This document shows positions 1 to 64,000 of a DNA stretch of 64,000 bases, piece after piece; position 1 is the first letter of the stretch, and every line of letters begins with the position of its first letter. Position numbers and translations under genes: made by a program. Below the pieces are notes generated by a model. It had not been told where the DNA came from and did no database searches. It saw nothing but the letters and a program-made list of their open reading frames with translations. This DNA comes from Formicincola oecophyllae (lineage in GTDB: Bacteria; Pseudomonadota; Alphaproteobacteria; Acetobacterales; Acetobacteraceae). The stretch lies in assembly GCF_006542395.2 (NCBI RefSeq), contig NZ_CP038231.1, positions 1 to 64,000 of the forward strand, written 5' to 3'.

Positions 1-1935
1 ATGGACAGCACACAGCCCATCAACGCTTCCCCTGACCAGCACACAAGCGACACCCCCCAAGCACCAGAGGGCGCCAGCCAACCAAGCGCCACCCCTTCCA
101 AAGCCACTAAGGGCACCCCCCTCCCCCCAGCGCGGGCGCGTTCCAGCCGACGTGCGCGTATGCCCAAAAATCTGCAGCACATCAATTTGCAGACCATGAA
201 GCCCCTTGGGACTTCACGCCGCAAAGCCACCCCTGATGACGCTGCAACAGGGTTTGACGCGCCAGCCCCCACAGAACCCCTTTTAGAAGGCCCCCCCCTG
301 GCCAGCTCCGTTATGGATGGCGCGCTAAAAGCCACCCCTCTGCAAACTCCGCCGCCCATCCCTGAACAGCAGGTTGCCCTGCCGCAGGAAATCATCGTCA
401 CAGCGCAGGGGGAGAGCACAACAACGCAGCCCTCACCACCAGAAGCCCCTCCCCCAACCCCGGCGGAAAGTGGTGAGGGAAATGCCGAAAGCGCCATCCA
501 GGCCGCCTGGGTGAAGGTGCGCGACCATTTGCGCGCCGTGATTGGGGCTGCTGAATATGACAGCTGGCTTAAACGGTTGGGGGCTGGGCCTTTCGTTGAT
601 GGTGAACTGGTGCTGCACCTGCCAAGCCGCTTTCTGTGCGATTGGGTGCGTGACAAGTACGGTGCGCGCATCAAGGCCCTCCTCGCGCAGGAGGAAGGCT
701 CCATCAAGCGCATCGCCTTCAAGGTGACGCCACGCACCAAGGCGGCGCGCCAAGCTGGCAAAGGCACTAAAAAAGTCGACCCTCAAAGCGATGGCGCTGA
801 AGACACCCTGTTTCCAGAGGTAGAGCAAGCCCCAGACCTGCTGGCCACTATGGGGGAGGGAGCCTTCGCCGCCCACAGAGCAGGGCAGGACCAGCCAGCC
901 CATGGCCCAGACGACCCTGGCGTGATGTTCGACCCGCGCTTCACCTTCGACACCTTCGTGGTGGGCCGCCCTAACGAGGTGGCCTACGCCTGCGCGCGCC
1001 GCGTGGCTGAAAGCCCCGCCACACCAGGCTTCAACCCCTTATTCCTCTATGGTGGTGTGGGGCTTGGGAAAACGCACCTCATGCACGCCATTGGCGCTGA
1101 CCTCATCGAGCGGGGGAAGGTCAGCGTCTCTTACATGTCGGCTGAGAAGTTCATGTACCGCTTCATCGCCTCCATCCGTTCCCAGTCCACCATGGAGTTC
1201 AAGCGGCAGCTGCGCTCTGTTGACGTGCTGATGATTGATGACTTCCAGTTCCTCATCGGCAAGGACAACACGCAGGAGGAGTTCTTCCACACCTTCAACG
1301 CCTTGATTGACGCTGGACGGCAAATCGTGGTCAGCGCCGACAAAAGCCCTTCAGACCTTTCAGGGTTGGAGGACCGCCTACGTACACGCCTGGGCTGCGG
1401 CATGGTGGCGGACCTGCACGACCCCACCTTTGAGCTGCGCCTCTCCATCCTGGTGGACAAAATCAAGGGCCGCGAGGAACTGGTGCCCGCAGCGGTGCTG
1501 GAGTTCCTCGCCCACCGCATAGACGGCAGCGTGCGTGAGCTGGTGGGCGCCCTTAACCGCCTGATTGCCCATGCTGAACTGGTGGGCCGCCCTGTGAACC
1601 TGGAAACGGCCCAGCATGTTCTGCGCGACCTCCTAGCTGCCCATGAGCGCACCACCTCTATTGAGGAGATCCAGCGCCGCGTGGCCGAGCACTGGAATGT
1701 GCGCGTGACAGACATGATCTCAAGCAGGCGCGTGCGCACAGTGGCCAGGCCCAGGCAGGCCGCCATGTACCTGGCCAAGCAACTTACCCCCTATTCCCTG
1801 CCCGACATTGGGCGCGCCTTCGGCAACCGCGACCACACCACCGTCATGCACGCCATCAAGGCTGTTGGCACCTTAATGGCCAAGGACGCTGAGTTCCGTG
1901 AGAGCATGGAAATGCTCAACCGCCTCCTGGGGTGA
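1..1935 (+). CDS. dnaA: Chromosomal replication initiator DnaA
   Basis: ATP-dependent initiator that binds DnaA boxes at oriC and opens the duplex. After a Pro/Thr/Ala-rich N-terminal extension of about 160 residues, domain I begins near residue 165. The AAA+ domain carries Walker A (GGVGLGKTHL, ~351-360) and Walker B (VLMIDDFQF, ~409-417). The C-terminal HTH holds the DnaA signature around NRDHTTVMHAI (~609-619). At 644 residues it is longer than the usual 450-520, entirely because of the extension. Met54 is an alternative in-frame start. The window begins on this ATG, so no upstream control sequence is visible. No clear TTATCCACA-type boxes were noticed nearby, so oriC is probably elsewhere. 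Confidence 0.97.
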   Translation: MDSTQPINASPDQHTSDTPQAPEGASQPSATPSKATKGTPLPPARARSSRRARMPKNLQHINLQTMKPLGTSRRKATPDDAATGFDAPAPTEPLLEGPPLASSVMDGALKATPLQTPPPIPEQQVALPQEIIVTAQGESTTTQPSPPEAPPPTPAESGEGNAESAIQAAWVKVRDHLRAVIGAAEYDSWLKRLGAGPFVDGELVLHLPSRFLCDWVRDKYGARIKALLAQEEGSIKRIAFKVTPRTKAARQAGKGTKKVDPQSDGAEDTLFPEVEQAPDLLATMGEGAFAAHRAGQDQPAHGPDDPGVMFDPRFTFDTFVVGRPNEVAYACARRVAESPATPGFNPLFLYGGVGLGKTHLMHAIGADLIERGKVSVSYMSAEKFMYRFIASIRSQSTMEFKRQLRSVDVLMIDDFQFLIGKDNTQEEFFHTFNALIDAGRQIVVSADKSPSDLSGLEDRLRTRLGCGMVADLHDPTFELRLSILVDKIKGREELVPAAVLEFLAHRIDGSVRELVGALNRLIAHAELVGRPVNLETAQHVLRDLLAAHERTTSIEEIQRRVAEHWNVRVTDMISSRRVRTVARPRQAAMYLAKQLTPYSLPDIGRAFGNRDHTTVMHAIKAVGTLMAKDAEFRESMEMLNRLLG

Positions 1936-2077
1936 AGGGGCGCTGGTTCCGCCCAGGCTTTTCTGTTAAGCTCGCCCCCCGCAACCCTTTGCGGGCGCAC
2001 GGACTGCAGGTGCGCTGACAGTGCCATGGCCACGTGGCGCTCTATGAAGACGCTGTGATGAAAGAGCGGGAGCCATC

Positions 2078-3211
2078 ATGAAGTTCAAGGTCGATCGTCC
2101 CTCCCTTCAGCGGGCCTTGGCCCATGTCCACAGCGTGGCTGAAAAACGCAACACGGTGCCCATCTTAGCTAACGTCCTGCTGAACGCTGAAGGGGGCGCC
2201 CTCGCCCTGACGGCGACTGACATGGAAATCGCTTTGGTGGAGAGCCTCCCTTCTGTAACCGCTGAGCCAGGCGCCACCACCGTGCCGGCGGCCGTCTTGT
2301 TTGAGATCGTCCGCAAGCTCAGCGATCCTGAAATCGAGTTCTCCCAACAGGGGGAGGGGGCGCCGCTCCACGTGCGGGCCGGGCGTTTTGAAACCGACCT
2401 CATGACGCTGCCTGCCGCTGAGTTCCCGGCCATGACGACAGGCACGCTGCCTTTCACCTTCACTGTGCCGCCCGCCCACCTGCGCAACCTCATTGAGCGC
2501 ACGCGCTTTGCCATGTCCAATGAGGAAACGCGCTACTACCTCAACGGCATCTATTTCCACGCCCACCACCCTGAAGGGGGGGCTTTGGGTGATTCGCGCC
2601 TGCGCGCTGTGGCAACAGACGGCCACCGCCTGGCGCAGGTGGACGCCCCTCTACCTGAAGGCGCAGGTGGCATGCCTGGCGTTATCGTGCCGCGCAAAAC
2701 CGTTCTGGAACTCCTCAAGCTGCTTGATGGCGGCGAACAGGATATTGAGGTCGCGCTTTCAGACACGCGCATTCAGTTTCAAGTGGGGCCCATCACCCTC
2801 ACTTCCAAATTGGTGGACGGCGTGTTCCCCGATTATGAGCGCGTCATCCCCCGCCATAATGAGCGCCTGCTGCGGCTGGACAGGCGCGCTTTTGCTGAAG
2901 CCATCGCCCGCGTTGCCGCTATCAGCCAGGAACGCCACCGCCCCATCAAGCTCCACATCGCCCCCAACCAGCTCAAGCTGGAGGCACGCAGCGCCGACCA
3001 GGGCACCGCGCAGGAGGAGCTGGACGAAAACTACGTCACCTACAGTGATGAACCGATGGAAATCGGCTTCCAGGCGCGCTACCTCACCGACATCACGGAC
3101 CAACTCGATGGGGAAGGGGAGTTCCGCTTCGCTGATGGCGCAGCGCCAGCCTTGGTCAGCGACCCCGCTAACCCTGACGTCCTGTTCGTCCTCATGCCCA
3201 TCCGGGTTTGA
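2078..3211 (+). CDS. dnaN: DNA polymerase III sliding clamp (beta subunit)
   Basis: Ring-forming processivity clamp that tethers replicative polymerase to DNA. The 377-residue length and the three repeated clamp-fold segments match the family. The start reads MKFKVDRPSLQRALAHV and the end is the usual hydrophobic VLMPIRV tail. GGGAG lies 6 nt before the ATG. It follows dnaA after 142 bp, the classical order. recF, which often comes next, is absent here and is replaced by a repeat-rich island. Confidence 0.97.
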   Translation: MKFKVDRPSLQRALAHVHSVAEKRNTVPILANVLLNAEGGALALTATDMEIALVESLPSVTAEPGATTVPAAVLFEIVRKLSDPEIEFSQQGEGAPLHVRAGRFETDLMTLPAAEFPAMTTGTLPFTFTVPPAHLRNLIERTRFAMSNEETRYYLNGIYFHAHHPEGGALGDSRLRAVATDGHRLAQVDAPLPEGAGGMPGVIVPRKTVLELLKLLDGGEQDIEVALSDTRIQFQVGPITLTSKLVDGVFPDYERVIPRHNERLLRLDRRAFAEAIARVAAISQERHRPIKLHIAPNQLKLEARSADQGTAQEELDENYVTYSDEPMEIGFQARYLTDITDQLDGEGEFRFADGAAPALVSDPANPDVLFVLMPIRV

Positions 3212-3499
3212 GGGGCCCCTGCCCAAAAGTTACCCAGCAGGGGAAGGATCATGTGAGGCCCTTAAGGCACCTTTGGAAACTTCCCCTGTTAAGCGGTCGT
3301 TCTGAACATAGCTTTGGTTCGGGTTCGGCACATCTTGGTGTGCAAGGTGGTGCGGGGCTCTGGGCAGACGGGTTCCAGCACACTTTGGCCCTCACGCTTC
3401 TTCATGAATTTCCCTGGCTGACGCGTTACAACCATCCGTGCAGTTCTTGTGCTGCGAACCCGTCTAGGGTTTCAGCCCATGAAGCGAAGGGACTTTAGC
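3212..3499. other. Non-coding stretch after dnaN
   Basis: No convincing gene is seen: the possible reading frames have no homology signal, no good ribosome site and poor codon character. A short palindrome (AGGGGCCCCT) lies just after the dnaN stop but has no T-run. The stretch leads into the repeat cluster that begins near 3500. Confidence 0.4.
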
Positions 3500-3830
3500 G
3501 AACCCCTATAGGGCGATAAGCCCGTTAAAGCCGGTGTGAAACCTGTGAAGGCTGTTAAGCCAAACAGCGTGAAGCACCGGCTTGGGATTCCAAGACAGCG
3601 CAGCCCGAAGGGCGAGCGTAATGAGTCTATCTTGGCGGCCAAAGCAAGGGTTTCACTTCTGCTTGCCTGCGGCTGGCGCAGGTTCACCCTTGCTTTAACT
3701 AGGGTCTGTTTAAGATCCCGCGCTGCCCTATAGGCCGCCGCTCCGGGCTAATGGGGGCCAAGAACAGCGCAGAACGTAGTTCAAGCGTAGTAAGCTTTTG
3801 AGTTAAGAGGCGACGATAAGAGAACGCCTC
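3500..3830 (-). repeat. Mosaic palindromic repeat cluster R1
   Basis: Read on the minus strand, blocks of this segment match blocks at 5805-6390. Shared pieces are a box around CTATAGGGCG..AAGCCCGTTAAAG (3506-3530, also at 5881-5905, 6070-6096 and 6361-6385), a segment around CAGCCGCAGGCAAGCAGAAG (also near 6112), and a segment with CTTACTACGCTTGAACTA (also near 5840). R1 and the 5.8-6.4 kb cluster therefore form large imperfect inverted repeats that flank the phage-derived genes. No protein is encoded. Confidence 0.7.
3530..3581 (-). repeat. 52-bp hairpin element, copy 1
   Basis: The segment begins GCCGGTG and ends CACCGGC, a perfect terminal inverted repeat. Internally it contains GGCTGTTAAGCC, a second small palindrome. 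Copies lie at 6309-6360 (opposite orientation, nearly identical) and at 19021-19071 (more diverged). RNA from either strand could fold into a long stem. Confidence 0.75.
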
Positions 3831-3845
3831 AATCATGCTTATCGA

Positions 3846-3982
3846 TTTCTGAGCTGCCTCTGCGGCCAGGCATGGCGGCGTTTGACGCAGCACTTTTCTG
3901 AGCTGTCTGTGCGACAGGGAACCTGAATTCGATCCATCAGTGGCTCTCGCAGTGTTTCTGAGCTGCCGTATGCGGCAGAAAT
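3846..3982. CRISPR. Degenerate array of type I-F-like CRISPR repeats (A)
   Basis: Three repeats start at 3846, 3895 and 3955, each opening TTTCTGAGCTG. The last two are exactly 60 nt apart, which fits a 28-nt repeat plus a 32-nt spacer (3923-3954), the geometry of type I-F systems. The 3895-3922 copy ends GGGAAC and differs at about four positions from the I-F consensus as I remember it. The third copy has a one-base insertion and a perfect CTGCCG/CGGCAG stem. The first interval is only 49 nt. No cas gene is present. A palindromic REP-type element is the alternative reading. Confidence 0.5.
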
Positions 3983-4030
3983 GAGGTTGGATGGCTTATA
4001 AGATACTCACTTCAGCCATCTATGGCCATG

Positions 4031-4285
4031 TTAGGGGCCAAGCAGTTTGCTGAAAGCTTCCCCAGGGTCTTTGCCCTGCTCCACCAGGGCGCGGCCAGCC
4101 AGGGCCAGCATGATGGGCCAAGGCGTTTCTTGGCGGCCGTGCACATAGTTCCAGTAAGTCTGCCGCGGCACGCGCAGCCATTCATAAGCCGCCTTCTGGC
4201 TTTTGAAGCCGGCATGCGCTTGCAGTTTCCTGAGCAGGATTGCTGAGCGCTCTAGTTTGTCCGTTCGTTTGGGACTTACGGCCAT
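4031..4285 (-). CDS. Small HTH-like protein, probably phage-derived
   Basis: An 84-residue basic protein starting MAVSPKRTDKLERS. The middle (KAAYEWLRVPRQTYWNYVHG, ~36-55) looks like a helix-turn-helix of the Cro/repressor kind, followed by WPIMLALAGRALVEQG. The frame stays open upstream to an ATG at 4363, but the extra 26 residues look non-coding. Neither start has a strong ribosome site. It lies in a decayed phage island, so a prophage regulator is plausible. The family is not recognised with certainty. Confidence 0.45.
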   Translation of the reverse strand: MAVSPKRTDKLERSAILLRKLQAHAGFKSQKAAYEWLRVPRQTYWNYVHGRQETPWPIMLALAGRALVEQGKDPGEAFSKLLGP

Positions 4286-4438
4286 GGCGTTGCTCAAATG
4301 AGCGCGTTCAGCAAGAAGGCCAAAGGCACTGAAACCGCCACCACGGCCAGCCAGAACCGCCATGAGAAGTCATTTGATTTTGATTTGGACTGAACAGCTT
4401 TCATGATGCCAGGGCAGGCGTTGACCTGCCCCTCCCCG

Positions 4439-4660
4439 TTAGTGTTTCAACAGGTTCAGGAACCCGAAAGTGGCCCCTGTGATTGCAGTGACCACAACGC
4501 CGAAAACCTTGAGTCGTTCCACCTTATTCGTGAACGCTATGTTTTCAATGTTTGCGAGGGCCTAACGTTCCGCAGCTTGTGCAGCGCTCGTTTGGGCTTT
4601 TTTCAGTTCAAGCTCTGCGCGTTTTAAAGCCTAGTCCAGATCTTCTGGCAGTTCTGTCAT
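4439..4660 (-). pseudogene. Small membrane-protein ORF interrupted by two TAG codons
   Basis: From the ATG at 4658-4660, preceded by AGGAGAA 6 nt upstream, a 73-codon frame runs to TAA. Codons 10 (4631-4633) and 33 (4562-4564) are both TAG. Apart from these it reads as a normal small protein: an acidic start, an amphipathic KR/E-rich helix (~11-50) and a C-terminal membrane segment (VFGVVVTAITGATFGFL, ~53-69). Both ambers are one C-to-T change from CAG (Gln). The shape resembles small phage holin- or lysis-type proteins. It is either decayed or depends on amber readthrough. Confidence 0.55.
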
Positions 4661-4697
4661 GTTGGTTCTCCTATAACCTTCCCGGTGTTCAACCCGG

Positions 4698-4744
4698 TTG
4701 CCAGTGTCATTGCTGACTGTTTAATAATGACTAATGTTTAGTCA
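4698..4744. promoter_or_regulatory. Candidate promoter and palindromic operator
   Basis: The perfect palindrome TGACTAA-TGT-TTAGTCA lies at 4728-4744 in an AT-rich patch upstream of the minus-strand amber ORF. On the plus strand TTGCCA (4698-4703) and AATAAT (4723-4728), 19 nt apart, could be -35 and -10 boxes ending at the palindrome. On the minus strand TTGACT starts inside it. This arrangement suggests a phage-type operator between divergent promoters, which is inference. Confidence 0.4.
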
Positions 4745-4835
4745 AAAGTTAAGCGCCCTTTAGAGCCTAGGCGTTTTTTTCTGGTTGGCCTGTGCTAAAG
4801 ACCAGCAAGGCTGCCTGCTCCTATCAGGCCGCCAA

Positions 4836-4873
4836 GGCGGGGCGCTGGGTTCAAACGGCGCCCCGCCGTTTTT
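4836..4873 (+). terminator. Rho-independent terminator in the phage island
   Basis: A perfect 10-bp stem, GGCGGGGCGC (4836-4845) and GCGCCCCGCC (4858-4867), has a 12-nt loop and is followed by GTTTTT. A weaker one, CGCC/GGCG with seven Ts, lies at 4754-4780. Any plus-strand transcript from the 4.7-kb promoter region would be a short non-coding RNA. Confidence 0.7.
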
Positions 4874-4956
4874 GGTGGTACCTGTGTCCCTTGTGACGCG
4901 TGCGCCTCACGCGCGGGCATCAAACGTGGTTATGGGCGCCCTGAAGCCTGACGCGC

Positions 4957-5321
4957 ATGACTGACGCACGGCAAAATCCCCCCCCGGCACCTCTGACCCT
5001 GTAAAAACCCCTCCTGGCCGCGCACGTGACGCGCCCAGTTGCCATGACGTTGCGGGCCAGCTGGACGGCTGCTCAGGCGTGCGCGCACTTGCTTGTGAAA
5101 TGGAACGCCGCCTCCAACGCCACGGGGAACGTCTTGACGGCCTTGAACGCCAGGCACATGCACTGCAGCGCCAGATTGAAGCCGCCTTGCTGCACATCGC
5201 TGCCCTGATTGAGCGCCAGCCCGGCAGCAAGCGCAGCACCAGGGCGCTGGACGGCAGCATCTCAGGCGCTGCCGGCAGCGTGGCGGGGCCGGTCAGCATG
5301 GTCATTATCTACCATCTGTGA
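4957..5321 (+). pseudogene. Frameshifted small coiled-coil phage protein
   Basis: The ATG at 4957 gives MTDARQN, then enters a run of eight C (4978-4985) and soon meets TAA. With one extra C the frame continues uninterrupted through PVKTPPGRARD into the frame ending at 5321. That frame contains an Arg/Glu/Leu-rich coiled-coil (MERRLQRHGERLDGLERQ, from 5099) and a hydrophobic tail. Its stop overlaps the lysozyme start, as in phage lysis cassettes. A shorter product from GTG 5079 or ATG 5099 could still be made. No family is recognised. Confidence 0.4.
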
Positions 5322-5560
5322 TGGTGACCATGCACACCCTTCATGACGATATCGAAAACGCTTCAAAGCGTGAGGCCGCACAGACGACTGCCTTAGCCCT
5401 ATCGCTTGTGCAGCGTTTCGAGGGTTTCAAGGCCGATCCATACCGTTGCCCCTCCGGGCACTGGACAATCGGTTACGGGCAGACTTTGGGGCATGGCTGG
5501 CCAGTCTCTGGCCTTTCCGCCCCTGTCGCCGAGCTCGAAGCCCGCGCAGAGCTTGAAAAA
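5318..5560 (+). pseudogene. Truncated phage lysozyme (GH24 muramidase) fragment
   Basis: About 81 residues match the N-terminal part of GH24 endolysins: LVQRFEGFKADPYRCPSGHW then TIGYGQTLGHG, including the catalytic-type Glu of FEGF and the YRCP/GYG motifs. Similarity stops at about 5560, just before a CRISPR-like repeat at 5565. The open frame runs on to 5854 but translates repeat DNA. A full enzyme needs about 140-170 residues, so this copy should be inactive. The start (GTG 5318 or ATG 5321) overlaps the preceding ORF. Confidence 0.75.
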
Positions 5561-5564
5561 CCTT

Positions 5565-5652
5565 TTTCTGGGCTGCAAGCGCAGCAGGGAACAAGGGGGA
5601 CAGGCGCCATGTCGAACGCCGCCTTTTCTGAGCTGCCTGTGGGGCACGGTGT
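5565..5652. CRISPR. Degenerate array of type I-F-like CRISPR repeats (B)
   Basis: Two repeats at 5565 and 5625 are exactly 60 nt apart, leaving a 32-nt intervening segment (5593-5624). The first begins TTTCTGGGCTGC and ends CAGGGAAC. The second opens TTTCTGAGCTGCCTGTG and then degenerates. A poorer candidate follows near 5686. It abuts the broken end of the lysozyme gene. The period and repeat length match array A. Confidence 0.45.
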
Positions 5653-5907
5653 AGCCATCAAACATAGCTTCCATTCTATCCCTAATTTTGAGCGCCTTGA
5701 AAAAACGGTAGTTACGGGCTGTCGCCAGAACTGGCTTGAAGAGAGGGATAGATGGGCCCATAGTGCATTTACTGGCTGTTTGCAGCCGTTGAAGCGTGAA
5801 TCAGTTCTAGTTCCCTTATCGCCGCCTCTTAGCCCGAAGACTTACTACGCTTGAACTATGTTCTACGCTCCGTCACTTCGGGCTTTAACGGGCTTCGCCC
5901 TATACGG

Positions 5908-5935
5908 CGGCTCTGCCGCACAGGCAGCTCAGAAA
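5908..5935 (-). CRISPR. Solitary type I-F-like CRISPR repeat
   Basis: The last 23 nt (from CTGCCGCACAGG to CTCAGAAA) agree with the I-F repeat as I remember it for Zymomonas-type arrays. The first five nt differ. It points opposite to the repeats at 3846-3982 and 5565-5652. No partner is found 60 nt away, so it is a lone relic or an array end. Confidence 0.4.
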
Positions 5936-5960
5936 GGGGCAGTTCTGGTTGGTGTTCCCT

Positions 5961-6040
5961 TATCGCCGCCTACAAGCCTGCAGCCTTAGACGGCGGCTTT
6001 TATCGCCGCCTACAAGCCTGCAGCCTTAGACGGCGGCTTT
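5961..6040. repeat. Two perfect tandem 40-bp hairpin repeats
   Basis: 5961-6000 and 6001-6040 are identical, and a third partial copy starts at 6041 (TATCGCC). Each unit contains GCCGCC and GGCGGC as the arms of a hairpin, with CCTGCAG in the loop. Exact identity in a decayed region implies recent tandem duplication. Confidence 0.9.
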
Positions 6041-6206
6041 TATCGCCCCCTATGAGCCCAGAGCGGCGGTCTATAGGGCGCAAGCCCGTTAAAGCCCGGG
6101 TAAACCTGCGTCAGCCGCAGGCAAGCAGAAGTGAAACCCTGGCCTCAGCCGCCAAGACAGGCTTACTACGCTTGGACTGCGTTCTGCGCTATTCTTGACG
6201 CCTATC

Positions 6207-6291
6207 AGCGGAAAAGCTTTCTCCGCTCCAGCTTTGCTGTTCGCTTCAACGTTTTCCGCTTTCACAGGCCTGCGGCCTTAGACGGCGCCGC
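6207..6291. repeat. 85-bp dispersed repeat, copy 1
   Basis: Matches 19219-19303 with about three mismatches in 85. It contains the inverted pair AGCGGAAAA/TTTTCCGCT (6207-6215 and 6252-6260), the small palindrome AGGCCTGCGGCCT and an end block GACGGCGCCGC. Similarity to the other copy extends weakly about 15 bp upstream. Confidence 0.9.
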
Positions 6292-6308
6292 TGTCTAGGA
6301 ACCCCTTG

Positions 6309-6360
6309 GCCGGTGCTACACACTGTTTGGCTTAACAGCCCGCACGGGTTTCACACCGGC
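6309..6360 (+). repeat. 52-bp hairpin element, copy 2
   Basis: Runs from GCCGGTG to CACCGGC, the opposite orientation to 3530-3581 and the same as 19021-19071. It sits 30 bp downstream of the stop of the minus-strand SDR gene, where transcribed RNA could fold and act as a 3' stem. Confidence 0.75.
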
Positions 6361-6390
6361 CTTAACGGGCTTCGCCCTATACGGCGCCTC

Positions 6391-7341
6391 TCACCCAAGC
6401 CAAGGTTCTGGGCTGGGGTTGAAGGCCAGTTCAGTGCAGGCCTTACTATTGGCTGCACCGCTGAGCTGGTTTTCGCAATAGGCCATTTCAACACCACAAG
6501 CCTTCTCCCCCTCAGCTGGGGGAAGGCTGGCTGGCACGGGCGCCCCCACCCAGCGCGCGAAGTCCCGCGCCCACTCCCCATAAAGCTGGGGAGTGGCATC
6601 AGTGAGGTCGTAAACCTCATGCAGGGCACTGCCGCCCTTGGCCAGGCTGCGCATCAAGGCAGCCTGGGTGGCTGTGGCGGCATCCTCCACATCCACAAAG
6701 GACCAGACCCCGTCAGCAGCGCCGATGAGGGGCATCTGCCCCGCTTTGAAGGCCTGGGCCACAACGCCGTCTTGCGTGTACCAGGTGCCAGGGCCGTATA
6801 TGAAACCAAAGCGCAGCGCTGTGGTGTTAAGGGGGGCTGCACGCAGGCGCTGTTCCTGCTGGTGGTACATGCGCGAACTCTGCCCCACTGAACCGGGGCC
6901 ATCCACCCTGAAGCCTGAGCTTTCCGTAGCTAGCTGCCCTTTGGGGGCAGCCAGGTAGAAGCCGCTTGACTGGCGCAGGTAATGCATTGTGCCCACATGC
7001 TGGGCCGCCGCCAGAAGGTTGGCGCCACCATCCAGGCGCAGGCGGGCATCTCCCGGCAGGGCGGCGGCCAGGCCGGCTGGGCTGTGAGGAAGGCTGCTCA
7101 GGAAATCCACCACGGCTGTGGGGCGGATGGCAGCGAAGGCCTTTTGGACATCAGCGCCATCAAGCACATCGCAACGCAGGGCCTGGGCGCCCAGGGCCTT
7201 GATGCGCTCAACGCTTTCAGGCCGGCGGGCCAAGCCCCAAACAGCGCAGCCACTGGCCAGGAGCCGCTTGAGGAGTGGCCGCCCCAGCGCGCCGCTGGCG
7301 CCAGCCACAAGCACGGTGGGGGTGGAAGTGGCTGCGGTCAT
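6391..7341 (-). CDS. NAD(P)-dependent atypical SDR/epimerase, candidate ceramide-pathway reductase
   Basis: An extended SDR-type oxidoreductase of 316 residues. The Rossmann motif VAGASGALG lies at 12-20, a SSGFY stretch at 125-129 and FIYGPGTWY at ~180-188. The expected YxxxK is not clean: Tyr159 is followed by Glu163. It is the last gene of the sphingoid-base operon, 29 bp after the oxoamine synthase, with AAAGGA before its ATG. In Caulobacter an epimerase-like SDR beside spt (CerR) reduces the keto-sphingolipid intermediate, so that role is the best inference. A sugar-nucleotide epimerase is the alternative. The stop codon abuts repeat cluster R2. Confidence 0.7.
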   Translation of the reverse strand: MTAATSTPTVLVAGASGALGRPLLKRLLASGCAVWGLARRPESVERIKALGAQALRCDVLDGADVQKAFAAIRPTAVVDFLSSLPHSPAGLAAALPGDARLRLDGGANLLAAAQHVGTMHYLRQSSGFYLAAPKGQLATESSGFRVDGPGSVGQSSRMYHQQEQRLRAAPLNTTALRFGFIYGPGTWYTQDGVVAQAFKAGQMPLIGAADGVWSFVDVEDAATATQAALMRSLAKGGSALHEVYDLTDATPQLYGEWARDFARWVGAPVPASLPPAEGEKACGVEMAYCENQLSGAANSKACTELAFNPSPEPWLG

Positions 7342-7370
7342 GGCGTGGTCCTTTTCAAGCCTAGTGAAAT

Positions 7371-8630
7371 TCAGGCCTTGATGGCGCCAACAGCTTTGCC
7401 AACCTGAGCGAAGGCCGCAATGGCCTTTTCAATTTGTGCTGGCGTGTGAGCTGCTGAAACAGAGCAGCGCAGCAGCGGGAAGTTGTCTGGCGTGGCGGGG
7501 GGCAGGGATAGGTTGACGTAAACCCCTGCCTCCAGCAGGCCGTTCCAGAAAGCCAGGGCCTGGGGGATGTCATCAAGCGTGACGGCCACAACAGGAGAGG
7601 GGTGTTCCCCCGTTTTGAGGCCAGCTGCGCGCAAGCCGCCATGAAGCTGCGCAGCGTTGGCACGCAGCTGGGCGCGAAGCTCGGGCTTGGCTTCAACGTC
7701 ATCAATCGTGGCCAATGTGGCCGCCACGATCTCAGGTGGGAGGGAGGCTGTGAACATGTAGGGGCGCGAGACCAGGCGCATCAAGTCGATGTCGTCATGG
7801 TCCGTCACGCAATAGCCACCCACCGTGCCCAATGATTTGGAGAAGGTTCCGACAATGAAGTCCACCTCCCCCTCACACCCGTCCAGCTCTGCAGCGCCAC
7901 GCCCGTTTTCCCCCAAGACGCCGAATGAGTGGGCTTCATCCACCATCAAGGCTGCACCGTTGGCTTTGCAGACTTCAGCGAAGCGCTTAACAGGGGCGAC
8001 ATTGCCCGTCATGGAATAGATGCCCTCAATCACCACCAGGCGCGCGCCGCTTTCGTGGGCGGAGCGCTTGAGGCGCTTTTCAAGGTCGGCTGGATCGTTG
8101 TGGCGGAACCGGATGACGCGCGCGCCTGAAAGCTTGGCGCCGTCATAGATGCTGGCGTGGCAGTCAGCGTCCAGAAACAGGATGTCATCTTTGTTCACCA
8201 GCGCTGAAATGGTGCCCAGGTTGGCCTGGTAGCCTGTGGAGAACACCATGGCATGCTTGCGGCCAAACAGCTTGGCCAAGCGCTGCTCCAGCTGCGCGTG
8301 GAGGGAGAACGTGCCGTTGGCGATGCGCGAACCCGTTGTGCCAACCCCCATGGAACGCGCCACAGCCTGGGCCTTTTCACGCGCTGGAGTGGATTGGCTC
8401 ATGCCCAGGTAGTTGTTGGTGCCGAACAACAGCGTGGGGCGGCCTTCAATCACTCCTTCAGAGGCGGAGAGGGGCTTTTCAATCACGACATTGAACGGGT
8501 CGCGCGGGGAGGCGTGAAGCATCTGGCTGCGCGTGTCGCGCAAATGGGCGTACTTGGCAAAAACACCCCCAGGCGCGCTGCCAGGCCCCTTGGCGCCAGG
8601 TTCCTGAGGGGTTGGTTTGGGCGCGCTCAT
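7371..8630 (-). CDS. spt: Serine palmitoyltransferase-like alpha-oxoamine synthase
   Basis: PLP enzyme of the family that condenses an amino acid with an acyl thioester. Next to an ACP and an acyl-AMP ligase the likely reaction is serine plus acyl thioester to 3-ketosphinganine. Visible features are the stacking His159 (DCHAS), DEAHS at 231-235 and the PLP Lys265 in GTFSKSLG, in a 419-residue type I fold. LLFGTNNYLG near residue 67 is typical of SPT and KBL proteins. Its ATG overlaps the ACP stop by 4 nt (ATGA). 2-amino-3-ketobutyrate CoA ligase or BioF are alternatives, but the context favours SPT. Confidence 0.85.
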   Translation of the reverse strand: MSAPKPTPQEPGAKGPGSAPGGVFAKYAHLRDTRSQMLHASPRDPFNVVIEKPLSASEGVIEGRPTLLFGTNNYLGMSQSTPAREKAQAVARSMGVGTTGSRIANGTFSLHAQLEQRLAKLFGRKHAMVFSTGYQANLGTISALVNKDDILFLDADCHASIYDGAKLSGARVIRFRHNDPADLEKRLKRSAHESGARLVVIEGIYSMTGNVAPVKRFAEVCKANGAALMVDEAHSFGVLGENGRGAAELDGCEGEVDFIVGTFSKSLGTVGGYCVTDHDDIDLMRLVSRPYMFTASLPPEIVAATLATIDDVEAKPELRAQLRANAAQLHGGLRAAGLKTGEHPSPVVAVTLDDIPQALAFWNGLLEAGVYVNLSLPPATPDNFPLLRCSVSAAHTPAQIEKAIAAFAQVGKAVGAIKA

Positions 8631-8902
8631 GCCTGGCCCCGCTGTTCGTCAAGGATGGACTTCAGGCAAACGGCCAAATCGTGGATGGTGTTGATGTCAG
8701 CCAGCTTGTCGAGGGGGACGGAGACGTCCAGCGCGTCCTCGATCTCCATGACGAAGTTCATCACCGCCAAGCTGTCAAAAGCCAGGTCCTGCATAATGCG
8801 GCTGTCGCCGTTGATGTTGCGCGGCACCTTGGGGTTGGCCAGGAGCCGCTCCACAATCAGGGCTGTGATGTCATCAACTGTTTGTGGATTCTCAACACTC
8901 AT
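8627..8902 (-). CDS. Dedicated acyl carrier protein of the sphingolipid operon
   Basis: A 91-residue ACP with the 4'-phosphopantetheine Ser44 in AFDSLAVM and the acidic helix after it (NFVMEIEDAL). It is distinct from the housekeeping AcpP at 43.8 kb. It overlaps the oxoamine synthase start by 4 nt, which suggests translational coupling. In Caulobacter the equivalent AcpR carries the acyl chain used by SPT. The same role is inferred here. Confidence 0.85.
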   Translation of the reverse strand: MSVENPQTVDDITALIVERLLANPKVPRNINGDSRIMQDLAFDSLAVMNFVMEIEDALDVSVPLDKLADINTIHDLAVCLKSILDEQRGQA

Positions 8903-9008
8903 TGGACCGGACCTTGGACGTTAAAACGGGGACGTTGGAACTGGGGCATTAAAACTGGATAACTGAACGGGGCGCCTGCAGGCGCCAATCGCGCAGTTGG
9001 TTGGGGCC

Positions 9009-10874
9009 TCAACCTGGGTTAGGGGCTGGGGCCTCGTCAAACTCGCCTGCTTGCAGCATGGCTTTTGCACGCGCACGGGTCAACTTGCCAGAGGATGTCT
9101 GGGGCAGGGAGCGTGGCGGCACCAGGATGACCTCCACCTCCACCCCATGGAGGCGGCGGAACAGCCCTGCTGTCTCCTCCCGCAGGCGTTCGCGGTTCTC
9201 AGGCTCGCTCAAGCGGCACTGGACGAGGGCAACCACCTTCTCGGCAACGCCGCCCCCCTCGCGCGGGCGGTCAACAGAGAACACGGCCACGTCACGCGCG
9301 CGCAGGCCATCGATCTCATGCTCAGCGGACCATTCAAGGTCCTGGGGCCAGATATTACGGCCATTGATAATGATAAGGTCCTTGGCGCGGCCTGTGACCA
9401 CGATCTGGCCGCGCAGGAAATAGCCCAGGTCGCCTGTGCGCAGCCAGCCATCGGGGCTCAGGCAGGCGGCGGTTTCCTCTGGCTTGCCGAAATAGCCGCT
9501 CATGATGCTGGGGCCGCGGACGAAGATCTCCCCAACCTTGCGTTCCTCCACTACGGCGCCCTGGGGGTCGCGCACTTCGATCTCATGGTCTGGCAGGGGC
9601 TGGCCACACAACACGAAGGTGCGCGCCATGGCCTCAGGGGAGGTGGGGGGGGTAGCGCGTTGCTCGCTTTCCAGCACGCGCAGGTCGACTGTGTCCGTCT
9701 CAATGCCGTGGCCAAGGGGGGCGAAGCTAATGGCCAAGGTCGTTTCAGCCATGCCGTAGCTGGCTACGAAGGCCTTGCGGTCAAAGCCGCGGCACGCGAA
9801 GGCGTCTGCGAACTGTTCCAGGATGTGGGGGCGGATCATGTCGCCGCCGATGCCGGCCACACGCCAGTTAGAGAGGTCGATGGGGTCACGCGCGCCCCTG
9901 CGGGCGCAGAGGTCGTAGCCGAAAGAGGGGCTGTAGGCGATGCTGGCCTTGTTGCGGCTCATCAGTTCCAGCCAGGTGTGGGGGCGGCGGGCGAATTCAC
10001 GCGTTGGCAGGAAGTCGATGGTGAACTGGCACACCAGGGGGGTGAGGAAAAAGCCCACCAGCCCCATGTCATGGTAAAGGGGCAGCCAGGAGACGCCACG
10101 GTCATCGCCGCGTTTGGCGTCACGCACCTGTAGGCCGTGCTGAGCGATGGCACGCGTGTTGGCCATGGCCGTTGCCTGGGTGATGCTCACCCCCATGGGG
10201 AAGCGCGTGCTGCCAGAGGAGAACTGCAGGTAGGAAAGGTCGCTTGGGCTGATGGTGGGCAGCGTGACGCTGCCTTCAGCTGGGGCGGCCATGGCGATGA
10301 GCTCTGCTGGGCGCCCACCAAATAAAAGCCCTTCCAGACCAGCCGTGATGTCGTCTGTCCAGCTACCGATTATTTCAGGCACGAACAAGGCGCGTGCGCC
10401 GCAGGCCTGCACCATGCCGTGCAATGTAGCTACGTATTGCTCCCGCCCGCCAAAAGCGATGGGCAGCGGCAAAGGCACAGCAACCAGTCCGGCATATTGG
10501 CAGCCGAAGAAAATACGCGCGAAATCCCCATCGCTTTCAGCCACGATGCCAACCCGGTCACCCTTTTGCAGGCCCAGCGCCAGGAGCTTCTGGGCGCATT
10601 CACGGCCTTGGCGGGCCAGGTCACGGTAAGTGAGAGCTTCCAGGAGGTCGCCACGGCCAGAATAAAAGTTGAAGCCCGTGTCGCCTTGGGCGGCGTAATC
10701 GAGGGCTTCAGGCAGGGTGCTGAAATCGCCCCGGCGTGTGGTAATGCCAGAGGCGCTTGGCGTGGGCGCAAGGGGTTTTGTTTGGGTTTGGGTGGCGTCG
10801 GGCAAACTCTGACTAGCTCCGTTCAGCGAGCCGGAGACGCGACACATTAAAGACGTTAAAGCATCGGCCGGCAT
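9009..10874 (-). CDS. Fatty acyl-AMP ligase / acyl-ACP synthetase
   Basis: ANL-superfamily enzyme that adenylates a fatty acid and probably loads it on the neighbouring ACP. The P-loop SSGSTRFPMGV follows YLQF, SYGMAETT lies in the middle, GWLRTGDLGYF marks the hinge region, and the catalytic Lys lies in SSGKLTR near the C-terminus. Such FAAL-like proteins usually act with a stand-alone ACP. The frame is open to a GTG at 10940. I place the start at ATG 10874, with ATG 10847 also possible, since none has a strong ribosome site. It is the first gene of the operon and lies 106 bp before the ACP gene. Confidence 0.85.
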   Translation of the reverse strand: MPADALTSLMCRVSGSLNGASQSLPDATQTQTKPLAPTPSASGITTRRGDFSTLPEALDYAAQGDTGFNFYSGRGDLLEALTYRDLARQGRECAQKLLALGLQKGDRVGIVAESDGDFARIFFGCQYAGLVAVPLPLPIAFGGREQYVATLHGMVQACGARALFVPEIIGSWTDDITAGLEGLLFGGRPAELIAMAAPAEGSVTLPTISPSDLSYLQFSSGSTRFPMGVSITQATAMANTRAIAQHGLQVRDAKRGDDRGVSWLPLYHDMGLVGFFLTPLVCQFTIDFLPTREFARRPHTWLELMSRNKASIAYSPSFGYDLCARRGARDPIDLSNWRVAGIGGDMIRPHILEQFADAFACRGFDRKAFVASYGMAETTLAISFAPLGHGIETDTVDLRVLESEQRATPPTSPEAMARTFVLCGQPLPDHEIEVRDPQGAVVEERKVGEIFVRGPSIMSGYFGKPEETAACLSPDGWLRTGDLGYFLRGQIVVTGRAKDLIIINGRNIWPQDLEWSAEHEIDGLRARDVAVFSVDRPREGGGVAEKVVALVQCRLSEPENRERLREETAGLFRRLHGVEVEVILVPPRSLPQTSSGKLTRARAKAMLQAGEFDEAPAPNPG

Positions 10875-10940
10875 GATGTTCTGCCCACGCGCGGGGCACG
10901 CCGCGCATGGCTGGGGCGCGTTTTTCTGATTCCTGAACAC

Positions 10941-11390
10941 GTCTGTAATACAGTTGGCCTGCCAACCTCAAGCCCGCACAGCCACGCAGCCATGGGAAAA
11001 GGTCCTGGCGCGGCAGGGCGGCAGACCTGGAAAGCACCGTTGGCGCCTGGCTGGGGCGGTATGCTGCTTTTGCCAAGCCCCCTTGAAGGCGCTTGCCCCC
11101 ACCCCAGCCCCAAAGCGCTGTGCAGGCGGTGGGAAAGGCGGCTAAGCCCTTCCACCATGGCCTTTTTCAATCAAGAGGTAACGCTGCCATGGCAGCGCGC
11201 CAAGGGGGAATAATGCACCAAGCCAGATGCGCAGCATGGGCCATGGCGCGCTTGGGTGTGGCATGGAGGCCATGTTGCAGGCATGATGGCAGGCAATGGT
11301 TGATTATGGGGCTGGGCGCGCGCTTGAACTGGCGCTTGGCACCTTAAACTTTAGGCAGTGAGCGGTGGCTCGTTTTGTTTTTATAGGTCA
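10941..11390. other. Gene-free stretch upstream of alr
   Basis: No supported gene: the reading frames here show no recognisable protein features or ribosome sites. The sequence is GC-rich with several GGCCATGG-like short palindromes. The promoter of the minus-strand sphingolipid operon should lie in its first part, but no clear boxes were found. Confidence 0.4.
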
Positions 11391-11410
11391 GGGCGCAAAG
11401 GCGCCCTTTT
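11391..11410. terminator. Short hairpin with T4 tail
   Basis: GGGCGC-AAAG-GCGCCC is followed by TTTTAAAA. The 6-bp GC stem and short T-run make a weak terminator or attenuator about 108 bp before alr. No gene upstream on the plus strand explains it. Confidence 0.4.
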
Positions 11411-11518
11411 AAAACCTATGGTTCAAAGCCTTGGCCGGGAGTCGGGCCGCAGCCAAGGCCATGGCGGAAAAAACGTGGCAGACGAGAGACAGGGGCAATA
11501 CTGGTGGGGGGAATTTCA

Positions 11519-12682
11519 ATGCGTGACAGTGGCCTGATGGATGTCAACCTGGATGCCTTCACGCGCAATTACGCACAGCTGTGTGCTATGGCCCCAGGCG
11601 TGCGCCTGGCCCCTGTGCTGAAGGCGGACGCCTATGGCCTTGGCATGATGGAGACAGGCCGTGCCCTTGGCGCCATGGCTGATGATTTCTTCGTGGCGTG
11701 GCCTGGGGAAGGGGCAGCGTTGCGCAGCGTGCTACCCAAAGCGCGCATTTTTATCCTCCATGGGTGCCACCCTGGGCAGGAGGGCATCTGTGCCCAGCAT
11801 AACTTAGTGCCTGTCCACAACACGCTTGAACAAGCCAGGCGCTGGGCGGCGATCTGCCCAGACCGCCCTTGCGCGCTGCATGTGGACACGGGCATGTCGC
11901 GCCTGGGGCTGGAGCAGGCCGAGCTTGAGCGGGAGCACGCCATGCTGGCGGGCCTGAAGCTTGAACTGGTGATGAGCCACCTGGCCTGCGCTGACGACCC
12001 TCAAAGCCCCCACAACGCCCACCAGAGGGAGCGCTTCCTGGCGGCCACAAAGCTGTTCCCCGGCGTGCCGCGCTCGCTCAGCGCCAGCGGGGGGCTTTTC
12101 CTAGGGCCTGATTACCATTTTGAGATGGTGCGCCCCGGCATTGCGCTGAGTGGCCATTCACCAGGCCACCACCCCCAAAGCGCTGCGCTGGAAACAGCCG
12201 TGCGGGTGGAGGTGCCCGTTCTCTGTGTGCACGACGTGGCCCCCGGCACAGGGGTGGGGTACGGGCTTTCATGGAGCGCCCAGCGCCCCACCAGGCTGGC
12301 CACGGTGGGCATTGGCTATGCTGATGGCTTCCTGCGCGCCCTCTCCCCAGGGGGTGGGAAAGCTGGTGCTAGCCTGTGGCTGGGGAAGCAACGTTTGCCT
12401 GTAGTGGGCAAGGTTTCCATGGACAGCATCATCGTTGACGCCACAGCCCTGCCAGAGGGCGCTTTGGCACCAGGGCAGATGCTGACGCTGGTTGGTCCGC
12501 AGCAAAGCGCTGACGAACTGGCCGCCTTGGCTGGCACCATCGGCTATGAGGTGCTCCTGGCGTTGGGCACGCACTTGCGCAGGCGCTATTGGCAGGCAGG
12601 GGCGCTGATGGGTGAGACCCCCTCAGCAGCGCAGACGCTGGCTGCCGTGCGCCAGGACGTTGGGGCCACGCACAGTGCCTGA
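11519..12682 (+). CDS. alr: Alanine racemase
   Basis: PLP enzyme interconverting L- and D-alanine for peptidoglycan. The PLP Lys35 lies in PVLKADAYG, the catalytic Tyr in GVGYGLSW (~245), and VSMDSI precedes the C-terminal beta domain. The frame is open to GTG 11504, but ATG 11519 (MRDSGLMDV) has a GGGGGG run 7 nt upstream and gives a normal 387 residues. A transporter gene follows after 12 bp and may be co-transcribed. Confidence 0.93.
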   Translation: MRDSGLMDVNLDAFTRNYAQLCAMAPGVRLAPVLKADAYGLGMMETGRALGAMADDFFVAWPGEGAALRSVLPKARIFILHGCHPGQEGICAQHNLVPVHNTLEQARRWAAICPDRPCALHVDTGMSRLGLEQAELEREHAMLAGLKLELVMSHLACADDPQSPHNAHQRERFLAATKLFPGVPRSLSASGGLFLGPDYHFEMVRPGIALSGHSPGHHPQSAALETAVRVEVPVLCVHDVAPGTGVGYGLSWSAQRPTRLATVGIGYADGFLRALSPGGGKAGASLWLGKQRLPVVGKVSMDSIIVDATALPEGALAPGQMLTLVGPQQSADELAALAGTIGYEVLLALGTHLRRRYWQAGALMGETPSAAQTLAAVRQDVGATHSA

Positions 12683-12694
12683 GGCCCCTGGTTG

Positions 12695-14209
12695 ATGGTT
12701 GAGCTGACCCCCCTCCAGCAAGATCTGCCGTCACCTGATGCACTTTGCAGCCAGCCTGGGCCAAGCCCACGCCACCCCAAAGGGTTGTGGTACTTGGTGG
12801 CCACAGAAGGCGCGCTGGCTTTTGCCACATTTGGCTTGACGTCACTTTTCGTCACGTGCTTGCGTTCGCACGTCCTGTTGCCGTCCGTGGCAGGCCAGGT
12901 GTGGGGGCTTGGGGCGTTTCAGGACAGTGCAAGCGCCCTTTACGGCGTTACCCAGGGCCACACTTCAGCAGCCTTCAAGGCCATGGCTGGCGCGTTGACC
13001 GCGCTGTTCATGGCAGCCCTTTACGCCATGCCCTTGTTGGGAAGCCCCCTTGTGGACCGCAGCCCCCATGTCGCCTGGCCAGTCCTGGGGGGGTGCGCGC
13101 TGCTGGCGCTTGGCTACGGCTTGCTGGCCTGGCCAGCCGCTTTTCTGGTGGGGCTGGCGCTCCTCCTTTTGGGGACGGCCTGCGTTGGCGTGCTGAAAAT
13201 GCAGGTGGGCGCCCTTTACGCCCAGCTGAACGATGCCATGCGCGCTGAAGCCTACCAGTATTATTCCCTTGGCGTGCAGGTGGCGGGCATCGCAGCGCCC
13301 ATCCTGGCTGGTTGCTTGGCTGACATCGCCTGGGGGCTGGCGTTCCTTTGCTCCAGCTTGTTCACCCTTGTGGCCATGGGCCTTTACGCGCTGGGCTTGA
13401 GGACGCTTGCCCCCCACCTGGTCGCCCAAAGCGCCCAGCCTTGCACTGCCACCACCCAAACAGAAGCCCAGCTTCAAACCCCTGGCACCGCAGGGGGGGA
13501 AAGCATCCCTACCACACCCAGGGGGAAGTCCTGGTTCAAGGCGTGGCCTAGGCTTAACAGGAACGTCCTGCTGTTGCTGGCACTAGTGCCTGTGCTGGCG
13601 CTGAGCGCCATCCCCAATGAGGAGATTTTTGACGGCTACCTTCTGTGGGGCCAGGAACGCTACAGCCTGACCCTGCTGGGGTGGCACCTGCCTGTCAGCA
13701 CGCTTTTAGCGCTTGATGGCGCCATAAGCACGGCCACAGGTTTTCTGGTTATTGTGGGGTGCCGCCGTTGGGAGCGTTGGTCAGGAGCTGCGCCAACCAA
13801 CCGCGCCCAGCTTGTGGCTGGCGCCCTGCTGGCGGCGCTGGGGTCTTTGTGCCTGGCGGCAGGTTCCTGGTTGCAGCCAGCGCCACACCCCGTCAGCCTG
13901 TGGTGGGGGGTGGGGTTCCACAGCTTCAACGATATTGGCTTCGCGTTGATTTACGGCGCTGGCATGGCGCTGTTTTCCCGCCTGGCCCCCAAGGGCTGGG
14001 GCACGACGATGATTTCCCTTTTCACTATGCATGTCTCCCTCTCCAGCTTGGCTATCGGGCGCCTTTCAGGGCTTGTGGGTGTGCTGGGGGATGGGCCTTT
14101 TTGGTGCCTGCACGCGGCAGCCCCCGCGGCAGCGGCAGGTCTGTTCCTACTTATGCTGCCTTCTGGGCGCCAGCCAGCGCCTGCTGGGGGGATTCAGGGC
14201 CAGCGGTGA
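12695..14209 (+). CDS. MFS transporter resembling the POT/PTR peptide family
   Basis: About 504 residues with roughly 12 membrane segments and a long Gln/Thr-rich cytoplasmic loop (~250-285) splitting the two halves. VDRSPHVAWPVLGGCALLALG in the first half and AYQYYSLGVQVAGIAAPIL in the second recall the POT family of proton-coupled di/tripeptide carriers, though the full EXXER signature is not evident. The substrate is not predictable, and the tandem with alr hints at amino-acid or peptide supply. The start is ATG 12695, with TTG 12692 also in frame. The 3' end overlaps the convergent antiporter gene by 59 bp. Confidence 0.7.
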   Translation: MVELTPLQQDLPSPDALCSQPGPSPRHPKGLWYLVATEGALAFATFGLTSLFVTCLRSHVLLPSVAGQVWGLGAFQDSASALYGVTQGHTSAAFKAMAGALTALFMAALYAMPLLGSPLVDRSPHVAWPVLGGCALLALGYGLLAWPAAFLVGLALLLLGTACVGVLKMQVGALYAQLNDAMRAEAYQYYSLGVQVAGIAAPILAGCLADIAWGLAFLCSSLFTLVAMGLYALGLRTLAPHLVAQSAQPCTATTQTEAQLQTPGTAGGESIPTTPRGKSWFKAWPRLNRNVLLLLALVPVLALSAIPNEEIFDGYLLWGQERYSLTLLGWHLPVSTLLALDGAISTATGFLVIVGCRRWERWSGAAPTNRAQLVAGALLAALGSLCLAAGSWLQPAPHPVSLWWGVGFHSFNDIGFALIYGAGMALFSRLAPKGWGTTMISLFTMHVSLSSLAIGRLSGLVGVLGDGPFWCLHAAAPAAAAGLFLLMLPSGRQPAPAGGIQGQR

Positions 14210-16703
14210 GGGTGAAATTTTCTGCTAGGCCTTTCTGGTGGATCATTTTCAGCACTTGGCGCGCGATGATAGGGTAACGCATGACCAGAATGCGGAACAA
14301 AGGCCCCGGTATGGCCAGCAAATGCGCGAACTGTGATGAACGCACGGTAGCACTCATCGGTTCCCCCTCCAGCAGGCTGCACGCGCCAACGAGGTCGCCT
14401 GCCTGGTAGGAGAAACGCTTGCCGTCAAGCTCCCCCTCCACCGTGCCGCTGACGAGCGCATAGACCGTGTGCACCTTCTGCTTGGCGCGGAACAGGTGCT
14501 CCCCAGGGGAGAGGAAGCAGATGGAGACCCTGTGGGCCATTTCCTGGATGGCGCTGTCAGGAATGCCGTTAAAAGCCAGGAAGGTGCGCAGGCGCTGTTC
14601 AATCCCGCTGCGCAGGTTGAAGCGCAACGGCTCCGCCAAGCGGTGGCGCATGGTTTCGATCCAACGCCGCAGCTCCCTGTGAAGCTCGGCTGAGATGAGG
14701 TTCTCCCGCTCCAGGAGGGCGTATTCCTCCTCCTCCTGGTGGAGGGCGATTTGGCGCAGGATGCGGCTTTCAAGCGCGTCAGCGTAGCCTGCGTAATGGA
14801 AGCGCAGCACCTGGAGGGCATCGTCAATCAGTCGCCGCTGCCTGTGGAGGAGCTCAAACACGATTTCCGTCATGCGCTTGCCCAGCGTTGGCTCCATGCG
14901 CTGGCGCACGAACCGCATAAGCGATGTGGAGACAAGGTGGGTGATGATGAGCATCTCAAAGCGCTCCATCATGCAGAACATCAAGGGCCGGTCGATATTG
15001 AACTGCTCATGCAGCGCTACAGCTAGGCGGAAGCGCAGCGTGGGGCGCAGGCGCTTTTTGCGGGCCTTGGCATAGCCATGGCGCCCCTCCAGACGGGCAC
15101 CGTCCACCATGGCTTCAGCTGTGCGCAAAAGCACTTCCATCACACGGCGGCTGGAGAGGCCGTGCACCTTGAAGAGGTCAAGCAGGAGGGAGCGTTCCTG
15201 GTTGGCGATGGTGATGAGCGCCACTGTCACGCGGTTGCGTTCAGTCAAGGCGGCCTCAAAGCGGTTGGCTGCGCGTTCACGCGCAATGCGGCGCTCAATC
15301 TGGCCTACCACCCCCGCCCTTGTACGGGCGGAGAAGCCGAGCTCGTCTGAAAGGGCGCTGACCTTCACCGCCACTGTGCCAAGGCCAATGGCGATGATTT
15401 GGTTGCGCATGGCTTCATCAATGGGGGAGAGCTTGTCAAGCTTCAGCCATATGACCAGCGTGCGCAGCGTTGTGCCGTTGACCAGAAGGGTCACGAGGAC
15501 GAACCCCGTAGCGATGATGCCGATGAAATGGGCAACGTCGCCATCCACATGGGGGTTTTCCGTCACCGCCAGCGCCAGCGCCAGCGTGATGGCGCCGCGC
15601 AGCCCGCCCCAGACCATGGTCACGCGGAACCGCCCCGGTACAGGGGGGGTCAGGCGCGCTGCGCTCAGCAGCGGCAGGAAGCCGAACACCACCAGGGCGC
15701 GCGCTGCCAACCCAGCGCCAGAGGCGATGAGGATAAGCACAACGTCCCAGCGCGTCATGCCCATCAGCAGGCGCGGCACCATCAGGGCTGCGAGGATGAA
15801 CACCAGGCTGCCAGCCCAGAACACCATTTGGTGCCACATCTGGTGCAGGAAGCGCCACACCTGCGGCCTGAAGGTGGAGGAGCCATAGGCGGAGACCGTC
15901 AGCCCTGCTGCTGCGGTCGCCACAACGCCTGAAAACCCGAAGACCTCATCACACAGGATATAGACACAGTAAGGCAGAACAACGGTGAGGCTTATCTGCG
16001 CTGCTGGGAACCCACCCAGGGCGGAGGCCATCCATAAGAACAGGCGCGCTGCTGAGAAACCAACGATCATGGCGCCGGCGAACTCTTCAGCGAAGTCCAG
16101 GACGGCATCGCCAAGCTGCACTTGGTGGTGGGCGGTGATGGCGGCCAGAAGGATGGTGAAAATGGCGATGGCGGCCGCGTCATTAAGGAGCGCCTCCCCC
16201 TCCACTAAGCGGGAGAGGCGTGAGGCAGCCCCGATCTCACGGAATATTCCCGCCACCGCTGAAGGGTCTGTCGTGGCTACGATCGCCCCCAGCAAAAGGC
16301 ACACAGCCAAGGGCTGGCCTGCGCAGGGGTAAAGCGCCAGCCCAATGGTGGCGGTGGAGACCACAACAGCCACGATGGCCAGCCCCAAGACAGTGCCCGT
16401 CTCATGGGCAAGGCTGCGGACATCAATGTCCAGCGCGCCCTGGAACACCAGCAGCGGCAGGAAAATGAACAGGAACCCTTCGCTGTTGATGGGAAAGGAC
16501 ATCAGCGCTTCAGCGGGCCCTTCAAACAGGTCCAGCCCCAGCGATGAGGTGACGGCGGCCGCAGCCGACCCCAGGCCGATGCCCAAAAGCGCGATGAGGA
16601 CGGTGTCAGGGATGCGGATTTTGCGTGCCAGGGGCTGCACCATGCTGACCAGAAGCAGCAGGAAGGCCAGTGTCAGCAAAATGGCTGCAAGCTCTGTTTC
16701 CAT
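14151..16703 (-). CDS. CPA1-type Na+/H+ antiporter with C-terminal cyclic-nucleotide-binding-like domain
   Basis: An 850-residue membrane antiporter exchanging Na+ (or K+) for protons. About 12 N-terminal membrane segments carry the NhaP-type signatures TDPSAVAGIFREI (145-157), EGEALLND (168-175) and GLRGAITLALAL. A long cytoplasmic helical region follows, then a CNB-like domain (~690-810). The CNB phosphate-binding cassette reads VGACSLLEGEPMSATV (772-787): the usual Glu (GE) is Ala774 and the usual Arg (PR) is Met783, so cyclic nucleotide binding is doubtful. The start METELAAIL is preferred over the upstream ATG at 16811, which adds a non-hydrophobic 36-residue leader. Confidence 0.85.
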   Translation of the reverse strand: METELAAILLTLAFLLLLVSMVQPLARKIRIPDTVLIALLGIGLGSAAAAVTSSLGLDLFEGPAEALMSFPINSEGFLFIFLPLLVFQGALDIDVRSLAHETGTVLGLAIVAVVVSTATIGLALYPCAGQPLAVCLLLGAIVATTDPSAVAGIFREIGAASRLSRLVEGEALLNDAAAIAIFTILLAAITAHHQVQLGDAVLDFAEEFAGAMIVGFSAARLFLWMASALGGFPAAQISLTVVLPYCVYILCDEVFGFSGVVATAAAGLTVSAYGSSTFRPQVWRFLHQMWHQMVFWAGSLVFILAALMVPRLLMGMTRWDVVLILIASGAGLAARALVVFGFLPLLSAARLTPPVPGRFRVTMVWGGLRGAITLALALAVTENPHVDGDVAHFIGIIATGFVLVTLLVNGTTLRTLVIWLKLDKLSPIDEAMRNQIIAIGLGTVAVKVSALSDELGFSARTRAGVVGQIERRIARERAANRFEAALTERNRVTVALITIANQERSLLLDLFKVHGLSSRRVMEVLLRTAEAMVDGARLEGRHGYAKARKKRLRPTLRFRLAVALHEQFNIDRPLMFCMMERFEMLIITHLVSTSLMRFVRQRMEPTLGKRMTEIVFELLHRQRRLIDDALQVLRFHYAGYADALESRILRQIALHQEEEEYALLERENLISAELHRELRRWIETMRHRLAEPLRFNLRSGIEQRLRTFLAFNGIPDSAIQEMAHRVSICFLSPGEHLFRAKQKVHTVYALVSGTVEGELDGKRFSYQAGDLVGACSLLEGEPMSATVRSSQFAHLLAIPGPLFRILVMRYPIIARQVLKMIHQKGLAENFTLTAGPESPQQALAGAQKAA

Positions 16704-17277
16704 CAGGTGGGTGCGGTGCCTTTCCCCGGCTTGTGTTCCGTGGTGGGTGTTCTGCGCAAGCCACCCCCAGCGGCTGGTGGCCTTGTGCGCGCCTTGACCA
16801 GCTGGTGGCAAGGTGGCGTTAAAAAAGGGCAGAATTCAAGCGCCCCCACGCTTTTACCTTTACCACCTCCCAGCGCTAATCCCCACCCCATGGTTTTTGC
16901 CGCAGCGCCGTGCGTGGTGGGGGCGCCTTCAAGCCCTGACTGCAGGGCGGAGGGGAGTGTGAGAGCGCCTAGGGCGTAGCTGGAGCAGGCATTGTAATGA
17001 GGTGCCCAGCCAAAGCCCTCACGTTCAGCCAGCCTTTAGAAAAGCTGTGATGAGGTAGAGTTGTGTTGTTCCCATCCCCTACCCAATCTTTCCGTAGGAC
17101 TTGCCGCAAGGCCAAGCGTCAGGGACCTGTGGTGTGCGTGCGGCGTGCGGGGAAGGTTTGTGAAGCGTTCTGGTGGAAGCGTTCCAGAAGCAAAGGGGCT
17201 TGCTCACGCCTTCATGGCGTGAACCTGATGGTCCCTGGGGCAGCTAAGCAGCTTGCTGAAACCTGGTTGCTAAAAAC
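16704..17277. other. Intergenic stretch between antiporter and arsR
   Basis: No convincing gene. A 72-codon frame from 17063 has no ribosome site or recognisable fold. It should contain the promoter of the minus-strand antiporter. Nothing else is identifiable. Confidence 0.4.
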
Positions 17278-17321
17278 TTGACAGGGCTTTTTATATCCAT
17301 AATTCCAGACACATGGATATG
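17278..17321 (+). promoter_or_regulatory. arsR promoter and palindrome overlapping the start codon
   Basis: TTGACA (17278-17283) is followed by an AT-rich stretch with CATAAT (17298-17303). A perfect inverted repeat, ATATCCAT (17293-17300) and ATGGATAT (17313-17320), spans the ATG itself. No Shine-Dalgarno precedes the ATG, so the mRNA may be leaderless. The palindrome is a likely operator for the repressor, which is inference. Confidence 0.55.
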
Positions 17322-17666
17322 GAAAACGCTCTTCAAGCGCTGAAAGCACTTTCACAACGCACGCGCATGACTATCTTCCGCCTGCTGGTGGCGCATGAAC
17401 CAACTGGCCTGCCCGTTGGGGTCCTTGCAGAGCAACTGCGCCAGCCCCAGAACACCATTTCCACCCATCTGGCCATTCTGGCCCGTGCAGGCCTGGTGGC
17501 TGCCCAGCGCCAAGGGCGGCTGCGCTTTTACCGCGCCTGCCTACCCAAGCTGCAGGCGTTAACGGGCTTCATGCTGGAAGAATGCTGCACGCAGCACCCA
17601 GGGCAGTGCAGCGCCAGCGCCACGCTGGCCACACACCCCTGCGCCCCCCCTCCCTCTACCTGTTGA
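17313..17666 (+). CDS. arsR: ArsR-family metalloid-responsive repressor
   Basis: A 117-residue winged-helix repressor that would leave DNA when As(III) or Sb(III) binds. LKALSQRTRMTIFRLL (10-25) and the recognition-helix stretch PQNTISTHLAILARAGLV (45-62) are typical. The Cys pair 91-92 and Cys99 (CCTQHPGQC) form a C-terminal thiol site like that of Acidithiobacillus ArsR rather than the alpha-3 site of E. coli. Two further Cys lie at 110 and 117. It is followed after 16 bp by arsB. No arsC is present nearby. Confidence 0.9.
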   Translation: MDMENALQALKALSQRTRMTIFRLLVAHEPTGLPVGVLAEQLRQPQNTISTHLAILARAGLVAAQRQGRLRFYRACLPKLQALTGFMLEECCTQHPGQCSASATLATHPCAPPPSTC

Positions 17667-17682
17667 AGCGAAAGGCTACCTA

Positions 17683-18972
17683 ATGCTGGCGCTGGTACTG
17701 TTCATCATCACCTTAGCACTGGTCATCACGCAGCCCCGTGGGCTTGGCATTGGCTGGAGCGCCCTTGGGGGCGCTGTGGCAGCGCTTCTCTGCGGGGTCA
17801 TCACCCTGCAGGACATTCCTGTGGTGTGGCACATCGTCTGGGACGCCACGTTCACTTTCGTGGCTTTGATTATTATTTCGCTTATTTTGGATGAGGCTGG
17901 GTTTTTCCAGTGGTGCGCCCTTCATGTGGCGCGCTGGGGGCGTGGCCGTGGGGCGTTGCTCTTCCCCCTGGTGGTGCTGATGGGGGCAGCCATGGCTGCC
18001 CTGTTCGCTAATGACGGTGCGGCCCTCCTCCTCACCCCCATTGTGATGGCCCTTTCAGAACGCTTGCGCCTGCAGCGGGCGGCGGCTTTGGCCTTCATCA
18101 TGGCAACGGGTTTCGTGGCGGACACCACCAGCCTGCCCCTTGTGATCTCCAACCTGGTCAACATCGTCAGCGCTGGCTTTTTCAACGTGCCTTTTGGGGC
18201 TTACGCCGCCGCCATGGTTCCTGTGGACATGGTGGCCCTGGGCGCCACCATGGGGGTTTTATGGCTGTGCTGGCGTAAGCATATTCCAGCCACCTACCGC
18301 TTGGCGCACTTGCCATCCCCCGCAAGCGCCATGCGTGATGAGGGGGTGTTCAAAGCGGCTTTCCCCCTGCTGGGGCTTGTTTTGACGGCCTATTTCATCA
18401 CAGCGCCTTTCCATGTGCCTGTCTGCGTGGTGAGCGGCCTAGCGGCCCTCGCCCTGACCCTGGTGGCGTGGCGCGGCGGCAAAGTGCCTGTCAGGCTCCT
18501 CCTGGCCAAGGCGCCTTGGCAGATCGTGCTGTTCTCGCTGGGGATGTACCTGGTGGTTTATGGCTTGCGCAACGCCGGGCTGACGGGGGAACTGGCTACC
18601 CTCCTGGCATGGCTGGGGCAGCATGGGGCTTTGGCTGCCACCATGGGGACGGGTTTCCTGGCCGCTGTGATGTCATCGCTGATGAACAATATGCCAAGCA
18701 CCCTGGTGGGGGCGCTTGCTATTCAGCAAACGCCAGGGCTGAGCGCGCCTGTGCATGACATGATGGTTTACGCCAATGTTATTGGCTGCGACCTGGGGCC
18801 TAAATTCACCCCTGTGGGCAGTTTGGCGACATTGCTGTGGCTTCATGTGCTGGCCAGCCGTGATGTGCGCATCAGCTGGTGGGATTACATGAAGGCGGGC
18901 TTTGTGATGACGCCGCCCGTTTTGGCAGCGGCCCTTCTGGCATTGCGCTGGTGGGTCCCCTTGGTGCGCTGA
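17683..18972 (+). CDS. arsB: Arsenite efflux permease ArsB
   Basis: A 429-residue inner-membrane carrier with about 11-12 segments that extrudes arsenite or antimonite. ANDGAALLLTPIVMAL (~107-122), VADTTSLPLVISNLVNIV (~145-162) and MNNMPSTLVGALAI with GCDLGPKFTPVGSLATLLW (~365-385) are hallmark ArsB/ion-transporter motifs. AAAGG lies 8 nt before the ATG. It shares an operon with arsR. Arsenate reductase and ArsA are not in the window, so this operon alone covers trivalent forms only. Confidence 0.93.
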   Translation: MLALVLFIITLALVITQPRGLGIGWSALGGAVAALLCGVITLQDIPVVWHIVWDATFTFVALIIISLILDEAGFFQWCALHVARWGRGRGALLFPLVVLMGAAMAALFANDGAALLLTPIVMALSERLRLQRAAALAFIMATGFVADTTSLPLVISNLVNIVSAGFFNVPFGAYAAAMVPVDMVALGATMGVLWLCWRKHIPATYRLAHLPSPASAMRDEGVFKAAFPLLGLVLTAYFITAPFHVPVCVVSGLAALALTLVAWRGGKVPVRLLLAKAPWQIVLFSLGMYLVVYGLRNAGLTGELATLLAWLGQHGALAATMGTGFLAAVMSSLMNNMPSTLVGALAIQQTPGLSAPVHDMMVYANVIGCDLGPKFTPVGSLATLLWLHVLASRDVRISWWDYMKAGFVMTPPVLAAALLALRWWVPLVR

Positions 18973-19020
18973 ACGCTCCAACAGCTGGCCAGCCTGGAGG
19001 GGCCTGTCTTGAACTCCTAA
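18973..19020 (+). other. Spacer between arsB and repeat cluster R3
   Basis: A short segment after the arsB stop with no T-rich terminator. It leads straight into the hairpin element at 19021. Confidence 0.4.
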
Positions 19021-19071
19021 GCCGGTGCTACACGCTGTTTGGCCTGCGGGCTACGACAGGTGCGCACCGGC
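19021..19071 (+). repeat. 52-bp hairpin element, copy 3 (diverged)
   Basis: Starts GCCGGTGCTACACGCTGTTT and ends CACCGGC, with the same terminal arms and the same first half as the copy at 6309-6360. The middle has diverged and the element is 51 bp. Confidence 0.7.
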
Positions 19072-19303
19072 ATCTCTTGAAGGGTCCTAGGCGAAGTTTT
19101 TACTACACTTAGGCTTACGCCCTGCGTTGCGACAAACTCCGCTTCTACGCCTCAAGAGGCTAAGGTTCCTTCGCTCTACGGCTGGTTAGTCTAAGGGGGT
19201 TCGCTCTTGGCGCCTGGCAGCGGAAAAGCTTTCTATGCTCCAGCTTTGCTGTTCGCTTCGACGTTTTCCGCTTTCACAGGCCTGCGGCCTTAGACGGCGC
19301 CGC
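19072..19303 (+). repeat. Repeat cluster R3, including 85-bp repeat copy 2 (19219-19303)
   Basis: 19219-19303 matches 6207-6291 with about three mismatches. The preceding part (TACTACACTTAGGCTTACGC, near 19100) is a weaker relative of the 6155-6200 block. A local inverted repeat with arms CTACGCCTCAAGAGGCTAAG adds further hairpin potential. The cluster ends 3 bp from the stop codon of the minus-strand glutathione transferase gene, the same relation as R2 to the SDR gene. Confidence 0.8.
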
Positions 19304-19306
19304 CCC

Positions 19307-20005
19307 TCAAGCCAGGGGGCCTTCGAGGCCTTCCTGCTTGAGGACCGCCTTCACCGCTGGCAAAGCGTCAATTTTGTCCAGCAGGTTGGCGATGGCCTGA
19401 TGGGTGCGGGGGGGCTTGGGCAGCTCACGCGCCCAGCGGCACACCATGGCCAGGTAGATGTCCGGCGCTGAAATCGCGTCCCCCAGCATGTAAGGACCAT
19501 GGTCCTTCAAATGCTCGCCAATCACGTTGAAGTAGTTCTCCACCCGCGCTGTGGCCCCAGCGGAGGCCGCCTTCTGGGCTGCCAGCTGCTCTGGCTCCGT
19601 GCCGGGGATGAGGCGCTCAGGGCGTTTGGCGATCATCAAGTCCGCTTGAACGGAGTTGGTCAGGAACACCAGCCACTGGTCCCAATAAGCGTACTGGGTC
19701 TCGTTGCTGGTGGGGGGGATGAGGTTCATGCTGGGGCATGAGCGGGCCAGCGTCATAGTGATGGCAGCTGATTCAACCATGGGGTCGCCATTAGGCAGCA
19801 CCAAAACAGGTACGCGCCCCAAAGGGTTGAGCTTGAGGAAGTCAGGCTTCTTCTGGTCGCCTTCGCGCAGGTTGATGAGCGTGAGCTGGTAGGCTGCGCC
19901 GTTCATCTCGTAGTTCATCTCCAGAAGGATGTGGGGGGCGAGGCCCGCCGTGCCTGGCGCTGTGATGAGGTGATATTCTTTGGAAGAGCCGGGCTGGTTG
20001 GCCAT
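19307..20005 (-). CDS. Glutathione S-transferase family protein
   Basis: A 232-residue cytosolic GST. The thioredoxin-like N-terminal domain ends with NPLGRVPVLVLPNGDPMVES (~58-77), holding the cis-Pro and the Ser that binds the glutathione gamma-glutamyl group. The all-helical C-terminal domain contains the GDAISAPDIYLAMV N-capping motif. The start MANQPGSS is chosen because AGAGGAC lies 7 nt upstream, whereas the ATG at 20041 has none. The physiological substrate is unknown. Confidence 0.88.
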   Translation of the reverse strand: MANQPGSSKEYHLITAPGTAGLAPHILLEMNYEMNGAAYQLTLINLREGDQKKPDFLKLNPLGRVPVLVLPNGDPMVESAAITMTLARSCPSMNLIPPTSNETQYAYWDQWLVFLTNSVQADLMIAKRPERLIPGTEPEQLAAQKAASAGATARVENYFNVIGEHLKDHGPYMLGDAISAPDIYLAMVCRWARELPKPPRTHQAIANLLDKIDALPAVKAVLKQEGLEGPLA

Positions 20006-20225
20006 GACGTGTCCTCTGGATGGTGGTGTGTGGGAAGGCATGCGCGCCCTGCTGGGGCCAGGGCATGGCTACACTGGTCTTTCAAAGGGAGGATAGTTCA
20101 AGCGGCCCATCCCTGGAAAGCGGTTTTGGCGCGGTTGGGGGCGCAGTTTCATGTTGGGCATGAACAGTTGGTAAGCTTGGGCGTTGGCTGCGGGGGCTGA
20201 CTTGTGCCCTACACATAAGCACCGC

Positions 20226-21206
20226 TCAGCGGTAAACCTGAATGGTGGAGAGCCGCGACTGCGGCAGCACCTTGATGGTGATGAAAAAGCGCGCCCCCGT
20301 TACAGGGTTGGTCATGGCCAGGCTGACGGGATGGTTGAGCGAAAGGTCGTCTTGGAGCGCCGTGGTAGCGTAGGAGAGCGCAGGCACTTTCACCGTCAGC
20401 GGCGCAGCGTGGTGGCTGCCTGAATGGGGCAGCGTCACCGCTGTGCCTGTGCCATAGGGCCTGTAAGCGATGGCGGCAGCGTCAATGCGCACGATGTCGC
20501 CATCCTGGTAAGGGGTTGCCGCGTTGCCTGACGCCACAAGGTGGTTGCCCCGCATGACGTAAAGCGGCGTGACATCCACCCTGAACCCCCGCAGGAGGGT
20601 GTCGTCCAATGTGGCCATGTCAGGCAGCTTCGGCCCTGTTGAGGTGGCAATGAGGGTGTCTTCGAAAGGCTGCACCTTTTTAGCGCCGTAACCAGCCAGG
20701 GGCCCGAAGACCAGCCCACGCGATGGTGAAGCCACCTGGGCGACCTGCCCAGGGCCCGCCCGTTTGGCTTCTCGCCAGGAGACAACGATGGGCGTGCTGG
20801 CGTCCAGCCCAACGAAATAGCCCGTCAAGGGGGTGCGGGCCATCATGTCCTCCCGCTTGCCGTTTTTATGCACCAGCGTCACCGTCACCTGGAAGGGCAG
20901 GTTGGTAATGCGCGTGAAAACACGTGGCGCGTCTGGCCCCTGGGGCTGGGGTGGGGCGGCCTTGGGGGCATCTGGCAGGGTGACGCCAGGGGGAAGTTTG
21001 GGCGCCACCTTGGCAGGCTTGGGCGCTGGCATGACGTCTGGCGGCAGGTCGGCCTTGGGGCTTGTCAGGGGGTTGAAAGCCTCCCGCGCGGTAGCAGGCA
21101 CCACTTCCATTGCACCTAGCGCGCCCAGCCACAACGTCAGGGCCAGGCAGCGTCTCCAGTATGTGCTGGGCATGGCGGACGCGACAAGGGGTTTGTTGGC
21201 GGTCAC
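20226..21206 (-). CDS. Exported protein of unknown function
   Basis: A 326-residue protein. After a short basic leader, WRRCLALTLWLGALGAMEVVPATARE looks like a signal peptide with cleavage after ATA. A Pro/Lys/Ala-rich linker follows, then a beta-rich domain with no motif I recognise. GTG 21206 is chosen as the start because AGGAG stands 9 nt upstream; ATG 21173, at the signal peptide itself, is the alternative. No operon partner is evident. A periplasmic or outer-membrane-associated role is likely. Confidence 0.6.
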   Translation of the reverse strand: MTANKPLVASAMPSTYWRRCLALTLWLGALGAMEVVPATAREAFNPLTSPKADLPPDVMPAPKPAKVAPKLPPGVTLPDAPKAAPPQPQGPDAPRVFTRITNLPFQVTVTLVHKNGKREDMMARTPLTGYFVGLDASTPIVVSWREAKRAGPGQVAQVASPSRGLVFGPLAGYGAKKVQPFEDTLIATSTGPKLPDMATLDDTLLRGFRVDVTPLYVMRGNHLVASGNAATPYQDGDIVRIDAAAIAYRPYGTGTAVTLPHSGSHHAAPLTVKVPALSYATTALQDDLSLNHPVSLAMTNPVTGARFFITIKVLPQSRLSTIQVYR

Positions 21207-21485
21207 CTGCACATTCTCCTGCCTTTTGGGCCTGCGCCGGCTTGGGCGTCCCACCCGCCCTTGCTGTTGAGGGGACCTGGGGCCGCCCCTTTGAATTGGA
21301 AAGCGCGGGCATCATTCAACCTGTCAAGCAGCTTACAGCAGCTTGCCCCAGGCCGCCACGTTGCTGTTGAATGCCCTGTCACCATCCCCAAGGCGCTGGG
21401 CGTAGCTTTGCCTGGTCCGGCTTTGACAAGCTTTGCTTGAGGGGACTTGAACTTGAATCTGCCTAAACTGAAAGTGAACCATGCC

Positions 21486-21683
21486 ATGCCCAACCGGTCC
21501 CCACTCCAGCCCTTTTCTGATGAACTGGCCTTGAACGCCGCAAACTCCAGGGGGCAGAACCATTATGTGAACAGTGCAGCCAACGTGCTTTCAGACGTCA
21601 CTTACGTGGCGTTGGCTGTAGCGCTGTGTCTGCCGCTTTACGTGCTTTACCTTTTTGCCAACCTCAGCAACCCGCTTTTCTGA
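21486..21683 (+). CDS. Small single-pass membrane protein, hypothetical
   Basis: 65 residues: a polar N-terminus with GQNHYVNSAANVLSDVTY, then one hydrophobic helix (VALAVALCLPLYVLYLFANL). ATG 21486 is weakly preceded by GAAAG. The frame extends to a TTG at 21447. Codon usage fits neighbouring genes. No family is recognised. Confidence 0.45.
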   Translation: MPNRSPLQPFSDELALNAANSRGQNHYVNSAANVLSDVTYVALAVALCLPLYVLYLFANLSNPLF

Positions 21684-21737
21684 CCCCCAGGGCAGCGCTG
21701 CCAAAGCGCCGCCCTTCACAAGCCTGGAAGGCTGAGC

Positions 21738-23033
21738 TCAGAAAACGGAACTGATGGCCATTTGGGGCTGAAGCGAGGCTGAGCTGTTGTGCCCCATAAC
21801 AGGCACGATCACCCCAGCCACAACACCCCAGTTCGGGTCCCAGTTATATTCCAGTTCCGGCCCCACATTCAGCGTGCCGTTCCAGCCAGAGCGGCTTTCC
21901 AGGCGCTGGTTGCCGCGCCTGCCCCGCAACACAGCCCCAGCTCCCCATGTGTGGTAGAAATCAAGCGCGAACACCCATTTTTTGGTGATGCCCCACTCGC
22001 TGCCCATGCCTTCATTACCGTACCAACCTGGGTGAGCGTGGCCTAGGTAGCCAGGGCTGGTGCCGTAGGCCGTCATGCCTTTAAGACGCGCGCTGGTCAG
22101 GGGTTGGTAAGCCTGCGCCCAGAAATGAAATCGCACCGTTTGGCTGAAAAAGGGGAACACCAATTCCCCCTGGAGCGCGTAATGCAGGAACCAGCTACCC
22201 GTCCCTAGGCCGTCAGCAGGGTTGCTGAGATTCTTGTAAGGCCCTGTTGGCACGGTGGTGCCGATGTAAGCCGTTAGCGAAGGGGTGTAATGGGGGGTGA
22301 GGCGGTATTCCAAATCTATGGGCAAATCGTTGAAAACAAAGGAGGAGCTTTTCTGGTGGTTGCCCCAGCTGCGTGACCATGTGGGATAGACACCCACCGT
22401 CAGGCGGTCGGTCACGGCGTACTGCATGAACCAAAACTGCGTGAAGCTGGCCTGGCCAGGGCTGCGCACATGGTCGCCCCGCGCGTTGAAAGCGCCATTG
22501 GGCACGTAGAACTCATTGTAAGGCTCAATCACGATCTCCCCCTGTTCTGGCAAGGCTGGGAAGGGGGCAAAAAGCGTGCCTGTGTTCCATTGCTCAGGCG
22601 GGTGCTGGCCCTGCCCCAGGAAATGTTCCAAGCGCTGGAACCAGGTCTGCCCTTTGGAAGCGGGTTTGGGGGCGCCTGCTTCCAGCACGGGGGAGGTGGC
22701 GCGTGCTGAGGGAATGTGCCTGGGCTTTGGTGGGGGGGCCGTACGGGGCGCCCAATTTGACTGACGGGTGAAGTGGGCCGTCACCACAGGGCTGGTGGGT
22801 GTGTTGGAACGCTGGGTGCCAGGGGGCACAGCTGAGCTGGCGCTTGGCTCTGGCTGGGCGCTGGCTGGGCTGGGCGTTGCCCAGGCGCCAAGGGCTGCCA
22901 GCAGGGGCAGGCCTTTCCAGGAAAAGCTGTGCCTTAGGGGTGGTGGCGCAGCGCGCCCTGAAACATGCCTGAAACCCACTGTGGCCGTGCAGCCTCCGCG
23001 CTTTTGGGTTGGGGGTCTGAGGGAGGCCGGCAT
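21738..23033 (-). CDS. Outer-membrane beta-barrel protein with proline-rich periplasmic segment
   Basis: 431 residues. A long basic N-region leads to a signal-like core (LPLLAALGAWATPSPASA), then about 80 Pro/Ser/Thr-rich residues. The rest is aromatic-rich alternating beta strands (EIVIEPYNEFYVPNG, RFHFWAQAYQPL, ALDFYHTWGAGAVL) ending in Phe, the usual signal for BAM insertion. It resembles the putative outer-membrane transporters related to MetA of phenol degradation, with low certainty. The start is uncertain. It is transcribed divergently from the next gene. Confidence 0.65.
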   Translation of the reverse strand: MPASLRPPTQKRGGCTATVGFRHVSGRAAPPPLRHSFSWKGLPLLAALGAWATPSPASAQPEPSASSAVPPGTQRSNTPTSPVVTAHFTRQSNWAPRTAPPPKPRHIPSARATSPVLEAGAPKPASKGQTWFQRLEHFLGQGQHPPEQWNTGTLFAPFPALPEQGEIVIEPYNEFYVPNGAFNARGDHVRSPGQASFTQFWFMQYAVTDRLTVGVYPTWSRSWGNHQKSSSFVFNDLPIDLEYRLTPHYTPSLTAYIGTTVPTGPYKNLSNPADGLGTGSWFLHYALQGELVFPFFSQTVRFHFWAQAYQPLTSARLKGMTAYGTSPGYLGHAHPGWYGNEGMGSEWGITKKWVFALDFYHTWGAGAVLRGRRGNQRLESRSGWNGTLNVGPELEYNWDPNWGVVAGVIVPVMGHNSSASLQPQMAISSVF

Positions 23034-23233
23034 GTTGCCCAGTCATGGCAGCCCTGTTGCCAGTGTGTTAGCGCAGGGGGGGCTTCTTTGTGAATGGGCA
23101 TTGGTTTTTTAAAATTCTTCTTAAGCGCCTTTAAATTCTCCCACTCCTGTGCTGAAACTCGGCTTGATTACCAACGCCACCCCTGTTTCGTCCCGCCAAG
23201 GACACACTGACCAAACCAGCCTGGAAATGCACC

Positions 23234-24466
23234 ATGGCCCCGCCCCCCCCCTTCGCCATTCCTTTGAGACAAGCGGGCCTTGCTATTCTGGGCACGGTTT
23301 TCCTGGCCCATGCCAGCGCAGCCATGGCCGCAGCCCCTGGTGCGGGCGCCACCACCCAGGCTGCACCCACAGCGCCAGACCCCTTGGCTGATGAACGGCA
23401 GGACCAACAGCAGGCCCAACATATGGTGCGCCAAGCCGTTGCGGCTGAAAACAGGGCTGACGCTGCAGGGGAGGGCCCTGAGAGTCTCTCCCCAGATGCT
23501 GTGTCTGACAGCGATCAAGGCCTGTGGTCAGAGGCCGCCACAACGCCAGATGACACCCTGGGGGCTGACACCACGTCAACTGACGAAGGCGCAGATTCAG
23601 CGCAGACATTGGTCGGGCTTACCGGCAATGCCATCCAGCCCACCCTTGCTGATGAAGGCGCTGTGCCCACAGCAGCGCTGCCAGCAGCGCCTATAGGGGA
23701 CCAGGGTGCTTCCACTGAGCCAGACACCACAGAAGCTGAGGCTGCAGGCGCTGATGTGGATGAAGACGGCACGCCAGCGCCAGCTTCCCCAGACACCTCT
23801 ACAGCGCTGGGGCCCAAGGCCTCCTCACTGCCCCAGCAACCGGTGGAGACCCCCGCAACGGATGCTTCAGACAGCCCCGTGCCCCTCAACCAAATCACCC
23901 CGCCGCCTGAAGTCACCACACCAGCCCCCCAGCCTGGCCACAGCCAAGGCAGCGCAAGCTCAGGTCCGAACCAACCCAAGGCCAGAAACATGGCCAGCAG
24001 GAACGTGGCCAAAAGCCCGCGCTACGCGCCAGCACGCCCTAAGGCTAGGCATGGGGGCGACAACATGAACAGCGCTGCCCTTTCCATCATCAGCCTGGAA
24101 CAGAACAGCACTGTGCCCATCCCACCTGACAAGCGCACAGTGGTGCAGAGCGCAGCCCATGACGGCCTTTCTGAAACGCGCAGGGAGAGGGAGCGTGAAC
24201 GCCTGCGCCAGCGGGAGAGGGAGCAGCGCGAACGCGCCCACGGCCATGTTCAAATGCGCCGCCACGAACCTACCCTGCGCCCCTTGCCCGCAACGGCCCT
24301 GCACCCCACCCTGCCTGGATTGGATAGTCCAGCGCTGGCCACGCCTGGGGGGATTCGCAACACGCTGCCGCGCCTGCCAGGCACGGCCAATCCGCTTAAC
24401 CGGGGCCTCAACCCCAGCCTGCAGCCCAGGGCGGGCCTTGGCGGGCGCAGCTTGCACCACCCCTGA
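23234..24466 (+). CDS. Exported low-complexity protein, hypothetical
   Basis: 410 residues. LRQAGLAILGTVFLAHASAAMA is a clear signal peptide. The mature part is first acidic and Ala/Thr/Asp-rich (~50-200), then Pro-rich, then strongly charged with an RRERERERLRQREREQRERA repeat (~318-337), and last a Pro/Leu/Arg tail. It looks disordered, perhaps bridging cell envelope and nucleic acid or peptidoglycan. No family is recognised. It is divergent from the beta-barrel gene across a 200-bp gap with an AT-rich centre near 23110-23145. Confidence 0.55.
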   Translation: MAPPPPFAIPLRQAGLAILGTVFLAHASAAMAAAPGAGATTQAAPTAPDPLADERQDQQQAQHMVRQAVAAENRADAAGEGPESLSPDAVSDSDQGLWSEAATTPDDTLGADTTSTDEGADSAQTLVGLTGNAIQPTLADEGAVPTAALPAAPIGDQGASTEPDTTEAEAAGADVDEDGTPAPASPDTSTALGPKASSLPQQPVETPATDASDSPVPLNQITPPPEVTTPAPQPGHSQGSASSGPNQPKARNMASRNVAKSPRYAPARPKARHGGDNMNSAALSIISLEQNSTVPIPPDKRTVVQSAAHDGLSETRRERERERLRQREREQRERAHGHVQMRRHEPTLRPLPATALHPTLPGLDSPALATPGGIRNTLPRLPGTANPLNRGLNPSLQPRAGLGGRSLHHP

Positions 24467-24731
24467 TTGGCCCCAGCTAGCGCCGCCCAAAGGTCAACGT
24501 TCAACCTATGCTCCACCAGGGTTCAGCAAAAGTCATTAAGCTGCCCAGGGGTTGCAACTTTGCCCCAATGCGCCAAACTCAACCTTATGGCGCCGTTGAG
24601 GCGCGCAACATGATGGCCAGCTCCCGTGAAGCTGGGCACCACGCCAAAACACCCCAACCCACCAGCCAAACTGCCTAAAGCGGCAGCGCGCAGGCTGGCC
24701 AACACCGGCACCAGCCGGGTGAGGACCCTTT

Positions 24732-25853
24732 ATGGCAACGTTGTTCGACCCTGTGGAGATCGGCTCCATCTCCTGCCAGAACCGCATTTTCATGGCCCCC
24801 CTGACCAGGGCGCGCGGCACGCGCGATGGCCTCGCCACCCCCATTATGGTGGATTACTACGCCCAGCGCGCTAGCGCTGGGCTTATCATCTCTGAAGCCA
24901 TCGCTGTGGACAGGCAGGGCTACGGCTGGCTCAACACCACAGGATTGTGGAACGAGCACCAGGTGGATTCCTGGAAGCCTGTCGTGAAGGCCGTCCATGA
25001 CCGTGGTGGCAAGATCGTTGCCCAGCTTTGGCACATGGGGCGCATGGGCTACCACACCATTTCTGGCGAGCCGACCGTTTCCTGCTCCCCCACCACCCCG
25101 CCGGGCTTCGCCCATCAGGCTACTGGCAAAGTGCCTTACGACCAGGCCAAGGAACTGACGATTCCTGAAATCAAGGCCATCGTGAAGGATTTCGGCCTGG
25201 CCGCCCGCCACGCTATTGAAGCTGGCTTTGACGGCGTGCAGATCCATGGCGCCAACGGCTATTTGATTGACCAGTTCTTGCGTGATTCAACCAACCTCCG
25301 CAAGGATGAGTACGGCGGAAGCCCTGAAAACCGCATCCGCTTCCTGCGTGAGGTGACTGAATCCGTCATCGCCGCCATCGGCAAGGAGCGCACAGGCGTG
25401 CGCCTGTCGCCGAATGGGGAGATCCAGGGCTGCGTGGACAGCGACCCGGCCAAGGTCTTCATTCCAGCTGCAGCCATGCTTCAGGAACTTGGCGTGGCCT
25501 GGATTGGCCTGCGTGAGGCGCGCCCTGGCGACACGTTCGACATGGCCCCCCCCACTGACCAGCCTCCCCTTTCGCCTGAAATCCGCAAGGTCTTCCATGG
25601 CAAGCTGGTGCTCAACGGCGACTACACGCTGGAAGAGGCTGAAAAGGCCGTCCAGGGTGGCGCTGCAGACGCCATCTCCTGGGGGCGCTTGTGGATCACC
25701 AACCCGGATTTGGTGGCGCGCTTCAAAAACCACCTGAAGCTGGAAACAGCGCAGGAGCCCACCATCTGGTACGCTGCCTACACCACCGACAAAGCGCGTG
25801 GCTACACGGACTACCCCTTGGCTGACGGCAAACCAGCCCAGCCCCAGCCCTGA
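24732..25853 (+). CDS. Old Yellow Enzyme family ene-reductase
   Basis: FMN-dependent NAD(P)H:flavin oxidoreductase that reduces activated C=C bonds or nitro compounds. The 373-residue TIM barrel begins LFDPVEIGSISCQNRIFMAPL and holds the substrate-binding HGANGYLIDQFL (~173-184) and the FMN phosphate site near GAADAISWGRLW (~312-323). The His-Gly-Ala-Asn motif places it in the classical NemA/OYE group. GAGG lies 7 nt upstream of the ATG, and a strong terminator follows. It is monocistronic. Confidence 0.92.
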   Translation: MATLFDPVEIGSISCQNRIFMAPLTRARGTRDGLATPIMVDYYAQRASAGLIISEAIAVDRQGYGWLNTTGLWNEHQVDSWKPVVKAVHDRGGKIVAQLWHMGRMGYHTISGEPTVSCSPTTPPGFAHQATGKVPYDQAKELTIPEIKAIVKDFGLAARHAIEAGFDGVQIHGANGYLIDQFLRDSTNLRKDEYGGSPENRIRFLREVTESVIAAIGKERTGVRLSPNGEIQGCVDSDPAKVFIPAAAMLQELGVAWIGLREARPGDTFDMAPPTDQPPLSPEIRKVFHGKLVLNGDYTLEEAEKAVQGGAADAISWGRLWITNPDLVARFKNHLKLETAQEPTIWYAAYTTDKARGYTDYPLADGKPAQPQP

Positions 25854-25910
25854 CCAGGCGGGGGAGGGTCCGCGCAGGGCCCTCCCTTAGGGAAGCTTGA
25901 AGGTTAAAAG

Positions 25911-25940
25911 GGCCACCCTCGGCAAGGGGTGGCCTTTTTT
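25911..25940 (+). terminator. Rho-independent terminator of the ene-reductase gene
   Basis: GGCCACCC and GGGTGGCC form a perfect 8-bp stem with an 8-nt loop, followed by TTTTTT, 57 bp after the stop codon. Confidence 0.9.
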
Positions 25941-26027
25941 GCGCGCGCTTTGGGTGTGTAACGCCCTCTGCTTGCGCCCACACCAGACCGGACCACCAAA
26001 GGAATGGAACAAAAAAGACCCTGAACC

Positions 26028-26660
26028 ATGACGCCCATCCAGCTTTCCCTCCTGGCCTATGCCGCCACTGCGATGCTTCTTATCATGACGCCAGGATTAG
26101 ACACGGTGATGACCGTGCGCGCCGCCACAAGCCAGGGGCACAGGGCTGGTTTCGGTGTGGTGGCTGGGGTGACTATAGGCTGCATCCTGTGGGGTTTGGC
26201 CGCTGCCTTGGGGGTAACGGCCCTTCTAACCACATCCAAGCTGGCGTTCATGGCGTTGAAGGTGGCGGGCGCCCTTTACCTGGGTTGGATGGGGTGCAAC
26301 CTCATCCTGAAGCCACGTGACAACTTGCTGGCTGAAAAGGGCCCTCCACGCGGGGGCGGTTTCAAAGGGGGGTTCAGGAAAGGCCTCATGACCAACCTCC
26401 TCAACCCCAAGGTGGGGCTGTTCGTCATGACCTTCCTGCCGCAGTTCATCCCAGCTGGCGCTAACCCTTTGCGCCACACCCTCATCCTGGTGGCCATCCT
26501 TGCAACGCTGAGCTGCTTGTGGCTGTGCCTGCTTGTCAGCCTGTGCGTCCCACTGGGGCGGTTGATGGCCAAGCCCGCTGTCGTGCGCGTTTTCGACCGC
26601 TTGGCAGGCATTGTGTTCCTGGCATTCGGCTTCAAGCTGCTTGGCGCCCAAGCCCACTAA
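26028..26660 (+). CDS. LysE/RhtB-family amino-acid exporter
   Basis: A 210-residue inner-membrane protein with about six segments. MTPGLDTVMTVRAATSQGHR (~20-39) and VAGALYLGWMGCNLI (~82-96) are family signatures, as is the GLMTNLLNPKVGLFVMTFLP stretch (~119-138). It exports an amino acid such as threonine, homoserine or lysine; which one cannot be told. It stands alone between two terminators. Confidence 0.88.
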   Translation: MTPIQLSLLAYAATAMLLIMTPGLDTVMTVRAATSQGHRAGFGVVAGVTIGCILWGLAAALGVTALLTTSKLAFMALKVAGALYLGWMGCNLILKPRDNLLAEKGPPRGGGFKGGFRKGLMTNLLNPKVGLFVMTFLPQFIPAGANPLRHTLILVAILATLSCLWLCLLVSLCVPLGRLMAKPAVVRVFDRLAGIVFLAFGFKLLGAQAH

Positions 26661-26685
26661 GGCTGGCCCAGCAAGCCCTGCCCAA

Positions 26686-26719
26686 CAAAAAACCCTCCCA
26701 AGCCTAAAGGCAGGGAGGG
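26686..26719 (-). terminator. Rho-independent terminator of the DUF333 lipoprotein gene
   Basis: On the minus strand CCCTCCC and GGGAGGG (13-nt loop) are followed by a run of Ts (A-run 26686-26692 on the plus strand). It lies 51 bp beyond the lipoprotein stop codon and also separates it from the convergent exporter gene. Confidence 0.85.
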
Positions 26720-26770
26720 CCTGGGAACAGCCATCAGGGCTGGCTTTTGAAAGCCGCCCTGGGCCTAGGC

Positions 26771-27130
26771 TCAGTTCAAGCCAGCGCTTTTCTGGGCAGG
26801 CTGGGCTGCTTCCATCTGGGCGGCTTCCTGGGCGTGGGCACGGAAATAGGTCCACTCATCCACCACCTGGCCGTCAGGCAGGTGGCACATGCCAACCGTT
26901 CCCTGCCCGCTCTGCACCATGACAACTTGACCGCCCTTTTTGCCGCAGAACACGCTGGCGGGGTTGGCCATGCCGGCAGGGGCGTTTTGCGTGGCAGCTG
27001 GGGTGGCCTGGCTTTGTGCCTGGTCGTTCGCGTTGTCGGAATGGCAGGCGGCCAGCCCCAGTGAAAGCAACGCTGCAGCGCTGCAGGCGGAGGTACGGGC
27101 CAGGATGGTGGTCAGGAAAGACTGTGCCAT
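26771..27130 (-). CDS. DUF333-type lipoprotein
   Basis: A 119-residue lipoprotein. The signal sequence ends in the lipobox LAAC (Cys29). The core (NPASVFCGKKGGQVVMVQSG and CHLPDGQVVDEWTYFRAH) matches the small DUF333 family, annotated as putative hemolysins. The two conserved Cys are present. The function is unknown; it is probably anchored to the inner or outer membrane on the periplasmic side. Confidence 0.8.
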   Translation of the reverse strand: MAQSFLTTILARTSACSAAALLSLGLAACHSDNANDQAQSQATPAATQNAPAGMANPASVFCGKKGGQVVMVQSGQGTVGMCHLPDGQVVDEWTYFRAHAQEAAQMEAAQPAQKSAGLN

Positions 27131-27543
27131 GGGTGGGGACCTGTCATCATAATGAGGGATAGGGAAGGGGAAGGTAGAACCAGGTTCTGCCTAAAAGCGC
27201 TTGGCAACGCTTAGCGTGGCGCAACGCCCCTAGGGTGCGGAGGCCTGCGTGACCTTTGCGCGAACCTGGTTGGAAAACCTTATCCCCTTTTTGCCAGCGT
27301 ACAATGGCAAAACCATGGCCCCAGGGGCCTGGCGCCAAGGCCGTTTCAGGCTGGTTAGGCCGTTCCGCTTTGAATGGGAGGGGTTGAAGGCTGTGTTCAA
27401 GGCTGCCTTGCAGTGGGCGGGGCTTCACCCCTCTGGTGGCTTTGCCCTAAGTTGCGGCCCTTTTACCAAGCCCTGAACGCCAGGGCGCCGCACCATCCCC
27501 CTTGCGCCAGCAAGGTTGCCAGCCAGCATGGAAGGGACGCTTC
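27131..27543. other. Gene-free interval
   Basis: This 413-bp stretch between two divergently transcribed genes shows no supported gene, repeat or terminator. It should hold the promoters of the DUF333 lipoprotein and the EamA-type transporter, but no clear boxes were found. Confidence 0.4.
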
Positions 27544-28608
27544 ATGGCCCAGAACCGCTCCAGCCTGCCCACCAGCCCCCCACCGCCCCAGCCAAACTCA
27601 CCTGCAGCCACCCCTGACGCCAGCCATGAAACCACCATGGGCACCTTGCTAGCGCTGGGGGCGTTCGCTGCTTTCTCCATCAGTGATTTATATTCCAAGT
27701 TTCTAGCAGGGCACCTCAACGCGTTTGAGGTGGCCGCCTCAAGCGGGCTGTTTGGCTTGCCCCTGCTTTTCATCCTGAAAAAGCCCGGCCAAAGCTGGCG
27801 CGCCCTTTTCCCGGAGGGGCGGCAATGGCTTGTCTGGTGCCTGCGCGCGCTCGCCGTGTTCATCTCCACTGCACTCAGCGTGGAGGCCTTCATGCTGCTG
27901 CCCATGGCGGAGGCCATGGCGCTGATGTTCCTCTGCCCCTTCGCCACCAATGTCCTGGCCACCCTGTTCCTGCATGACCGCATCAAGCTGCGTTCATGGA
28001 TGGCCACGCTGGTAGGGTTTGTGGGGGTGCTGATGATCCTGCGCCCTGGCGTGCGCGCCATTGGCCTGGGGGAGCTGTGCGCGCTCGCTGTGGCGTTTGT
28101 CTTAGCGTTGAATGTCGTGACCTTCAGGGCTGGCGGCGGCAAAGCTGAAAGCCCCCTGACCAAGTTCAGCGCCACGGTGTTCGGCCCGCTGGTTGGCAAT
28201 GGGCTGCTCTGCCTGCCAGATTTCAAGCTGCCCCATGGCGCTGCTGTCTGGGGGGATTTGTTTGGCTACGGCTTTCTGATGGCTGTGGGGCAGCTTGGCA
28301 TCATGGCGGCGTCACGCCTCATCCCCTCTAACCGGATATCGCTTGCACAGTACAGCCAAATGCTGTGGACGGTGGGGTTCAGCCTGTTCATTTTCCACGA
28401 CCGCCTTGATAGCTGGACGGTGGCTGGCATTGTGGTGATTCTGCTTTCAGGCCTTCTGGAAGGGGTGGGGCGCAGGCGCCCACTGCCTGTGCTGCCGCCC
28501 GTGGCAACTGTGCCTGGCGCGCCAGCGCCAACCGTACTGGAGGAAGGCTGGGACCCATCCCCCACGCCAGAGGGGACCAACCAGGCAGACCTGACCCCAC
28601 CCAACTAA
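27544..28608 (+). CDS. EamA/DMT-family transporter
   Basis: A 354-residue, ten-segment drug/metabolite exporter. Two EamA halves are visible, each ending in a helix that closes at a putative YdcZ-like interface (AEAMALMFLCPFATNVLATL in the first, NRISLAQYSQMLWTVGFSLF in the second). The N-terminal 30 residues and C-terminal 45 are Pro-rich and cytoplasmic. ATG 27544 is used because GGAAGGGA precedes it, rather than the frame start at 27502. The substrate is unknown. Confidence 0.83.
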   Translation: MAQNRSSLPTSPPPPQPNSPAATPDASHETTMGTLLALGAFAAFSISDLYSKFLAGHLNAFEVAASSGLFGLPLLFILKKPGQSWRALFPEGRQWLVWCLRALAVFISTALSVEAFMLLPMAEAMALMFLCPFATNVLATLFLHDRIKLRSWMATLVGFVGVLMILRPGVRAIGLGELCALAVAFVLALNVVTFRAGGGKAESPLTKFSATVFGPLVGNGLLCLPDFKLPHGAAVWGDLFGYGFLMAVGQLGIMAASRLIPSNRISLAQYSQMLWTVGFSLFIFHDRLDSWTVAGIVVILLSGLLEGVGRRRPLPVLPPVATVPGAPAPTVLEEGWDPSPTPEGTNQADLTPPN

Positions 28609-28637
28609 AGAGGGCTGGCTGGGGTCAGAAATCCACG

Positions 28638-28874
28638 TCAGAAATCCACAATGGCCATGTGGTGACCTTGGTCGTCATCAGTGGGGATGATTTTTACCAC
28701 CACCCCCTTGGCGCCGGCGGGGGGGCGGCTGTAGCCGCTGTCTGGCACCGCTATGGTGGGGTAGCCATGGGGATTGGCTAACAAACGGCGCCCGTCTGTC
28801 GCGATTTCCACCTGCACCGTTTCACCAAGATGGGGGAACGTGGCTGGGTCGCCCAGTATCATGGTGTGCACCAT
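28638..28874 (-). CDS. Small protein of unknown function
   Basis: 78 residues, soluble, beta-rich in character (LGETVQVEIATDGRRLL, then GAKGVVVKIIPTDDD). A strong AGGAGG lies 6 nt before ATG 28874. GTG 28880 is also in frame but too close to that site. It converges with the EamA gene across 29 bp. No family is recognised. Confidence 0.6.
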   Translation of the reverse strand: MVHTMILGDPATFPHLGETVQVEIATDGRRLLANPHGYPTIAVPDSGYSRPPAGAKGVVVKIIPTDDDQGHHMAIVDF

Positions 28875-29110
28875 CAACACCTCCTATTGTTCAACCTTTA
28901 CAGGCGTAGGCGCGGTTTCAGGCGGAAATGGGGCTGCTGCGCCATGCTTGCGCATGGCAGCGTTGCCTGCTCCACCAACCTTTGAGGCGCCTGGGGCTAA
29001 GCGTGCCATGCTTTGGCATGGTGGTGAAACCATTCCAGCACGGCCAAGGCCACATGGCGCCGTTGTAACGGGCCGGCAAGGTAGGGCTGGTTAGGCAGGC
29101 TAGGTTGGTG

Positions 29111-29737
29111 TTAGTCCTCGTCCACCCATCCTTTGGGGGTAAGGACAAGTGTTTCCTCACCTTCAAGGCCTTCCTTGGCCTGATCTTCGAAGTCTGGCCA
29201 GTTGTCGCGCACATTGGCGTCCTCCGCCCAGGCGGCCGGGTGCTTGACCTTGTAGTGGAAGCGCACTTGTGAAACCGTCAGCCCCATAAGGTCGCTTGGC
29301 TGCGTGAAGCTGTCGATGGTCACATCGTCAAACCGCCCAGCGCACAGTTGGTTGGGGTCGAAGAACTGCTTAGGGTTGGAAGGCACGAAATAGTGGTTGC
29401 CCAGGGCCGTCAGATCATACTGGGTGCCTTTTTCAACCTGGCCTGTTTTATTGTTGAGCTTTTCCGCTGGCTTACTGGTAAGCAGCCCAGCATTGACCAA
29501 TGTGTCCGGGTCACGCTTCCAGCGTTCTTCAAAAACGGAAAAAGGCACCGTTTTGCCAGGCAAGCTGACGCAAAGCCCCGGCTGCTTGGCCAGCCACACC
29601 TTTAAAGCATGGGTGAAGTTGGCCTTGTCAGGTTTTTTAGCGTTGCACCCTGCAAGCCCCAGCGCCAAAGGCGCCATGAAGGCCGCCAAGGCAGCGTTGC
29701 GTAAAGCTGGTTTGAAGGGTCTGTGCCTGGTGGCCAT
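29111..29737 (-). CDS. Hypothetical lipoprotein
   Basis: A 208-residue protein with a signal sequence and lipobox LAGC (Cys31). The mature part starts KKPDKANFTHALKVWLAKQP and contains GTQYDLTALGNHYFVP and VRFHYKVKHPAAWAED. The fold is not recognised, though the arrangement is common among small alphaproteobacterial envelope lipoproteins. It is a single gene, followed downstream by a 230-bp interval with no gene. Confidence 0.65.
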   Translation of the reverse strand: MATRHRPFKPALRNAALAAFMAPLALGLAGCNAKKPDKANFTHALKVWLAKQPGLCVSLPGKTVPFSVFEERWKRDPDTLVNAGLLTSKPAEKLNNKTGQVEKGTQYDLTALGNHYFVPSNPKQFFDPNQLCAGRFDDVTIDSFTQPSDLMGLTVSQVRFHYKVKHPAAWAEDANVRDNWPDFEDQAKEGLEGEETLVLTPKGWVDED

Positions 29738-29979
29738 AAGCGCGCCGTGCCTTTCACATGCTGTTGCCCGGCTGTTGCCCAGGCCCCGTGGGGCGGGCTG
29801 CAGCGTGCCGCATCATTGCGGGATGTGAACAATCCAGCTGCCAGAATGAATGGCCTTGCGCCACTCTGCCCTGTCATGTGTGCCAGGCAACCCTACCCAG
29901 CAGGAGCTTTGGCCTGTTCCAAAGGCTGGCCGCATATCAGTGCAACGAACAGCAACCAAGCCCCAAAGGGGTGGGGTGG

Positions 29980-31125
29980 TTAGTTGGCGCCTGGCGGCGT
30001 TTTCTGCCCACCATGACCCTGTGCGCCTGTGTTTTTGTGCATGAAGGGAATATGGCGCAAGCGCCACAGCAGGCGCGGCAACCCCAGGAGGGGGTGGTTG
30101 CGTTCAAAGTCGCTGGCGGGGATGACCTGCCCTGTATGGCGGTGGATCTTCCACAGGATGTAGTCAACGCCTCCCCTGAAGGTGAACAGGGCCTTCAGCA
30201 AACGGCTGCCGTTGAGGACCTTCCCAGCCCGCATGATATGGCCCCATTGCTCCAGCGCAGCCTGGCGCTGTTCTGGGGCGGGAGTGGAAAGTTTGCCTTC
30301 ATGCAGCAGGCCCAAGGCCATCCAGGCCAGGAGGAGCATGTGCCCATAGCGCCCCACCTGCCCAGCCAGCAGGCTTGCGCTGCGGTCAGCCCCCTCCACG
30401 CGCAGTTCAGCTTTGTAGGTGTGGGCGTAAAGGTTACGCCAGAAAGCGGCCCAGTCCTGCGCGCTAAACCATTGCTGGGCCTGGCTTGGCGTTGGCAGGA
30501 TGAAGGCCCACCAGGCCGCCGTCAGAACAGCCTCACATAGGAGGGAGGCCACGCTGGCCGCGGCGGTTTCGCTTGGTGCCCAGACCAGGCGGCAAGGCTG
30601 GCTGAAACGCGCCCAAAGCGTGGTGTCCAGCGATGAGGGGCGGCAGCGCGCCCTGAAGTCATCCACCGTGATGACGGCGACCTTGGCGCGCAGGGGCTGG
30701 GCTGCGGGGTTGCCGAAGGTGCGGGCCTCAAAGGCGCTGTGCGGCTCCTCCCAATAATAGACGTTAGGGGGGAGCACGCGGGCTGCTTTGCGCTCCAGCG
30801 CGCTGCCAAGGAGGCCGTCTGTGCTTTCCACCACAACATAGAAGTCAAGCACGCCTGAGGGGTCCAGGGCTGGATCCGCTGCTGCGCCGGCACTTGGCCC
30901 AGGGGCTTGTGGGCGCGCCAGCGAACCGTAAAACAGAACCCCCACAGGTGGCTTGGGGAAGACCTCCACAATGCCTTGGGCGAAGGCCTTCAGCGCTGGT
31001 GGAACAGGCTGGGTGATTTCACGGCTGATTTCCTCGTACAGGCCAGCGCCAGCTGCCACCTGCGCATCAAGCGAGGTGTTGAAAGGCTTGGTCTCAAAAG
31101 GGGGCTTTGTGCTGTGGTCAGGCAT
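29980..31125 (-). CDS. Nucleotidyltransferase-fold protein, possibly Tam41-like, in a lipid locus
   Basis: 381 residues. FYGSLARP (65-72) followed by GVLDFYVVVES (91-101) has the GS...DxD-like layout of nucleotidyltransferases, and with LPPNVYYWE (~118-126) recalls the mitochondrial phosphatidate cytidylyltransferase Tam41. The similarity is seen by eye only. Its ATG overlaps the 3' end of the lipid kinase gene by 8 bp, so the two are translationally coupled. A step after lipid phosphorylation, such as activation of a phospho-lipid with a nucleotide, is the inference. It should be compared with the Caulobacter ceramide phosphoglycerate (cpg) genes. Confidence 0.55.
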   Translation of the reverse strand: MPDHSTKPPFETKPFNTSLDAQVAAGAGLYEEISREITQPVPPALKAFAQGIVEVFPKPPVGVLFYGSLARPQAPGPSAGAAADPALDPSGVLDFYVVVESTDGLLGSALERKAARVLPPNVYYWEEPHSAFEARTFGNPAAQPLRAKVAVITVDDFRARCRPSSLDTTLWARFSQPCRLVWAPSETAAASVASLLCEAVLTAAWWAFILPTPSQAQQWFSAQDWAAFWRNLYAHTYKAELRVEGADRSASLLAGQVGRYGHMLLLAWMALGLLHEGKLSTPAPEQRQAALEQWGHIMRAGKVLNGSRLLKALFTFRGGVDYILWKIHRHTGQVIPASDFERNHPLLGLPRLLWRLRHIPFMHKNTGAQGHGGQKTPPGAN

Positions 31126-32146
31126 GAAGGAACCGGAAAACTGGGCCGCGCTCCAGCGTCACGCGCTGGTCGGGGGGGGTGGGGAACACTTCGCCATCCA
31201 TGACGAAATCACTGTTGGTATGCATCTCAAGCGCTTGGTCTTCAATGCCGCTGACATAGTCGGCATGGGTGCGCAGCCATGCAGGTGCGCGCCCGCGCAA
31301 CAGGTTGTAGAGCACAGCCCCCATGCGGGCCGGAAAAGCACTGACATTGAGGAAATGGAAGCCATGGCGCCCATCCTGGCCCTCGCGCCAAAAAGGCCAG
31401 ATGCCGTAAGAGAGCTTCTCCAGCCCTGTGGCCAGGAACAGGAAGCTGTGGCCACGGCGCATGATGTCACGTTCCCTGGCTGCCCCCACCCCGCCCCCTT
31501 GCAGGGCTGGCCTGGTCCAGCGCAGGCTGTCGCCAGCCAGCCATTCTTGGCGGGAACGCTTGAAGAACAACCGCCCAATGCTGCTGGCCACCGTGAGGAC
31601 AACAGCCAAGTCATGGGGGGCGTAGCGCAGCATAGTGGGGGAGTGGGCAATGCGGATGGCGCGCGCGTAGCCTGCGCAGCCACCGAACATGCCCAGCACG
31701 GCGTGGCGTTCAGGCGCGCCAGGCCAGGTAAGGCGTATGGGCGCGCGCAGGCGGTAAGGGCAGGGACCGCCGTCTAGCAAGCGGTTGAGGGCCGCCACCC
31801 CACGCAGGCCAAAGCCAACGTCCTGGGCAATAAGGTTGGTGTTGCCTGAAGCCAGCACGGCGATGGCTGGCAGTTGGTCATGGGGCCAAACCTGCGCCAT
31901 AGCGGTGAGGCAACCGCTAATGGTGCCATCGCCACCATCAATCATAACGGTGTTGACGCCAGCCTCCTGCAAGGTGCGCATACGCGCCACCAGGGGCTTT
32001 TGGTCACGGGCTGAAAAGCAGAAACCGCCCAGGCGCTCTTGGGCGGCTTCCAGGAACTGGCCAGCCCCCTTCAAGTTCAGGCGGCTGTGGGGATTGTGGA
32101 TGAGGGCTGCGCGCACCGTGTCTCCATTCAAGTAAGGTTCCAGCAT
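31118..32146 (-). CDS. DAGK-type lipid kinase (diacylglycerol/ceramide kinase family)
   Basis: Phosphorylates a lipid hydroxyl. ALIHNPHSRLN (14-24), the nucleotide-binding MIDGGDGTISG (68-78), GSGNTNLIAQ-like ASGNTNLIAQD and a C-terminal DGEVFPTPP are diagnostic of the DAGK/sphingosine kinase catalytic domain. Caulobacter ceramide kinase belongs to the same superfamily, and the sphingoid-base operon in this window makes ceramide kinase a fair guess over diacylglycerol kinase. ATG 32146 is preferred to the TTG at 32167. It is divergent from the phosphoesterase gene across about 106 bp. Confidence 0.8.
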   Translation of the reverse strand: MLEPYLNGDTVRAALIHNPHSRLNLKGAGQFLEAAQERLGGFCFSARDQKPLVARMRTLQEAGVNTVMIDGGDGTISGCLTAMAQVWPHDQLPAIAVLASGNTNLIAQDVGFGLRGVAALNRLLDGGPCPYRLRAPIRLTWPGAPERHAVLGMFGGCAGYARAIRIAHSPTMLRYAPHDLAVVLTVASSIGRLFFKRSRQEWLAGDSLRWTRPALQGGGVGAARERDIMRRGHSFLFLATGLEKLSYGIWPFWREGQDGRHGFHFLNVSAFPARMGAVLYNLLRGRAPAWLRTHADYVSGIEDQALEMHTNSDFVMDGEVFPTPPDQRVTLERGPVFRFLHA

Positions 32147-32252
32147 GGCACGGTTTAATAAGAACAACAGGCAACGGTCCTATCTATGTTCACCGCTAGG
32201 CGCCCTCCCATAACATGGCTATGGTGCGCGAACCAGAAGGAACCCTGGAAGA

Positions 32253-33401
32253 ATGAGCGCAATAGCCCCAAACACCCTCACAGCTGGCGCTGCAGCATGG
32301 CCCCTGCAGGATGATGAAAAAGGGCCGGCGCCTATGCCAGCGCCGGCCCTGCAGGCTGGCTGTGCTGTGCGCTTGGCCCACCTTTCAGACCCGCACTTGC
32401 CACCACCACCCATCCCCCTCTGGCGCTACGCCAATAAGCGCTTGTTGAGCCGCATTTTGTGGGAAAGCAAGCGCAAATGGCGTCACAGGCCAGAACAATG
32501 TGCCCGTGTGCTGGCGGATTTGAAATCATGCCATGACGATCCCCACTCCCCCCCCCTTGACGCCATCCTGTGCTGTGGTGACCTGACCAATTTCGGCACT
32601 AAGGAGGAATACGCCGCTGCTGCGGACTGGCTTGCTGGCTTGCCAGCGCCAGCCTTGGCCGTGGCTGGCAACCATGACGCCATGGTGGGGCGCAGCTGGC
32701 GCCAGCACCTGGCAGGTTGGGCGCCCTGGGGCGCTGACGGTGTGGGGCTGGCTGCGCCTGTGGTGCGCTTGGTGGGGCCTGTGGCGGTGGTTGCCGTCAA
32801 TTCAGCCAGGCCAAGGCCGCCCTTCATTTCCAACGGTTTAGTTGACGCGCCCCAGCAGCGCAGGCTTGCCTCTATTCTGGACCGTTTGGGGGAACTGGGC
32901 TATTTTCGCCTGGTGATGCTGCACCACCCCCCCCAGCCCCTGCCAGCCGACAAGCGCCTGCAGGGGGCGTTGGGGTTCGCGCGCCTGCTGCACCAGCATG
33001 GCGCTGAAATGGTGCTATATGGCCACACGCACCGCTCGACCCTTCAACGCATCCCCGGCACCACTATCCCATGCCTTGGAGTGGCGTCCACATCGCTGCA
33101 GGCGCCGCGCGGGCGCGCTGGCGATGAGCGGGGCGCCGCCTGGAACGATATCACCATCATCCCCTTGCCAGCCAGCCAGCCCAGCGCGCCCCAAGGACCT
33201 GGTGCAGGGGGCGGGCGGCAATGGCAGGTGGCTGTGCACCTGCGCCGCCCACAGGGGGACCTTTTCCCCCATGAGGGTAGCATTCGGGGGGAAGCTGTCT
33301 TCACCACAGGCGCCCAAGGCACCTCGCATGGGGGTAGCGCAGGTGGGGGGGTAAAAATAAACACTTCCCAGCTGGGGTCCTTTCAAGGCAAAGCTGCCTG
33401 A
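32253..33401 (+). CDS. Calcineurin-like metallophosphoesterase
   Basis: 382 residues with the full two-metal set: HLSDPHL (43-49), CGDLTN (108-113), GNHDAM (139-144), a later HHPP and YGHTHRS. The substrate may be a phospholipid or nucleotide-lipid head group, inferred from position only. Its TGA overlaps the lptF ATG by one base (TGATG), so it heads a coupled run with lptF, lptG and the fatty acid hydroxylase. The C-terminal 80 residues are Gly/Pro-rich with no clear fold. Confidence 0.8.
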   Translation: MSAIAPNTLTAGAAAWPLQDDEKGPAPMPAPALQAGCAVRLAHLSDPHLPPPPIPLWRYANKRLLSRILWESKRKWRHRPEQCARVLADLKSCHDDPHSPPLDAILCCGDLTNFGTKEEYAAAADWLAGLPAPALAVAGNHDAMVGRSWRQHLAGWAPWGADGVGLAAPVVRLVGPVAVVAVNSARPRPPFISNGLVDAPQQRRLASILDRLGELGYFRLVMLHHPPQPLPADKRLQGALGFARLLHQHGAEMVLYGHTHRSTLQRIPGTTIPCLGVASTSLQAPRGRAGDERGAAWNDITIIPLPASQPSAPQGPGAGGGRQWQVAVHLRRPQGDLFPHEGSIRGEAVFTTGAQGTSHGGSAGGGVKINTSQLGSFQGKAA

Positions 33402-34609
33402 TGTTCCGCCGCCTGCCCACCCTGGACCGTTACCTGCTGCACCAAATGCTGCCACCGTTCTTCGTGGCGCTTGGCACCATGATGGTCGCCTTGCTGCTTG
33501 AACGCCTGCTGGTGCTGTTCAACCACCTGGCCAGTTCGGGCAGTTCGCTAGGAACGCTGCTGACGTTGCTTGCCGACCTCATGCCCCATTATATGGGCCT
33601 GGCCGTGCCAGCTGCGCTGTGCATCGGGGTGTTCATCACCATCCACCGCATGAGTGAGCATAACGAACTTGACGCACTGCGCGCAGGCCATGTCTCCCTT
33701 CTGCGCGTGACACTGCCTTTTGCGGCCTTTGGCGTGGTGCTGGGGCTGCTCAGCGTTATGCTTTACGGCTACCTGCAGCCACTGGCGCGCTATAACTACC
33801 GCCAGGGGTTCTACCTAGCGCGCCACACAGGCTGGGCGCCACACCTGCAGTCTGGTATGATGGCCGTCACCTCACGCACATCTGTGCTGACGGCGGACGA
33901 AGTGGGGCCGGGTGGGTCTGACCTCAAGCGCGTGTTCATCCGCGAAATCAAGAACGGTGAGCTTCACATCACCACAGCCCCCAGGGGCCTGCTGACCATC
34001 TCAGAGCAGAAACGCGCCACAGAGCTTGACCTCTGGGATGGCTACACCATGATGGCCAAGCACCCAGACGTGCCTGGCACGCCCGTCACCATGACGCATT
34101 TCGACCACATCACGCGCATTATTGAGCGCGGCCCCACAAGTTACAGCTACCGCCACCGTGGTCGTGACGAGCGTGAGCTGACGTTGCTGGAGCTTGTCAG
34201 CGCCTTGAATGCCGCCAAGGACATCAAAGGCGCTGACGGCGACAACATCACCCTGACCACACTGCGCGCCGAGTTCAACTTCCGCCTGGCGCGCGCTTTC
34301 ATCATCCCCTTTCTGCCCTTGCTGACGGTGGCGCTGGCTGTGGGGCAGAAGCGCCGACGTGCCCTTGGCCAGCAGGTGGCGCTAGCGGTAGTGCTTGTTG
34401 GGTTCAATGAACTTCAGCTGTTCGGCAATGGCTTAGCCCAGGACGGCAATCTGCCTGTATGGTTGGCGCTGTGGGTGCCAGATGGCCTGTTCGCCGCTGG
34501 CTGCGTTGGCGTTCTGCTGTGGAAGGCTGAAACCTTCTCAAGGGGCGGGCGGCGCAAAGCCACCCCCGGGCCCGCCAAAGCCCTGCCAGCTGGGGGCGCG
34601 CAACCATGA
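33401..34609 (+). CDS. lptF: LPS export permease LptF
   Basis: Inner-membrane subunit of the LptB2FG transporter that extracts LPS (or a similar anionic lipid) for export. The 402 residues start LDRYLLHQMLPPFFVALGTMM and have the usual six helices around a periplasmic jellyroll (~130-270). ALRAGHVSLLRVTLPFAAFG corresponds to the coupling helix. It overlaps the phosphoesterase stop by 1 nt and the lptG start by 4 nt. Confidence 0.88.
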   Translation: MFRRLPTLDRYLLHQMLPPFFVALGTMMVALLLERLLVLFNHLASSGSSLGTLLTLLADLMPHYMGLAVPAALCIGVFITIHRMSEHNELDALRAGHVSLLRVTLPFAAFGVVLGLLSVMLYGYLQPLARYNYRQGFYLARHTGWAPHLQSGMMAVTSRTSVLTADEVGPGGSDLKRVFIREIKNGELHITTAPRGLLTISEQKRATELDLWDGYTMMAKHPDVPGTPVTMTHFDHITRIIERGPTSYSYRHRGRDERELTLLELVSALNAAKDIKGADGDNITLTTLRAEFNFRLARAFIIPFLPLLTVALAVGQKRRRALGQQVALAVVLVGFNELQLFGNGLAQDGNLPVWLALWVPDGLFAAGCVGVLLWKAETFSRGGRRKATPGPAKALPAGGAQP

Positions 34610-35820
34610 GTGTGCGTTCATTCCTGGCCCGTTTCGCCGTTTTCGCTCCCAGCGAGCTCATGCGTGATGGCCTCGTGCCTTCACCCAGGGAATTGCTGCG
34701 CCCCAAGCCAACCTTGGCACGGGTGTTCCTCAAGCCCCTTTTGGCGCGCATCCTGATGTGCTCTGCCGTGCTGTGCGGCTTGATGGAGGTTCTGGGGCTG
34801 CTTGACGCCGTCCCCATGATCCTGCGCCGTCACCTGGGCATTCTGGGGCTGTTCCACTTCATGGGGCTGCACTTACCGGCCCTCTTCGTGGAGACGCTGC
34901 CTGTGGCTGTGCTTGTGGGCAGCCTGTTCACCCTTATGCACATGGCCCTCTCAAGCGAGCTGGCGGCGCTACGCGCCTCCGGCCTTTCCACATGGGGCAT
35001 GTTCATGGAGATGCTGCCAGCCCCCCTCTTGCTGGGGGTGGTGGGAATCGGGGTTCAGTTCTGGGTGGTGCCGCCAGCTGAACAGGCCTTGAGCGCCTGG
35101 TGGAATGTCAGCGCTACGCGCGTTCATGACATGGCAAGCCAGCCCCCTGTTTGGTACCGGGAGCGTGGGCACATTGTGCACATCAGCCATGTTGGTGGCG
35201 GGGGTACCCATTTGGAGGGAGTGACGTTCTACCAGCGCCAGCTGGGGACGGGCATTTTGCAGGGGCTGCTTCATTTCCCAGCGCTGGACTATCAAAAAGG
35301 CCACTGGGTTGTGGGCCAGTCCGCACCAGGCGCAACGGGGCTTGCGGCCGCGCCCGCTTCGGAGACCGTCATCTCCCCCACCCGCGAGGACGGCCAGATT
35401 AACACTTTTTCAGGTGCACCCCCCCTCCACGCCATGCCAGAGCAGCTTAACACCATGGCCATGGCGCAACCGCTCTACACCCCAGGTGACCTCATCAGCG
35501 CTATGAGGGGGCGCCAGCCCTTCAGCCTGCCGCCGTCAAACTACAAGATGGCCCTGCTGCAGGCGCTAGTCCTGCCTGTGGAGCTGGTCGTTATGGTTCT
35601 CATCGCGCTGCCAGTCACTTACATTCCCCCCAGGGCTGGCACGCGCAACCCCTTGCCTGTTTATGTGCTTGGCGCGGGGCTAGGGATTGTTATTCTGCAG
35701 GGAATGATTTCTGCTTTGGGCAATGCGGGCTCGTTGCCTGCCTATGTGGCCGTTAGCGCAGGTTTGGTTGTGGCAGCCCTGTTCGGTATCACATGGATAC
35801 TGCGTATGGAGGATAAGTGA
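34606..35820 (+). CDS. lptG: LPS export permease LptG
   Basis: Partner of LptF, 404 residues, same YjgP/YjgQ family. The N-terminal transmembrane helices end with SSELAALRASGLSTWGMFME (~105-124, coupling helix), then comes a beta-rich periplasmic domain (~150-290) and three C-terminal helices (AGLGIVILQGMISALGNAGS). It starts ATG inside the lptF stop (ATGA) and its stop overlaps the GTG of the hydroxylase gene, so the four genes are probably made in fixed proportion. Confidence 0.88.
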   Translation: MSVRSFLARFAVFAPSELMRDGLVPSPRELLRPKPTLARVFLKPLLARILMCSAVLCGLMEVLGLLDAVPMILRRHLGILGLFHFMGLHLPALFVETLPVAVLVGSLFTLMHMALSSELAALRASGLSTWGMFMEMLPAPLLLGVVGIGVQFWVVPPAEQALSAWWNVSATRVHDMASQPPVWYRERGHIVHISHVGGGGTHLEGVTFYQRQLGTGILQGLLHFPALDYQKGHWVVGQSAPGATGLAAAPASETVISPTREDGQINTFSGAPPLHAMPEQLNTMAMAQPLYTPGDLISAMRGRQPFSLPPSNYKMALLQALVLPVELVVMVLIALPVTYIPPRAGTRNPLPVYVLGAGLGIVILQGMISALGNAGSLPAYVAVSAGLVVAALFGITWILRMEDK

Positions 35821-36650
35821 GCGTGCTGAAGTTTCTCAAGAACACCCCCTTGATGCGGAAAGGCCGCAGCCACGACTTGGGCAAAATGAACCTGCCCCAG
35901 CTGTGGAAGGCCTACCTGACCTATCCCACCATCCTGCTTTACTTCTCCATCATCATCGCCTCTGCAGCGGCGACGTTCTGGTTCTGGACAAGCTTCTGGG
36001 CGGCCTTCCTGCCCATGGTGGCCGTCATTCTGGTGTTCCCGGTGGTGTGGTACGTCATCCACCGCTGGATCATGCATGGGCGCTGGTTTTACCGTAATCC
36101 GCTCACGGCCAAGATGTGGAAGCGCATCCACTGGGACCACCACCAGGACCCGCACAAGCTGGAGGTCTTGTTTGGCTCCCCCCTCCACACGGTGCCGACA
36201 GCGTCTTCCATCGCGCTGCCGCTAGGCTACCTCATGGGGGGATGGAGCGGCGCCTTCTCCGCGCTCGGCACCGCTGTTTCTATGGCGTGCATCTATGAGT
36301 TCTTCCATTGCTTGCAGCACCTGAACTACAAGCCGAAATGGGATTGGGTGGTTTACATCGTCCAGCTGCACATCCTCCACCATTTCCATGACGAGGACGG
36401 CAATTTCGGCATCACCAACTACTTGCTTGACCGCATGTTGGGCACGTTCTACCGCACAGCCAAGGATAGGCCGCGCAGCAAGTTCGTGTTCAACCTGGGC
36501 TATAACATGGAGGAAGCACAGCGCTACCCCTGGGTGATGCGCCACACAGGCGCGCCGCCGCGCCACAGGCCGGACCCGGCGCGCGTGCCCCACACGCCGC
36601 AGTTCCGCAACCCCCAAAGCCGCAAAGCGGCCAAGCTTGGCGTGGGCTGA
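35817..36650 (+). CDS. Fatty acid hydroxylase (sterol desaturase superfamily)
   Basis: Di-iron membrane oxygenase, 277 residues. The His clusters are complete: HRWIMH (82-87), HWDHHQDPH (105-113), HCLQH (164-168) and HILHHFHDED (185-194), between four hydrophobic segments. In a locus with lipid kinase and beside a sphingolipid operon, 2-hydroxylation of the ceramide acyl chain or of the long-chain base is the likely job; carotenoid hydroxylation is the alternative. It starts at GTG 35817, coupled to lptG (GTGA). Confidence 0.85.
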   Translation: MSVLKFLKNTPLMRKGRSHDLGKMNLPQLWKAYLTYPTILLYFSIIIASAAATFWFWTSFWAAFLPMVAVILVFPVVWYVIHRWIMHGRWFYRNPLTAKMWKRIHWDHHQDPHKLEVLFGSPLHTVPTASSIALPLGYLMGGWSGAFSALGTAVSMACIYEFFHCLQHLNYKPKWDWVVYIVQLHILHHFHDEDGNFGITNYLLDRMLGTFYRTAKDRPRSKFVFNLGYNMEEAQRYPWVMRHTGAPPRHRPDPARVPHTPQFRNPQSRKAAKLGVG

Positions 36651-36663
36651 AGGCACGCAACTG

Positions 36664-37479
36664 ATGACCAGCTTCATGCCACATCACGGCACCACGCCCC
36701 AAGGACCTGCGCCCTTCAGCACGGTGATTCTGGCTGGATCGCGCCATGGCGCGGCGGAGCCCTTAGCGCGCTTTGGCCAAACTACACACAAGGCCCTTCT
36801 GCCTGTGGGGGGGGTGCCTATGCTGGAACGCGTTGTCAGCGCACTTGAAGCAGTGCCAGGGGCTGGCAAGCCCTTAGTTTCCATTGAGGACCCCTCCGCA
36901 CTGGCCTTCCTGGAAGGGCGCGTCACCCCCGTTCAGGCCTGCCCAACCCCAGCTGAGAGCGCAGCGGTGGCTGTGCGCCTGGCAGGCACGCCCTGCCTGC
37001 TGACCACGGCTGACCATGCCCTGCTGCAGCCTGAATGGGTGGCGGGGTTCATTGCCAAAAGCCGCGCCACCGGCGCTGACATCACAGCAGCTGTGGCGCT
37101 CAGGGAAACTGTCACGCGGGACGTTCCTACCACCAAACGCACGTTCATCCGCCTTTCGGATGCGGCGTTCTCTGGTTGCAACCTGTTTTGGCTAGCCAAC
37201 CAAAACGCCTTGAACGTGATTGATTTATGGGAGGTGCTGCAGAAAGACCGCAAGCACCCCTTGCGCATGGCCCAGCGCCTGGGTTGGGGGACGCTTGCGC
37301 GCGCCCTCACCCGCACATTGAGTGTGGAGGCGCTTGAAAACCGCATAGAGGCCCTGACAGGCGCCCATGCGCGCCTCATCATGATGGATGACGGGCGTGC
37401 CGCCGTTGACGTGGACAAGGTGACGGATTGGCACTTGGCTGAAAAGCTGCTGGCCACCCCTGAAAGCCGCACCCCCTGA
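36664..37479 (+). CDS. MobA-like NTP transferase domain protein
   Basis: A 271-residue cytosolic nucleotidyltransferase. VILAGSRHGA (21-30) and Lys43 of THKALLPVGG match the signature loop of GT-A-type NTP transferases, with a shortened LAGG motif (AGSRHG). The rest reads like sugar- or alcohol-phosphate nucleotidyltransferases. It follows the hydroxylase by 13 bp. An inositol- or sugar-phosphate activating step for a lipid head group would fit the neighbours, but this is inference. ATG 36664 is used. Confidence 0.65.
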   Translation: MTSFMPHHGTTPQGPAPFSTVILAGSRHGAAEPLARFGQTTHKALLPVGGVPMLERVVSALEAVPGAGKPLVSIEDPSALAFLEGRVTPVQACPTPAESAAVAVRLAGTPCLLTTADHALLQPEWVAGFIAKSRATGADITAAVALRETVTRDVPTTKRTFIRLSDAAFSGCNLFWLANQNALNVIDLWEVLQKDRKHPLRMAQRLGWGTLARALTRTLSVEALENRIEALTGAHARLIMMDDGRAAVDVDKVTDWHLAEKLLATPESRTP

Positions 37480-37509
37480 ACGTTGAGGCGCTGCATGCCC
37501 CCAGCGCCC

Positions 37510-38463
37510 TCAGCGTTGGAAGCGCCGCTTGAGCTTGCCCCATTTCTTCAGAAAAGCGGTGCGGGGGCTGCGGATGTCGCAGCGGACGTCAACCAGCGTT
37601 TTGGCCGCTCCAGAAGAATCCGTGACGGCGGCGATGGTGTGAAAACCGTCCCCCCATTCATCAGCTAGTGAAGGGGGGATGGGCACGTCATGGCGCCCCA
37701 GCACATGGGGCCGCCCCTCCAGCAGGCCGCCAAGGGTCAGGATGGCCATGCCGCCGCCATAACTCTGGGTGCAGTTTTGCACAGGCAAATGCACCACTGG
37801 GCTGCCTGAAACGCTTTGCCCCACCCATGCCGTGCCACCAGGGCGGGCCCCTGAACGGTCCACCAGCAAGGTGCCTTCATGGTGCCAAGGCCCCATCAGC
37901 CCCTCAGCCCAGGAAAGGCGCAGCTCGCTCTGGCGCGCTGGTTTGGGGGTGGGGGGAGTCCAGAACATCCACCAGCGCCCGCCAAGCTCAAGCAAGGTTG
38001 GGTCGATGGCAGGGTGGTCAAAACGGAAAGCTGGCTCCAGCACCCAATCATGGGGGAAGCTGCGGGCGCGGTAGAGCGAAAGCCTGCCTGATTTCCAAGC
38101 TTCAGGCAGCATGTAGATGCCCCCCTGCCATCGGTACAGAGCGGGGTAGGAGAGATGCCATGGCTTGTCGAGCACGCGCACGCGCTCAAGCAGCTTCCAG
38201 CTGGCAGTGTCATAGGTCAGGGCATCTATCACGCCACGGTCAGTGCGGTAATCGTAGTTTTCCGCCATGACGTGGATTTTACCGCCTTCCTCAAGGCCGA
38301 AAGGGTCCGCCAGGAAGTGGTCTGGCCCCGTATCAGGAAGGAGGGTGATGGCGTCCCCAGCGAATCCCTCAGGGCGCAGTGCGTGGCTGATGGGGGCATG
38401 GATGAGCGCGCACCGCCAATGGTGGACGGGCTTGGCAAATGGCAATGAGGAGATGGAAACCAT
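37510..38463 (-). CDS. Beta-propeller protein resembling the N-terminal domain of ceramide glycosyltransferases (GIPC-type)
   Basis: 317 residues. FLADPFGLEEGGKIHVMAEN and repeats such as YPALYRWQGGIYMLPEAWKS and DPTLLELGGRWWMFWT look like blades of a five-bladed GH43-type propeller. In plants this domain is named after glucosamine inositolphosphorylceramide transferase, and in bacteria it turns up with polysaccharide and lipid glycosylation genes. No glycosidase activity is assured. It converges with the NTP-transferase (31-bp gap) and is divergent from the next gene. Assignment is by pattern only. Confidence 0.6.
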   Translation of the reverse strand: MVSISSLPFAKPVHHWRCALIHAPISHALRPEGFAGDAITLLPDTGPDHFLADPFGLEEGGKIHVMAENYDYRTDRGVIDALTYDTASWKLLERVRVLDKPWHLSYPALYRWQGGIYMLPEAWKSGRLSLYRARSFPHDWVLEPAFRFDHPAIDPTLLELGGRWWMFWTPPTPKPARQSELRLSWAEGLMGPWHHEGTLLVDRSGARPGGTAWVGQSVSGSPVVHLPVQNCTQSYGGGMAILTLGGLLEGRPHVLGRHDVPIPPSLADEWGDGFHTIAAVTDSSGAAKTLVDVRCDIRSPRTAFLKKWGKLKRRFQR

Positions 38464-38608
38464 GCTGGAAAACCCTGGTGGCGTTGGGGCCTGGCCTGGC
38501 GCTGCCCCAGCCAGGGCGCTCCGTTGTGGGGTGGGGCTTGCTTGAATGGCCCCCTAAAGACATTTGTGGCATTCATTACCATGATCGTGCCTTTGAAGGA
38601 AAACCGCC

Positions 38609-39448
38609 ATGGCTGATGTCATCCCCGAAAACCACCTGCGCCTGGCACCACCAGGGGTGGAGGGGCGTTTCACAACCGCCCTGGCCCTGATGGGGCAGGC
38701 GGCAGAGCTGGCCATGGTCATGCGCCCAGCCCCAGGTGCCCCCCAAGCTGCCATGAAGGGGCAGCAGGATTACGTCACCGCTGCTGACAAGGCTGTTGAG
38801 AAACTGCTGCGGGAAGGGTTGCTAGCAGCCTTCCCTGGTGACGCCTTTTTGGGGGAGGAGACAGGCGGCGCCAGGCGCCCTGAAGGCTGGCGCTGGATCG
38901 CAGACCCCATTGACGGCACCTCCAACTATGCCCGTGGGCGCGACCGCTGGTGCGTTTCGCTTGGCTTGTTTTGGAACGACACCCCCATGATGGGCATCAT
39001 CAGCGCGCCCACCACCTTGAAGACTTACGCCGCCATCAAAGGCTGCGGGGCATGGCGTAATGGCCAACCCATGAAGGCCGCCACCACGAAAAGCACCAGC
39101 CACGCCATGGTGGAGGTTGGCTGGTCACCTTGGGTGGAGAAGGGCTGGTACGAGGCCCGCATGGTTAATGTCCTTTCCACAGGTGCCATGCCGCGTACGC
39201 TTGGTTCAGGCGCGTTGGCGCTGGCTGACGTGGCCTGCGGGCGGCAGGATGGCTATTTGGAAAAGGTGATCCAGCTGTGGGACGTGGCCGCTGCACTGGT
39301 CCTGCTGGAGGAGGCAGGCGCCAGCGTTACGCCTTTCCTCCAGCAAGGGGGACTTGAGGGAGGGGCACAGATTTTCGCTGCCAGTCCGGCCTTGGCAGCC
39401 CCCCTCGCAGCGGCCCTTGGCCTGGTTGGGCAGACCACAACCCCTTAA
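38609..39448 (+). CDS. Inositol monophosphatase family phosphatase
   Basis: A 279-residue Mg-dependent phosphatase. Asp60 (TAAD), GEETG (82-86), DPIDGTSNYARG (99-110) and a late QLWDVAA motif (~222-228) give the complete metal site. Substrates in this family include inositol phosphate, histidinol phosphate and PAP. Its position beside a possible inositol/ceramide locus is suggestive, but HisN remains possible. AAGGAAA precedes the ATG. Confidence 0.8.
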   Translation: MADVIPENHLRLAPPGVEGRFTTALALMGQAAELAMVMRPAPGAPQAAMKGQQDYVTAADKAVEKLLREGLLAAFPGDAFLGEETGGARRPEGWRWIADPIDGTSNYARGRDRWCVSLGLFWNDTPMMGIISAPTTLKTYAAIKGCGAWRNGQPMKAATTKSTSHAMVEVGWSPWVEKGWYEARMVNVLSTGAMPRTLGSGALALADVACGRQDGYLEKVIQLWDVAAALVLLEEAGASVTPFLQQGGLEGGAQIFAASPALAAPLAAALGLVGQTTTP

Positions 39449-39708
39449 CGGTCCCACCAAGGACACACGCCAGCTAGCGCCCGCCAAAGCACTTGCCGTA
39501 CTGCAGGCCTAGCCGTTCTTGCAAGCTGCCCCTGGACAGGGGGCGTGGGGGTTTATAAGGCTTTTCCAGCAGCGCCCGCCCGGCATTCGTGGCAGGATGG
39601 GCAAGGCTGGGGACTATGGAGGCGCTAAGAATGCGCCAGGGACCATTGCCATTCAGGCCATGCGCCAGCCTGCAGGGGCTGGCAAGGGCACTCGTCAAGG
39701 ACAGGGAC

Positions 39709-40770
39709 ATGATGAACCGGTTGAAGAACACGTTACCCCATCAGGCCGCCCAGGCAGTGCGCCGCGGCATGTTGGCCACTGCTGCCGTGGTGGCTGGCAT
39801 GGCCACGCTTGGTACAGCCCATGCTGACATGGCCTCGCGCGCACGCCACGACCAGTCCCTGGTCAACAAAGCGACCTTCCAGGTGCAGCAGCTGTTCTCA
39901 AACGTTACGGCCACGCCTGCGCAGATCGCCAGCCGCCGCAAAATCCTCCACAAAGCGCGCGCCGTGATGATCTGCCCTGACATCTTCAACATGTCCTTGG
40001 TATTCGGCGGTTCAGGCGGGCGCTGCATCCTGATGGCGCGCGGTGGCAAGGGCACATGGTCAGACCCTGCTTTCTACAACCTCAGCGCTGGTTCAGTGGG
40101 GCTGCAGATTGGCTACCAGAACAGCCGCCTGATGCTGTTCATCATGAATGAGAAGGCGCTGAACGCCATTCTGGACAAGCAGTTCGCTTTCAACGCCCAC
40201 GCCGGGGTGACCTTCGCTGACATGGGCGGCCACGCCAACCAGGGCAGCACGGATGGCGGTGCTGCTGACATCTACGCCCTTCAACAAGCGGATGGACTTT
40301 ATGTGGGCGCCTCCCTGGGGGGGTCTCAGCTTTCCCCCGATGACAAAGACGATGATGCCTATTACCACCGTACCGTCACCCCTGAGGACATATTGCTGAA
40401 AATGTCCGTCAACAACACGGCGGCTGACCCCCTGCGCCGCGCGGTAATGGAAGCGGCCGTGGTGCCCACGCGTGACCAAAGCTCTGTGGCCAGCGCCGTC
40501 AGTACCGCTGTGGATAAAGCCAAATCCAAAGCCACTACCACAGGCGTGCAGGTGAAAAACACCGTCACCAGTACGCCCTTGGCTGGCGATGCGTCCCAAA
40601 GCGCGCATAAGGCCAGTGCTGCGGCGCAACATGCTGTTGCCGCCGCCAAGACCACAGCCCGAAACACGGCAGCCAGTGCCAAGGCCACAGCCCATAAGGC
40701 GGCTGCTAGCGCTAAAGCCAGCGCAAGCAGCGTCAGGGGTGCTGTGAAAAACGCCATGACCAACCCTTGA
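39709..40770 (+). CDS. SYLF (Ysc84) domain lipid-binding protein, exported
   Basis: 353 residues. MLATAAVVAGMATLGTAHA forms a signal peptide. The SYLF domain follows: ARAVMICPDIFNMSLVFGG..GGRCILMAR, GSVGLQIGYQNSRLMLFIMN and a GLYVGASLGGSQL end (~70-210). SYLF proteins bind anionic phospholipids. After it comes a 100-residue Ala/Lys/Thr/Ser-rich tail resembling a histone-like linker. The frame is open to 39589, but AGGAC before ATG 39709 and the signal peptide fix the start. Confidence 0.85.
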   Translation: MMNRLKNTLPHQAAQAVRRGMLATAAVVAGMATLGTAHADMASRARHDQSLVNKATFQVQQLFSNVTATPAQIASRRKILHKARAVMICPDIFNMSLVFGGSGGRCILMARGGKGTWSDPAFYNLSAGSVGLQIGYQNSRLMLFIMNEKALNAILDKQFAFNAHAGVTFADMGGHANQGSTDGGAADIYALQQADGLYVGASLGGSQLSPDDKDDDAYYHRTVTPEDILLKMSVNNTAADPLRRAVMEAAVVPTRDQSSVASAVSTAVDKAKSKATTTGVQVKNTVTSTPLAGDASQSAHKASAAAQHAVAAAKTTARNTAASAKATAHKAAASAKASASSVRGAVKNAMTNP

Positions 40771-40817
40771 TAAGCTGAGCTTCCCTCAGCTCCTGCGCTG
40801 GGAGCCCTAGCTAACAG

Positions 40818-40855
40818 AAAGCCCCTTTCCATTTGGAGAGGGGCTTTCGCTTTCT
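40818..40855. terminator. Terminator between convergent genes
   Basis: AAAGCCCC (40818-40825) pairs with GGGGCTTT (40840-40847), with TCGCTTTCTT after it. It separates the SYLF gene from convergent mltG and may work in both directions, though neither T-run is perfect. Confidence 0.65.
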
Positions 40856-40920
40856 TGTATCGTGGGGCCCTCACCTGGCTCTGTCGGGGCCAGGGAAGGA
40901 TGGAGGATGCCTGTCCAGCC

Positions 40921-42105
40921 TCAAGGGGCCGCAGGACCAGTACTAGGCGCTGTGGTAGCGGGCTGGGGTGCAGTTTGAGGGGCTGTGGGCGCAGCTGCCT
41001 GGGGCGCCTGGCCTGAAGGGGTGGCTTGGGCGGGCGCCCTATCTGGGGTGGGGTTTTGGCTGCTATGCCAGTGCTGCACATTGTGGTTGTGGTCGCTTAA
41101 GGTGGTGGCGAAATTGTGCCCCCCCTGGCCACTGGCCACGAAATAAAGCCAATCCCCCTGGGCAGGGTGGGCCACGGCTTCCAACGCGGCGCGGCCAGGG
41201 GCGCTGATGGGCGATTCAGGAATGCCGTGGTTCAAATAAGTGTTGTGAGGGCCTGGCACTTTCAAATCAGCACGAGTTAGAGGGCGCGGCAATGTCCCTA
41301 CACCACCGCTGAGGTCGTAGATCGTGCCTGGGTCTGTTTGAAGGGGCATGTCCAACTTCAACCTGTTGAGGAACACGCGCGCGATTTTAGGCCGTTCAGC
41401 AGGGGTGGCTGTCTCACGCTCCACCAGGGAGGCCAGCACCAGAAGCTGCTGGGGTGTGGTGACGAGCCCTGCAAGGGCCCCTTGGTCGCGGTTCTGCCAT
41501 GTGGTGGCCAGGCGGCGCTTCATTTGGCGTTGCATCAAGTGCAGCAGGGCTGTGCGGTTCATGCCGCGTTCAAAACTGTAGGTCTGAGGTTGGACGCTAC
41601 CTTCAGCTATAGTGGGGGGCAGGGTACCTGAAAGGGCGCTGTCATCCATCATAGCTGCCCTGATACGCCGTGACGTCCAACCTTCAGGGATGGTCAGCCT
41701 GTGCAGGATAGGCTTGCCGTGACGCAGGATGTCCAGCACTTTCTGGGCGCTGGCATGGGCAGGGAACAAATATTCCCCAGCGCGCAGCGGCCCCTGGCTG
41801 CGTGTGCGGGCCATCAGGAAGCGGAACACAGCATCATCAAAGCGCTTGGAGGACAGCACTCCCTGCTGTTCCAGGCTGCCAATCACCTGGTCGTAATTGC
41901 CTTTGGGCACCACCAGGGCGCGCGCCGCTGGCAGTGGCCCTGGGCGCAGGAAACTGTCCTGCACCAGCTGGTAACCCACCCCAAGGGCAATGGCGGCCAA
42001 TGCCACCAGCCCCAAAAGGCTGACCACAATGGTTTTCAAGACCCGCACCCAACGGGAATGGCGTGGGAGCATGGCGGTGTTAGGGGGGGTTGAATCATCC
42101 TGCAT
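40921..42105 (-). CDS. mltG: Endolytic murein transglycosylase MltG
   Basis: A membrane-anchored enzyme that cuts nascent glycan strands, 394 residues. One N-terminal helix (VVSLLGLVALAAIALGVGYQ), a LysM-like region (PKGNYDQVIGSLEQQGVL), then the YceG domain with EGSVQPQTYSFERG, the catalytic Glu in ASLVERET (~229) and HGIPESPISAPGRAAL near the end. The Ala/Pro-rich tail is species-specific. ATG 42105 (MQDDST) is preferred over 42162. It lies downstream of fabF in the common fabD-fabG-acpP-fabF-mltG order. Confidence 0.9.
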   Translation of the reverse strand: MQDDSTPPNTAMLPRHSRWVRVLKTIVVSLLGLVALAAIALGVGYQLVQDSFLRPGPLPAARALVVPKGNYDQVIGSLEQQGVLSSKRFDDAVFRFLMARTRSQGPLRAGEYLFPAHASAQKVLDILRHGKPILHRLTIPEGWTSRRIRAAMMDDSALSGTLPPTIAEGSVQPQTYSFERGMNRTALLHLMQRQMKRRLATTWQNRDQGALAGLVTTPQQLLVLASLVERETATPAERPKIARVFLNRLKLDMPLQTDPGTIYDLSGGVGTLPRPLTRADLKVPGPHNTYLNHGIPESPISAPGRAALEAVAHPAQGDWLYFVASGQGGHNFATTLSDHNHNVQHWHSSQNPTPDRAPAQATPSGQAPQAAAPTAPQTAPQPATTAPSTGPAAP

Positions 42106-42257
42106 CACGCCATGATAAGCCTGCCCACCCTCAGGGGAGAAGCCCCTAAGCGGATTTGCCACGCTGCGGCCATGGTTGCCCCAAGCCTACTACCCCCCAC
42201 CAAAACGGGGCTTAAAAGGCCCCGCTACACGCCTGCCAGCCCTGGTTCAGGAAGCCT

Positions 42258-43583
42258 TCAGGAGGCTTTGACGCGGGCCTTGGTGGTTTCAGGCACTTTT
42301 TTCAACACCAGGCTGGCATTGGTGCCACCAAAGCCAAAGCTGTTGGAAAGGGCGACATCCACAGCGCGCTTCTGGGCTTTGTGGGGAACGCGGTCGATGA
42401 TGGAGTCGCGTTCGGGGTCGTCAAGGTTGAGGGTAGGCGGAACCACGCCATCACGCATGGAGAGAAGGCAGAAGATCGCCTCCACCGCGCCAGCGGCGCC
42501 CAGCAGGTGCCCAATGGCCGATTTAGTGGAAGACATGGCGACATGCCCCCCTTCCTCGCCCAGCAGGCGCTCCATGGCGCCCAGCTCCAGTTCATCAGCC
42601 ATGGTGGAGGTGCCATGAGCATTGACGTAGTCAATCTCCCCCGGCTTGACCCCAGCGTCATTGAGGGCAGACGTCATAGCCCTAAAGGCGCCTTCATGAT
42701 TGGGGGCCGGCGCAGTGATGTGGTAGGCGTCACCAGAGAGGCCATAACCAGCGACTTCACCATAAATGTGGGCGCCACGCGCTTTGGCGTGCTCGTATTC
42801 CTCCAGCACCACAACGCCTGCACCTTCGCCCATCACGAAGCCGTCACGGGCTTTGTCCCAAGGGCGGGAGGCTTTCTCAGGTGTTTCGTTGTGGCTGGTG
42901 GAAAGGGCGCGCGCTGAGCAGAAACCAGCGATGCCCAGTTCGCAGATGGCGGCTTCAGCGCCACCAGCGACCATCACGTCAGCATCGCCGTGCTGAATGA
43001 GGCGGGAGGCATCGCCAATGGCGTGCACGCCTGTGGCGCACGCCGTCACAGCGGCATGGTTGGGCCCCTTGAAGCCATATTTGATGGAAAGGTGGCCAGA
43101 AGCCAAGTTGATGAGCGCTGAAGGGATGAAGAAGGGCGAAAGGCGTCGCGCCTTGCCAGCAGCCACCATGAGGGAAGCCTCATAGATGCTTTGCAGGCCG
43201 CCAATGCCAGAGCCAATCATGACCCCTGTGCGGCAGCGGTCCTCCTCCCCCTCTGGCTTCCAGCCTGAATCCTCCACCGCCTGGATGGCAGCGACAAGCC
43301 CCAAATGGATGAAGCGATCCATCTTGCGGATGTCCTTGGCAGGCAGCCAGTCCGTCAGCGTCAGGCCGCCTTCTTCAGTGGGGCCTTCAGGCACTTGTCC
43401 CGCCACCTGCGCTGGCAGGTTGGAGGCGTCAAAATGGGTGATGCGCCCTATGCCAGACTGCCCGTCAAGGAGGCGCTCCCAGGTCAGCTCCGCATTGGCG
43501 GCCAGGGGGCTGACCACACCAATGCCTGTGACGACAACGCGTTTCCTCGGATTGGTGGCCGGGGGGGTAGGGGCCGGGCTCAT
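42258..43583 (-). CDS. fabF: Beta-ketoacyl-ACP synthase II FabF
   Basis: Condensing enzyme of fatty acid elongation, 441 residues. The active-site Cys lies in VTACATGVHAIGDA (~180), the His residues in NAHGTSTM and KSAIGHLLGAAG. VVVTGIGVVSPLA marks the N-terminus. The start MSPAPTP is preceded by AAAGGA. mltG follows 152 bp downstream and acpP lies upstream. Confidence 0.95.
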   Translation of the reverse strand: MSPAPTPPATNPRKRVVVTGIGVVSPLAANAELTWERLLDGQSGIGRITHFDASNLPAQVAGQVPEGPTEEGGLTLTDWLPAKDIRKMDRFIHLGLVAAIQAVEDSGWKPEGEEDRCRTGVMIGSGIGGLQSIYEASLMVAAGKARRLSPFFIPSALINLASGHLSIKYGFKGPNHAAVTACATGVHAIGDASRLIQHGDADVMVAGGAEAAICELGIAGFCSARALSTSHNETPEKASRPWDKARDGFVMGEGAGVVVLEEYEHAKARGAHIYGEVAGYGLSGDAYHITAPAPNHEGAFRAMTSALNDAGVKPGEIDYVNAHGTSTMADELELGAMERLLGEEGGHVAMSSTKSAIGHLLGAAGAVEAIFCLLSMRDGVVPPTLNLDDPERDSIIDRVPHKAQKRAVDVALSNSFGFGGTNASLVLKKVPETTKARVKAS

Positions 43584-43780
43584 CGTCACATCCTTTCACA
43601 GCATGCTTGGGGCATCTGGCCAGGGCCATCCAGCCTGGCCCCCTGGCGCCCGAAGGCAGATGGGGCAACTGGCTGGGCCATGGCTGGGCGCCTAGCTCAC
43701 GTACGCTTCAAGGCGCCTTCAAAATAGCGTGGGGCCGCAAGCACCAGCCAGCAGCCCCTGAGGTGGTTCAAAGCCTGCGC

Positions 43781-44020
43781 TCAGGCCTTGTAGTTCTTGA
43801 TATAGTCAATGGCGTCCTGGACAGTGCCAATCTTCTCAGCAGCGTCTTCAGGGATCTCAACGGAAAAAGCTTCCTCGAAAGCCATAACCAGCTCAACGGT
43901 GTCGAGGCTGTCAGCGCCAAGGTCATCGATGAAGGAAGCTTCCGGTGTCACTTTGGAATCCTCAACACCGAGGTGCTCAACGACAATCTTTTTCACCTTG
44001 TCAGCAATTTCGTCGCTCAT
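43781..44020 (-). CDS. acpP: Acyl carrier protein (housekeeping)
   Basis: 79 residues, highly acidic, with the phosphopantetheine Ser38 in [16 protein letters not shown]. It is the canonical carrier for the fab enzymes around it. ATG 44020 ([10 protein letters not shown]) has AGAGGAC just upstream. Longer starts up to 44068 add non-family residues. Confidence 0.96.
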
Positions 44021-44356
44021 CAGTCCTCTATGTCCTTTCCGTCCGTCCGAAGACGCATGATTATCCATGCCAGGTTAGCTGTGCCCATCCAAAGGCGGGG
44101 CACGGTGGTACATGATTGCCAGCCCCTGCGGGCATGGCGGCAAACACAGCGCCGCTTAGCATGGTTTGCGCCAGGCGGCCAAGCTGTTTTGCGCCCCGGC
44201 TGCGCCCACCCAGCCCTTGCCAGCCAGCCTAGGCACCCCGCTAGCTGCGCTGAGGGGGTTGGCTGGCTGCTCTCCAGGCAGCTTTGGCCCTTAGCGGGCG
44301 TTCTGTCAAATCAGGCTGCTGGGGCCCTGGTTCTCCACCACAATACAATCATACGA
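44021..44356. other. Interval between fabG and acpP
   Basis: About 336 bp without a supported gene. acpP is highly expressed in most bacteria and its own promoter probably lies here, but no convincing -35/-10 pair was found. A short inverted ATTGTATGATCGTGA-like patch near 44342-44360 abuts the fabG stop. Confidence 0.4.
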
Positions 44357-45151
44357 TCACAGCATCGCCATGCCGCCATTGACGTGCAGCGTGGTGCCCG
44401 TGACCCAGCCTGCCTCATCTGAAGCCAGGTAGAGGACAGCTGCTGCGATGTCGTCAACCTGGCCCATGCGCCCCAGAGGAATGCTGCCAAGCAGCTTGGC
44501 GCGAACGCTTTCAGGCAGGACCTCGGTCATGGCGGTCTGGATGAAGCCAGGCGCCACCACATTGACTGTCACGCCGCGCGGGGCTGCCTCCTGCGCCATG
44601 CTTTTGCTCATCCCCACGAGGCCCGCCTTGGCTGCAGCGTAGTTGGCCTGGCCGCCATTGCCCGTACTGCCCACGATGGAGGCGATGGAGATAATGCGCC
44701 CAGAGCGGCGGCGCAACATGCCTTTAAGCGCTGCACGCGCCAAACGGAAGGGACTTTCAAGGTCCACCTTGATGACATCCGCCCAATCGCTGTCCTTCAT
44801 GCGCATGGCCAGACCATCACGGGTGAGGCCAGCATTGTTGACCAGGATGTCCAATGGGCGGCCTGAAGCTTTCTCAGCCTCCCCCACCAGGGCGTCTGCT
44901 TGGGCTGGGTCGGCCAGGTCGGCTGGCACACACCAGGCCTGGCCAGGGCGGGCAGCGTCCAGTTCCGCCTGGAGGCTGGCGAGCGCCTCAGCCCGGCGCC
45001 CGCTCAGCACCACGGCTGCTCCTTGGCGGTGCAGGGCGCGGGCAATGGCAGCGCCGATGCCGCCTGTAGCACCCGTGACCAGGGCCGTGCGGCCTTCCAG
45101 GCTGAAGAAGGGCTTGGCAGCAGGTGTTGGCGTGGTGGTTGGTGTCGTCAT
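44357..45151 (-). CDS. fabG: 3-oxoacyl-ACP reductase FabG
   Basis: NADPH-dependent SDR of the fatty acid cycle, 264 residues. TGATGGIG (26-33), NNAG, a catalytic Ser, and YAAAKAG (~170-176) are visible. The tail GWVTGTTLHVNGGMAML is typical. AGGAA lies 7 nt before the ATG. It lies between fabD and acpP. Confidence 0.93.
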   Translation of the reverse strand: MTTPTTTPTPAAKPFFSLEGRTALVTGATGGIGAAIARALHRQGAAVVLSGRRAEALASLQAELDAARPGQAWCVPADLADPAQADALVGEAEKASGRPLDILVNNAGLTRDGLAMRMKDSDWADVIKVDLESPFRLARAALKGMLRRRSGRIISIASIVGSTGNGGQANYAAAKAGLVGMSKSMAQEAAPRGVTVNVVAPGFIQTAMTEVLPESVRAKLLGSIPLGRMGQVDDIAAAVLYLASDEAGWVTGTTLHVNGGMAML

Positions 45152-45231
45152 GGCATGTTCCTGGTGTGAAGGGTGTGACGTGAACAGGGTTGAGGGTATT
45201 TCAGGCCTGGGGCTTGGGCGGCCAAGTGAAG

Positions 45232-46203
45232 TCAGGTGAGGGTTTTCAGCATGGCTTCGATTTCAGCAGGGGTGCCTGCGCGGTCTGCCGCCATGCTGGG
45301 GGCGATGCGCCGCACCAGGCCTGAAAGCACCTTGCCCGCCCCCACCTCATGGTGGTGGGTGACGCCGGCTTTGGCCATGGCCTCCACGCTTTCGCGCCAG
45401 CGCACCTGCCCCGTGACCTGCCGCACAAGCAGGGGGCGCAGCTTGGCCGCCTGGCGCTCCGGACTGGCTGTGACGTTGGCGATAACGGGTGCCTGGGCAT
45501 CCTGAAGCTTGGCGCTTTCGAGGGCCTTGGCCATCTCCTCAGCGGCTGGCGCCATGAGGGGGGAGTGGAACGGGGCGGAGACTGGCAGCTTCACGGCGCG
45601 CTTGACGCCCTTTTCCCCAGCCAGCGCCACGGCCCTGTCCACAGCTTCCATATGGCCTGAAATCACGATTTGGCCACCGCCATTGTCATTGGCAACAACC
45701 AGGCATGATGTGCAGCCATCTGGTTGCTTGGCGGCCTCGCTGCAGATTTCCGCTGCCAGTTCAGGGGTGACGCCCAGCAAGGCAGCCATGCCCCCCTGGC
45801 CTGCAGGGACGGCGCGCTGCATGGCTTCGCCGCGCAGGCGCAGCAGGCGGGCACCTATGGCCACGTCCATCACGCCAGAGGCGGCCAGGGCAGCGTACTC
45901 TCCCAAGGAATGGCCCGCCATGAAGGCTGCCTTCTGGTGCAAGTGGAAGCCCCCCTCCCCTTCCAAAGCTGCCACAGCGGCCATGGAAACGGCGAACAAG
46001 GCAGGCTGGGCGTTGCGCGTAGCTGTCAGCTCAGCCGCATCGCCTGAAAACATCAGTTTGGATAGGGATTGGCCCAGCGCTTCATCCACCGCCCCGAACA
46101 CGTCGCGGGCAGCTGGGAAGGCATCGTGCAGCTCCTTGCCCATGCCGATGAACTGGCTGCCTTGGCCTGGGAAAACAAAGGCATGGTGGTGGGATGTGGT
46201 CAT
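45232..46203 (-). CDS. fabD: Malonyl-CoA:ACP transacylase FabD
   Basis: Loads malonyl units on AcpP; 323 residues. FPGQGSQFIGMG (11-22), the nucleophile Ser99 in GHSLGEYAAL and a His in SAPFHSPLM (~208) form the active site. ATG 46203 has AAGGAG 6 nt upstream. It is the first conventional gene of the fab run. Confidence 0.94.
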   Translation of the reverse strand: MTTSHHHAFVFPGQGSQFIGMGKELHDAFPAARDVFGAVDEALGQSLSKLMFSGDAAELTATRNAQPALFAVSMAAVAALEGEGGFHLHQKAAFMAGHSLGEYAALAASGVMDVAIGARLLRLRGEAMQRAVPAGQGGMAALLGVTPELAAEICSEAAKQPDGCTSCLVVANDNGGGQIVISGHMEAVDRAVALAGEKGVKRAVKLPVSAPFHSPLMAPAAEEMAKALESAKLQDAQAPVIANVTASPERQAAKLRPLLVRQVTGQVRWRESVEAMAKAGVTHHHEVGAGKVLSGLVRRIAPSMAADRAGTPAEIEAMLKTLT

Positions 46204-46293
46204 GAAAGTCTCCTTGCAGGCACCCAAACGCTTTGGGCGTGGTGAGGGGGTGGCTGGGCGCTTCCGGCGTCACAGTCCACAACGTTCAAGGCT

Positions 46294-47082
46294 TTAGCGC
46301 CCAATCAGGTGGCCACGCTGAAGGGCCTCAGCCATGTCGTCTGGGTCTTTGTCCTCCAGCCCCACAGTGCGGTCGAAAACGCTCATCGCCCTGTTGTCGA
46401 GGCGCAATTCGCCCAGTTCAGCCAGCAGGTCTGGGTTGAGGGTGGCGCGCAGCCCCGGGCGGGCCAGAAGGACGCCCTGCCCCACTGGCAAATCCAAGCC
46501 TGGGCGCGCTGGCAGAGTGCGCAGCCCTGGGGCGCGTTCACCCTCAGGGACATCAGGTGATGACGGTTCGAAAGCAGCATTGGGCTCCCACGCCAGCACC
46601 AGGGGGCGGATGTCGGCGCCCTGCTGGTTTGCCCGCGCCCAGCCAGCTATTTGGGCTGCCAGGTCGGGGCTGGCGACTTCCTCTACGGGCAGGGGGGCCA
46701 GGTCAGGGGCCTTGTTCACCAGCGCTGGCAGAAGCGAACGCGTGCGTTCCGTCACCACCAAACGGTTGAAATCGCCGCCGCGCCACTGTTCTGGGGTGGC
46801 TGGGAAGGTGCCAGGAAGGGTGGCGAAGCTGACTTGGGGGGGAAAGAGGGTGCCCAGCACATCGCCCGCTGCCGCGAGGTCGGCTTCCTCAGGCACCAGG
46901 CAGGAGACGAGCAGGTCCACCTCCCCAGCTTCCAGCGCAGGCAGGCGCCCCTCCAAGGGGAGGTCAGCGAAGTCCACACCCATCCCGTTGGCCTCAAGCG
47001 CGCGGGCCACAACGCAGGCGAGGGCGGCGTCCATAGGCGTGCTGAGATAGCCAAGGGACAGGGAAGGGGATGAATCAGCCAT
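46294..47082 (-). CDS. OpuAC-like substrate-binding-fold protein without signal peptide
   Basis: 262 residues. LGYLSTPMDAALACVVARAL, LEAGEVDLLVSCLVPEEAD and GLEDKDPDDMAEALQ resemble the periplasmic glycine-betaine binding fold (OpuAC), yet the protein starts MADSSPSLSLGYL with no signal sequence or membrane helix. It may therefore act in the cytoplasm, or be a divergent relative with another role. AGGAA precedes ATG 47082. It lies 90 bp upstream of fabD on the same strand, with no transporter subunits nearby. Confidence 0.6.
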   Translation of the reverse strand: MADSSPSLSLGYLSTPMDAALACVVARALEANGMGVDFADLPLEGRLPALEAGEVDLLVSCLVPEEADLAAAGDVLGTLFPPQVSFATLPGTFPATPEQWRGGDFNRLVVTERTRSLLPALVNKAPDLAPLPVEEVASPDLAAQIAGWARANQQGADIRPLVLAWEPNAAFEPSSPDVPEGERAPGLRTLPARPGLDLPVGQGVLLARPGLRATLNPDLLAELGELRLDNRAMSVFDRTVGLEDKDPDDMAEALQRGHLIGR

Positions 47083-47186
47083 GGGGGAATTCCTGCTGGG
47101 TGAAAGGGAGAGGTGGTGTGAACGCAAAGGCCGCCGTTGGCCCCAACGCTAGGGTGCTTACCTTAAAGGTGCTTGCCCTAGGGGGC

Positions 47187-49343
47187 TTACCATATCTGTA
47201 CGCGCCCATCAGGGGCCAGCCACAGCTTCTGGCCTGGCTGGACGCTGAAGACGTCATACCAATCGCCAATATTGTGCACAGGCATGTTAACGCGCGCCAC
47301 AGCTGGCGCGTGCTCATTGGAGAGCACCTGGGCCTTCAGGGCCTCTGGCGTCTGCTTCTCCCGCCAGACCTGCGCCCAGCCCAGGAACACCCGCTGCCGC
47401 CCCGTGAAGCCGTGGGCCTTGGCGTCTGCCTGGGGGCCCTCCTGGTCCTTCCAGGCCTGCAGCGCCAGGTTGAGGCCGCCCAGGTCAGCGATGTTCTCCC
47501 CCATCGTCATGCTGCCATTGACGTGCAGGCCAGGCAGCACCTCCACAGCGTCATATTGCTGCCCAAGGCGCTTGGCCAAGGCTTCAAACGCTTTGGCGCT
47601 GGCGGGGCTCCACCAGTCGCGCAAGCGGCCGTGCTCATCATAATGGCGCCCCTGGTCGTCAAAGCCGTGGCTCATCTCATGACCGATGACGCCGCCAATG
47701 CCGCCATAATTCACCGCCCCGTCCCCCTTAGGGTCATAGAAGGGAGGTTGGAGGATGGCCGCTGGGAAGACGATCTCGTTCATGGTGGGGTCGTTGTAGG
47801 CATTGACGGTCTGGGGCGTCATGAACCATTCGCTGCGGTCCACGGGCTTGTCCAAGCGGTCCAACTCATGGTGCCAGTTGAAGGCGGCGGCCCGGCTGGC
47901 GTTGCCGTAGGAATCGCCCGTTACGACCTCAAGCGCGCTGTAATCGCGCCATTTGTCGGGGTAGCCCACCTGGATGGCGAAGCGGTCAAGCTTGCGCAGG
48001 GCGCGTTCGCGCGTGGGGGCGTCCATCCAGCTGTTGCCCTCCAGCCGCTTCCTGAAGGCGGCCTTGACGCGTTCAGCCAGCTTGGTGATGTCGGCCTTGG
48101 CGCTGGGGGGGAAGTAATGCTGCACGTAAAGCTTGCCCAGCGCCATGCCCATGGCGTTGTTGGTGGCGCTCACCCCGCGCTTCCAGCGCGCTGGCTGCTG
48201 CTTGATGCCAGCCAAGGTGTGGCCGTTGAAGTTGAAGGCCGCTTTGGAGAACGCGTCTGAAAGGTAAGGGGCAGCGTTGTTGCCCAACTGGTAAGCCAGC
48301 CAAGCCTGCAAAACAGGCAGGGGTGTGGCCTGCAGAACAGCGGCCATGGCTTTGATGGCCTCTGGTTGGCGCACATCCACAACGCGCCCCCCAAGCCCCT
48401 TGGCGGGAACGCCTGCAGCCAACAGGAAGGCCTTCCAGTCGAAGTCAGGGGCTGCTTTGCACAGTTCATCTACCGTCATGGGGTTAAAGTTGGCTGTGGC
48501 GTCACGCGTTTTCTCACGCGGGCGCTGCACAGCGGAGAGCTTGCTTTCCAGCGCCATGATGGCCTCAGCGTAGCGTTCTGGTTCAGGCCAGCCTTCCAGT
48601 GCCAGCATATGGGCGATGTAGCCCTGCCAAGCTTTGCGGACAGGCGCCATGGCAGGGTCTGTGTAATAGCGCTGGTCTGGCAGGCTGAGGCCGCCGCCCA
48701 CGCCAATGCTCATGCCCTGGTCAATCATCAGCATGTAGCGTTCTGGGTCGCGCTGATCCTGTTCCACCCCCAGGGCGAAGGTGCTGAAGCCCATCCCCTG
48801 GGAAGCCTTCCCCATAGCCTGGGCCAGTTCAGGCTGCGTCCTGATAGCGCGGATGGACGCTAGGTCAGCGGCCAGGGGGGTGGCACCAAGGGCGTTGGCA
48901 CGCGCACTGTCCATGAAGGTGCTGTAATAGCGCGCAAGCTTGGCATCTGTGCTGCTTGCTGCACTGGTGCTTGGCGTTGCCGCTTTGGTCAGGTCATCCA
49001 GCAGTGTGCGCTGGCGCGCCAGGCTTTCCTGGTAAAGCGCCCTGAAGGGGCCGTAGCTGCTCATGTCAGCGGGGATCTGCAGGTTTTTCAGGTAAGTGCC
49101 GTCAGCATAGGTGAAGAAGTCATCACCAGGTGCCACAGCCCTGTCCATGCCGGCTGTGTCAAAACCCCAGTTCGCGGGTTGGGTGGTGTTGGCTGTCATG
49201 GCGGCGTCCTGGTGCTGGGGGGCTTGGGCCACGCTTGGCGTGGCGAGGGCTGGCGCCAGGGACAGGCCCAGCGCGGTCAGCGCCATTCTGGCCATGGCCC
49301 TGTGGGCACGGAAAACGGGCGCTGGCCTGGTTGCGGCACACAT
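47187..49343 (-). CDS. M13-family zinc metallopeptidase
   Basis: Exported oligopeptidase of the neprilysin family, about 718 residues. A signal peptide ([22 protein letters not shown]) is followed by the [16 protein letters not shown] motif, [21 protein letters not shown], zinc motif [11 protein letters not shown] (~552) and the third ligand in GENIADLGG (~614). The C-terminal W is typical of the family. ATG 49343 with GAAGGGAA upstream is preferred. It is transcribed divergently from bioB. Confidence 0.93.
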
Positions 49344-49631
49344 GGCGGGGTTCCCTTCAAAACAAATATAGGGCTGGCAAAGGCGCGCCTGGCCCCAGGG
49401 GCGCTTCGGGCTGGGGCAGAGCGCAAGGGGGGCCACGCTTGGCCAGGGGCGCCCTGTTCAGCTAAGCCATCCTACAACACGCTTGGCCTTGATGCATCCC
49501 AGTGTCCCAGCACCCAGCCTGCGACTGGCGCGCTCACTTGGGGCAACAGCCCAGTAGCCCTTGCGATAGGCCATAACGACCAGCCTGAAACGACCAAACC
49601 AAAACGAACAGACCACAACGGAAACACCGCC
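49344..49631. other. Divergent intergenic region between M13 peptidase and bioB
   Basis: Holds the promoters of both genes. The stretch 49575-49625 is unusually A/C-rich with repeated ACGACCA-like words (AACGACCAG, AACGACCAA). No BioR- or BirA-type operator is visible. Confidence 0.35.
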
Positions 49632-50705
49632 TTGACTAACACACCAGCCCACACAGCCAACCCTTCCCCCAGGCCAGAGCCAGCGCGTATCTACACCCGC
49701 ACCCCCCAGCAGCAAGCCAGTGATGGCCTGCGCCATGATTGGACCCGGGCGGAGGCCGAAGCCATCCTGGCACTGCCCCTGCCAGAGCTCATCATGCAGG
49801 CCCAGCAGGCCCACAGGCGCTTCTTCGACCCAACGGAAGTGCAGATCTCCACCCTGCTTTCCATCAAGTCAGGCGGCTGCCCTGAGGACTGCGCTTACTG
49901 CCCCCAAAGCGCCCAGCTGGAACACCGCATGACCTCAGAACGCCTGATGCCGCTTGAGAAGGTGCTGGCTGAGGCCATCAAGGCCAAGGAAGGCGGTGCG
50001 CAGCGCTTCTGTATGGGGGCGGCCTGGCGTGCGCCCAAGGACCGCGACCTGGACCCGGTTTGCGAAATGGTGACAGCCATTGCCGACATGGGGCTGGAGA
50101 CCTGCCTGACCATCGGCATGTTGACCCCAGCCCAGGCGGCGCGCCTGAAGGAGGCTGGGCTGGACTACTACAACCACAATTTGGACACGTCAGAGGAGTT
50201 TTACGGCCAAATCATCACCACGCGCACCTACCAGCAGCGCCTGGATACGCTGGCAGCCGTGCGTGACGCTGACATTAAAATCTGCTGCGGCGGCATCATC
50301 GGCATGGGGGAGGGGGCAGCGGACCGCGCCGCCATGCTGGTGACGTTGGCCAACCTGCCTGTCCACCCTGAAAGCGTGCCCATTAACCTTCTGGTCAAGG
50401 TGGCGGGTACCCCCTTGGCGGATGCTGAAGGCACCGACCCCATCACCTTTGCGCGCGTCATCGCCACAGCGCGTATCATGATGCCAGCAAGCCACGTGCG
50501 CTTAGCCGCAGGGCGGGAGGCCATGTCTGATTCAGACCATGCGCTGTGCTTCCTGGCAGGCGCCAACTCCATTTTCTGGGGCGACAAGCTGCTGACCACA
50601 CCCAACCCTGCCCAAAATAGGGACCGCGCCCTGCTTGAGCGACTTGGTATGCACCCAGCCCCTGGTCTGGCCCATCTTTCCAACCACACCACAGTGACAG
50701 CCTGA
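49632..50705 (+). CDS. bioB: Biotin synthase
   Basis: Radical-SAM enzyme inserting sulfur into dethiobiotin. The cluster motif is C83xxxC87xxC90 ([10 protein letters not shown]). [28 protein letters not shown] and [17 protein letters not shown] carry the 2Fe-2S cysteines and the conserved Arg/Asn region. No in-frame ATG precedes the conserved part, so a non-ATG start is needed. TTG 49632 gives 357 residues, near the family norm, with only a weak GGAAA upstream. Other bio genes are not in the window. Confidence 0.92.
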
Positions 50706-50716
50706 AGTCCGGACAC

Positions 50717-50736
50717 AGTCGCCCTAAACGGCGACT
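50717..50736. terminator. Hairpin between convergent bioB and lipoprotein genes
   Basis: AGTCGCC-CTAAAC-GGCGACT is a perfect 7-bp stem without a T-run, 11 bp after the bioB stop. It may be a weak bidirectional terminator. Confidence 0.4.
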
Positions 50737-50780
50737 ACCTGAAGCGGCGCGCCCAAACGGCACGCCCCTAGGGCTGGCGT

Positions 50781-51713
50781 TCAGGAAGGAGCGCGGGTGC
50801 CGTTCAAAACGCTATTAGCGGCCTGTTCTGCCGTGGCGCTGGCCGCCGCCTGGGCGCGGAGCTGGCTTGCCAGGCCCAGCTGGGCAGGCTGGCTGCGCTG
50901 GGCCGCAGTGGCTTCTACCAAAAGCGCCCTGCGCATGGAGCGGAAATCCCCCCCCTGCCTGTAAGCCGCCACAGCCTGTCCCGCCGCCTGGAGGGCCTGG
51001 GCGGGCTGGCCGTTCATCAAGGCCATATCTGCCTGGAGTTCCGCTAAAAGGCCAGGTGCAGCCAAAGCGCCATCACGCGACAGGCTTTCCAGGCTGGCAG
51101 CCAGCAAGGCGCGGTCGCCAAGGCCATTGGCGGCCAGCCCTTCAAAAGCCACAGCCATTTGCTGGGTGGCGCGCTCCCCCTCCTGCAAAGTGGTACTGGT
51201 CGTGGCGGCTTGGGCCGCAGTGGCCTCCCCCGCTGCAGCGCGCGCCTGCTCCAGCGCGCTTTGCCAGTTTTGCTGGCGCAGCGCCACAGCCGCCCCGATG
51301 AGCCGCAAACGCCCCATGAAACGCCAATTGCGCAATTTCAGAGCCGTGGTAGCCATGGCCAGTGTTTGGCGCACAGCAGGGAGGTCATCACTGGCCAGCT
51401 GGGCCGTGGCCAGATTAACCGCCGCCGCGTAAAGCAGGGGGGCATTGTCAGCCACGATGGCGCGGTTGTAGGCCTCCTGGTACTTCAGGACAGCTTGGGC
51501 AGCATGGCCGATGTCAAAAACAGTTGTGCCGGCACTCATGTCAGCGTTGTAGACGCTGTCCACTGGCTGCTGGGGGCTGCCGCCGCAACCAGGCAGCGCT
51601 GCTACCACACTCAACGCCAGGGCCGCGCCCAACCCTTTGAAAACCCCAGGCCAGCTGCGCCTGCCGGCATGATGGGTGGGTTGGCGCTGTGGCATCACGG
51701 CAAGCCCCTTCAT
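50781..51713 (-). CDS. Lipoprotein at the end of the Mla-type operon
   Basis: 310 residues. A basic start and LGAALALSVVAALPGC form a lipoprotein signal, with lipobox LPGC. The mature part is helical and Ala/Gln-rich, reminiscent of TPR-like repeats. Its start overlaps the mlaD-like stop (ATGA), so it belongs to the operon and probably serves as its outer-membrane or periplasmic partner, in place of MlaC or an ABC-type auxiliary lipoprotein. No family is recognised with confidence. Confidence 0.65.
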   Translation of the reverse strand: MKGLAVMPQRQPTHHAGRRSWPGVFKGLGAALALSVVAALPGCGGSPQQPVDSVYNADMSAGTTVFDIGHAAQAVLKYQEAYNRAIVADNAPLLYAAAVNLATAQLASDDLPAVRQTLAMATTALKLRNWRFMGRLRLIGAAVALRQQNWQSALEQARAAAGEATAAQAATTSTTLQEGERATQQMAVAFEGLAANGLGDRALLAASLESLSRDGALAAPGLLAELQADMALMNGQPAQALQAAGQAVAAYRQGGDFRSMRRALLVEATAAQRSQPAQLGLASQLRAQAAASATAEQAANSVLNGTRAPS

Positions 51714-52642
51714 GGCTGGACGGCCCTGGCAGGCAGCATGGCGCTATTGTTAGCGTTGGCGCCGCTGCCGCCAAGCAGCCACAGCGATTTCAGCTGGTTG
51801 GCCAGTTCACGCAGGCTTTCAGCCATGGCCTGGGCCTCAATCATCACGTCAGGCATCTGAGCTGTGGCGATGCGGGCGTTCTTGAGGGTGGCGTTCAAAG
51901 CGGGGCCCGCCTTCGTCACGGATTTATCAGCTGAAGCCAGAATGGCGTGGAGCTGGGCCTCAATGGGCTGCATCCTGTTGACGGTGTTGGTCAGGGAACT
52001 GATGAGGGCGTTGGCGCGGTTGATGGTCTCATTGGAGTTCAGCAGCGCGCCAGCCGTGCCCCGGCCTTCGTGGAGGTCGGTAAGGATGCCCCTGATCTCC
52101 AGCGTGATGGCCTGGGCGTTGGCCATGGTCGGCACAAGCTGGGCATGCAAATCCCCCAGCATTTTGATGAGCATGTCGGCGGGGTTGGGGGCGGCCTTGG
52201 CCATCAGAACGGCATAGCCCCAGTCCAGCGGCAGGCCACGGCCACGGGTGATGTCGATGAAGCTGGCGCCCGTCACGATGAGGGTGCGCCTGATGGTGGC
52301 CGTGCTGTCCTGGCGGATGAACTGTTCAAACTGCGGTTCAATGGTGCCGATGGCGTAAAGGCGCCCCTCTGGGTTGAGGTTGAGCTGCCTGATCTCACCA
52401 GCGTGCACGCCCATGACGTCAATGTCGTTGCCGACAGCCAAGCCATCCACACCGTTCTGGGGCAGGACGAAGTGGATCTCCCCCACAGGCGTCAGCCACT
52501 GCCTGAGGAAGCCCGCCTCCACAACAGCAACGCCAAGGACGATGACAGCCCCAATAACGAGGAACCCCACCCACTCATCAGCAAAGCGGTTACTGAACAG
52601 CGACTGGACATTGGCGTTGGCCCTAGATGTTTCCCCTGCCAT
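51710..52642 (-). CDS. mlaD: MlaD-like MCE domain protein
   Basis: 310 residues, anchored by one N-terminal helix (WVGFLVIGAVIVLGVAVVEAG). The MCE domain (~55-135) includes GLAVGNDIDVMGVHAGEIRQL and a long helical C-terminal part follows. It forms a lipid-binding ring in the periplasm for phospholipid trafficking. It sits between the degenerate ATPase and the lipoprotein, overlapping the latter by 4 nt. Confidence 0.87.
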   Translation of the reverse strand: MAGETSRANANVQSLFSNRFADEWVGFLVIGAVIVLGVAVVEAGFLRQWLTPVGEIHFVLPQNGVDGLAVGNDIDVMGVHAGEIRQLNLNPEGRLYAIGTIEPQFEQFIRQDSTATIRRTLIVTGASFIDITRGRGLPLDWGYAVLMAKAAPNPADMLIKMLGDLHAQLVPTMANAQAITLEIRGILTDLHEGRGTAGALLNSNETINRANALISSLTNTVNRMQPIEAQLHAILASADKSVTKAGPALNATLKNARIATAQMPDVMIEAQAMAESLRELANQLKSLWLLGGSGANANNSAMLPARAVQP

Positions 52643-52648
52643 GGCGCT

Positions 52649-53434
52649 TTACCTCCGCACTGAAACCAGGCCGCCGTCAGAAAGCCTGAACTGCTGCATA
52701 CCGGGCTGGATGTAATCCTGCCAGACCTCCCGCCCCGATGAAATCCACACCACAGCGCAGCCCCTGTCGCGCGCAGCCGTCAGCTGCATAATGAAAGCGT
52801 CATAGAAATCATCCATAGGTTGGACGGGCTCCTCCAGCAAAAGCAGCGATGGACCGTTGAGGAAGGCCCGCACAAGGGCCGCGCGCTGTCTGTCCACCGC
52901 TGACATGCGCGTGGGGTAGACGGTGGGCAGGCCAGGCAACCCAAAATCGATGCAGAGGCGCACAGCGGCGTCAACCAGTTCCTGCAAAGGGGTGTAAGTG
53001 TGGTAAAGCCCTGGCCAGAGGATGTTCATCTGCATGGGGCTGAAATCCACCCAACCCTTGTTAAGCGTCAACCGCCCTATGCAGCCGCGCAACGCGTCCG
53101 TGCGCACAGCGTCCAGGTCCTTCCAGGCCAGGCCCAGGCAGCGAATAGTGCCAGAGCCCACAGGAACCTGGCCTGCGCAGAAATCAGTGAAAAACGTGCT
53201 CTGGACAGGGTCGCGGCATTCGATAAGGGCGCATTCGCCTGGTGCCAACGTCAGGTTGTAAGGCACAGGCAGCACGCCGCGTTCCACTTGGGGGCAGGCG
53301 TCCACCAGCTCCAGCGCGGGCCCCAGCAAGGGCCCGTCCTGCAGCAGGGCGCTCTGCACGCTTTGCCCAGCGCTGGACACCCCGGCCTTGCTTGCGGTGG
53401 CGCGCAGTTTCTTGAGGGGGCTGAAAATCTTCAT
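52649..53434 (-). CDS. MlaF-like ABC protein with degenerate ATPase motifs
   Basis: 261 residues, ABC ATPase fold by position and overall pattern, but the key motifs are altered. Where GPSGSGKST is expected the sequence has ECRDPVQST (72-80), with no P-loop glycines and no Lys. The signature LSGGQRQR has become MSAVDRQR (177-184). Walker B reads LLLLEEP (197-203), with Asp replaced by Glu. The downstream DRGCAVVWISSG lacks the switch His. It is intact as an open frame, with mlaE upstream and mlaD downstream, so it is maintained. It probably cannot hydrolyse ATP as a classical MlaF would. Confidence 0.8.
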   Translation of the reverse strand: MKIFSPLKKLRATASKAGVSSAGQSVQSALLQDGPLLGPALELVDACPQVERGVLPVPYNLTLAPGECALIECRDPVQSTFFTDFCAGQVPVGSGTIRCLGLAWKDLDAVRTDALRGCIGRLTLNKGWVDFSPMQMNILWPGLYHTYTPLQELVDAAVRLCIDFGLPGLPTVYPTRMSAVDRQRAALVRAFLNGPSLLLLEEPVQPMDDFYDAFIMQLTAARDRGCAVVWISSGREVWQDYIQPGMQQFRLSDGGLVSVRR

Positions 53435-53484
53435 GGCACTGCCTTCCCAACCAAGGGGTGCCCAGCAAGATGGTGGTTGCCCAT

Positions 53485-54423
53485 TTAAGTCGCCCCCTGG
53501 ATCAGGCCAAGGCTGATGTCAATCAACACGTTGATGAGCAGGACAGACAGGATGCCGCGCGAAAACCCCCTTGGCAGAAGCAGGGAGAGGGTGTCGCTTG
53601 TGGTGACGTCCAGCCCGGAGAGGCAGCTGCTCAACCCCACAATGAAGCCGCTGAACAGGAACTTCAACGGGATGCCCAGATAGTCCAGCGGCTGGACGCT
53701 TTCAGCCACCTGGAACATGAACGACCAGATGGGCATAGTCACAATGCCTTTGAACCAGCAGTAGATGTAGCCCATCCCCAGCGCCATGCCGCAGAAAATG
53801 GTTCCGAGGGTAAAGCAGCTCAGCGTCATGGCGCCTGTGCGCGGCACCACGAAGCTGGTGAAGGGGTCCACCCCCATGCCGCTCATCACGCGCAGCTTGC
53901 CAGTGGTGCTCAGCGTGCCCATCTGCGCCACCGTCAACATGCCTGAGCGGCCCAGCATGATCACCGCCACCAGGAGGGGCGCGACCTCACGCACCAGGAT
54001 GCGCGCCAGGATGGAGCCCGTCATCTTGGCCATACCAGCGAAGCCCAGCCAGAAAATGGCCTGCGCCACCACACCAAGCCCCACGATCGCCCCCACCACG
54101 ATAACGCTGAGGAGCCCGCCGCCCGTGACCTGGCGCAGCGCTTTCCAGAACTCAAACCGGACAGAGCGCCGCCACGTCAAAGGTTGGGACCCAAGGTAGA
54201 TCACCCCCCATCCACCCCCAGCCAGCAGGAAAGCGAAGCGCAGCTGCACCCGCACCACATGGCCCAGCAGCGCCACACCATGGAGGAAACGCCCCCACAG
54301 GTGGCGCCCTTCCGCGCACAGCCCATGCCGGAGGCGCCGCCAAGCGTAGGTGAGCCACACACGCCATGAATGGTGGTGGCTGTGGTGCCCCCCAGGGGGC
54401 GTTGGGGGAGGGTTGGTTGGCAT
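53485..54423 (-). CDS. mlaE: MlaE-like permease
   Basis: 312 residues. The Pro/His-rich start and an extended cytoplasmic N-terminal part are followed by the MlaE domain: VGAIVGLGVVAQAIF, ILVREVAPLLVAVIMLGRSG (~155-174) with the conserved Glu, and LRVMSGMGVDPFTSFVVPR. It moves phospholipid between the inner membrane and MCE protein. It lies 10 bp after the cyclase-like gene and 50 bp before the ATPase gene. ATG 54423 is preferred to 54429. Confidence 0.87.
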   Translation of the reverse strand: MPTNPPPTPPGGHHSHHHSWRVWLTYAWRRLRHGLCAEGRHLWGRFLHGVALLGHVVRVQLRFAFLLAGGGWGVIYLGSQPLTWRRSVRFEFWKALRQVTGGGLLSVIVVGAIVGLGVVAQAIFWLGFAGMAKMTGSILARILVREVAPLLVAVIMLGRSGMLTVAQMGTLSTTGKLRVMSGMGVDPFTSFVVPRTGAMTLSCFTLGTIFCGMALGMGYIYCWFKGIVTMPIWSFMFQVAESVQPLDYLGIPLKFLFSGFIVGLSSCLSGLDVTTSDTLSLLLPRGFSRGILSVLLINVLIDISLGLIQGAT

Positions 54424-54433
54424 GGTCACAGCG

Positions 54434-56764
54434 TCACAGCTTTCCTGCCAGGATGTAGCTGCACGTCACGCCATCGCCAGGCAGGTAGAAATCACCACGC
54501 GGCCTGAACAGGAAATAGGCCCGCAGCCCCCAGTAAGCCTGCTGCGAAACCTGGATCTGGCCGCCGTCTGGGGCGGTGGTGCACATCAAGGTGGCGTTGG
54601 TCAGGGCCTCCCCCCACACATTGAAAACGGGCGGGTCGCCCAGGCTGGCGGCCAGGACGGGGCCAATGTCAATGCCCATGCGGAACATCAAGGGCGATGT
54701 TGTGGCGGCCAACATGGTAATGCACGTTTCGCGGATGGCCACGGCGGCCTCAGCCAGGCGCAGCAGGGCGGCCTCATCAGGTTGGGGGGTGCAGCCACCC
54801 ACCAGGATGACCTTCTTGCCGCTAACCTGGATAGAGAACAGCCCGGTCTTGTCGGCCACCTCCTGGATTTGGGCGGCCAGTTCCTCAACAAGCTTCAGGC
54901 GCGTCTTCACCGCTTGCTCATCGAGGGTGAAAGCCTCCTCAAACTCCAGCACCAGGATGGGCACGGCGGGGTAGAGGCCATCTGGCACCCCTCCCTCCGC
55001 CGTGGCCTTCTGCCCAGCAGGGGTCAGGAGGAAGGCTGGCAGGTTGCGCATCCGGCCTTGGGGGGGGTTGTTAGCCAGCACCTCCTGCAAGGGAGCCACA
55101 TGGGCTGGCTGGCTGTTCTTGAGCTGCGAGAAGCGTATGGCCACGATGGAAGCGATCAGCACCATGGTGCGGTCGGCCGCGTCTGGATCTTGGGCGTTCT
55201 CAATCATGATGACGCCAAGTGGCTGGTGCATTTCAATCACGGGCAAGTAAATCAGCGAACGCGTGCCGGCGGGGCGCATGACCAAGCGCCACAAAGCCTG
55301 GTAGGAGGGACTGTCAGCAGCATCCCCCACATCCACCACCTGGAAGGTGGAGAGGTTCTCAAACAATTGCGGGCAGACAGACCGGGTAATTTCCAGGCCC
55401 GTGCCGTGGACGTCACCATCCGTGTCGAACACGTCCTCACACAGCAGGCGCTCGCCATCAGGCAGCAGGCGCCATATGCCAGCCCGCCTGGCGCCTGCGC
55501 GCTGGGCCAGGACCTCCGTCAGGATGGGGACTTCGTGCTCTGGGTCGAGCAGCCCTGGCGTGTTGGCGATGCGCAGCACAAGGGAATTGTCGATCTCGTT
55601 GTTGAACTGGTCGGCGGCCAGCGTTTTGTGAAGGCGGCTGATGCGCCGCCCCTGGAACAAAAGGCCGCACGCCAGGAACACTGCCAGGGAGACCACGATG
55701 AGCGACAAATAGACCGTCTGCCGCCCGATGACGCGCGCAAAGCTTGCGAAGTCGCTCTCAGGCGCATTCAGCAGCAGCACCCAGGAACGTTTGGCCAAGG
55801 GCAGGTCAGCGGCCATAGTGACGTAGTTCTGCCCGCGCGCGCGCACAATGCCGGCCCCATCGCCCAGCACCCTGAACAGGTTCAGCGCCCGCACGAACAC
55901 AGGCTGCGTCTCAGGGTTGAGGTGGACATCAGCCGCGTTGAAGCCGGGCTTGCCCAGGTCAACCATGTTATGGCCGGCAATCACCCTGCCGTTGAGGTCG
56001 ACAATCACCGCCTGGCCCGTTGTGGCCACATGCAAATGGTTGATGAAGTCCGACAATTGGTTGAGCGATATGTTGATGGCGAAGACGATCTGCCTGCCAT
56101 TGAGCGTGCGCCCGGCGATGGCCGCCGTCACCACAAACTGCGTGCTGCCGTGGGGCTGATAGGGGTCTGTCCAGAAAATGCGATTGGCGCCTGGGTAATT
56201 CTCATGGCGCACGGCCCCGATGAACCATGGTTCCTTGGCCGGGTTAAAATCACCAGCGGGGATGGTTTTCTGGCCGATTTGCCGTCCTTCGGCGTCCACC
56301 AGGTCATCAAGGTAGTAGCGCTTGCCCTGGATGGAGACGATGGCCGACTGCAAATAGTCGTTGCCTGCACGCTCTACCCGCAGGAAATCACCTTGCTGGT
56401 TGGCCAGGTAGAGGCTGTCCACCTGGCTTGAGTTGTGCAGGACGCTGCGCCCCAGCAGCATGAAGGTGTCCACGTTCTGGATGGGGTTTTCCCTGTCGAG
56501 CATGTCATGGGCGATGATGCCGCTGGTGACGGCAGGGGCGATGTAGTTGCTGACTTCCTGCGTGATATAGCGCTGTTGGCTGTGAAGCAGGTCATGGGAG
56601 AGGGTGATGGCGCTCTGGCGGATGGTGCTGTAGCTGTAATAGCTCACCATGGCGATGACCGAGGTCACCAGCAGGACACTGGCGATGGGCACAATCAGGC
56701 CAATGAGCTGCCGCCGCCTAATGGCGGGGTCGATCATCGGGTTGACGATTTCGTCTATCGGCAC
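54434..56764 (-). CDS. dCache-GAF sensor protein with degenerate class III cyclase domain
   Basis: 776 residues. First helix (~20-40), periplasmic dCache domain (~45-325; PAKEPWFIGAVRHENYPG is typical), second helix (~355-375), GAF-like domain (~400-560) and a C-terminal class III cyclase homology domain (~595-776; FRMGIDIGPVLAASLG). Where the first metal Asp should lie the sequence is ILVLEFEEAF (~602-611). The second GD motif reads IQVSGKKV. Both Asp seem lost, so it may sense and signal by binding rather than by making cAMP. GTG 56764 is chosen because AGAGGAG is 8 nt upstream. It heads the Mla operon. Confidence 0.75.
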   Translation of the reverse strand: MPIDEIVNPMIDPAIRRRQLIGLIVPIASVLLVTSVIAMVSYYSYSTIRQSAITLSHDLLHSQQRYITQEVSNYIAPAVTSGIIAHDMLDRENPIQNVDTFMLLGRSVLHNSSQVDSLYLANQQGDFLRVERAGNDYLQSAIVSIQGKRYYLDDLVDAEGRQIGQKTIPAGDFNPAKEPWFIGAVRHENYPGANRIFWTDPYQPHGSTQFVVTAAIAGRTLNGRQIVFAINISLNQLSDFINHLHVATTGQAVIVDLNGRVIAGHNMVDLGKPGFNAADVHLNPETQPVFVRALNLFRVLGDGAGIVRARGQNYVTMAADLPLAKRSWVLLLNAPESDFASFARVIGRQTVYLSLIVVSLAVFLACGLLFQGRRISRLHKTLAADQFNNEIDNSLVLRIANTPGLLDPEHEVPILTEVLAQRAGARRAGIWRLLPDGERLLCEDVFDTDGDVHGTGLEITRSVCPQLFENLSTFQVVDVGDAADSPSYQALWRLVMRPAGTRSLIYLPVIEMHQPLGVIMIENAQDPDAADRTMVLIASIVAIRFSQLKNSQPAHVAPLQEVLANNPPQGRMRNLPAFLLTPAGQKATAEGGVPDGLYPAVPILVLEFEEAFTLDEQAVKTRLKLVEELAAQIQEVADKTGLFSIQVSGKKVILVGGCTPQPDEAALLRLAEAAVAIRETCITMLAATTSPLMFRMGIDIGPVLAASLGDPPVFNVWGEALTNATLMCTTAPDGGQIQVSQQAYWGLRAYFLFRPRGDFYLPGDGVTCSYILAGKL

Positions 56765-57026
56765 GAAAGCGCTCCTCTGCTGCGGGCATGCCGCCCTGGC
56801 CAGGCACTGCCGCGCCCGCACGCCCAACCCTTGCGACCCTTTGGGCGCTTGACCCCCAGCGTGGCAACGCCCGCTCCGGCGCCCCCTGGGGCCTGTCAGG
56901 TTCAGGGCGCGCCATCATGGCATGGGCAGGGGCAATTGGAAAACAGCAAAACCAGCTGGGCCAACCACACAACTCCAGCCGCCCATGCCATCTGTGCACG
57001 TAAAATACGCACTATAAGGAGAAACC

Positions 57027-57536
57027 ATGTCCAACCATAAATGCCAGCCTGGGGCTGCCAAGCCACCAAGCCCCCCTCAGGGCGCGTGGAAGGCGCCAGC
57101 CCAGGGGGCCTTGGAAGCTATCCTCAACCAGGTGCGCTTTGACAGCGCAGGCCTGGTCGCTGCCATGGCCCAGGCTGAGGACGGCACCCTTTTAATGCTG
57201 GCCTGGATGAACAGGCAGGCCTTGGCAGAAACGCTCAGCACAGGGCGTGTGTGCTACTACTCACGCTCCCGCCAGAAGCTGTGGCGCAAAGGGGAGAGTT
57301 CAGGTCAGCACCAAAGCCTGCTTGACGCACGCCTGGATTGTGATGGGGACGCCATTCTGCTGACGGTGCGCCAACATGGGGGCCAAGAGGGCACTGGGGG
57401 CGTGGCTTGCCACACGGGCAGGCGCAGCTGCTTTCACCAGCGTATCACTCCCCAGGGGCTGCACCCGAGCGAGAGCCCCCTCATCACCCCTGGTGAACTC
57501 TATGGCACGGTGGGCGGGGCTGCCGCAGCCCCTTGA
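57027..57536 (+). CDS. hisI: Phosphoribosyl-AMP cyclohydrolase
   Basis: Third step of histidine synthesis. Core motifs: DGTLLMLAWMNRQALAET, YYSRSRQKLWRKGESSGQ, and the metal ligands in DCDGDAILLTV and ACHTGRRSCF. 169 residues, with Pro-rich extensions at both ends beyond the usual 110-130. AAGGAGA lies 6 nt before ATG 57027. It stands apart from other his genes. Confidence 0.94.
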   Translation: MSNHKCQPGAAKPPSPPQGAWKAPAQGALEAILNQVRFDSAGLVAAMAQAEDGTLLMLAWMNRQALAETLSTGRVCYYSRSRQKLWRKGESSGQHQSLLDARLDCDGDAILLTVRQHGGQEGTGGVACHTGRRSCFHQRITPQGLHPSESPLITPGELYGTVGGAAAAP

Positions 57537-57792
57537 AGCCGGCCCAGCCCAGGATTGAAGCCGCACGTTGGGGCGGTCTGAGAGCGGGGCCGCCCTGCTC
57601 CAGGCGAGTTTGGCCTATTTTCGCCATGACTATGGGCCATCCTTACCCTCTGGAAACCCGCTGCGTTAAAATCCCCTGGGGGAAACCCTTCTTTGAATCC
57701 TGACTAACCTCCGGGCTAACCCCAGCACCGCCACCAGCCATGGCGCTGGCAGCAGACCCTCCTGGCGCCGCAAACCTTGGGAGCACCCACTT

Positions 57793-58668
57793 GTGATCAT
57801 CCGCCATTCACACGGCTTTGGCATTCTGTTTCGCGAAACGCTGCCCACGCTTGCCCTGTTCACGCTTTGGGACGTGATGGTGATGGTGCTCTACCAGCTT
57901 GGCCACATCGCCTGGCTTGACCAGCCAGCTTTGCCGATGTCGCTCATCGGTTCGGCGCTGGCGATTTTCCTCGGCATTCGCAATAACGCGGCCTATGGGC
58001 GGTGGTGGGAGGCACGCTCTCTTTGGGGACGGCTGACCAACAACTGCCGCAATTTCGGCCGTGAGGCCGCAACCCTTTTCAACGGCGCCCCAGAGCTTGT
58101 GCGCGCCATGGCGGCCTACCCCCACTACCTGGCGGCAGCGCTTTCACGCACACCAGTGGACGAAGGTGCAACCGCCCTGCTACCCGCCGCCATGCGCCCG
58201 CGCGTTGAAGCCAGCCTGAACAAGGCTGACGCCATCCTTTATGAAATCGGGCTGGGGCTGCGCCGCATCGCAGCCCAGCGCGGCGTGGACGGTGCTGCCC
58301 ACGCAGGCGCTGAGAACATCCTGTCGGAGCTAGCCAACGCCCAGGGCGGGCTGGAGCGCATCGCTAACACGCCACTGCCTGTTCAATATGCCCTCCTGCC
58401 CAACATCGTCACGCACTTGTTCTGCCTGTTGCTGCCGCTTTCAGCTGTGGAGCCCATGGGGTGGTTCACCCCGTTCGGTTCCAGCATCATCGGCGTATTG
58501 TTCCAGATGCTTGATCGCAGCGGCAGCGACCTGCAGGAGCCATTCAAGCCAAGCCCCCACGCCCTGCCCATGGGTGTTATGGCCCACACCATTGAAACCA
58601 ACCTGCTTCAGCAGGTGGGGCAGCAAGCGCGCCCTGTCCCCCCAGCTGTTAAGGGGGTGCTGCCTTAA
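57793..58668 (+). CDS. Bestrophin-like membrane channel protein
   Basis: 291 residues. IIRHSHGFGILFRETLPTLALF at the N-terminus, then IGSALAIFLGIRNNAAYGRWWEAR (~52-75), the strongly conserved bestrophin/YneE signature. Late, PVQYALLPNIVTHLFCLLLPL and PFGSSIIGVLFQMLD complete the four-helix pore unit. It probably forms a pentameric ion channel. It starts at GTG 57793. It shares no operon with its neighbours. Confidence 0.88.
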   Translation: MIIRHSHGFGILFRETLPTLALFTLWDVMVMVLYQLGHIAWLDQPALPMSLIGSALAIFLGIRNNAAYGRWWEARSLWGRLTNNCRNFGREAATLFNGAPELVRAMAAYPHYLAAALSRTPVDEGATALLPAAMRPRVEASLNKADAILYEIGLGLRRIAAQRGVDGAAHAGAENILSELANAQGGLERIANTPLPVQYALLPNIVTHLFCLLLPLSAVEPMGWFTPFGSSIIGVLFQMLDRSGSDLQEPFKPSPHALPMGVMAHTIETNLLQQVGQQARPVPPAVKGVLP

Positions 58669-58752
58669 GGCCAGGCTGCCCAGGGGAAGGCTGGCTGCGC
58701 TGTCTGGCCCTGGGGCAATGTTTTGGGGACAAAGGGGGCATTTTCTGTTACC

Positions 58753-59352
58753 ATGGGCCCCATGAACACGAATTTCAAAACCCCAGCCAAGGGCGGGGTG
58801 ACAGAGGAAATGGCGCGTGACGCCGCCAAGCGCACCGCTGCCCAGACCGACCCGGAGCAAGCGCGCGACCCCTTCAAGGTTGGGGACGCCATCGTTTACG
58901 CCGCCCATGGCGTTGGGCGGGTGGACCGCATTGGGGAGGATGAGATCGCCGGCACCATGATTGAGATGATCCAGATCTCCTTCCCCGGCAACCAGATGAC
59001 GCTGCGCATCCCCCTGGCGAAAGCGCGCAAGTCCGGCCTGCGCAAAATCGCCAGCCGCGACATCGTGGATAAAGCCATGGCGGTGGTGAAGGGCAAGCCC
59101 CATGTCAACAAGGGCATGTGGGCGCGCCGCGCTGTTGCTTACCAGGAAAAGATCAATTCAGGCGACCTGGTGCAGATCGCTGAGGTCCTGCGCGACTTGC
59201 GCCGCAATGTGGACAGCCTGGACGGCAGCTTTTCAGAGCGCAAGCTATTTGAAGCTGCCCAGGAGCGCTTCGTGGCTGAACTGGCCGTTTTGGAAAACCG
59301 CGACCCTGAAACCGTCCAGGCTGAACTGGTGGCGGTGATGAAAAAGGCCTGA
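58753..59352 (+). CDS. carD: CarD-family transcriptional regulator
   Basis: 199 residues. After a 35-residue polar leader, PFKVGDAIVYAAHGVGRVDRI starts the RNA-polymerase-interacting Tudor-like domain (~40-95). The rest is helical (MWARRAVAYQEKINSGDLVQ, VLRDLRRN) with the Trp expected near the DNA minor groove. It stabilises open promoter complexes. ATG 58753 is 10-15 nt after AAAGGGGG; ATG 58762 is also possible. G5/C5 hairpins follow the stop at 59361-59373. Confidence 0.9.
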   Translation: MGPMNTNFKTPAKGGVTEEMARDAAKRTAAQTDPEQARDPFKVGDAIVYAAHGVGRVDRIGEDEIAGTMIEMIQISFPGNQMTLRIPLAKARKSGLRKIASRDIVDKAMAVVKGKPHVNKGMWARRAVAYQEKINSGDLVQIAEVLRDLRRNVDSLDGSFSERKLFEAAQERFVAELAVLENRDPETVQAELVAVMKKA

Positions 59353-59612
59353 TGGCCAGAGGGGGCAACCCCCTGTTGAAAGACCCCCACCTTCAAGGGG
59401 GCGGGTGCACAAGGCAGCCTTGAACAGGCCTTGACCCCCAGCGCTTGCACAGCTTGTGGGGGGGCGTTAGGACTTGAAGACAGCAAAGAAAAGGGTCCGT
59501 ACCCCCGCCCAAGGCCCAACGGCAGCCAGACCTGCGCTTAGGTTTGGCAGGCTAGCCAGGCGGGGGTTGGCCGGATTGTTTTGTGTCCTTTCCCAGCAAT
59601 TCAGGAGCTGAC

Positions 59613-60404
59613 ATGTCAGGTAAAATGTTTGAAGGCCAGAAGGTGCTCGTCACCGGTGCCAGCCAGGGCATTGGCGAAGCCACCGCCCTGTGGTTCGCCC
59701 AGCAGGGCGCGCGCGTTGCCATCAATGGCCGCAAAGCCGCCAAGCTGCAGGAAGTCCTGGCTAAGCTGCCAGCCGTTGCCGCTGGCCCCCATGCCATTGT
59801 TGAAGCTGACGTTGGCAATGCTGAGGCCGCTTGCGCCATGGTGGCTGAGACCATCAAGGCCTTCGGTGGGCTGGACGTTCTGGTCGCCAACGCTGGCTAC
59901 CAGGTGCAGGCTGATTCCGATAAGTTCGAAGTCAAGGACTTCATGGGCGTCCTGACCGTGAACGTGCTTGGCGTTGTGGTGCCAGCCCGCGAGGCGCTGC
60001 GTTACTGGCTGGCCAACAACATCAAAGGCCGCATCGTGGTGAACTCCTCCGTTCACCAGGTCATCCCCAAGCCTGGCTTCATCGGCTACTCCGCCTCCAA
60101 GGGCGCTGTGGGCAACATTGTCCGCACCTTGGCGCTTGAATATGCCGACCGCGGCATCCGCGTGAATGCTGTTGGGCCTGGCGCCATCGTCACCCCCATC
60201 AACGATGCCTGGGTGCATGACCCCAAGAAAAGCGCCGCCGTCTGCAGCCACATCCCCATGGGCCGTGCTGGCACCAGTGAGGAAATCGCTGGTGTCATCG
60301 GCTTCCTGGCCGGTAAGGAAGCTGATTACATCACAGGCCAGACCATCTTCGTTGACGGTGGCCTGACCCTCTTCCCGAGCTTCGCCCACAACTGGTCATC
60401 GTAA
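59613..60404 (+). CDS. SDR oxidoreductase (twin 1, predicted NADP-preferring)
   Basis: 263 residues, classical SDR. TGASQGIG (14-21), NAG (93-95), Ser145, YSASK (159-163), and IRVNAVGPGAI. The end of beta2 reads INGRK (37-41): no Asp, with basic residues following, which usually means NADP(H). It resembles sugar or glucose 1-dehydrogenase-type SDRs; the substrate is unknown. AGGAG is 6 nt upstream of ATG. The C-terminal two thirds are nearly identical to the next gene. Confidence 0.88.
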   Translation: MSGKMFEGQKVLVTGASQGIGEATALWFAQQGARVAINGRKAAKLQEVLAKLPAVAAGPHAIVEADVGNAEAACAMVAETIKAFGGLDVLVANAGYQVQADSDKFEVKDFMGVLTVNVLGVVVPAREALRYWLANNIKGRIVVNSSVHQVIPKPGFIGYSASKGAVGNIVRTLALEYADRGIRVNAVGPGAIVTPINDAWVHDPKKSAAVCSHIPMGRAGTSEEIAGVIGFLAGKEADYITGQTIFVDGGLTLFPSFAHNWSS

Positions 60405-60464
60405 CCAGCCCCCATCCCCGGCCTTTACCTACCAAGGGGAGGCTGGGGTTTGAAGGTTGCACCC

Positions 60465-60500
60465 AAAAGGGGCCCGTGCCACCAGGCGCTGGCCCCTTTT
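60465..60500. terminator. Terminator after SDR twin 1
   Basis: AAAAGGGGCC (60465-60474) and GGCCCCTTTT (60491-60500) make a perfect 10-bp stem ending in U-rich sequence on either strand. Confidence 0.8.
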
Positions 60501-60834
60501 GTCAAGGCGCAGGTGGCGGGTGCAGGACTGGTTGCCTCCAGGCGTTGCGCACTTTGCGCGCTTTCACGGTGCGCCCAAAGCAGGGTCAAATCGCGGTTGG
60601 AGTTGAGGACTGTAAAAAACATTTTACATTCTTTGGTGTCAAGACGCACGGCCGCCAGGCTCAAGGCAGCCATCCACCTGACACAACCTCAAAAAGCTGG
60701 ACATTCCCGCTCCCAAGGCCGACAAACCTATACCAGAACAGCGCACGGGAAAGCGCCTTGAACAACGCCTTGCGGGGTTGACAAGCGCGCTTTCATCACA
60801 AGGCGCTGATGTCGCGTGAACAAGGATACGCCAC
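60501..60834 (+). promoter_or_regulatory. Upstream region of SDR twin 2 with a palindrome at 60611-60628
   Basis: 334 bp without a gene. TGTAAAA-AACA-TTTTACA (60611-60628) is a perfect 7-bp inverted repeat of operator type. TTGACA at 60778-60783 could be a -35 box, but no good -10 follows at 17 nt. Twin 1 has no such palindrome before it, so the two genes may be regulated differently. Confidence 0.45.
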
Positions 60835-61632
60835 ATGAGTGATAACACATTTACGGGCCAGAAAGTGCTCGTCACCGGTGCCAGCCAGGGTATTGGCCTG
60901 GCCACGGCTGAATGGTTCGCCGCCCGCGGTGCCAACGTTGCCATCCACGACCTGCCCAACAAGGAAAAGGCCCTGGAAGAGACTGTCGCCCGCCTGAACA
61001 AAGACGGCAAAGGCCAGCATGTCAGCGTTGTCGGTGACCTTTCCAAGGACGTTGACATTATTGGCGTGGTCAAGAACGCCATCAGCAAGCTCGGCGGCCT
61101 GGACGTGCTGGTTTGCAATGCCGGTTATCAGGTTGGCGCTGATTCCGACAAATTCGAAGTCAAGGACTTCATGGGCGTCCTGACCGTGAACGTGCTTGGT
61201 GTTGCCCTCTCCGCCCGTGAGGCACTGCGCTACTGGCTGGCCAACAACATCAAAGGCCGTATCGTGGTGACGTCCTCTGTTCACCAGGCCATTCCCAAGC
61301 CCGGCTTCATCGGCTACTCCGCCTCCAAGGGCGCTGTGGGCAACATTGTCCGCACCTTGGCGCTTGAATATGCCGACCGCGGTATCCGCGTGAACGCTGT
61401 TGGACCTGGCGCCATCATTACCCCCATCAATGACGCCTGGATCCACGATCCCAAGAAAAGCGCCTCTGTGTGCAGCCACATCCCCATGGGCCGTGCTGGC
61501 ACCAGCGAGGAAATCGCTGGCGTCATCGGCTTCCTGGCCGGTAAGGAAGCTGACTACATCACAGGCCAGACCATCTATGTTGACGGCGGGCTGACGCTCT
61601 TCCCGAGCTTCGCCCACAACTGGTCATCGTAA
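60835..61632 (+). CDS. SDR oxidoreductase (twin 2, predicted NAD-preferring)
   Basis: 265 residues, same family as twin 1. TGASQGIG (14-21), NAG (95-97), YSASK (161-165). The beta2 end reads IHDLPN (37-42): Asp39 is the usual NAD(H)-selecting residue. From about residue 96 the protein differs from twin 1 at only about ten positions, while the first 93 residues differ at about half. AAGGAT precedes the ATG, and a strong terminator follows. Confidence 0.88.
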   Translation: MSDNTFTGQKVLVTGASQGIGLATAEWFAARGANVAIHDLPNKEKALEETVARLNKDGKGQHVSVVGDLSKDVDIIGVVKNAISKLGGLDVLVCNAGYQVGADSDKFEVKDFMGVLTVNVLGVALSAREALRYWLANNIKGRIVVTSSVHQAIPKPGFIGYSASKGAVGNIVRTLALEYADRGIRVNAVGPGAIITPINDAWIHDPKKSASVCSHIPMGRAGTSEEIAGVIGFLAGKEADYITGQTIYVDGGLTLFPSFAHNWSS

Positions 61633-61705
61633 TCAGCCAGTCCTGTGACGACCGCCCCCATGGCTGAAGGCCAGCTACCAAGCTAGCTTTCAGACTAAAG
61701 GGTTG

Positions 61706-61743
61706 AACCGCCTGCTCCAGCCAATGGGGTGGGCGGTTTTTTT
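61706..61743 (+). terminator. Rho-independent terminator of SDR twin 2
   Basis: AACCGCC (61706-61712) pairs with GGCGGTT (61732-61738), followed by a run of Ts to 61743. Confidence 0.85.
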
Positions 61744-61795
61744 ATGACTTGCGGCTGTTTCGGGGCCGGTACGGGCGCCCTGTTAAACGCTTTTT

Positions 61796-64000
61796 TCAGT
61801 AATCTGTTCCGTAAGAGAGGCTGCCGCTGGTGCCAGGGTCGTTCTCAGGGGTGGTAAAGCCATTCACCTGCCCACCCGTGCCAAGCGTTGTGCTGGCGAC
61901 CAAGTGCTTGGTGAGGTCGATCTTGATTTCAGCCTGCGACCCACCACCGCCTGAGAGGCCTTGGCGCGCCCCTACGAAAATGCCAGGGGCCACATATTTG
62001 CCGGCCTCAATCACGGCGCCACCATTGTCCACCCCTGTGCCGCCACCGATATTGAGCTGGTCCAGCCCCAGCACTTGGCGCAGCGCGTTGAGGGGATCAA
62101 AGGCACTGCCGCCGCCAATCTGCACCAGCGCCAACCCTAGTGACGCCATCTGGGCTGGTGAAAGGCTGCTTTTCATGCTGCCGAACAACAACATGGAAAG
62201 CACCTCGTCCTGGGGCCATGGCGGGGTGGAGTAGAACTTGATTTTGGGGCTGCTGGCGTAACCCGTCACGCTCAGCGTGGCCAGGGTGCCTTCCACGTTG
62301 CGGTCAGCGCGGAAATCCAGCGTTGGGTCAAGCCTGTGCGCCACCCCTGTGCCCCCAAAGGAGATCTCCCCCTTGCTGAAGTTCAGATTGACGCCAGCCA
62401 GGTTGAATGTGCCTTGCTGCAGCGCGAAGCCGCCTTGCAGCACAGGGGCATTAGCGGTGCCGCCAGCGTGGAGCTTGCCTGCCATCACAGCGTAGAGCCC
62501 ATCGCCGCGCACGAAGAACTGCCCAGGGCTGACGACATTGACATTCAAGTTCACTGTGACAGCTGGCGGCGCAGGCGGCGTTGGGGCAAGGCCAGGCTTG
62601 ACGATAGCAATCTGCGGCACCGAAGCTGGCATGGAGGAGGGAATGTTGACCGTCCCTGTGGGGATGGTGACAGTGCCATCCACATTCAGCAAGGTGCGCG
62701 CCTGCCCGAAGATGTGGATTTTCCCATCCAGCGTGATGGTCAGCAGGTCACTGTGGAGGGGCTGGGCGTTGTTCATCACAAACCACATGTCAAGCGGCAT
62801 GGCGGGTTCCAGAACGCCCACCTGCCCATGCAGCCCCATGGAGCCACGGCCAGCTTTGATGGTCACACCCTTGATGACCACGTTTTTGTCCTGCAGCAGG
62901 ATGTCAGCGGTGATGGCCGTAAGGTCAACGCCCAGCGCGTACTGGTTGAATGAACCATGGCGCAGCGTGACCTGCCCCCCCAGGGAAGGGTGCTGGGTGG
63001 TGCCGCGTGCGGTCACGTCCAGGTTCAGCATACCAGCGGCCGCCATGCCCGAAGCCCCCAGGATGGCGTTGGCCAGGCCCAGGTCGGCATGGCCCGTCAA
63101 GCGGGCATCCAGGGGACCATCCCCTTTCACGCTGGCTTGGCCTTGGGCCGTCACCTCAGCTTTGGGGCCAGCTTGGACGTGGGCTTTGAAAACAGCCCGC
63201 CCCGCCTTGAGGTCAGCATGTGCCGCCAGGGCGATGGCCGGCATGGCTTCCGTGCTGGCGCTGAGCAGCCGCAGGCCACCGCCATCAAGCACCACACTGC
63301 CTGAAGGGGCCTCAAGCGTGCCTGTTAAATGGGCATGGCCGTTGAGCCGCCCTTGCGCGCGCAAGCTTGGCAGGAAGGGGTTGGCCAGGGCGGGAGTGAG
63401 GTCGCGTAGACCCACATCAAGCGCCAAATCAGGCTTGATGGTACCAGCCACCCCCAACAAAGCTGGCGCGCCCTTGGGAGGGGCCAGCTCTAGGTTCAGC
63501 CCCTCCACTGCTGTGCGTGCCCCCCAAGTGATGCGCGCTGGGTTGCGCAAGCGCACATGGTCGCCTGCCACGTCAATCTTCAGGCGTTGCAGCGCCAATG
63601 CACCCCCCCCTGCAGTACCCTTGGCTGCTGGCGCTTTGAGGGCGGTTTTCTGGGCTGCCTTGCCCCCCAAAGGCAGGGCCAAGGTCCCCGCCACGTCAAA
63701 GCTGGCTGGGCCGTAAAGAGCTTTGCCTTGGCTGCTTTGGGCAGGGGGTTCCAGCCCGCCAAGACCTGCCAGGTTAACGCCGCATAGGGCAGCCACCGTT
63801 TGGGGTGCAGGCCCTTTAAGGCGCGCAGCGGCAGCGCCATTGAGCGGCACATGCTGGAACTGCCCGCCGCTTTGGAACATTAAGGCTGAAAGCGGCCCCT
63901 GGGCACGCAAAGCCATGTCCCCCCTCACCCCCATGGCGGCCACATGGCGCAGTTGGGCGTTCAGCATAATGGTGGGGGCGTCTGGCAGCTGCGCAACGCT
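61796..64000 (-). CDS. tamB: TamB (translocation and assembly module), partial
   Basis: The C-terminal 734 residues; the frame stays open through the window edge, so the 5' part is missing. Long beta-rich AsmA/TamB repeats lead to the conserved DUF490 end: ALQQGTFNLAGVNLNFSKGE, DEVLSMLLFGSMKSSLSPAQ, VEAGKYVAPGIFVGARQG-like IEAGKYVAPGIFVGARQG, and a C-terminal SGSLSYGTDY. TamB spans the periplasm and, with TamA, helps outer-membrane protein assembly or phospholipid transport. tamA would be expected just outside the window. Confidence 0.93.
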   Translation of the reverse strand, partial: SVAQLPDAPTIMLNAQLRHVAAMGVRGDMALRAQGPLSALMFQSGGQFQHVPLNGAAAARLKGPAPQTVAALCGVNLAGLGGLEPPAQSSQGKALYGPASFDVAGTLALPLGGKAAQKTALKAPAAKGTAGGGALALQRLKIDVAGDHVRLRNPARITWGARTAVEGLNLELAPPKGAPALLGVAGTIKPDLALDVGLRDLTPALANPFLPSLRAQGRLNGHAHLTGTLEAPSGSVVLDGGGLRLLSASTEAMPAIALAAHADLKAGRAVFKAHVQAGPKAEVTAQGQASVKGDGPLDARLTGHADLGLANAILGASGMAAAGMLNLDVTARGTTQHPSLGGQVTLRHGSFNQYALGVDLTAITADILLQDKNVVIKGVTIKAGRGSMGLHGQVGVLEPAMPLDMWFVMNNAQPLHSDLLTITLDGKIHIFGQARTLLNVDGTVTIPTGTVNIPSSMPASVPQIAIVKPGLAPTPPAPPAVTVNLNVNVVSPGQFFVRGDGLYAVMAGKLHAGGTANAPVLQGGFALQQGTFNLAGVNLNFSKGEISFGGTGVAHRLDPTLDFRADRNVEGTLATLSVTGYASSPKIKFYSTPPWPQDEVLSMLLFGSMKSSLSPAQMASLGLALVQIGGGSAFDPLNALRQVLGLDQLNIGGGTGVDNGGAVIEAGKYVAPGIFVGARQGLSGGGGSQAEIKIDLTKHLVASTTLGTGGQVNGFTTPENDPGTSGSLSYGTDY

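Follow-up and report, generated by a model that had tools for sequence, protein, structure and literature searches.

A predicted Caulobacter-type phosphosphingolipid locus with a second LptF-LptG pair in Formicincola oecophyllae

The window analysed here, the first 64,000 nucleotides of Formicincola oecophyllae contig NZ_CP038231.1, contains nine open reading frames between positions 29,980 and 39,448 (Table 1), whose coordinates and domain assignments in an earlier sequence-only reading proved correct, eight having Pfam matches and the remaining one, NTfold, a predicted Tam41 fold. The coupling of four genes by short overlaps was likewise borne out, MPE and LptF2 sharing 1 nt, and LptF2/LptG2 and LptG2/FAH 4 nt each; Kin and NTfold overlap by 8 nt. 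A 14-nt overlap between FAH and NTPt exists only if NTPt starts at the TTG at 36637, and comparison with homologues makes the ATG at 36664 the probable start. The divergent intergenic region likely holds promoters for both arms, a function that we infer. The Inositol_P gene, which had been counted as part of the locus, is a bystander: its best NCBIfam match, HisN, falls below the cut-off, it travels with a Ysc84/MltG/FabF block, and in many Acetobacter, among the 80 named species compared, the cluster lacks it as a neighbour; we therefore excluded it from the system.

Table 1. Features of the locus and of the serine palmitoyltransferase (SPT) operon in the window.
Feature	Coordinates	Strand	Assignment and basis
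cerR candidate	6391..7341	-	NAD-dependent epimerase/dehydratase family, Pfam Epimerase
spt	7371..8630	-	serine palmitoyltransferase, Pfam Aminotran_1_2; adjoins NTfold in 68/74 relatives
acpR	8627..8902	-	specialised acyl carrier protein; overlaps spt by 4 nt
aasR	9009..10940	-	acyl-ACP synthetase, Pfam AMP-binding
NTfold	29980..31125	-	nucleotidyltransferase of predicted Tam41 fold; corresponds in position to Caulobacter CpgC (CC_1161)
Kin	31118..32167	-	lipid kinase, Pfam DAGK_cat 4.9e-10; positional counterpart of CpgB (CC_1160)
Divergent intergenic region	32168..32252	.	85 bp, from flanking ORF coordinates
MPE	32253..33401	+	calcineurin-like metallophosphoesterase, Pfam Metallophos 9.9e-14; conserved position; positional counterpart of CC_1158
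LptF2	33401..34609	+	sphingolipid-linked LptF paralogue, Pfam LptF_LptG 3.9e-51; tree
LptG2	34606..35820	+	sphingolipid-linked LptG paralogue, Pfam LptF_LptG 1.6e-47; tree
FAH	35817..36650	+	membrane di-iron fatty acid hydroxylase, Pfam FA_hydroxylase 8.4e-19
NTPt	36637..37479	+	MobA/IspD-like nucleotidyltransferase, Pfam NTP_transf_3 1.8e-13; positional counterpart of CC_1153
PROP	37510..38463	-	beta-propeller, Pfam GINT1_N 1.3e-24; optional neighbour
Inositol_P family gene (HisN-like)	38609..39448	+	Pfam Inositol_P 3.2e-52; flanking gene

Gene order in relatives, set beforehand as the test on which the proposal of a single sphingolipid locus could fail, instead upheld it. The core NTfold-Kin-MPE-LptF2-LptG2-FAH-NTPt occurs together in 79 or 80 of the 80 named species, so that its clustering is not due to chance, and SPT directly adjoins it in 68 of the 74 named acetic acid bacteria whose flanks are complete. 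The SPT operon to which the locus had been linked is real, and the 21 kb that now separate it from the cluster arose when the SPT block was inverted in the lineage of the window. Because spt, acpR and aasR adjoin the cluster in nearly all relatives, assignment of the locus to sphingolipid synthesis is supported. In a set of 240 alphaproteobacterial genomes NTfold and NTPt co-occur in 27 of 28, compared with none of the 212 elsewhere, and the corresponding figures for FAH are 23/28 and 1/212.

The nearest known system is the Caulobacter crescentus locus CC_1168-CC_1152, which comprises CpgA-D, CerS and LptC2/F2/G2 (PMC11324152, PMC10331486, PMC12275187). Judged from published domain descriptions and gene order rather than from protein sequences, the two have in common a CpgC-like protein, a CpgB-like kinase, a phosphoesterase, LptF2, LptG2 and a CofC-like nucleotidyltransferase, beside SPT, AcpR and AasR. 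The sequence-only reading was thus right to name Caulobacter but overstated the difference, since the window preserves the order CC_1161-CC_1153, minus CpgA and the HIT gene, with CerS relocated (C1:1829179) and a hydroxylase gained. That hydroxylase, SCS7-like, lies in the operon, whereas hydroxylation in Caulobacter is attributed to the DesA-type CC_0202 encoded elsewhere; PROP and GT4 are optional neighbours of the acetic-acid-bacterial clusters; and one LptC match was found in the window genome, where a divergent copy could be missed, as against the second LptC reported in Caulobacter. CpgA (CC_1159 type) is absent from 99 of 100 sampled Acetobacteraceae, including the window genome, and present in one (G063), and no gene like that of the phosphoglycerate cytidylyltransferase CpgD was seen at the locus in the window or in the relatives inspected. 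Elsewhere in the Alphaproteobacteria, on plasmids of Roseomonas and on one conjugative plasmid from a beta-proteobacterium, the cluster takes a fuller form, whose gene order is that published for the Caulobacter ceramide-phosphoglycerate locus. The version on a 358-kb Roseomonas mucosa plasmid (NZ_CP147881.1) shares all core genes with the window, including the SCS7-like hydroxylase, but adds genes for CpgA and HIT, includes CerS in the operon and has a CpgD-like cytidylyltransferase nearby. A contig search based on FAH matched Acetobacteraceae only, and a class-wide alignment of NTfold offered no conserved stretch for such a search. With linked or co-occurring SPT, AcpR, AasR, CerR and CerS, a kinase beside a CpgC-type protein, and LptF2/LptG2, but no CpgA and no recognised LptC2, the locus is, on gene content and order, a variant of the Caulobacter-type phosphosphingolipid (Cpg) locus that lacks CpgA and has a predicted SCS7-like ceramide hydroxylase.

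The suggestion that the locus phosphorylates ceramide fits a DAGK_cat protein beside a Tam41-fold protein. Kin, which retains the invariant GDG of the GGDG motif, adjoins NTfold in 79 of 80 species and is distinct from the other DAGK of the genome at C1:946835, and CC_1160, its positional counterpart in Caulobacter, has been proven to be a ceramide kinase (PMC10331486); Kin itself is a predicted one. For NTfold, which has no Pfam match and for which a PDB sequence search returned nothing significant, the fold search alone was informative. Comparison of a predicted structure with Tam41, which had been proposed as a check and was run for this first gene, used an AF2 model (pLDDT 80, pTM 0.82) that aligned with the Tam41-CTP complex 7ecd at a VIA-align Z of 17.1, the next non-Tam41 fold scoring 6.5. 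The alignment spans residues 39-316, taking in both the nucleotidyltransferase domain and the second helical domain of the mitochondrial and Firmicutes CDP-DAG synthases (7ecd, 6ig2/6ig4), with 233 residues aligned but only 12% identity, and the YG(S) and D94 motifs are invariant. Tam41 transfers CMP from CTP onto a lipid phosphate. From the model we propose that NTfold is a CTP:ceramide-1-phosphate cytidylyltransferase, its lipid substrate differing from that of Tam41. A possible, though rather unlikely, alternative is that NTfold uses an NDP-glycerate, the product of NTPt, as donor of phosphoglycerate, giving ceramide phosphoglycerate in one step with no need for a CDP-alcohol phosphotransferase; this would suit the absence of CpgA alongside the almost perfect co-occurrence of NTPt with NTfold, and the loss of ceramide phosphoglycerate on deletion of CpgC in Caulobacter (PMC11324152). 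The fold of NTfold is nevertheless that of a CMP transferase. We know of no case of phosphoglycerate transfer by a Tam41 fold.

Hydroxylation of the ceramide, as earlier suggested, is in line with the resemblance of FAH to SCS7: yeast SCS7 structures (4zr0, 4zr1) were its only PDB matches (E 7e-9), it shares the conserved histidine clusters of the SCS7/FA2H ceramide 2-hydroxylases (invariant H82, H87, H105, H108, H109, H164, H168, H185, H188, H189 and H191), and it lies beside CerS in other alphaproteobacteria. Unlike those enzymes it consists of the hydroxylase domain only (277 aa), and we propose it as a candidate ceramide N-acyl hydroxylase of predicted activity. NTPt, whose best PDB match is 2dpw, was considered as CpgD and rejected, R. 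mucosa and Diaphorobacter having NTPt beside a separate CpgD-like gene. The match of PROP to GINT1_N, from which glycosylation of the head group had been suggested, is real, but no more than 36 of 80 clusters have the gene alongside, which leaves glycosylation optional or unproven. Its model (AF2 pLDDT 87) resembles GH43, GH117 and sialidase propellers in general, with no close relative. A glycosylated ceramide as the product, its sugar added by GT4 and the propeller while the kinase and nucleotidyltransferases act on sugar or other lipids, would account for GT4 beside 39 of 80 clusters and for the fact that Pfam groups PROP with the N-domain of the GIPC glucosamine transferase. This is improbable, however, as both genes are missing beside many Acetobacter clusters in which Kin, NTfold and NTPt are constant, the window locus has no GT4, and PROP (317 aa) is the propeller without the C-terminal glycosyltransferase domain of GINT1.

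LptF2 and LptG2 are full-length members of the permease family of the LPS exporter LptB2FGC (LptF_LptG domain, 174.6 and 162.7 bits; Pfam cut-off 27.9), but score below the NCBIfam equivalog cut-offs for the LPS-dedicated proteins (161.5 against 230 and 172.9 against 240 bits). In the tree the cluster LptF proteins form one group (support 98), canonical LptF another (100) and canonical LptG a further one (100); the window LptF2 and LptG2 fall outside the canonical groups, and two LptG2-type sequences (L131, L236) stand weakly beside canonical LptG. The genome has its LPS pair at 351-353 kb, so the notion that the lipid is delivered to the LPS exporter does not hold, LptF2-LptG2 being a separate, anciently diverged pair; nor does the locus encode an MsbA-like gene for the flip step that had been supposed, and the cluster contains neither LptB nor LptC. 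Export by an LptF/G pair as such fits both the tree and the distribution of LpxC among the 27 cluster genomes found class-wide. Both pairs are present in all 13 that have LpxC (4-5 LptF/G each), whereas the 14 without it have exactly two LptF/G, located inside the cluster or at most about 5 kb away from it; only 1 of 189 non-cluster genomes with LpxC has four. Within Acetobacteraceae all 24 genomes with NTPt have at least four LptF/G, and the six others with four all carry CerS. One genome without the cluster (G121) nevertheless has four LptF/G, and another (G111), lacking NTfold, NTPt and LpxC, has LptF2G2 directly downstream of SPT, from which it follows that the permease cannot be tied to a single head group. 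A genome that keeps the enzymes but lacks MPE, LptF2 and LptG2 at the locus (G029) was rejected as a natural loss of the exporter, since its total of LptF/G is still four.

That LptF2-LptG2 is instead a second exporter of LPS or lipid A, perhaps of a variant or truncated form, placed in the cluster by chance while the enzymes still modify ceramide, would agree with a family defined by LPS export in its Pfam and NCBIfam names and with the presence of LpxC in the window organism. We regard this as very improbable, given that every LpxC-less cluster genome keeps this pair and no other and that the pair follows SPT in G111; linkage to sphingolipid genes and retention without LpxC also set it apart from LptB2FGC. 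In Caulobacter a transport role for LptC2/F2/G2 was proposed but untested, and by the same account it was not known by which route bacterial sphingolipids travel to the outer membrane (PMC11324152). That published proposal of an exporter dedicated to sphingolipids gains strong support here from genome comparison. It seems fairly probable that this second, anciently separate alphaproteobacterial pair takes sphingolipid rather than LPS, whatever head group the lipid bears, and takes over altogether from the LPS pair in lineages without LPS, in which case the Lpt bridge would convey outer-leaflet lipids in general, served by interchangeable inner-membrane extractors that are each specific to a substrate. 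The LpxC split makes the position-based proposal of a sphingolipid exporter specific and testable, and the culturable Gluconobacter, Acetobacter and Komagataeibacter offer hosts with the LPS pair as internal control.

From gene content, synteny, co-occurrence, fold, the paralogue split and retention in LpxC-less genomes, we infer with a probability of roughly 80% that the locus encodes that half of a bacterial phosphosphingolipid pathway which deals with head group and export, with LptF2-LptG2 exporting the product in parallel to the LPS pair. SPT, AcpR, AasR, CerR and the distant CerS would make dihydroceramide, FAH would hydroxylate its N-acyl chain as SCS7 does in yeast, Kin would convert ceramide to ceramide-1-phosphate, NTfold would activate this, most likely to CDP-ceramide, and NTPt and MPE may prepare a small head group by activating and trimming it. 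As CpgA, a CDP-alcohol phosphotransferase and the expected user of activated ceramide, is absent, no enzyme can be named for the transfer step. The product is probably an anionic lipid of the ceramide phosphoglycerate type, that head group being our best guess, and LptF2-LptG2, with shared LptB and the LptC-A-D bridge, would carry it from inner to outer membrane alongside LPS extraction by LptF1-LptG1. Action of the enzymes on diacylglycerol lipids instead (as diacylglycerol kinase, CDP-DAG synthase and general fatty acid hydroxylase, the SPT link being regulatory or incidental) is barely credible, for although enzymes of glycerolipids are among the members of the DAGK_cat, Tam41 and FA_hydroxylase families, presence tracks sphingolipid genes over the 240 genomes, the gene order takes in SPT, AcpR, AasR and CerS, and FAH matches a ceramide hydroxylase. 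As part of the phosphosphingolipid pathway, the locus supplies a candidate ceramide hydroxylase (FAH) and a candidate CDP-ceramide synthase (NTfold). Our literature search on polar sphingolipids of acetic acid bacteria returned reviews only; these bacteria carry genes for such a lipid, which studies of free ceramide may have missed, and among them is Acetobacter malorum, already in use as a ceramide source.

The window, which starts at dnaA, comes from an Acetobacteraceae genome of 1.96 Mb whose nearest relatives among those sampled are Bombella, Saccharibacter and Parasaccharibacter, and contains all nine ORFs of the sequence-only reading with the domains claimed for them. Genes for a Tam41-fold protein (NTfold) and a DAGK_cat-type lipid kinase (Kin) on the minus strand are divergent from five plus-strand genes, overlapping successively by 1, 4 and 4 nt and then abutting, that encode a metallophosphoesterase (MPE), an LptF/LptG pair (LptF2, LptG2), a fatty acid hydroxylase (FAH) and a MobA/IspD-like nucleotidyltransferase (NTPt); genes for a GINT1_N propeller (PROP) and then an Inositol_P protein follow downstream. 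Within 20 kb around NTPt, the order aasR-SPT-NTfold-Kin-MPE-LptF2-LptG2-FAH-NTPt (SPT, serine palmitoyltransferase) is kept in most of 23 other Acetobacteraceae genera; NTPt, LptF2, LptG2 and FAH are present in 80/80 named species, and NTfold, Kin and MPE in 79/80. The locus is real and conserved, and we classify it as a Caulobacter-type cluster, in variant form, for the head groups and export of phosphosphingolipids. In other alphaproteobacterial clusters, the order MPE-HIT-LptF-LptG-(FAH)-CerS-NTPt is that of Caulobacter CC_1158 to CC_1153 as numbered and described in PMC11324152, which does not mention Acetobacter, and CC_1157 would be the HIT gene.

SPT lies 21 kb from the cluster in the window, and synteny, the test by which the sequence-only reading could have been refuted, favours the proposed link between the two: SPT directly flanks NTfold in 68 of the 74 named-species loci longer than 19 kb, and the close relative G069, read from dnaA, has NaH-MFS-alr-aasR-SPT-NTfold. 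Since the SPT-aasR-alr-MFS-NaH block is reversed in the window relative to Bombella-like relatives, with arsB to h29111 now intervening, inversion together with insertion or rearrangement explains the distance. The Inositol_P gene, formerly counted with the cluster, is instead a chromosomal neighbour, found in 47/80 loci and in every case with Ysc84, mostly also with MltG and FabF; PROP, present in the window as claimed, is an optional rather than a regular member (36/80 loci), and so is a GT4 gene (39/80). At four Acetobacteraceae loci (L237, L239, L241 and L242, in G099, G067, G085 and G097), SPT and/or AasR adjoin CerS, with neither NTfold nor a strong NTPt match; four LptF/G genes are still present, so these genomes likely use a different sphingolipid head-group route.

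Positions of the cluster, related loci and neighbouring features
Feature	Position	Remarks
Reversed SPT-aasR-alr-MFS-NaH block and intervening genes	window 7371-29900	
NTfold to NTPt	window 29980-37479	
MlaD/MlaE-type phospholipid transport operon	window 50781-54429	adjoins guanylate cyclase-domain protein
LPS-type LptF, LptG	L056:4925-7251 (C1:351-353 kb)	very long branches (1.48, 1.42), unlike relatives'
pDCB2 cluster	L243:431-16750 (NZ_CP065408.1)	
Roseomonas mucosa plasmid cluster	L244:3764-25403	
R. gilardii plasmid cluster	L332:1989-12019	

A sequence search of the PDB with NTfold returned nothing significant. The comparison with Tam41 suggested by the sequence-only reading was borne out by the AlphaFold model (pLDDT 80, pTM 0.82), which aligns with this CDP-DAG synthase across 233 residues (Z 17.1; second-best fold, Z 6.5). 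Because the Tam41-like protein adjoins a DAGK_cat-type kinase, the simplest reading is that Kin would convert ceramide to ceramide-1-phosphate and NTfold would convert this to CDP-ceramide; the predicted structure supports the NDP-ceramide suggested for CC_1161 from an InterPro hint (PMC11324152). NTPt is a GT-A-type nucleotidyltransferase close to TTHA0179 and to the Kdo and IspD cytidylyltransferases. FAH has a complete set of histidine clusters and, as its sole PDB matches, yeast SCS7, a ceramide fatty acid hydroxylase; it adjoins CerS in other orders, and remains with CerS in G067 and G099 though NTfold and strong NTPt are missing at that locus. Acetobacter malorum (L288), used as a ceramide source, carries the cluster, and its ceramide has a 2-hydroxy acyl chain. 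Ceramide has been reported from Acetobacter (PMC8268314, PMC11722302). For Gluconobacter oxydans, PMC9386255 catalogues SPT, AcpR, AasR, epi and aca genes; we found no description of the present cluster there.

The product is probably some phosphorylated ceramide (probability about 0.75). The CDP-alcohol phosphotransferase CpgA (CC_1159), the enzyme expected for the transfer step, has no match in the window genome and, by analogy with Zymomonas, where CC_1159 loss was taken to imply CPG only (PMC11324152), mono-head-group ceramide phosphoglycerate is our best, if tentative, guess.

Across 240 alphaproteobacterial genomes, NTfold occurs in 28, strong NTPt matches in 27, every one NTfold-positive, and strong FAH in 24, 23 of them NTfold-positive (co-occurrence P values 7.6e-35 and 3.2e-26, which ignore phylogeny in a sample spanning about 150 families). 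In many of the clusters, CerS additionally lies between FAH and NTPt, with a CpgA-type CDP-alcohol phosphotransferase adjoining Kin.

Export had been assigned to the LPS exporter, but comparison of LptF/G complements argues for a separate pair. The window genome has two LptF-LptG pairs, sharing only about 25-33% identity in local matches. In the class sample, minus the incomplete genome G169 (zero LptF/G), 13 cluster genomes with LpxC have four or five LptF/G genes, and 14 without LpxC (equated with LPS absence, which holds only for complete genomes) have exactly two, in 14/14 both inside the cluster or at most about 5 kb away; four occur in just 1/189 LpxC-positive genomes lacking the cluster (G121). 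In each of four families (f34, f51, f91, f126) the cluster genome has four and its cluster-less sister two, whilst in f28 and f93 an LpxC-less cluster genome and an LpxC-positive sister without the cluster have two each. Within Acetobacteraceae, 24/24 NTPt-positive genomes have at least four, and all six further genomes with four encode CerS. A tree built from 106 LptF/LptG proteins places cluster LptF in one group (support 98), with LpxC-positive and LpxC-less genomes intermixed, opposed to canonical LptF (100); canonical LptG is likewise one group (100), weakly adjoined by the fast rows L131 and L236. G111 has an LptF2/LptG2-type permease immediately downstream of SPT and lacks LpxC, NTfold and NTPt, so the pair accompanies sphingolipids in general. 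We read LptF2-LptG2 as a putative dedicated sphingolipid extractor; the new element is this comparative evidence for a sphingolipid counterpart of the LPS permease.

The LpxC match of the window genome is weaker (1.5e-60 versus about 1e-100); LpxC, LptF and LptG are all unmatched in G164, a complete 5.4-Mb alphaproteobacterium, and the Acetobacteraceae G037, G042 and G078 have eight or six LptF/LptG genes, above the two pairs accounted for. Clusters also occur on plasmids of Roseomonas mucosa and R. gilardii (about 0.36-0.42 Mb), accompanied in R. mucosa by SPT, acyl carrier protein, flippase and cytidylyltransferase genes, and on pDCB2 of Diaphorobacter sp. JS3051, an IncP conjugative plasmid with mercury resistance genes. 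pDCB2 carries a full head-group and LptF/LptG cluster, with a DesA-type desaturase in FAH's place and an annotated ABC transporter adjoining the kinase gene, an instance of sphingolipid export genes being mobile in a beta-proteobacterium.
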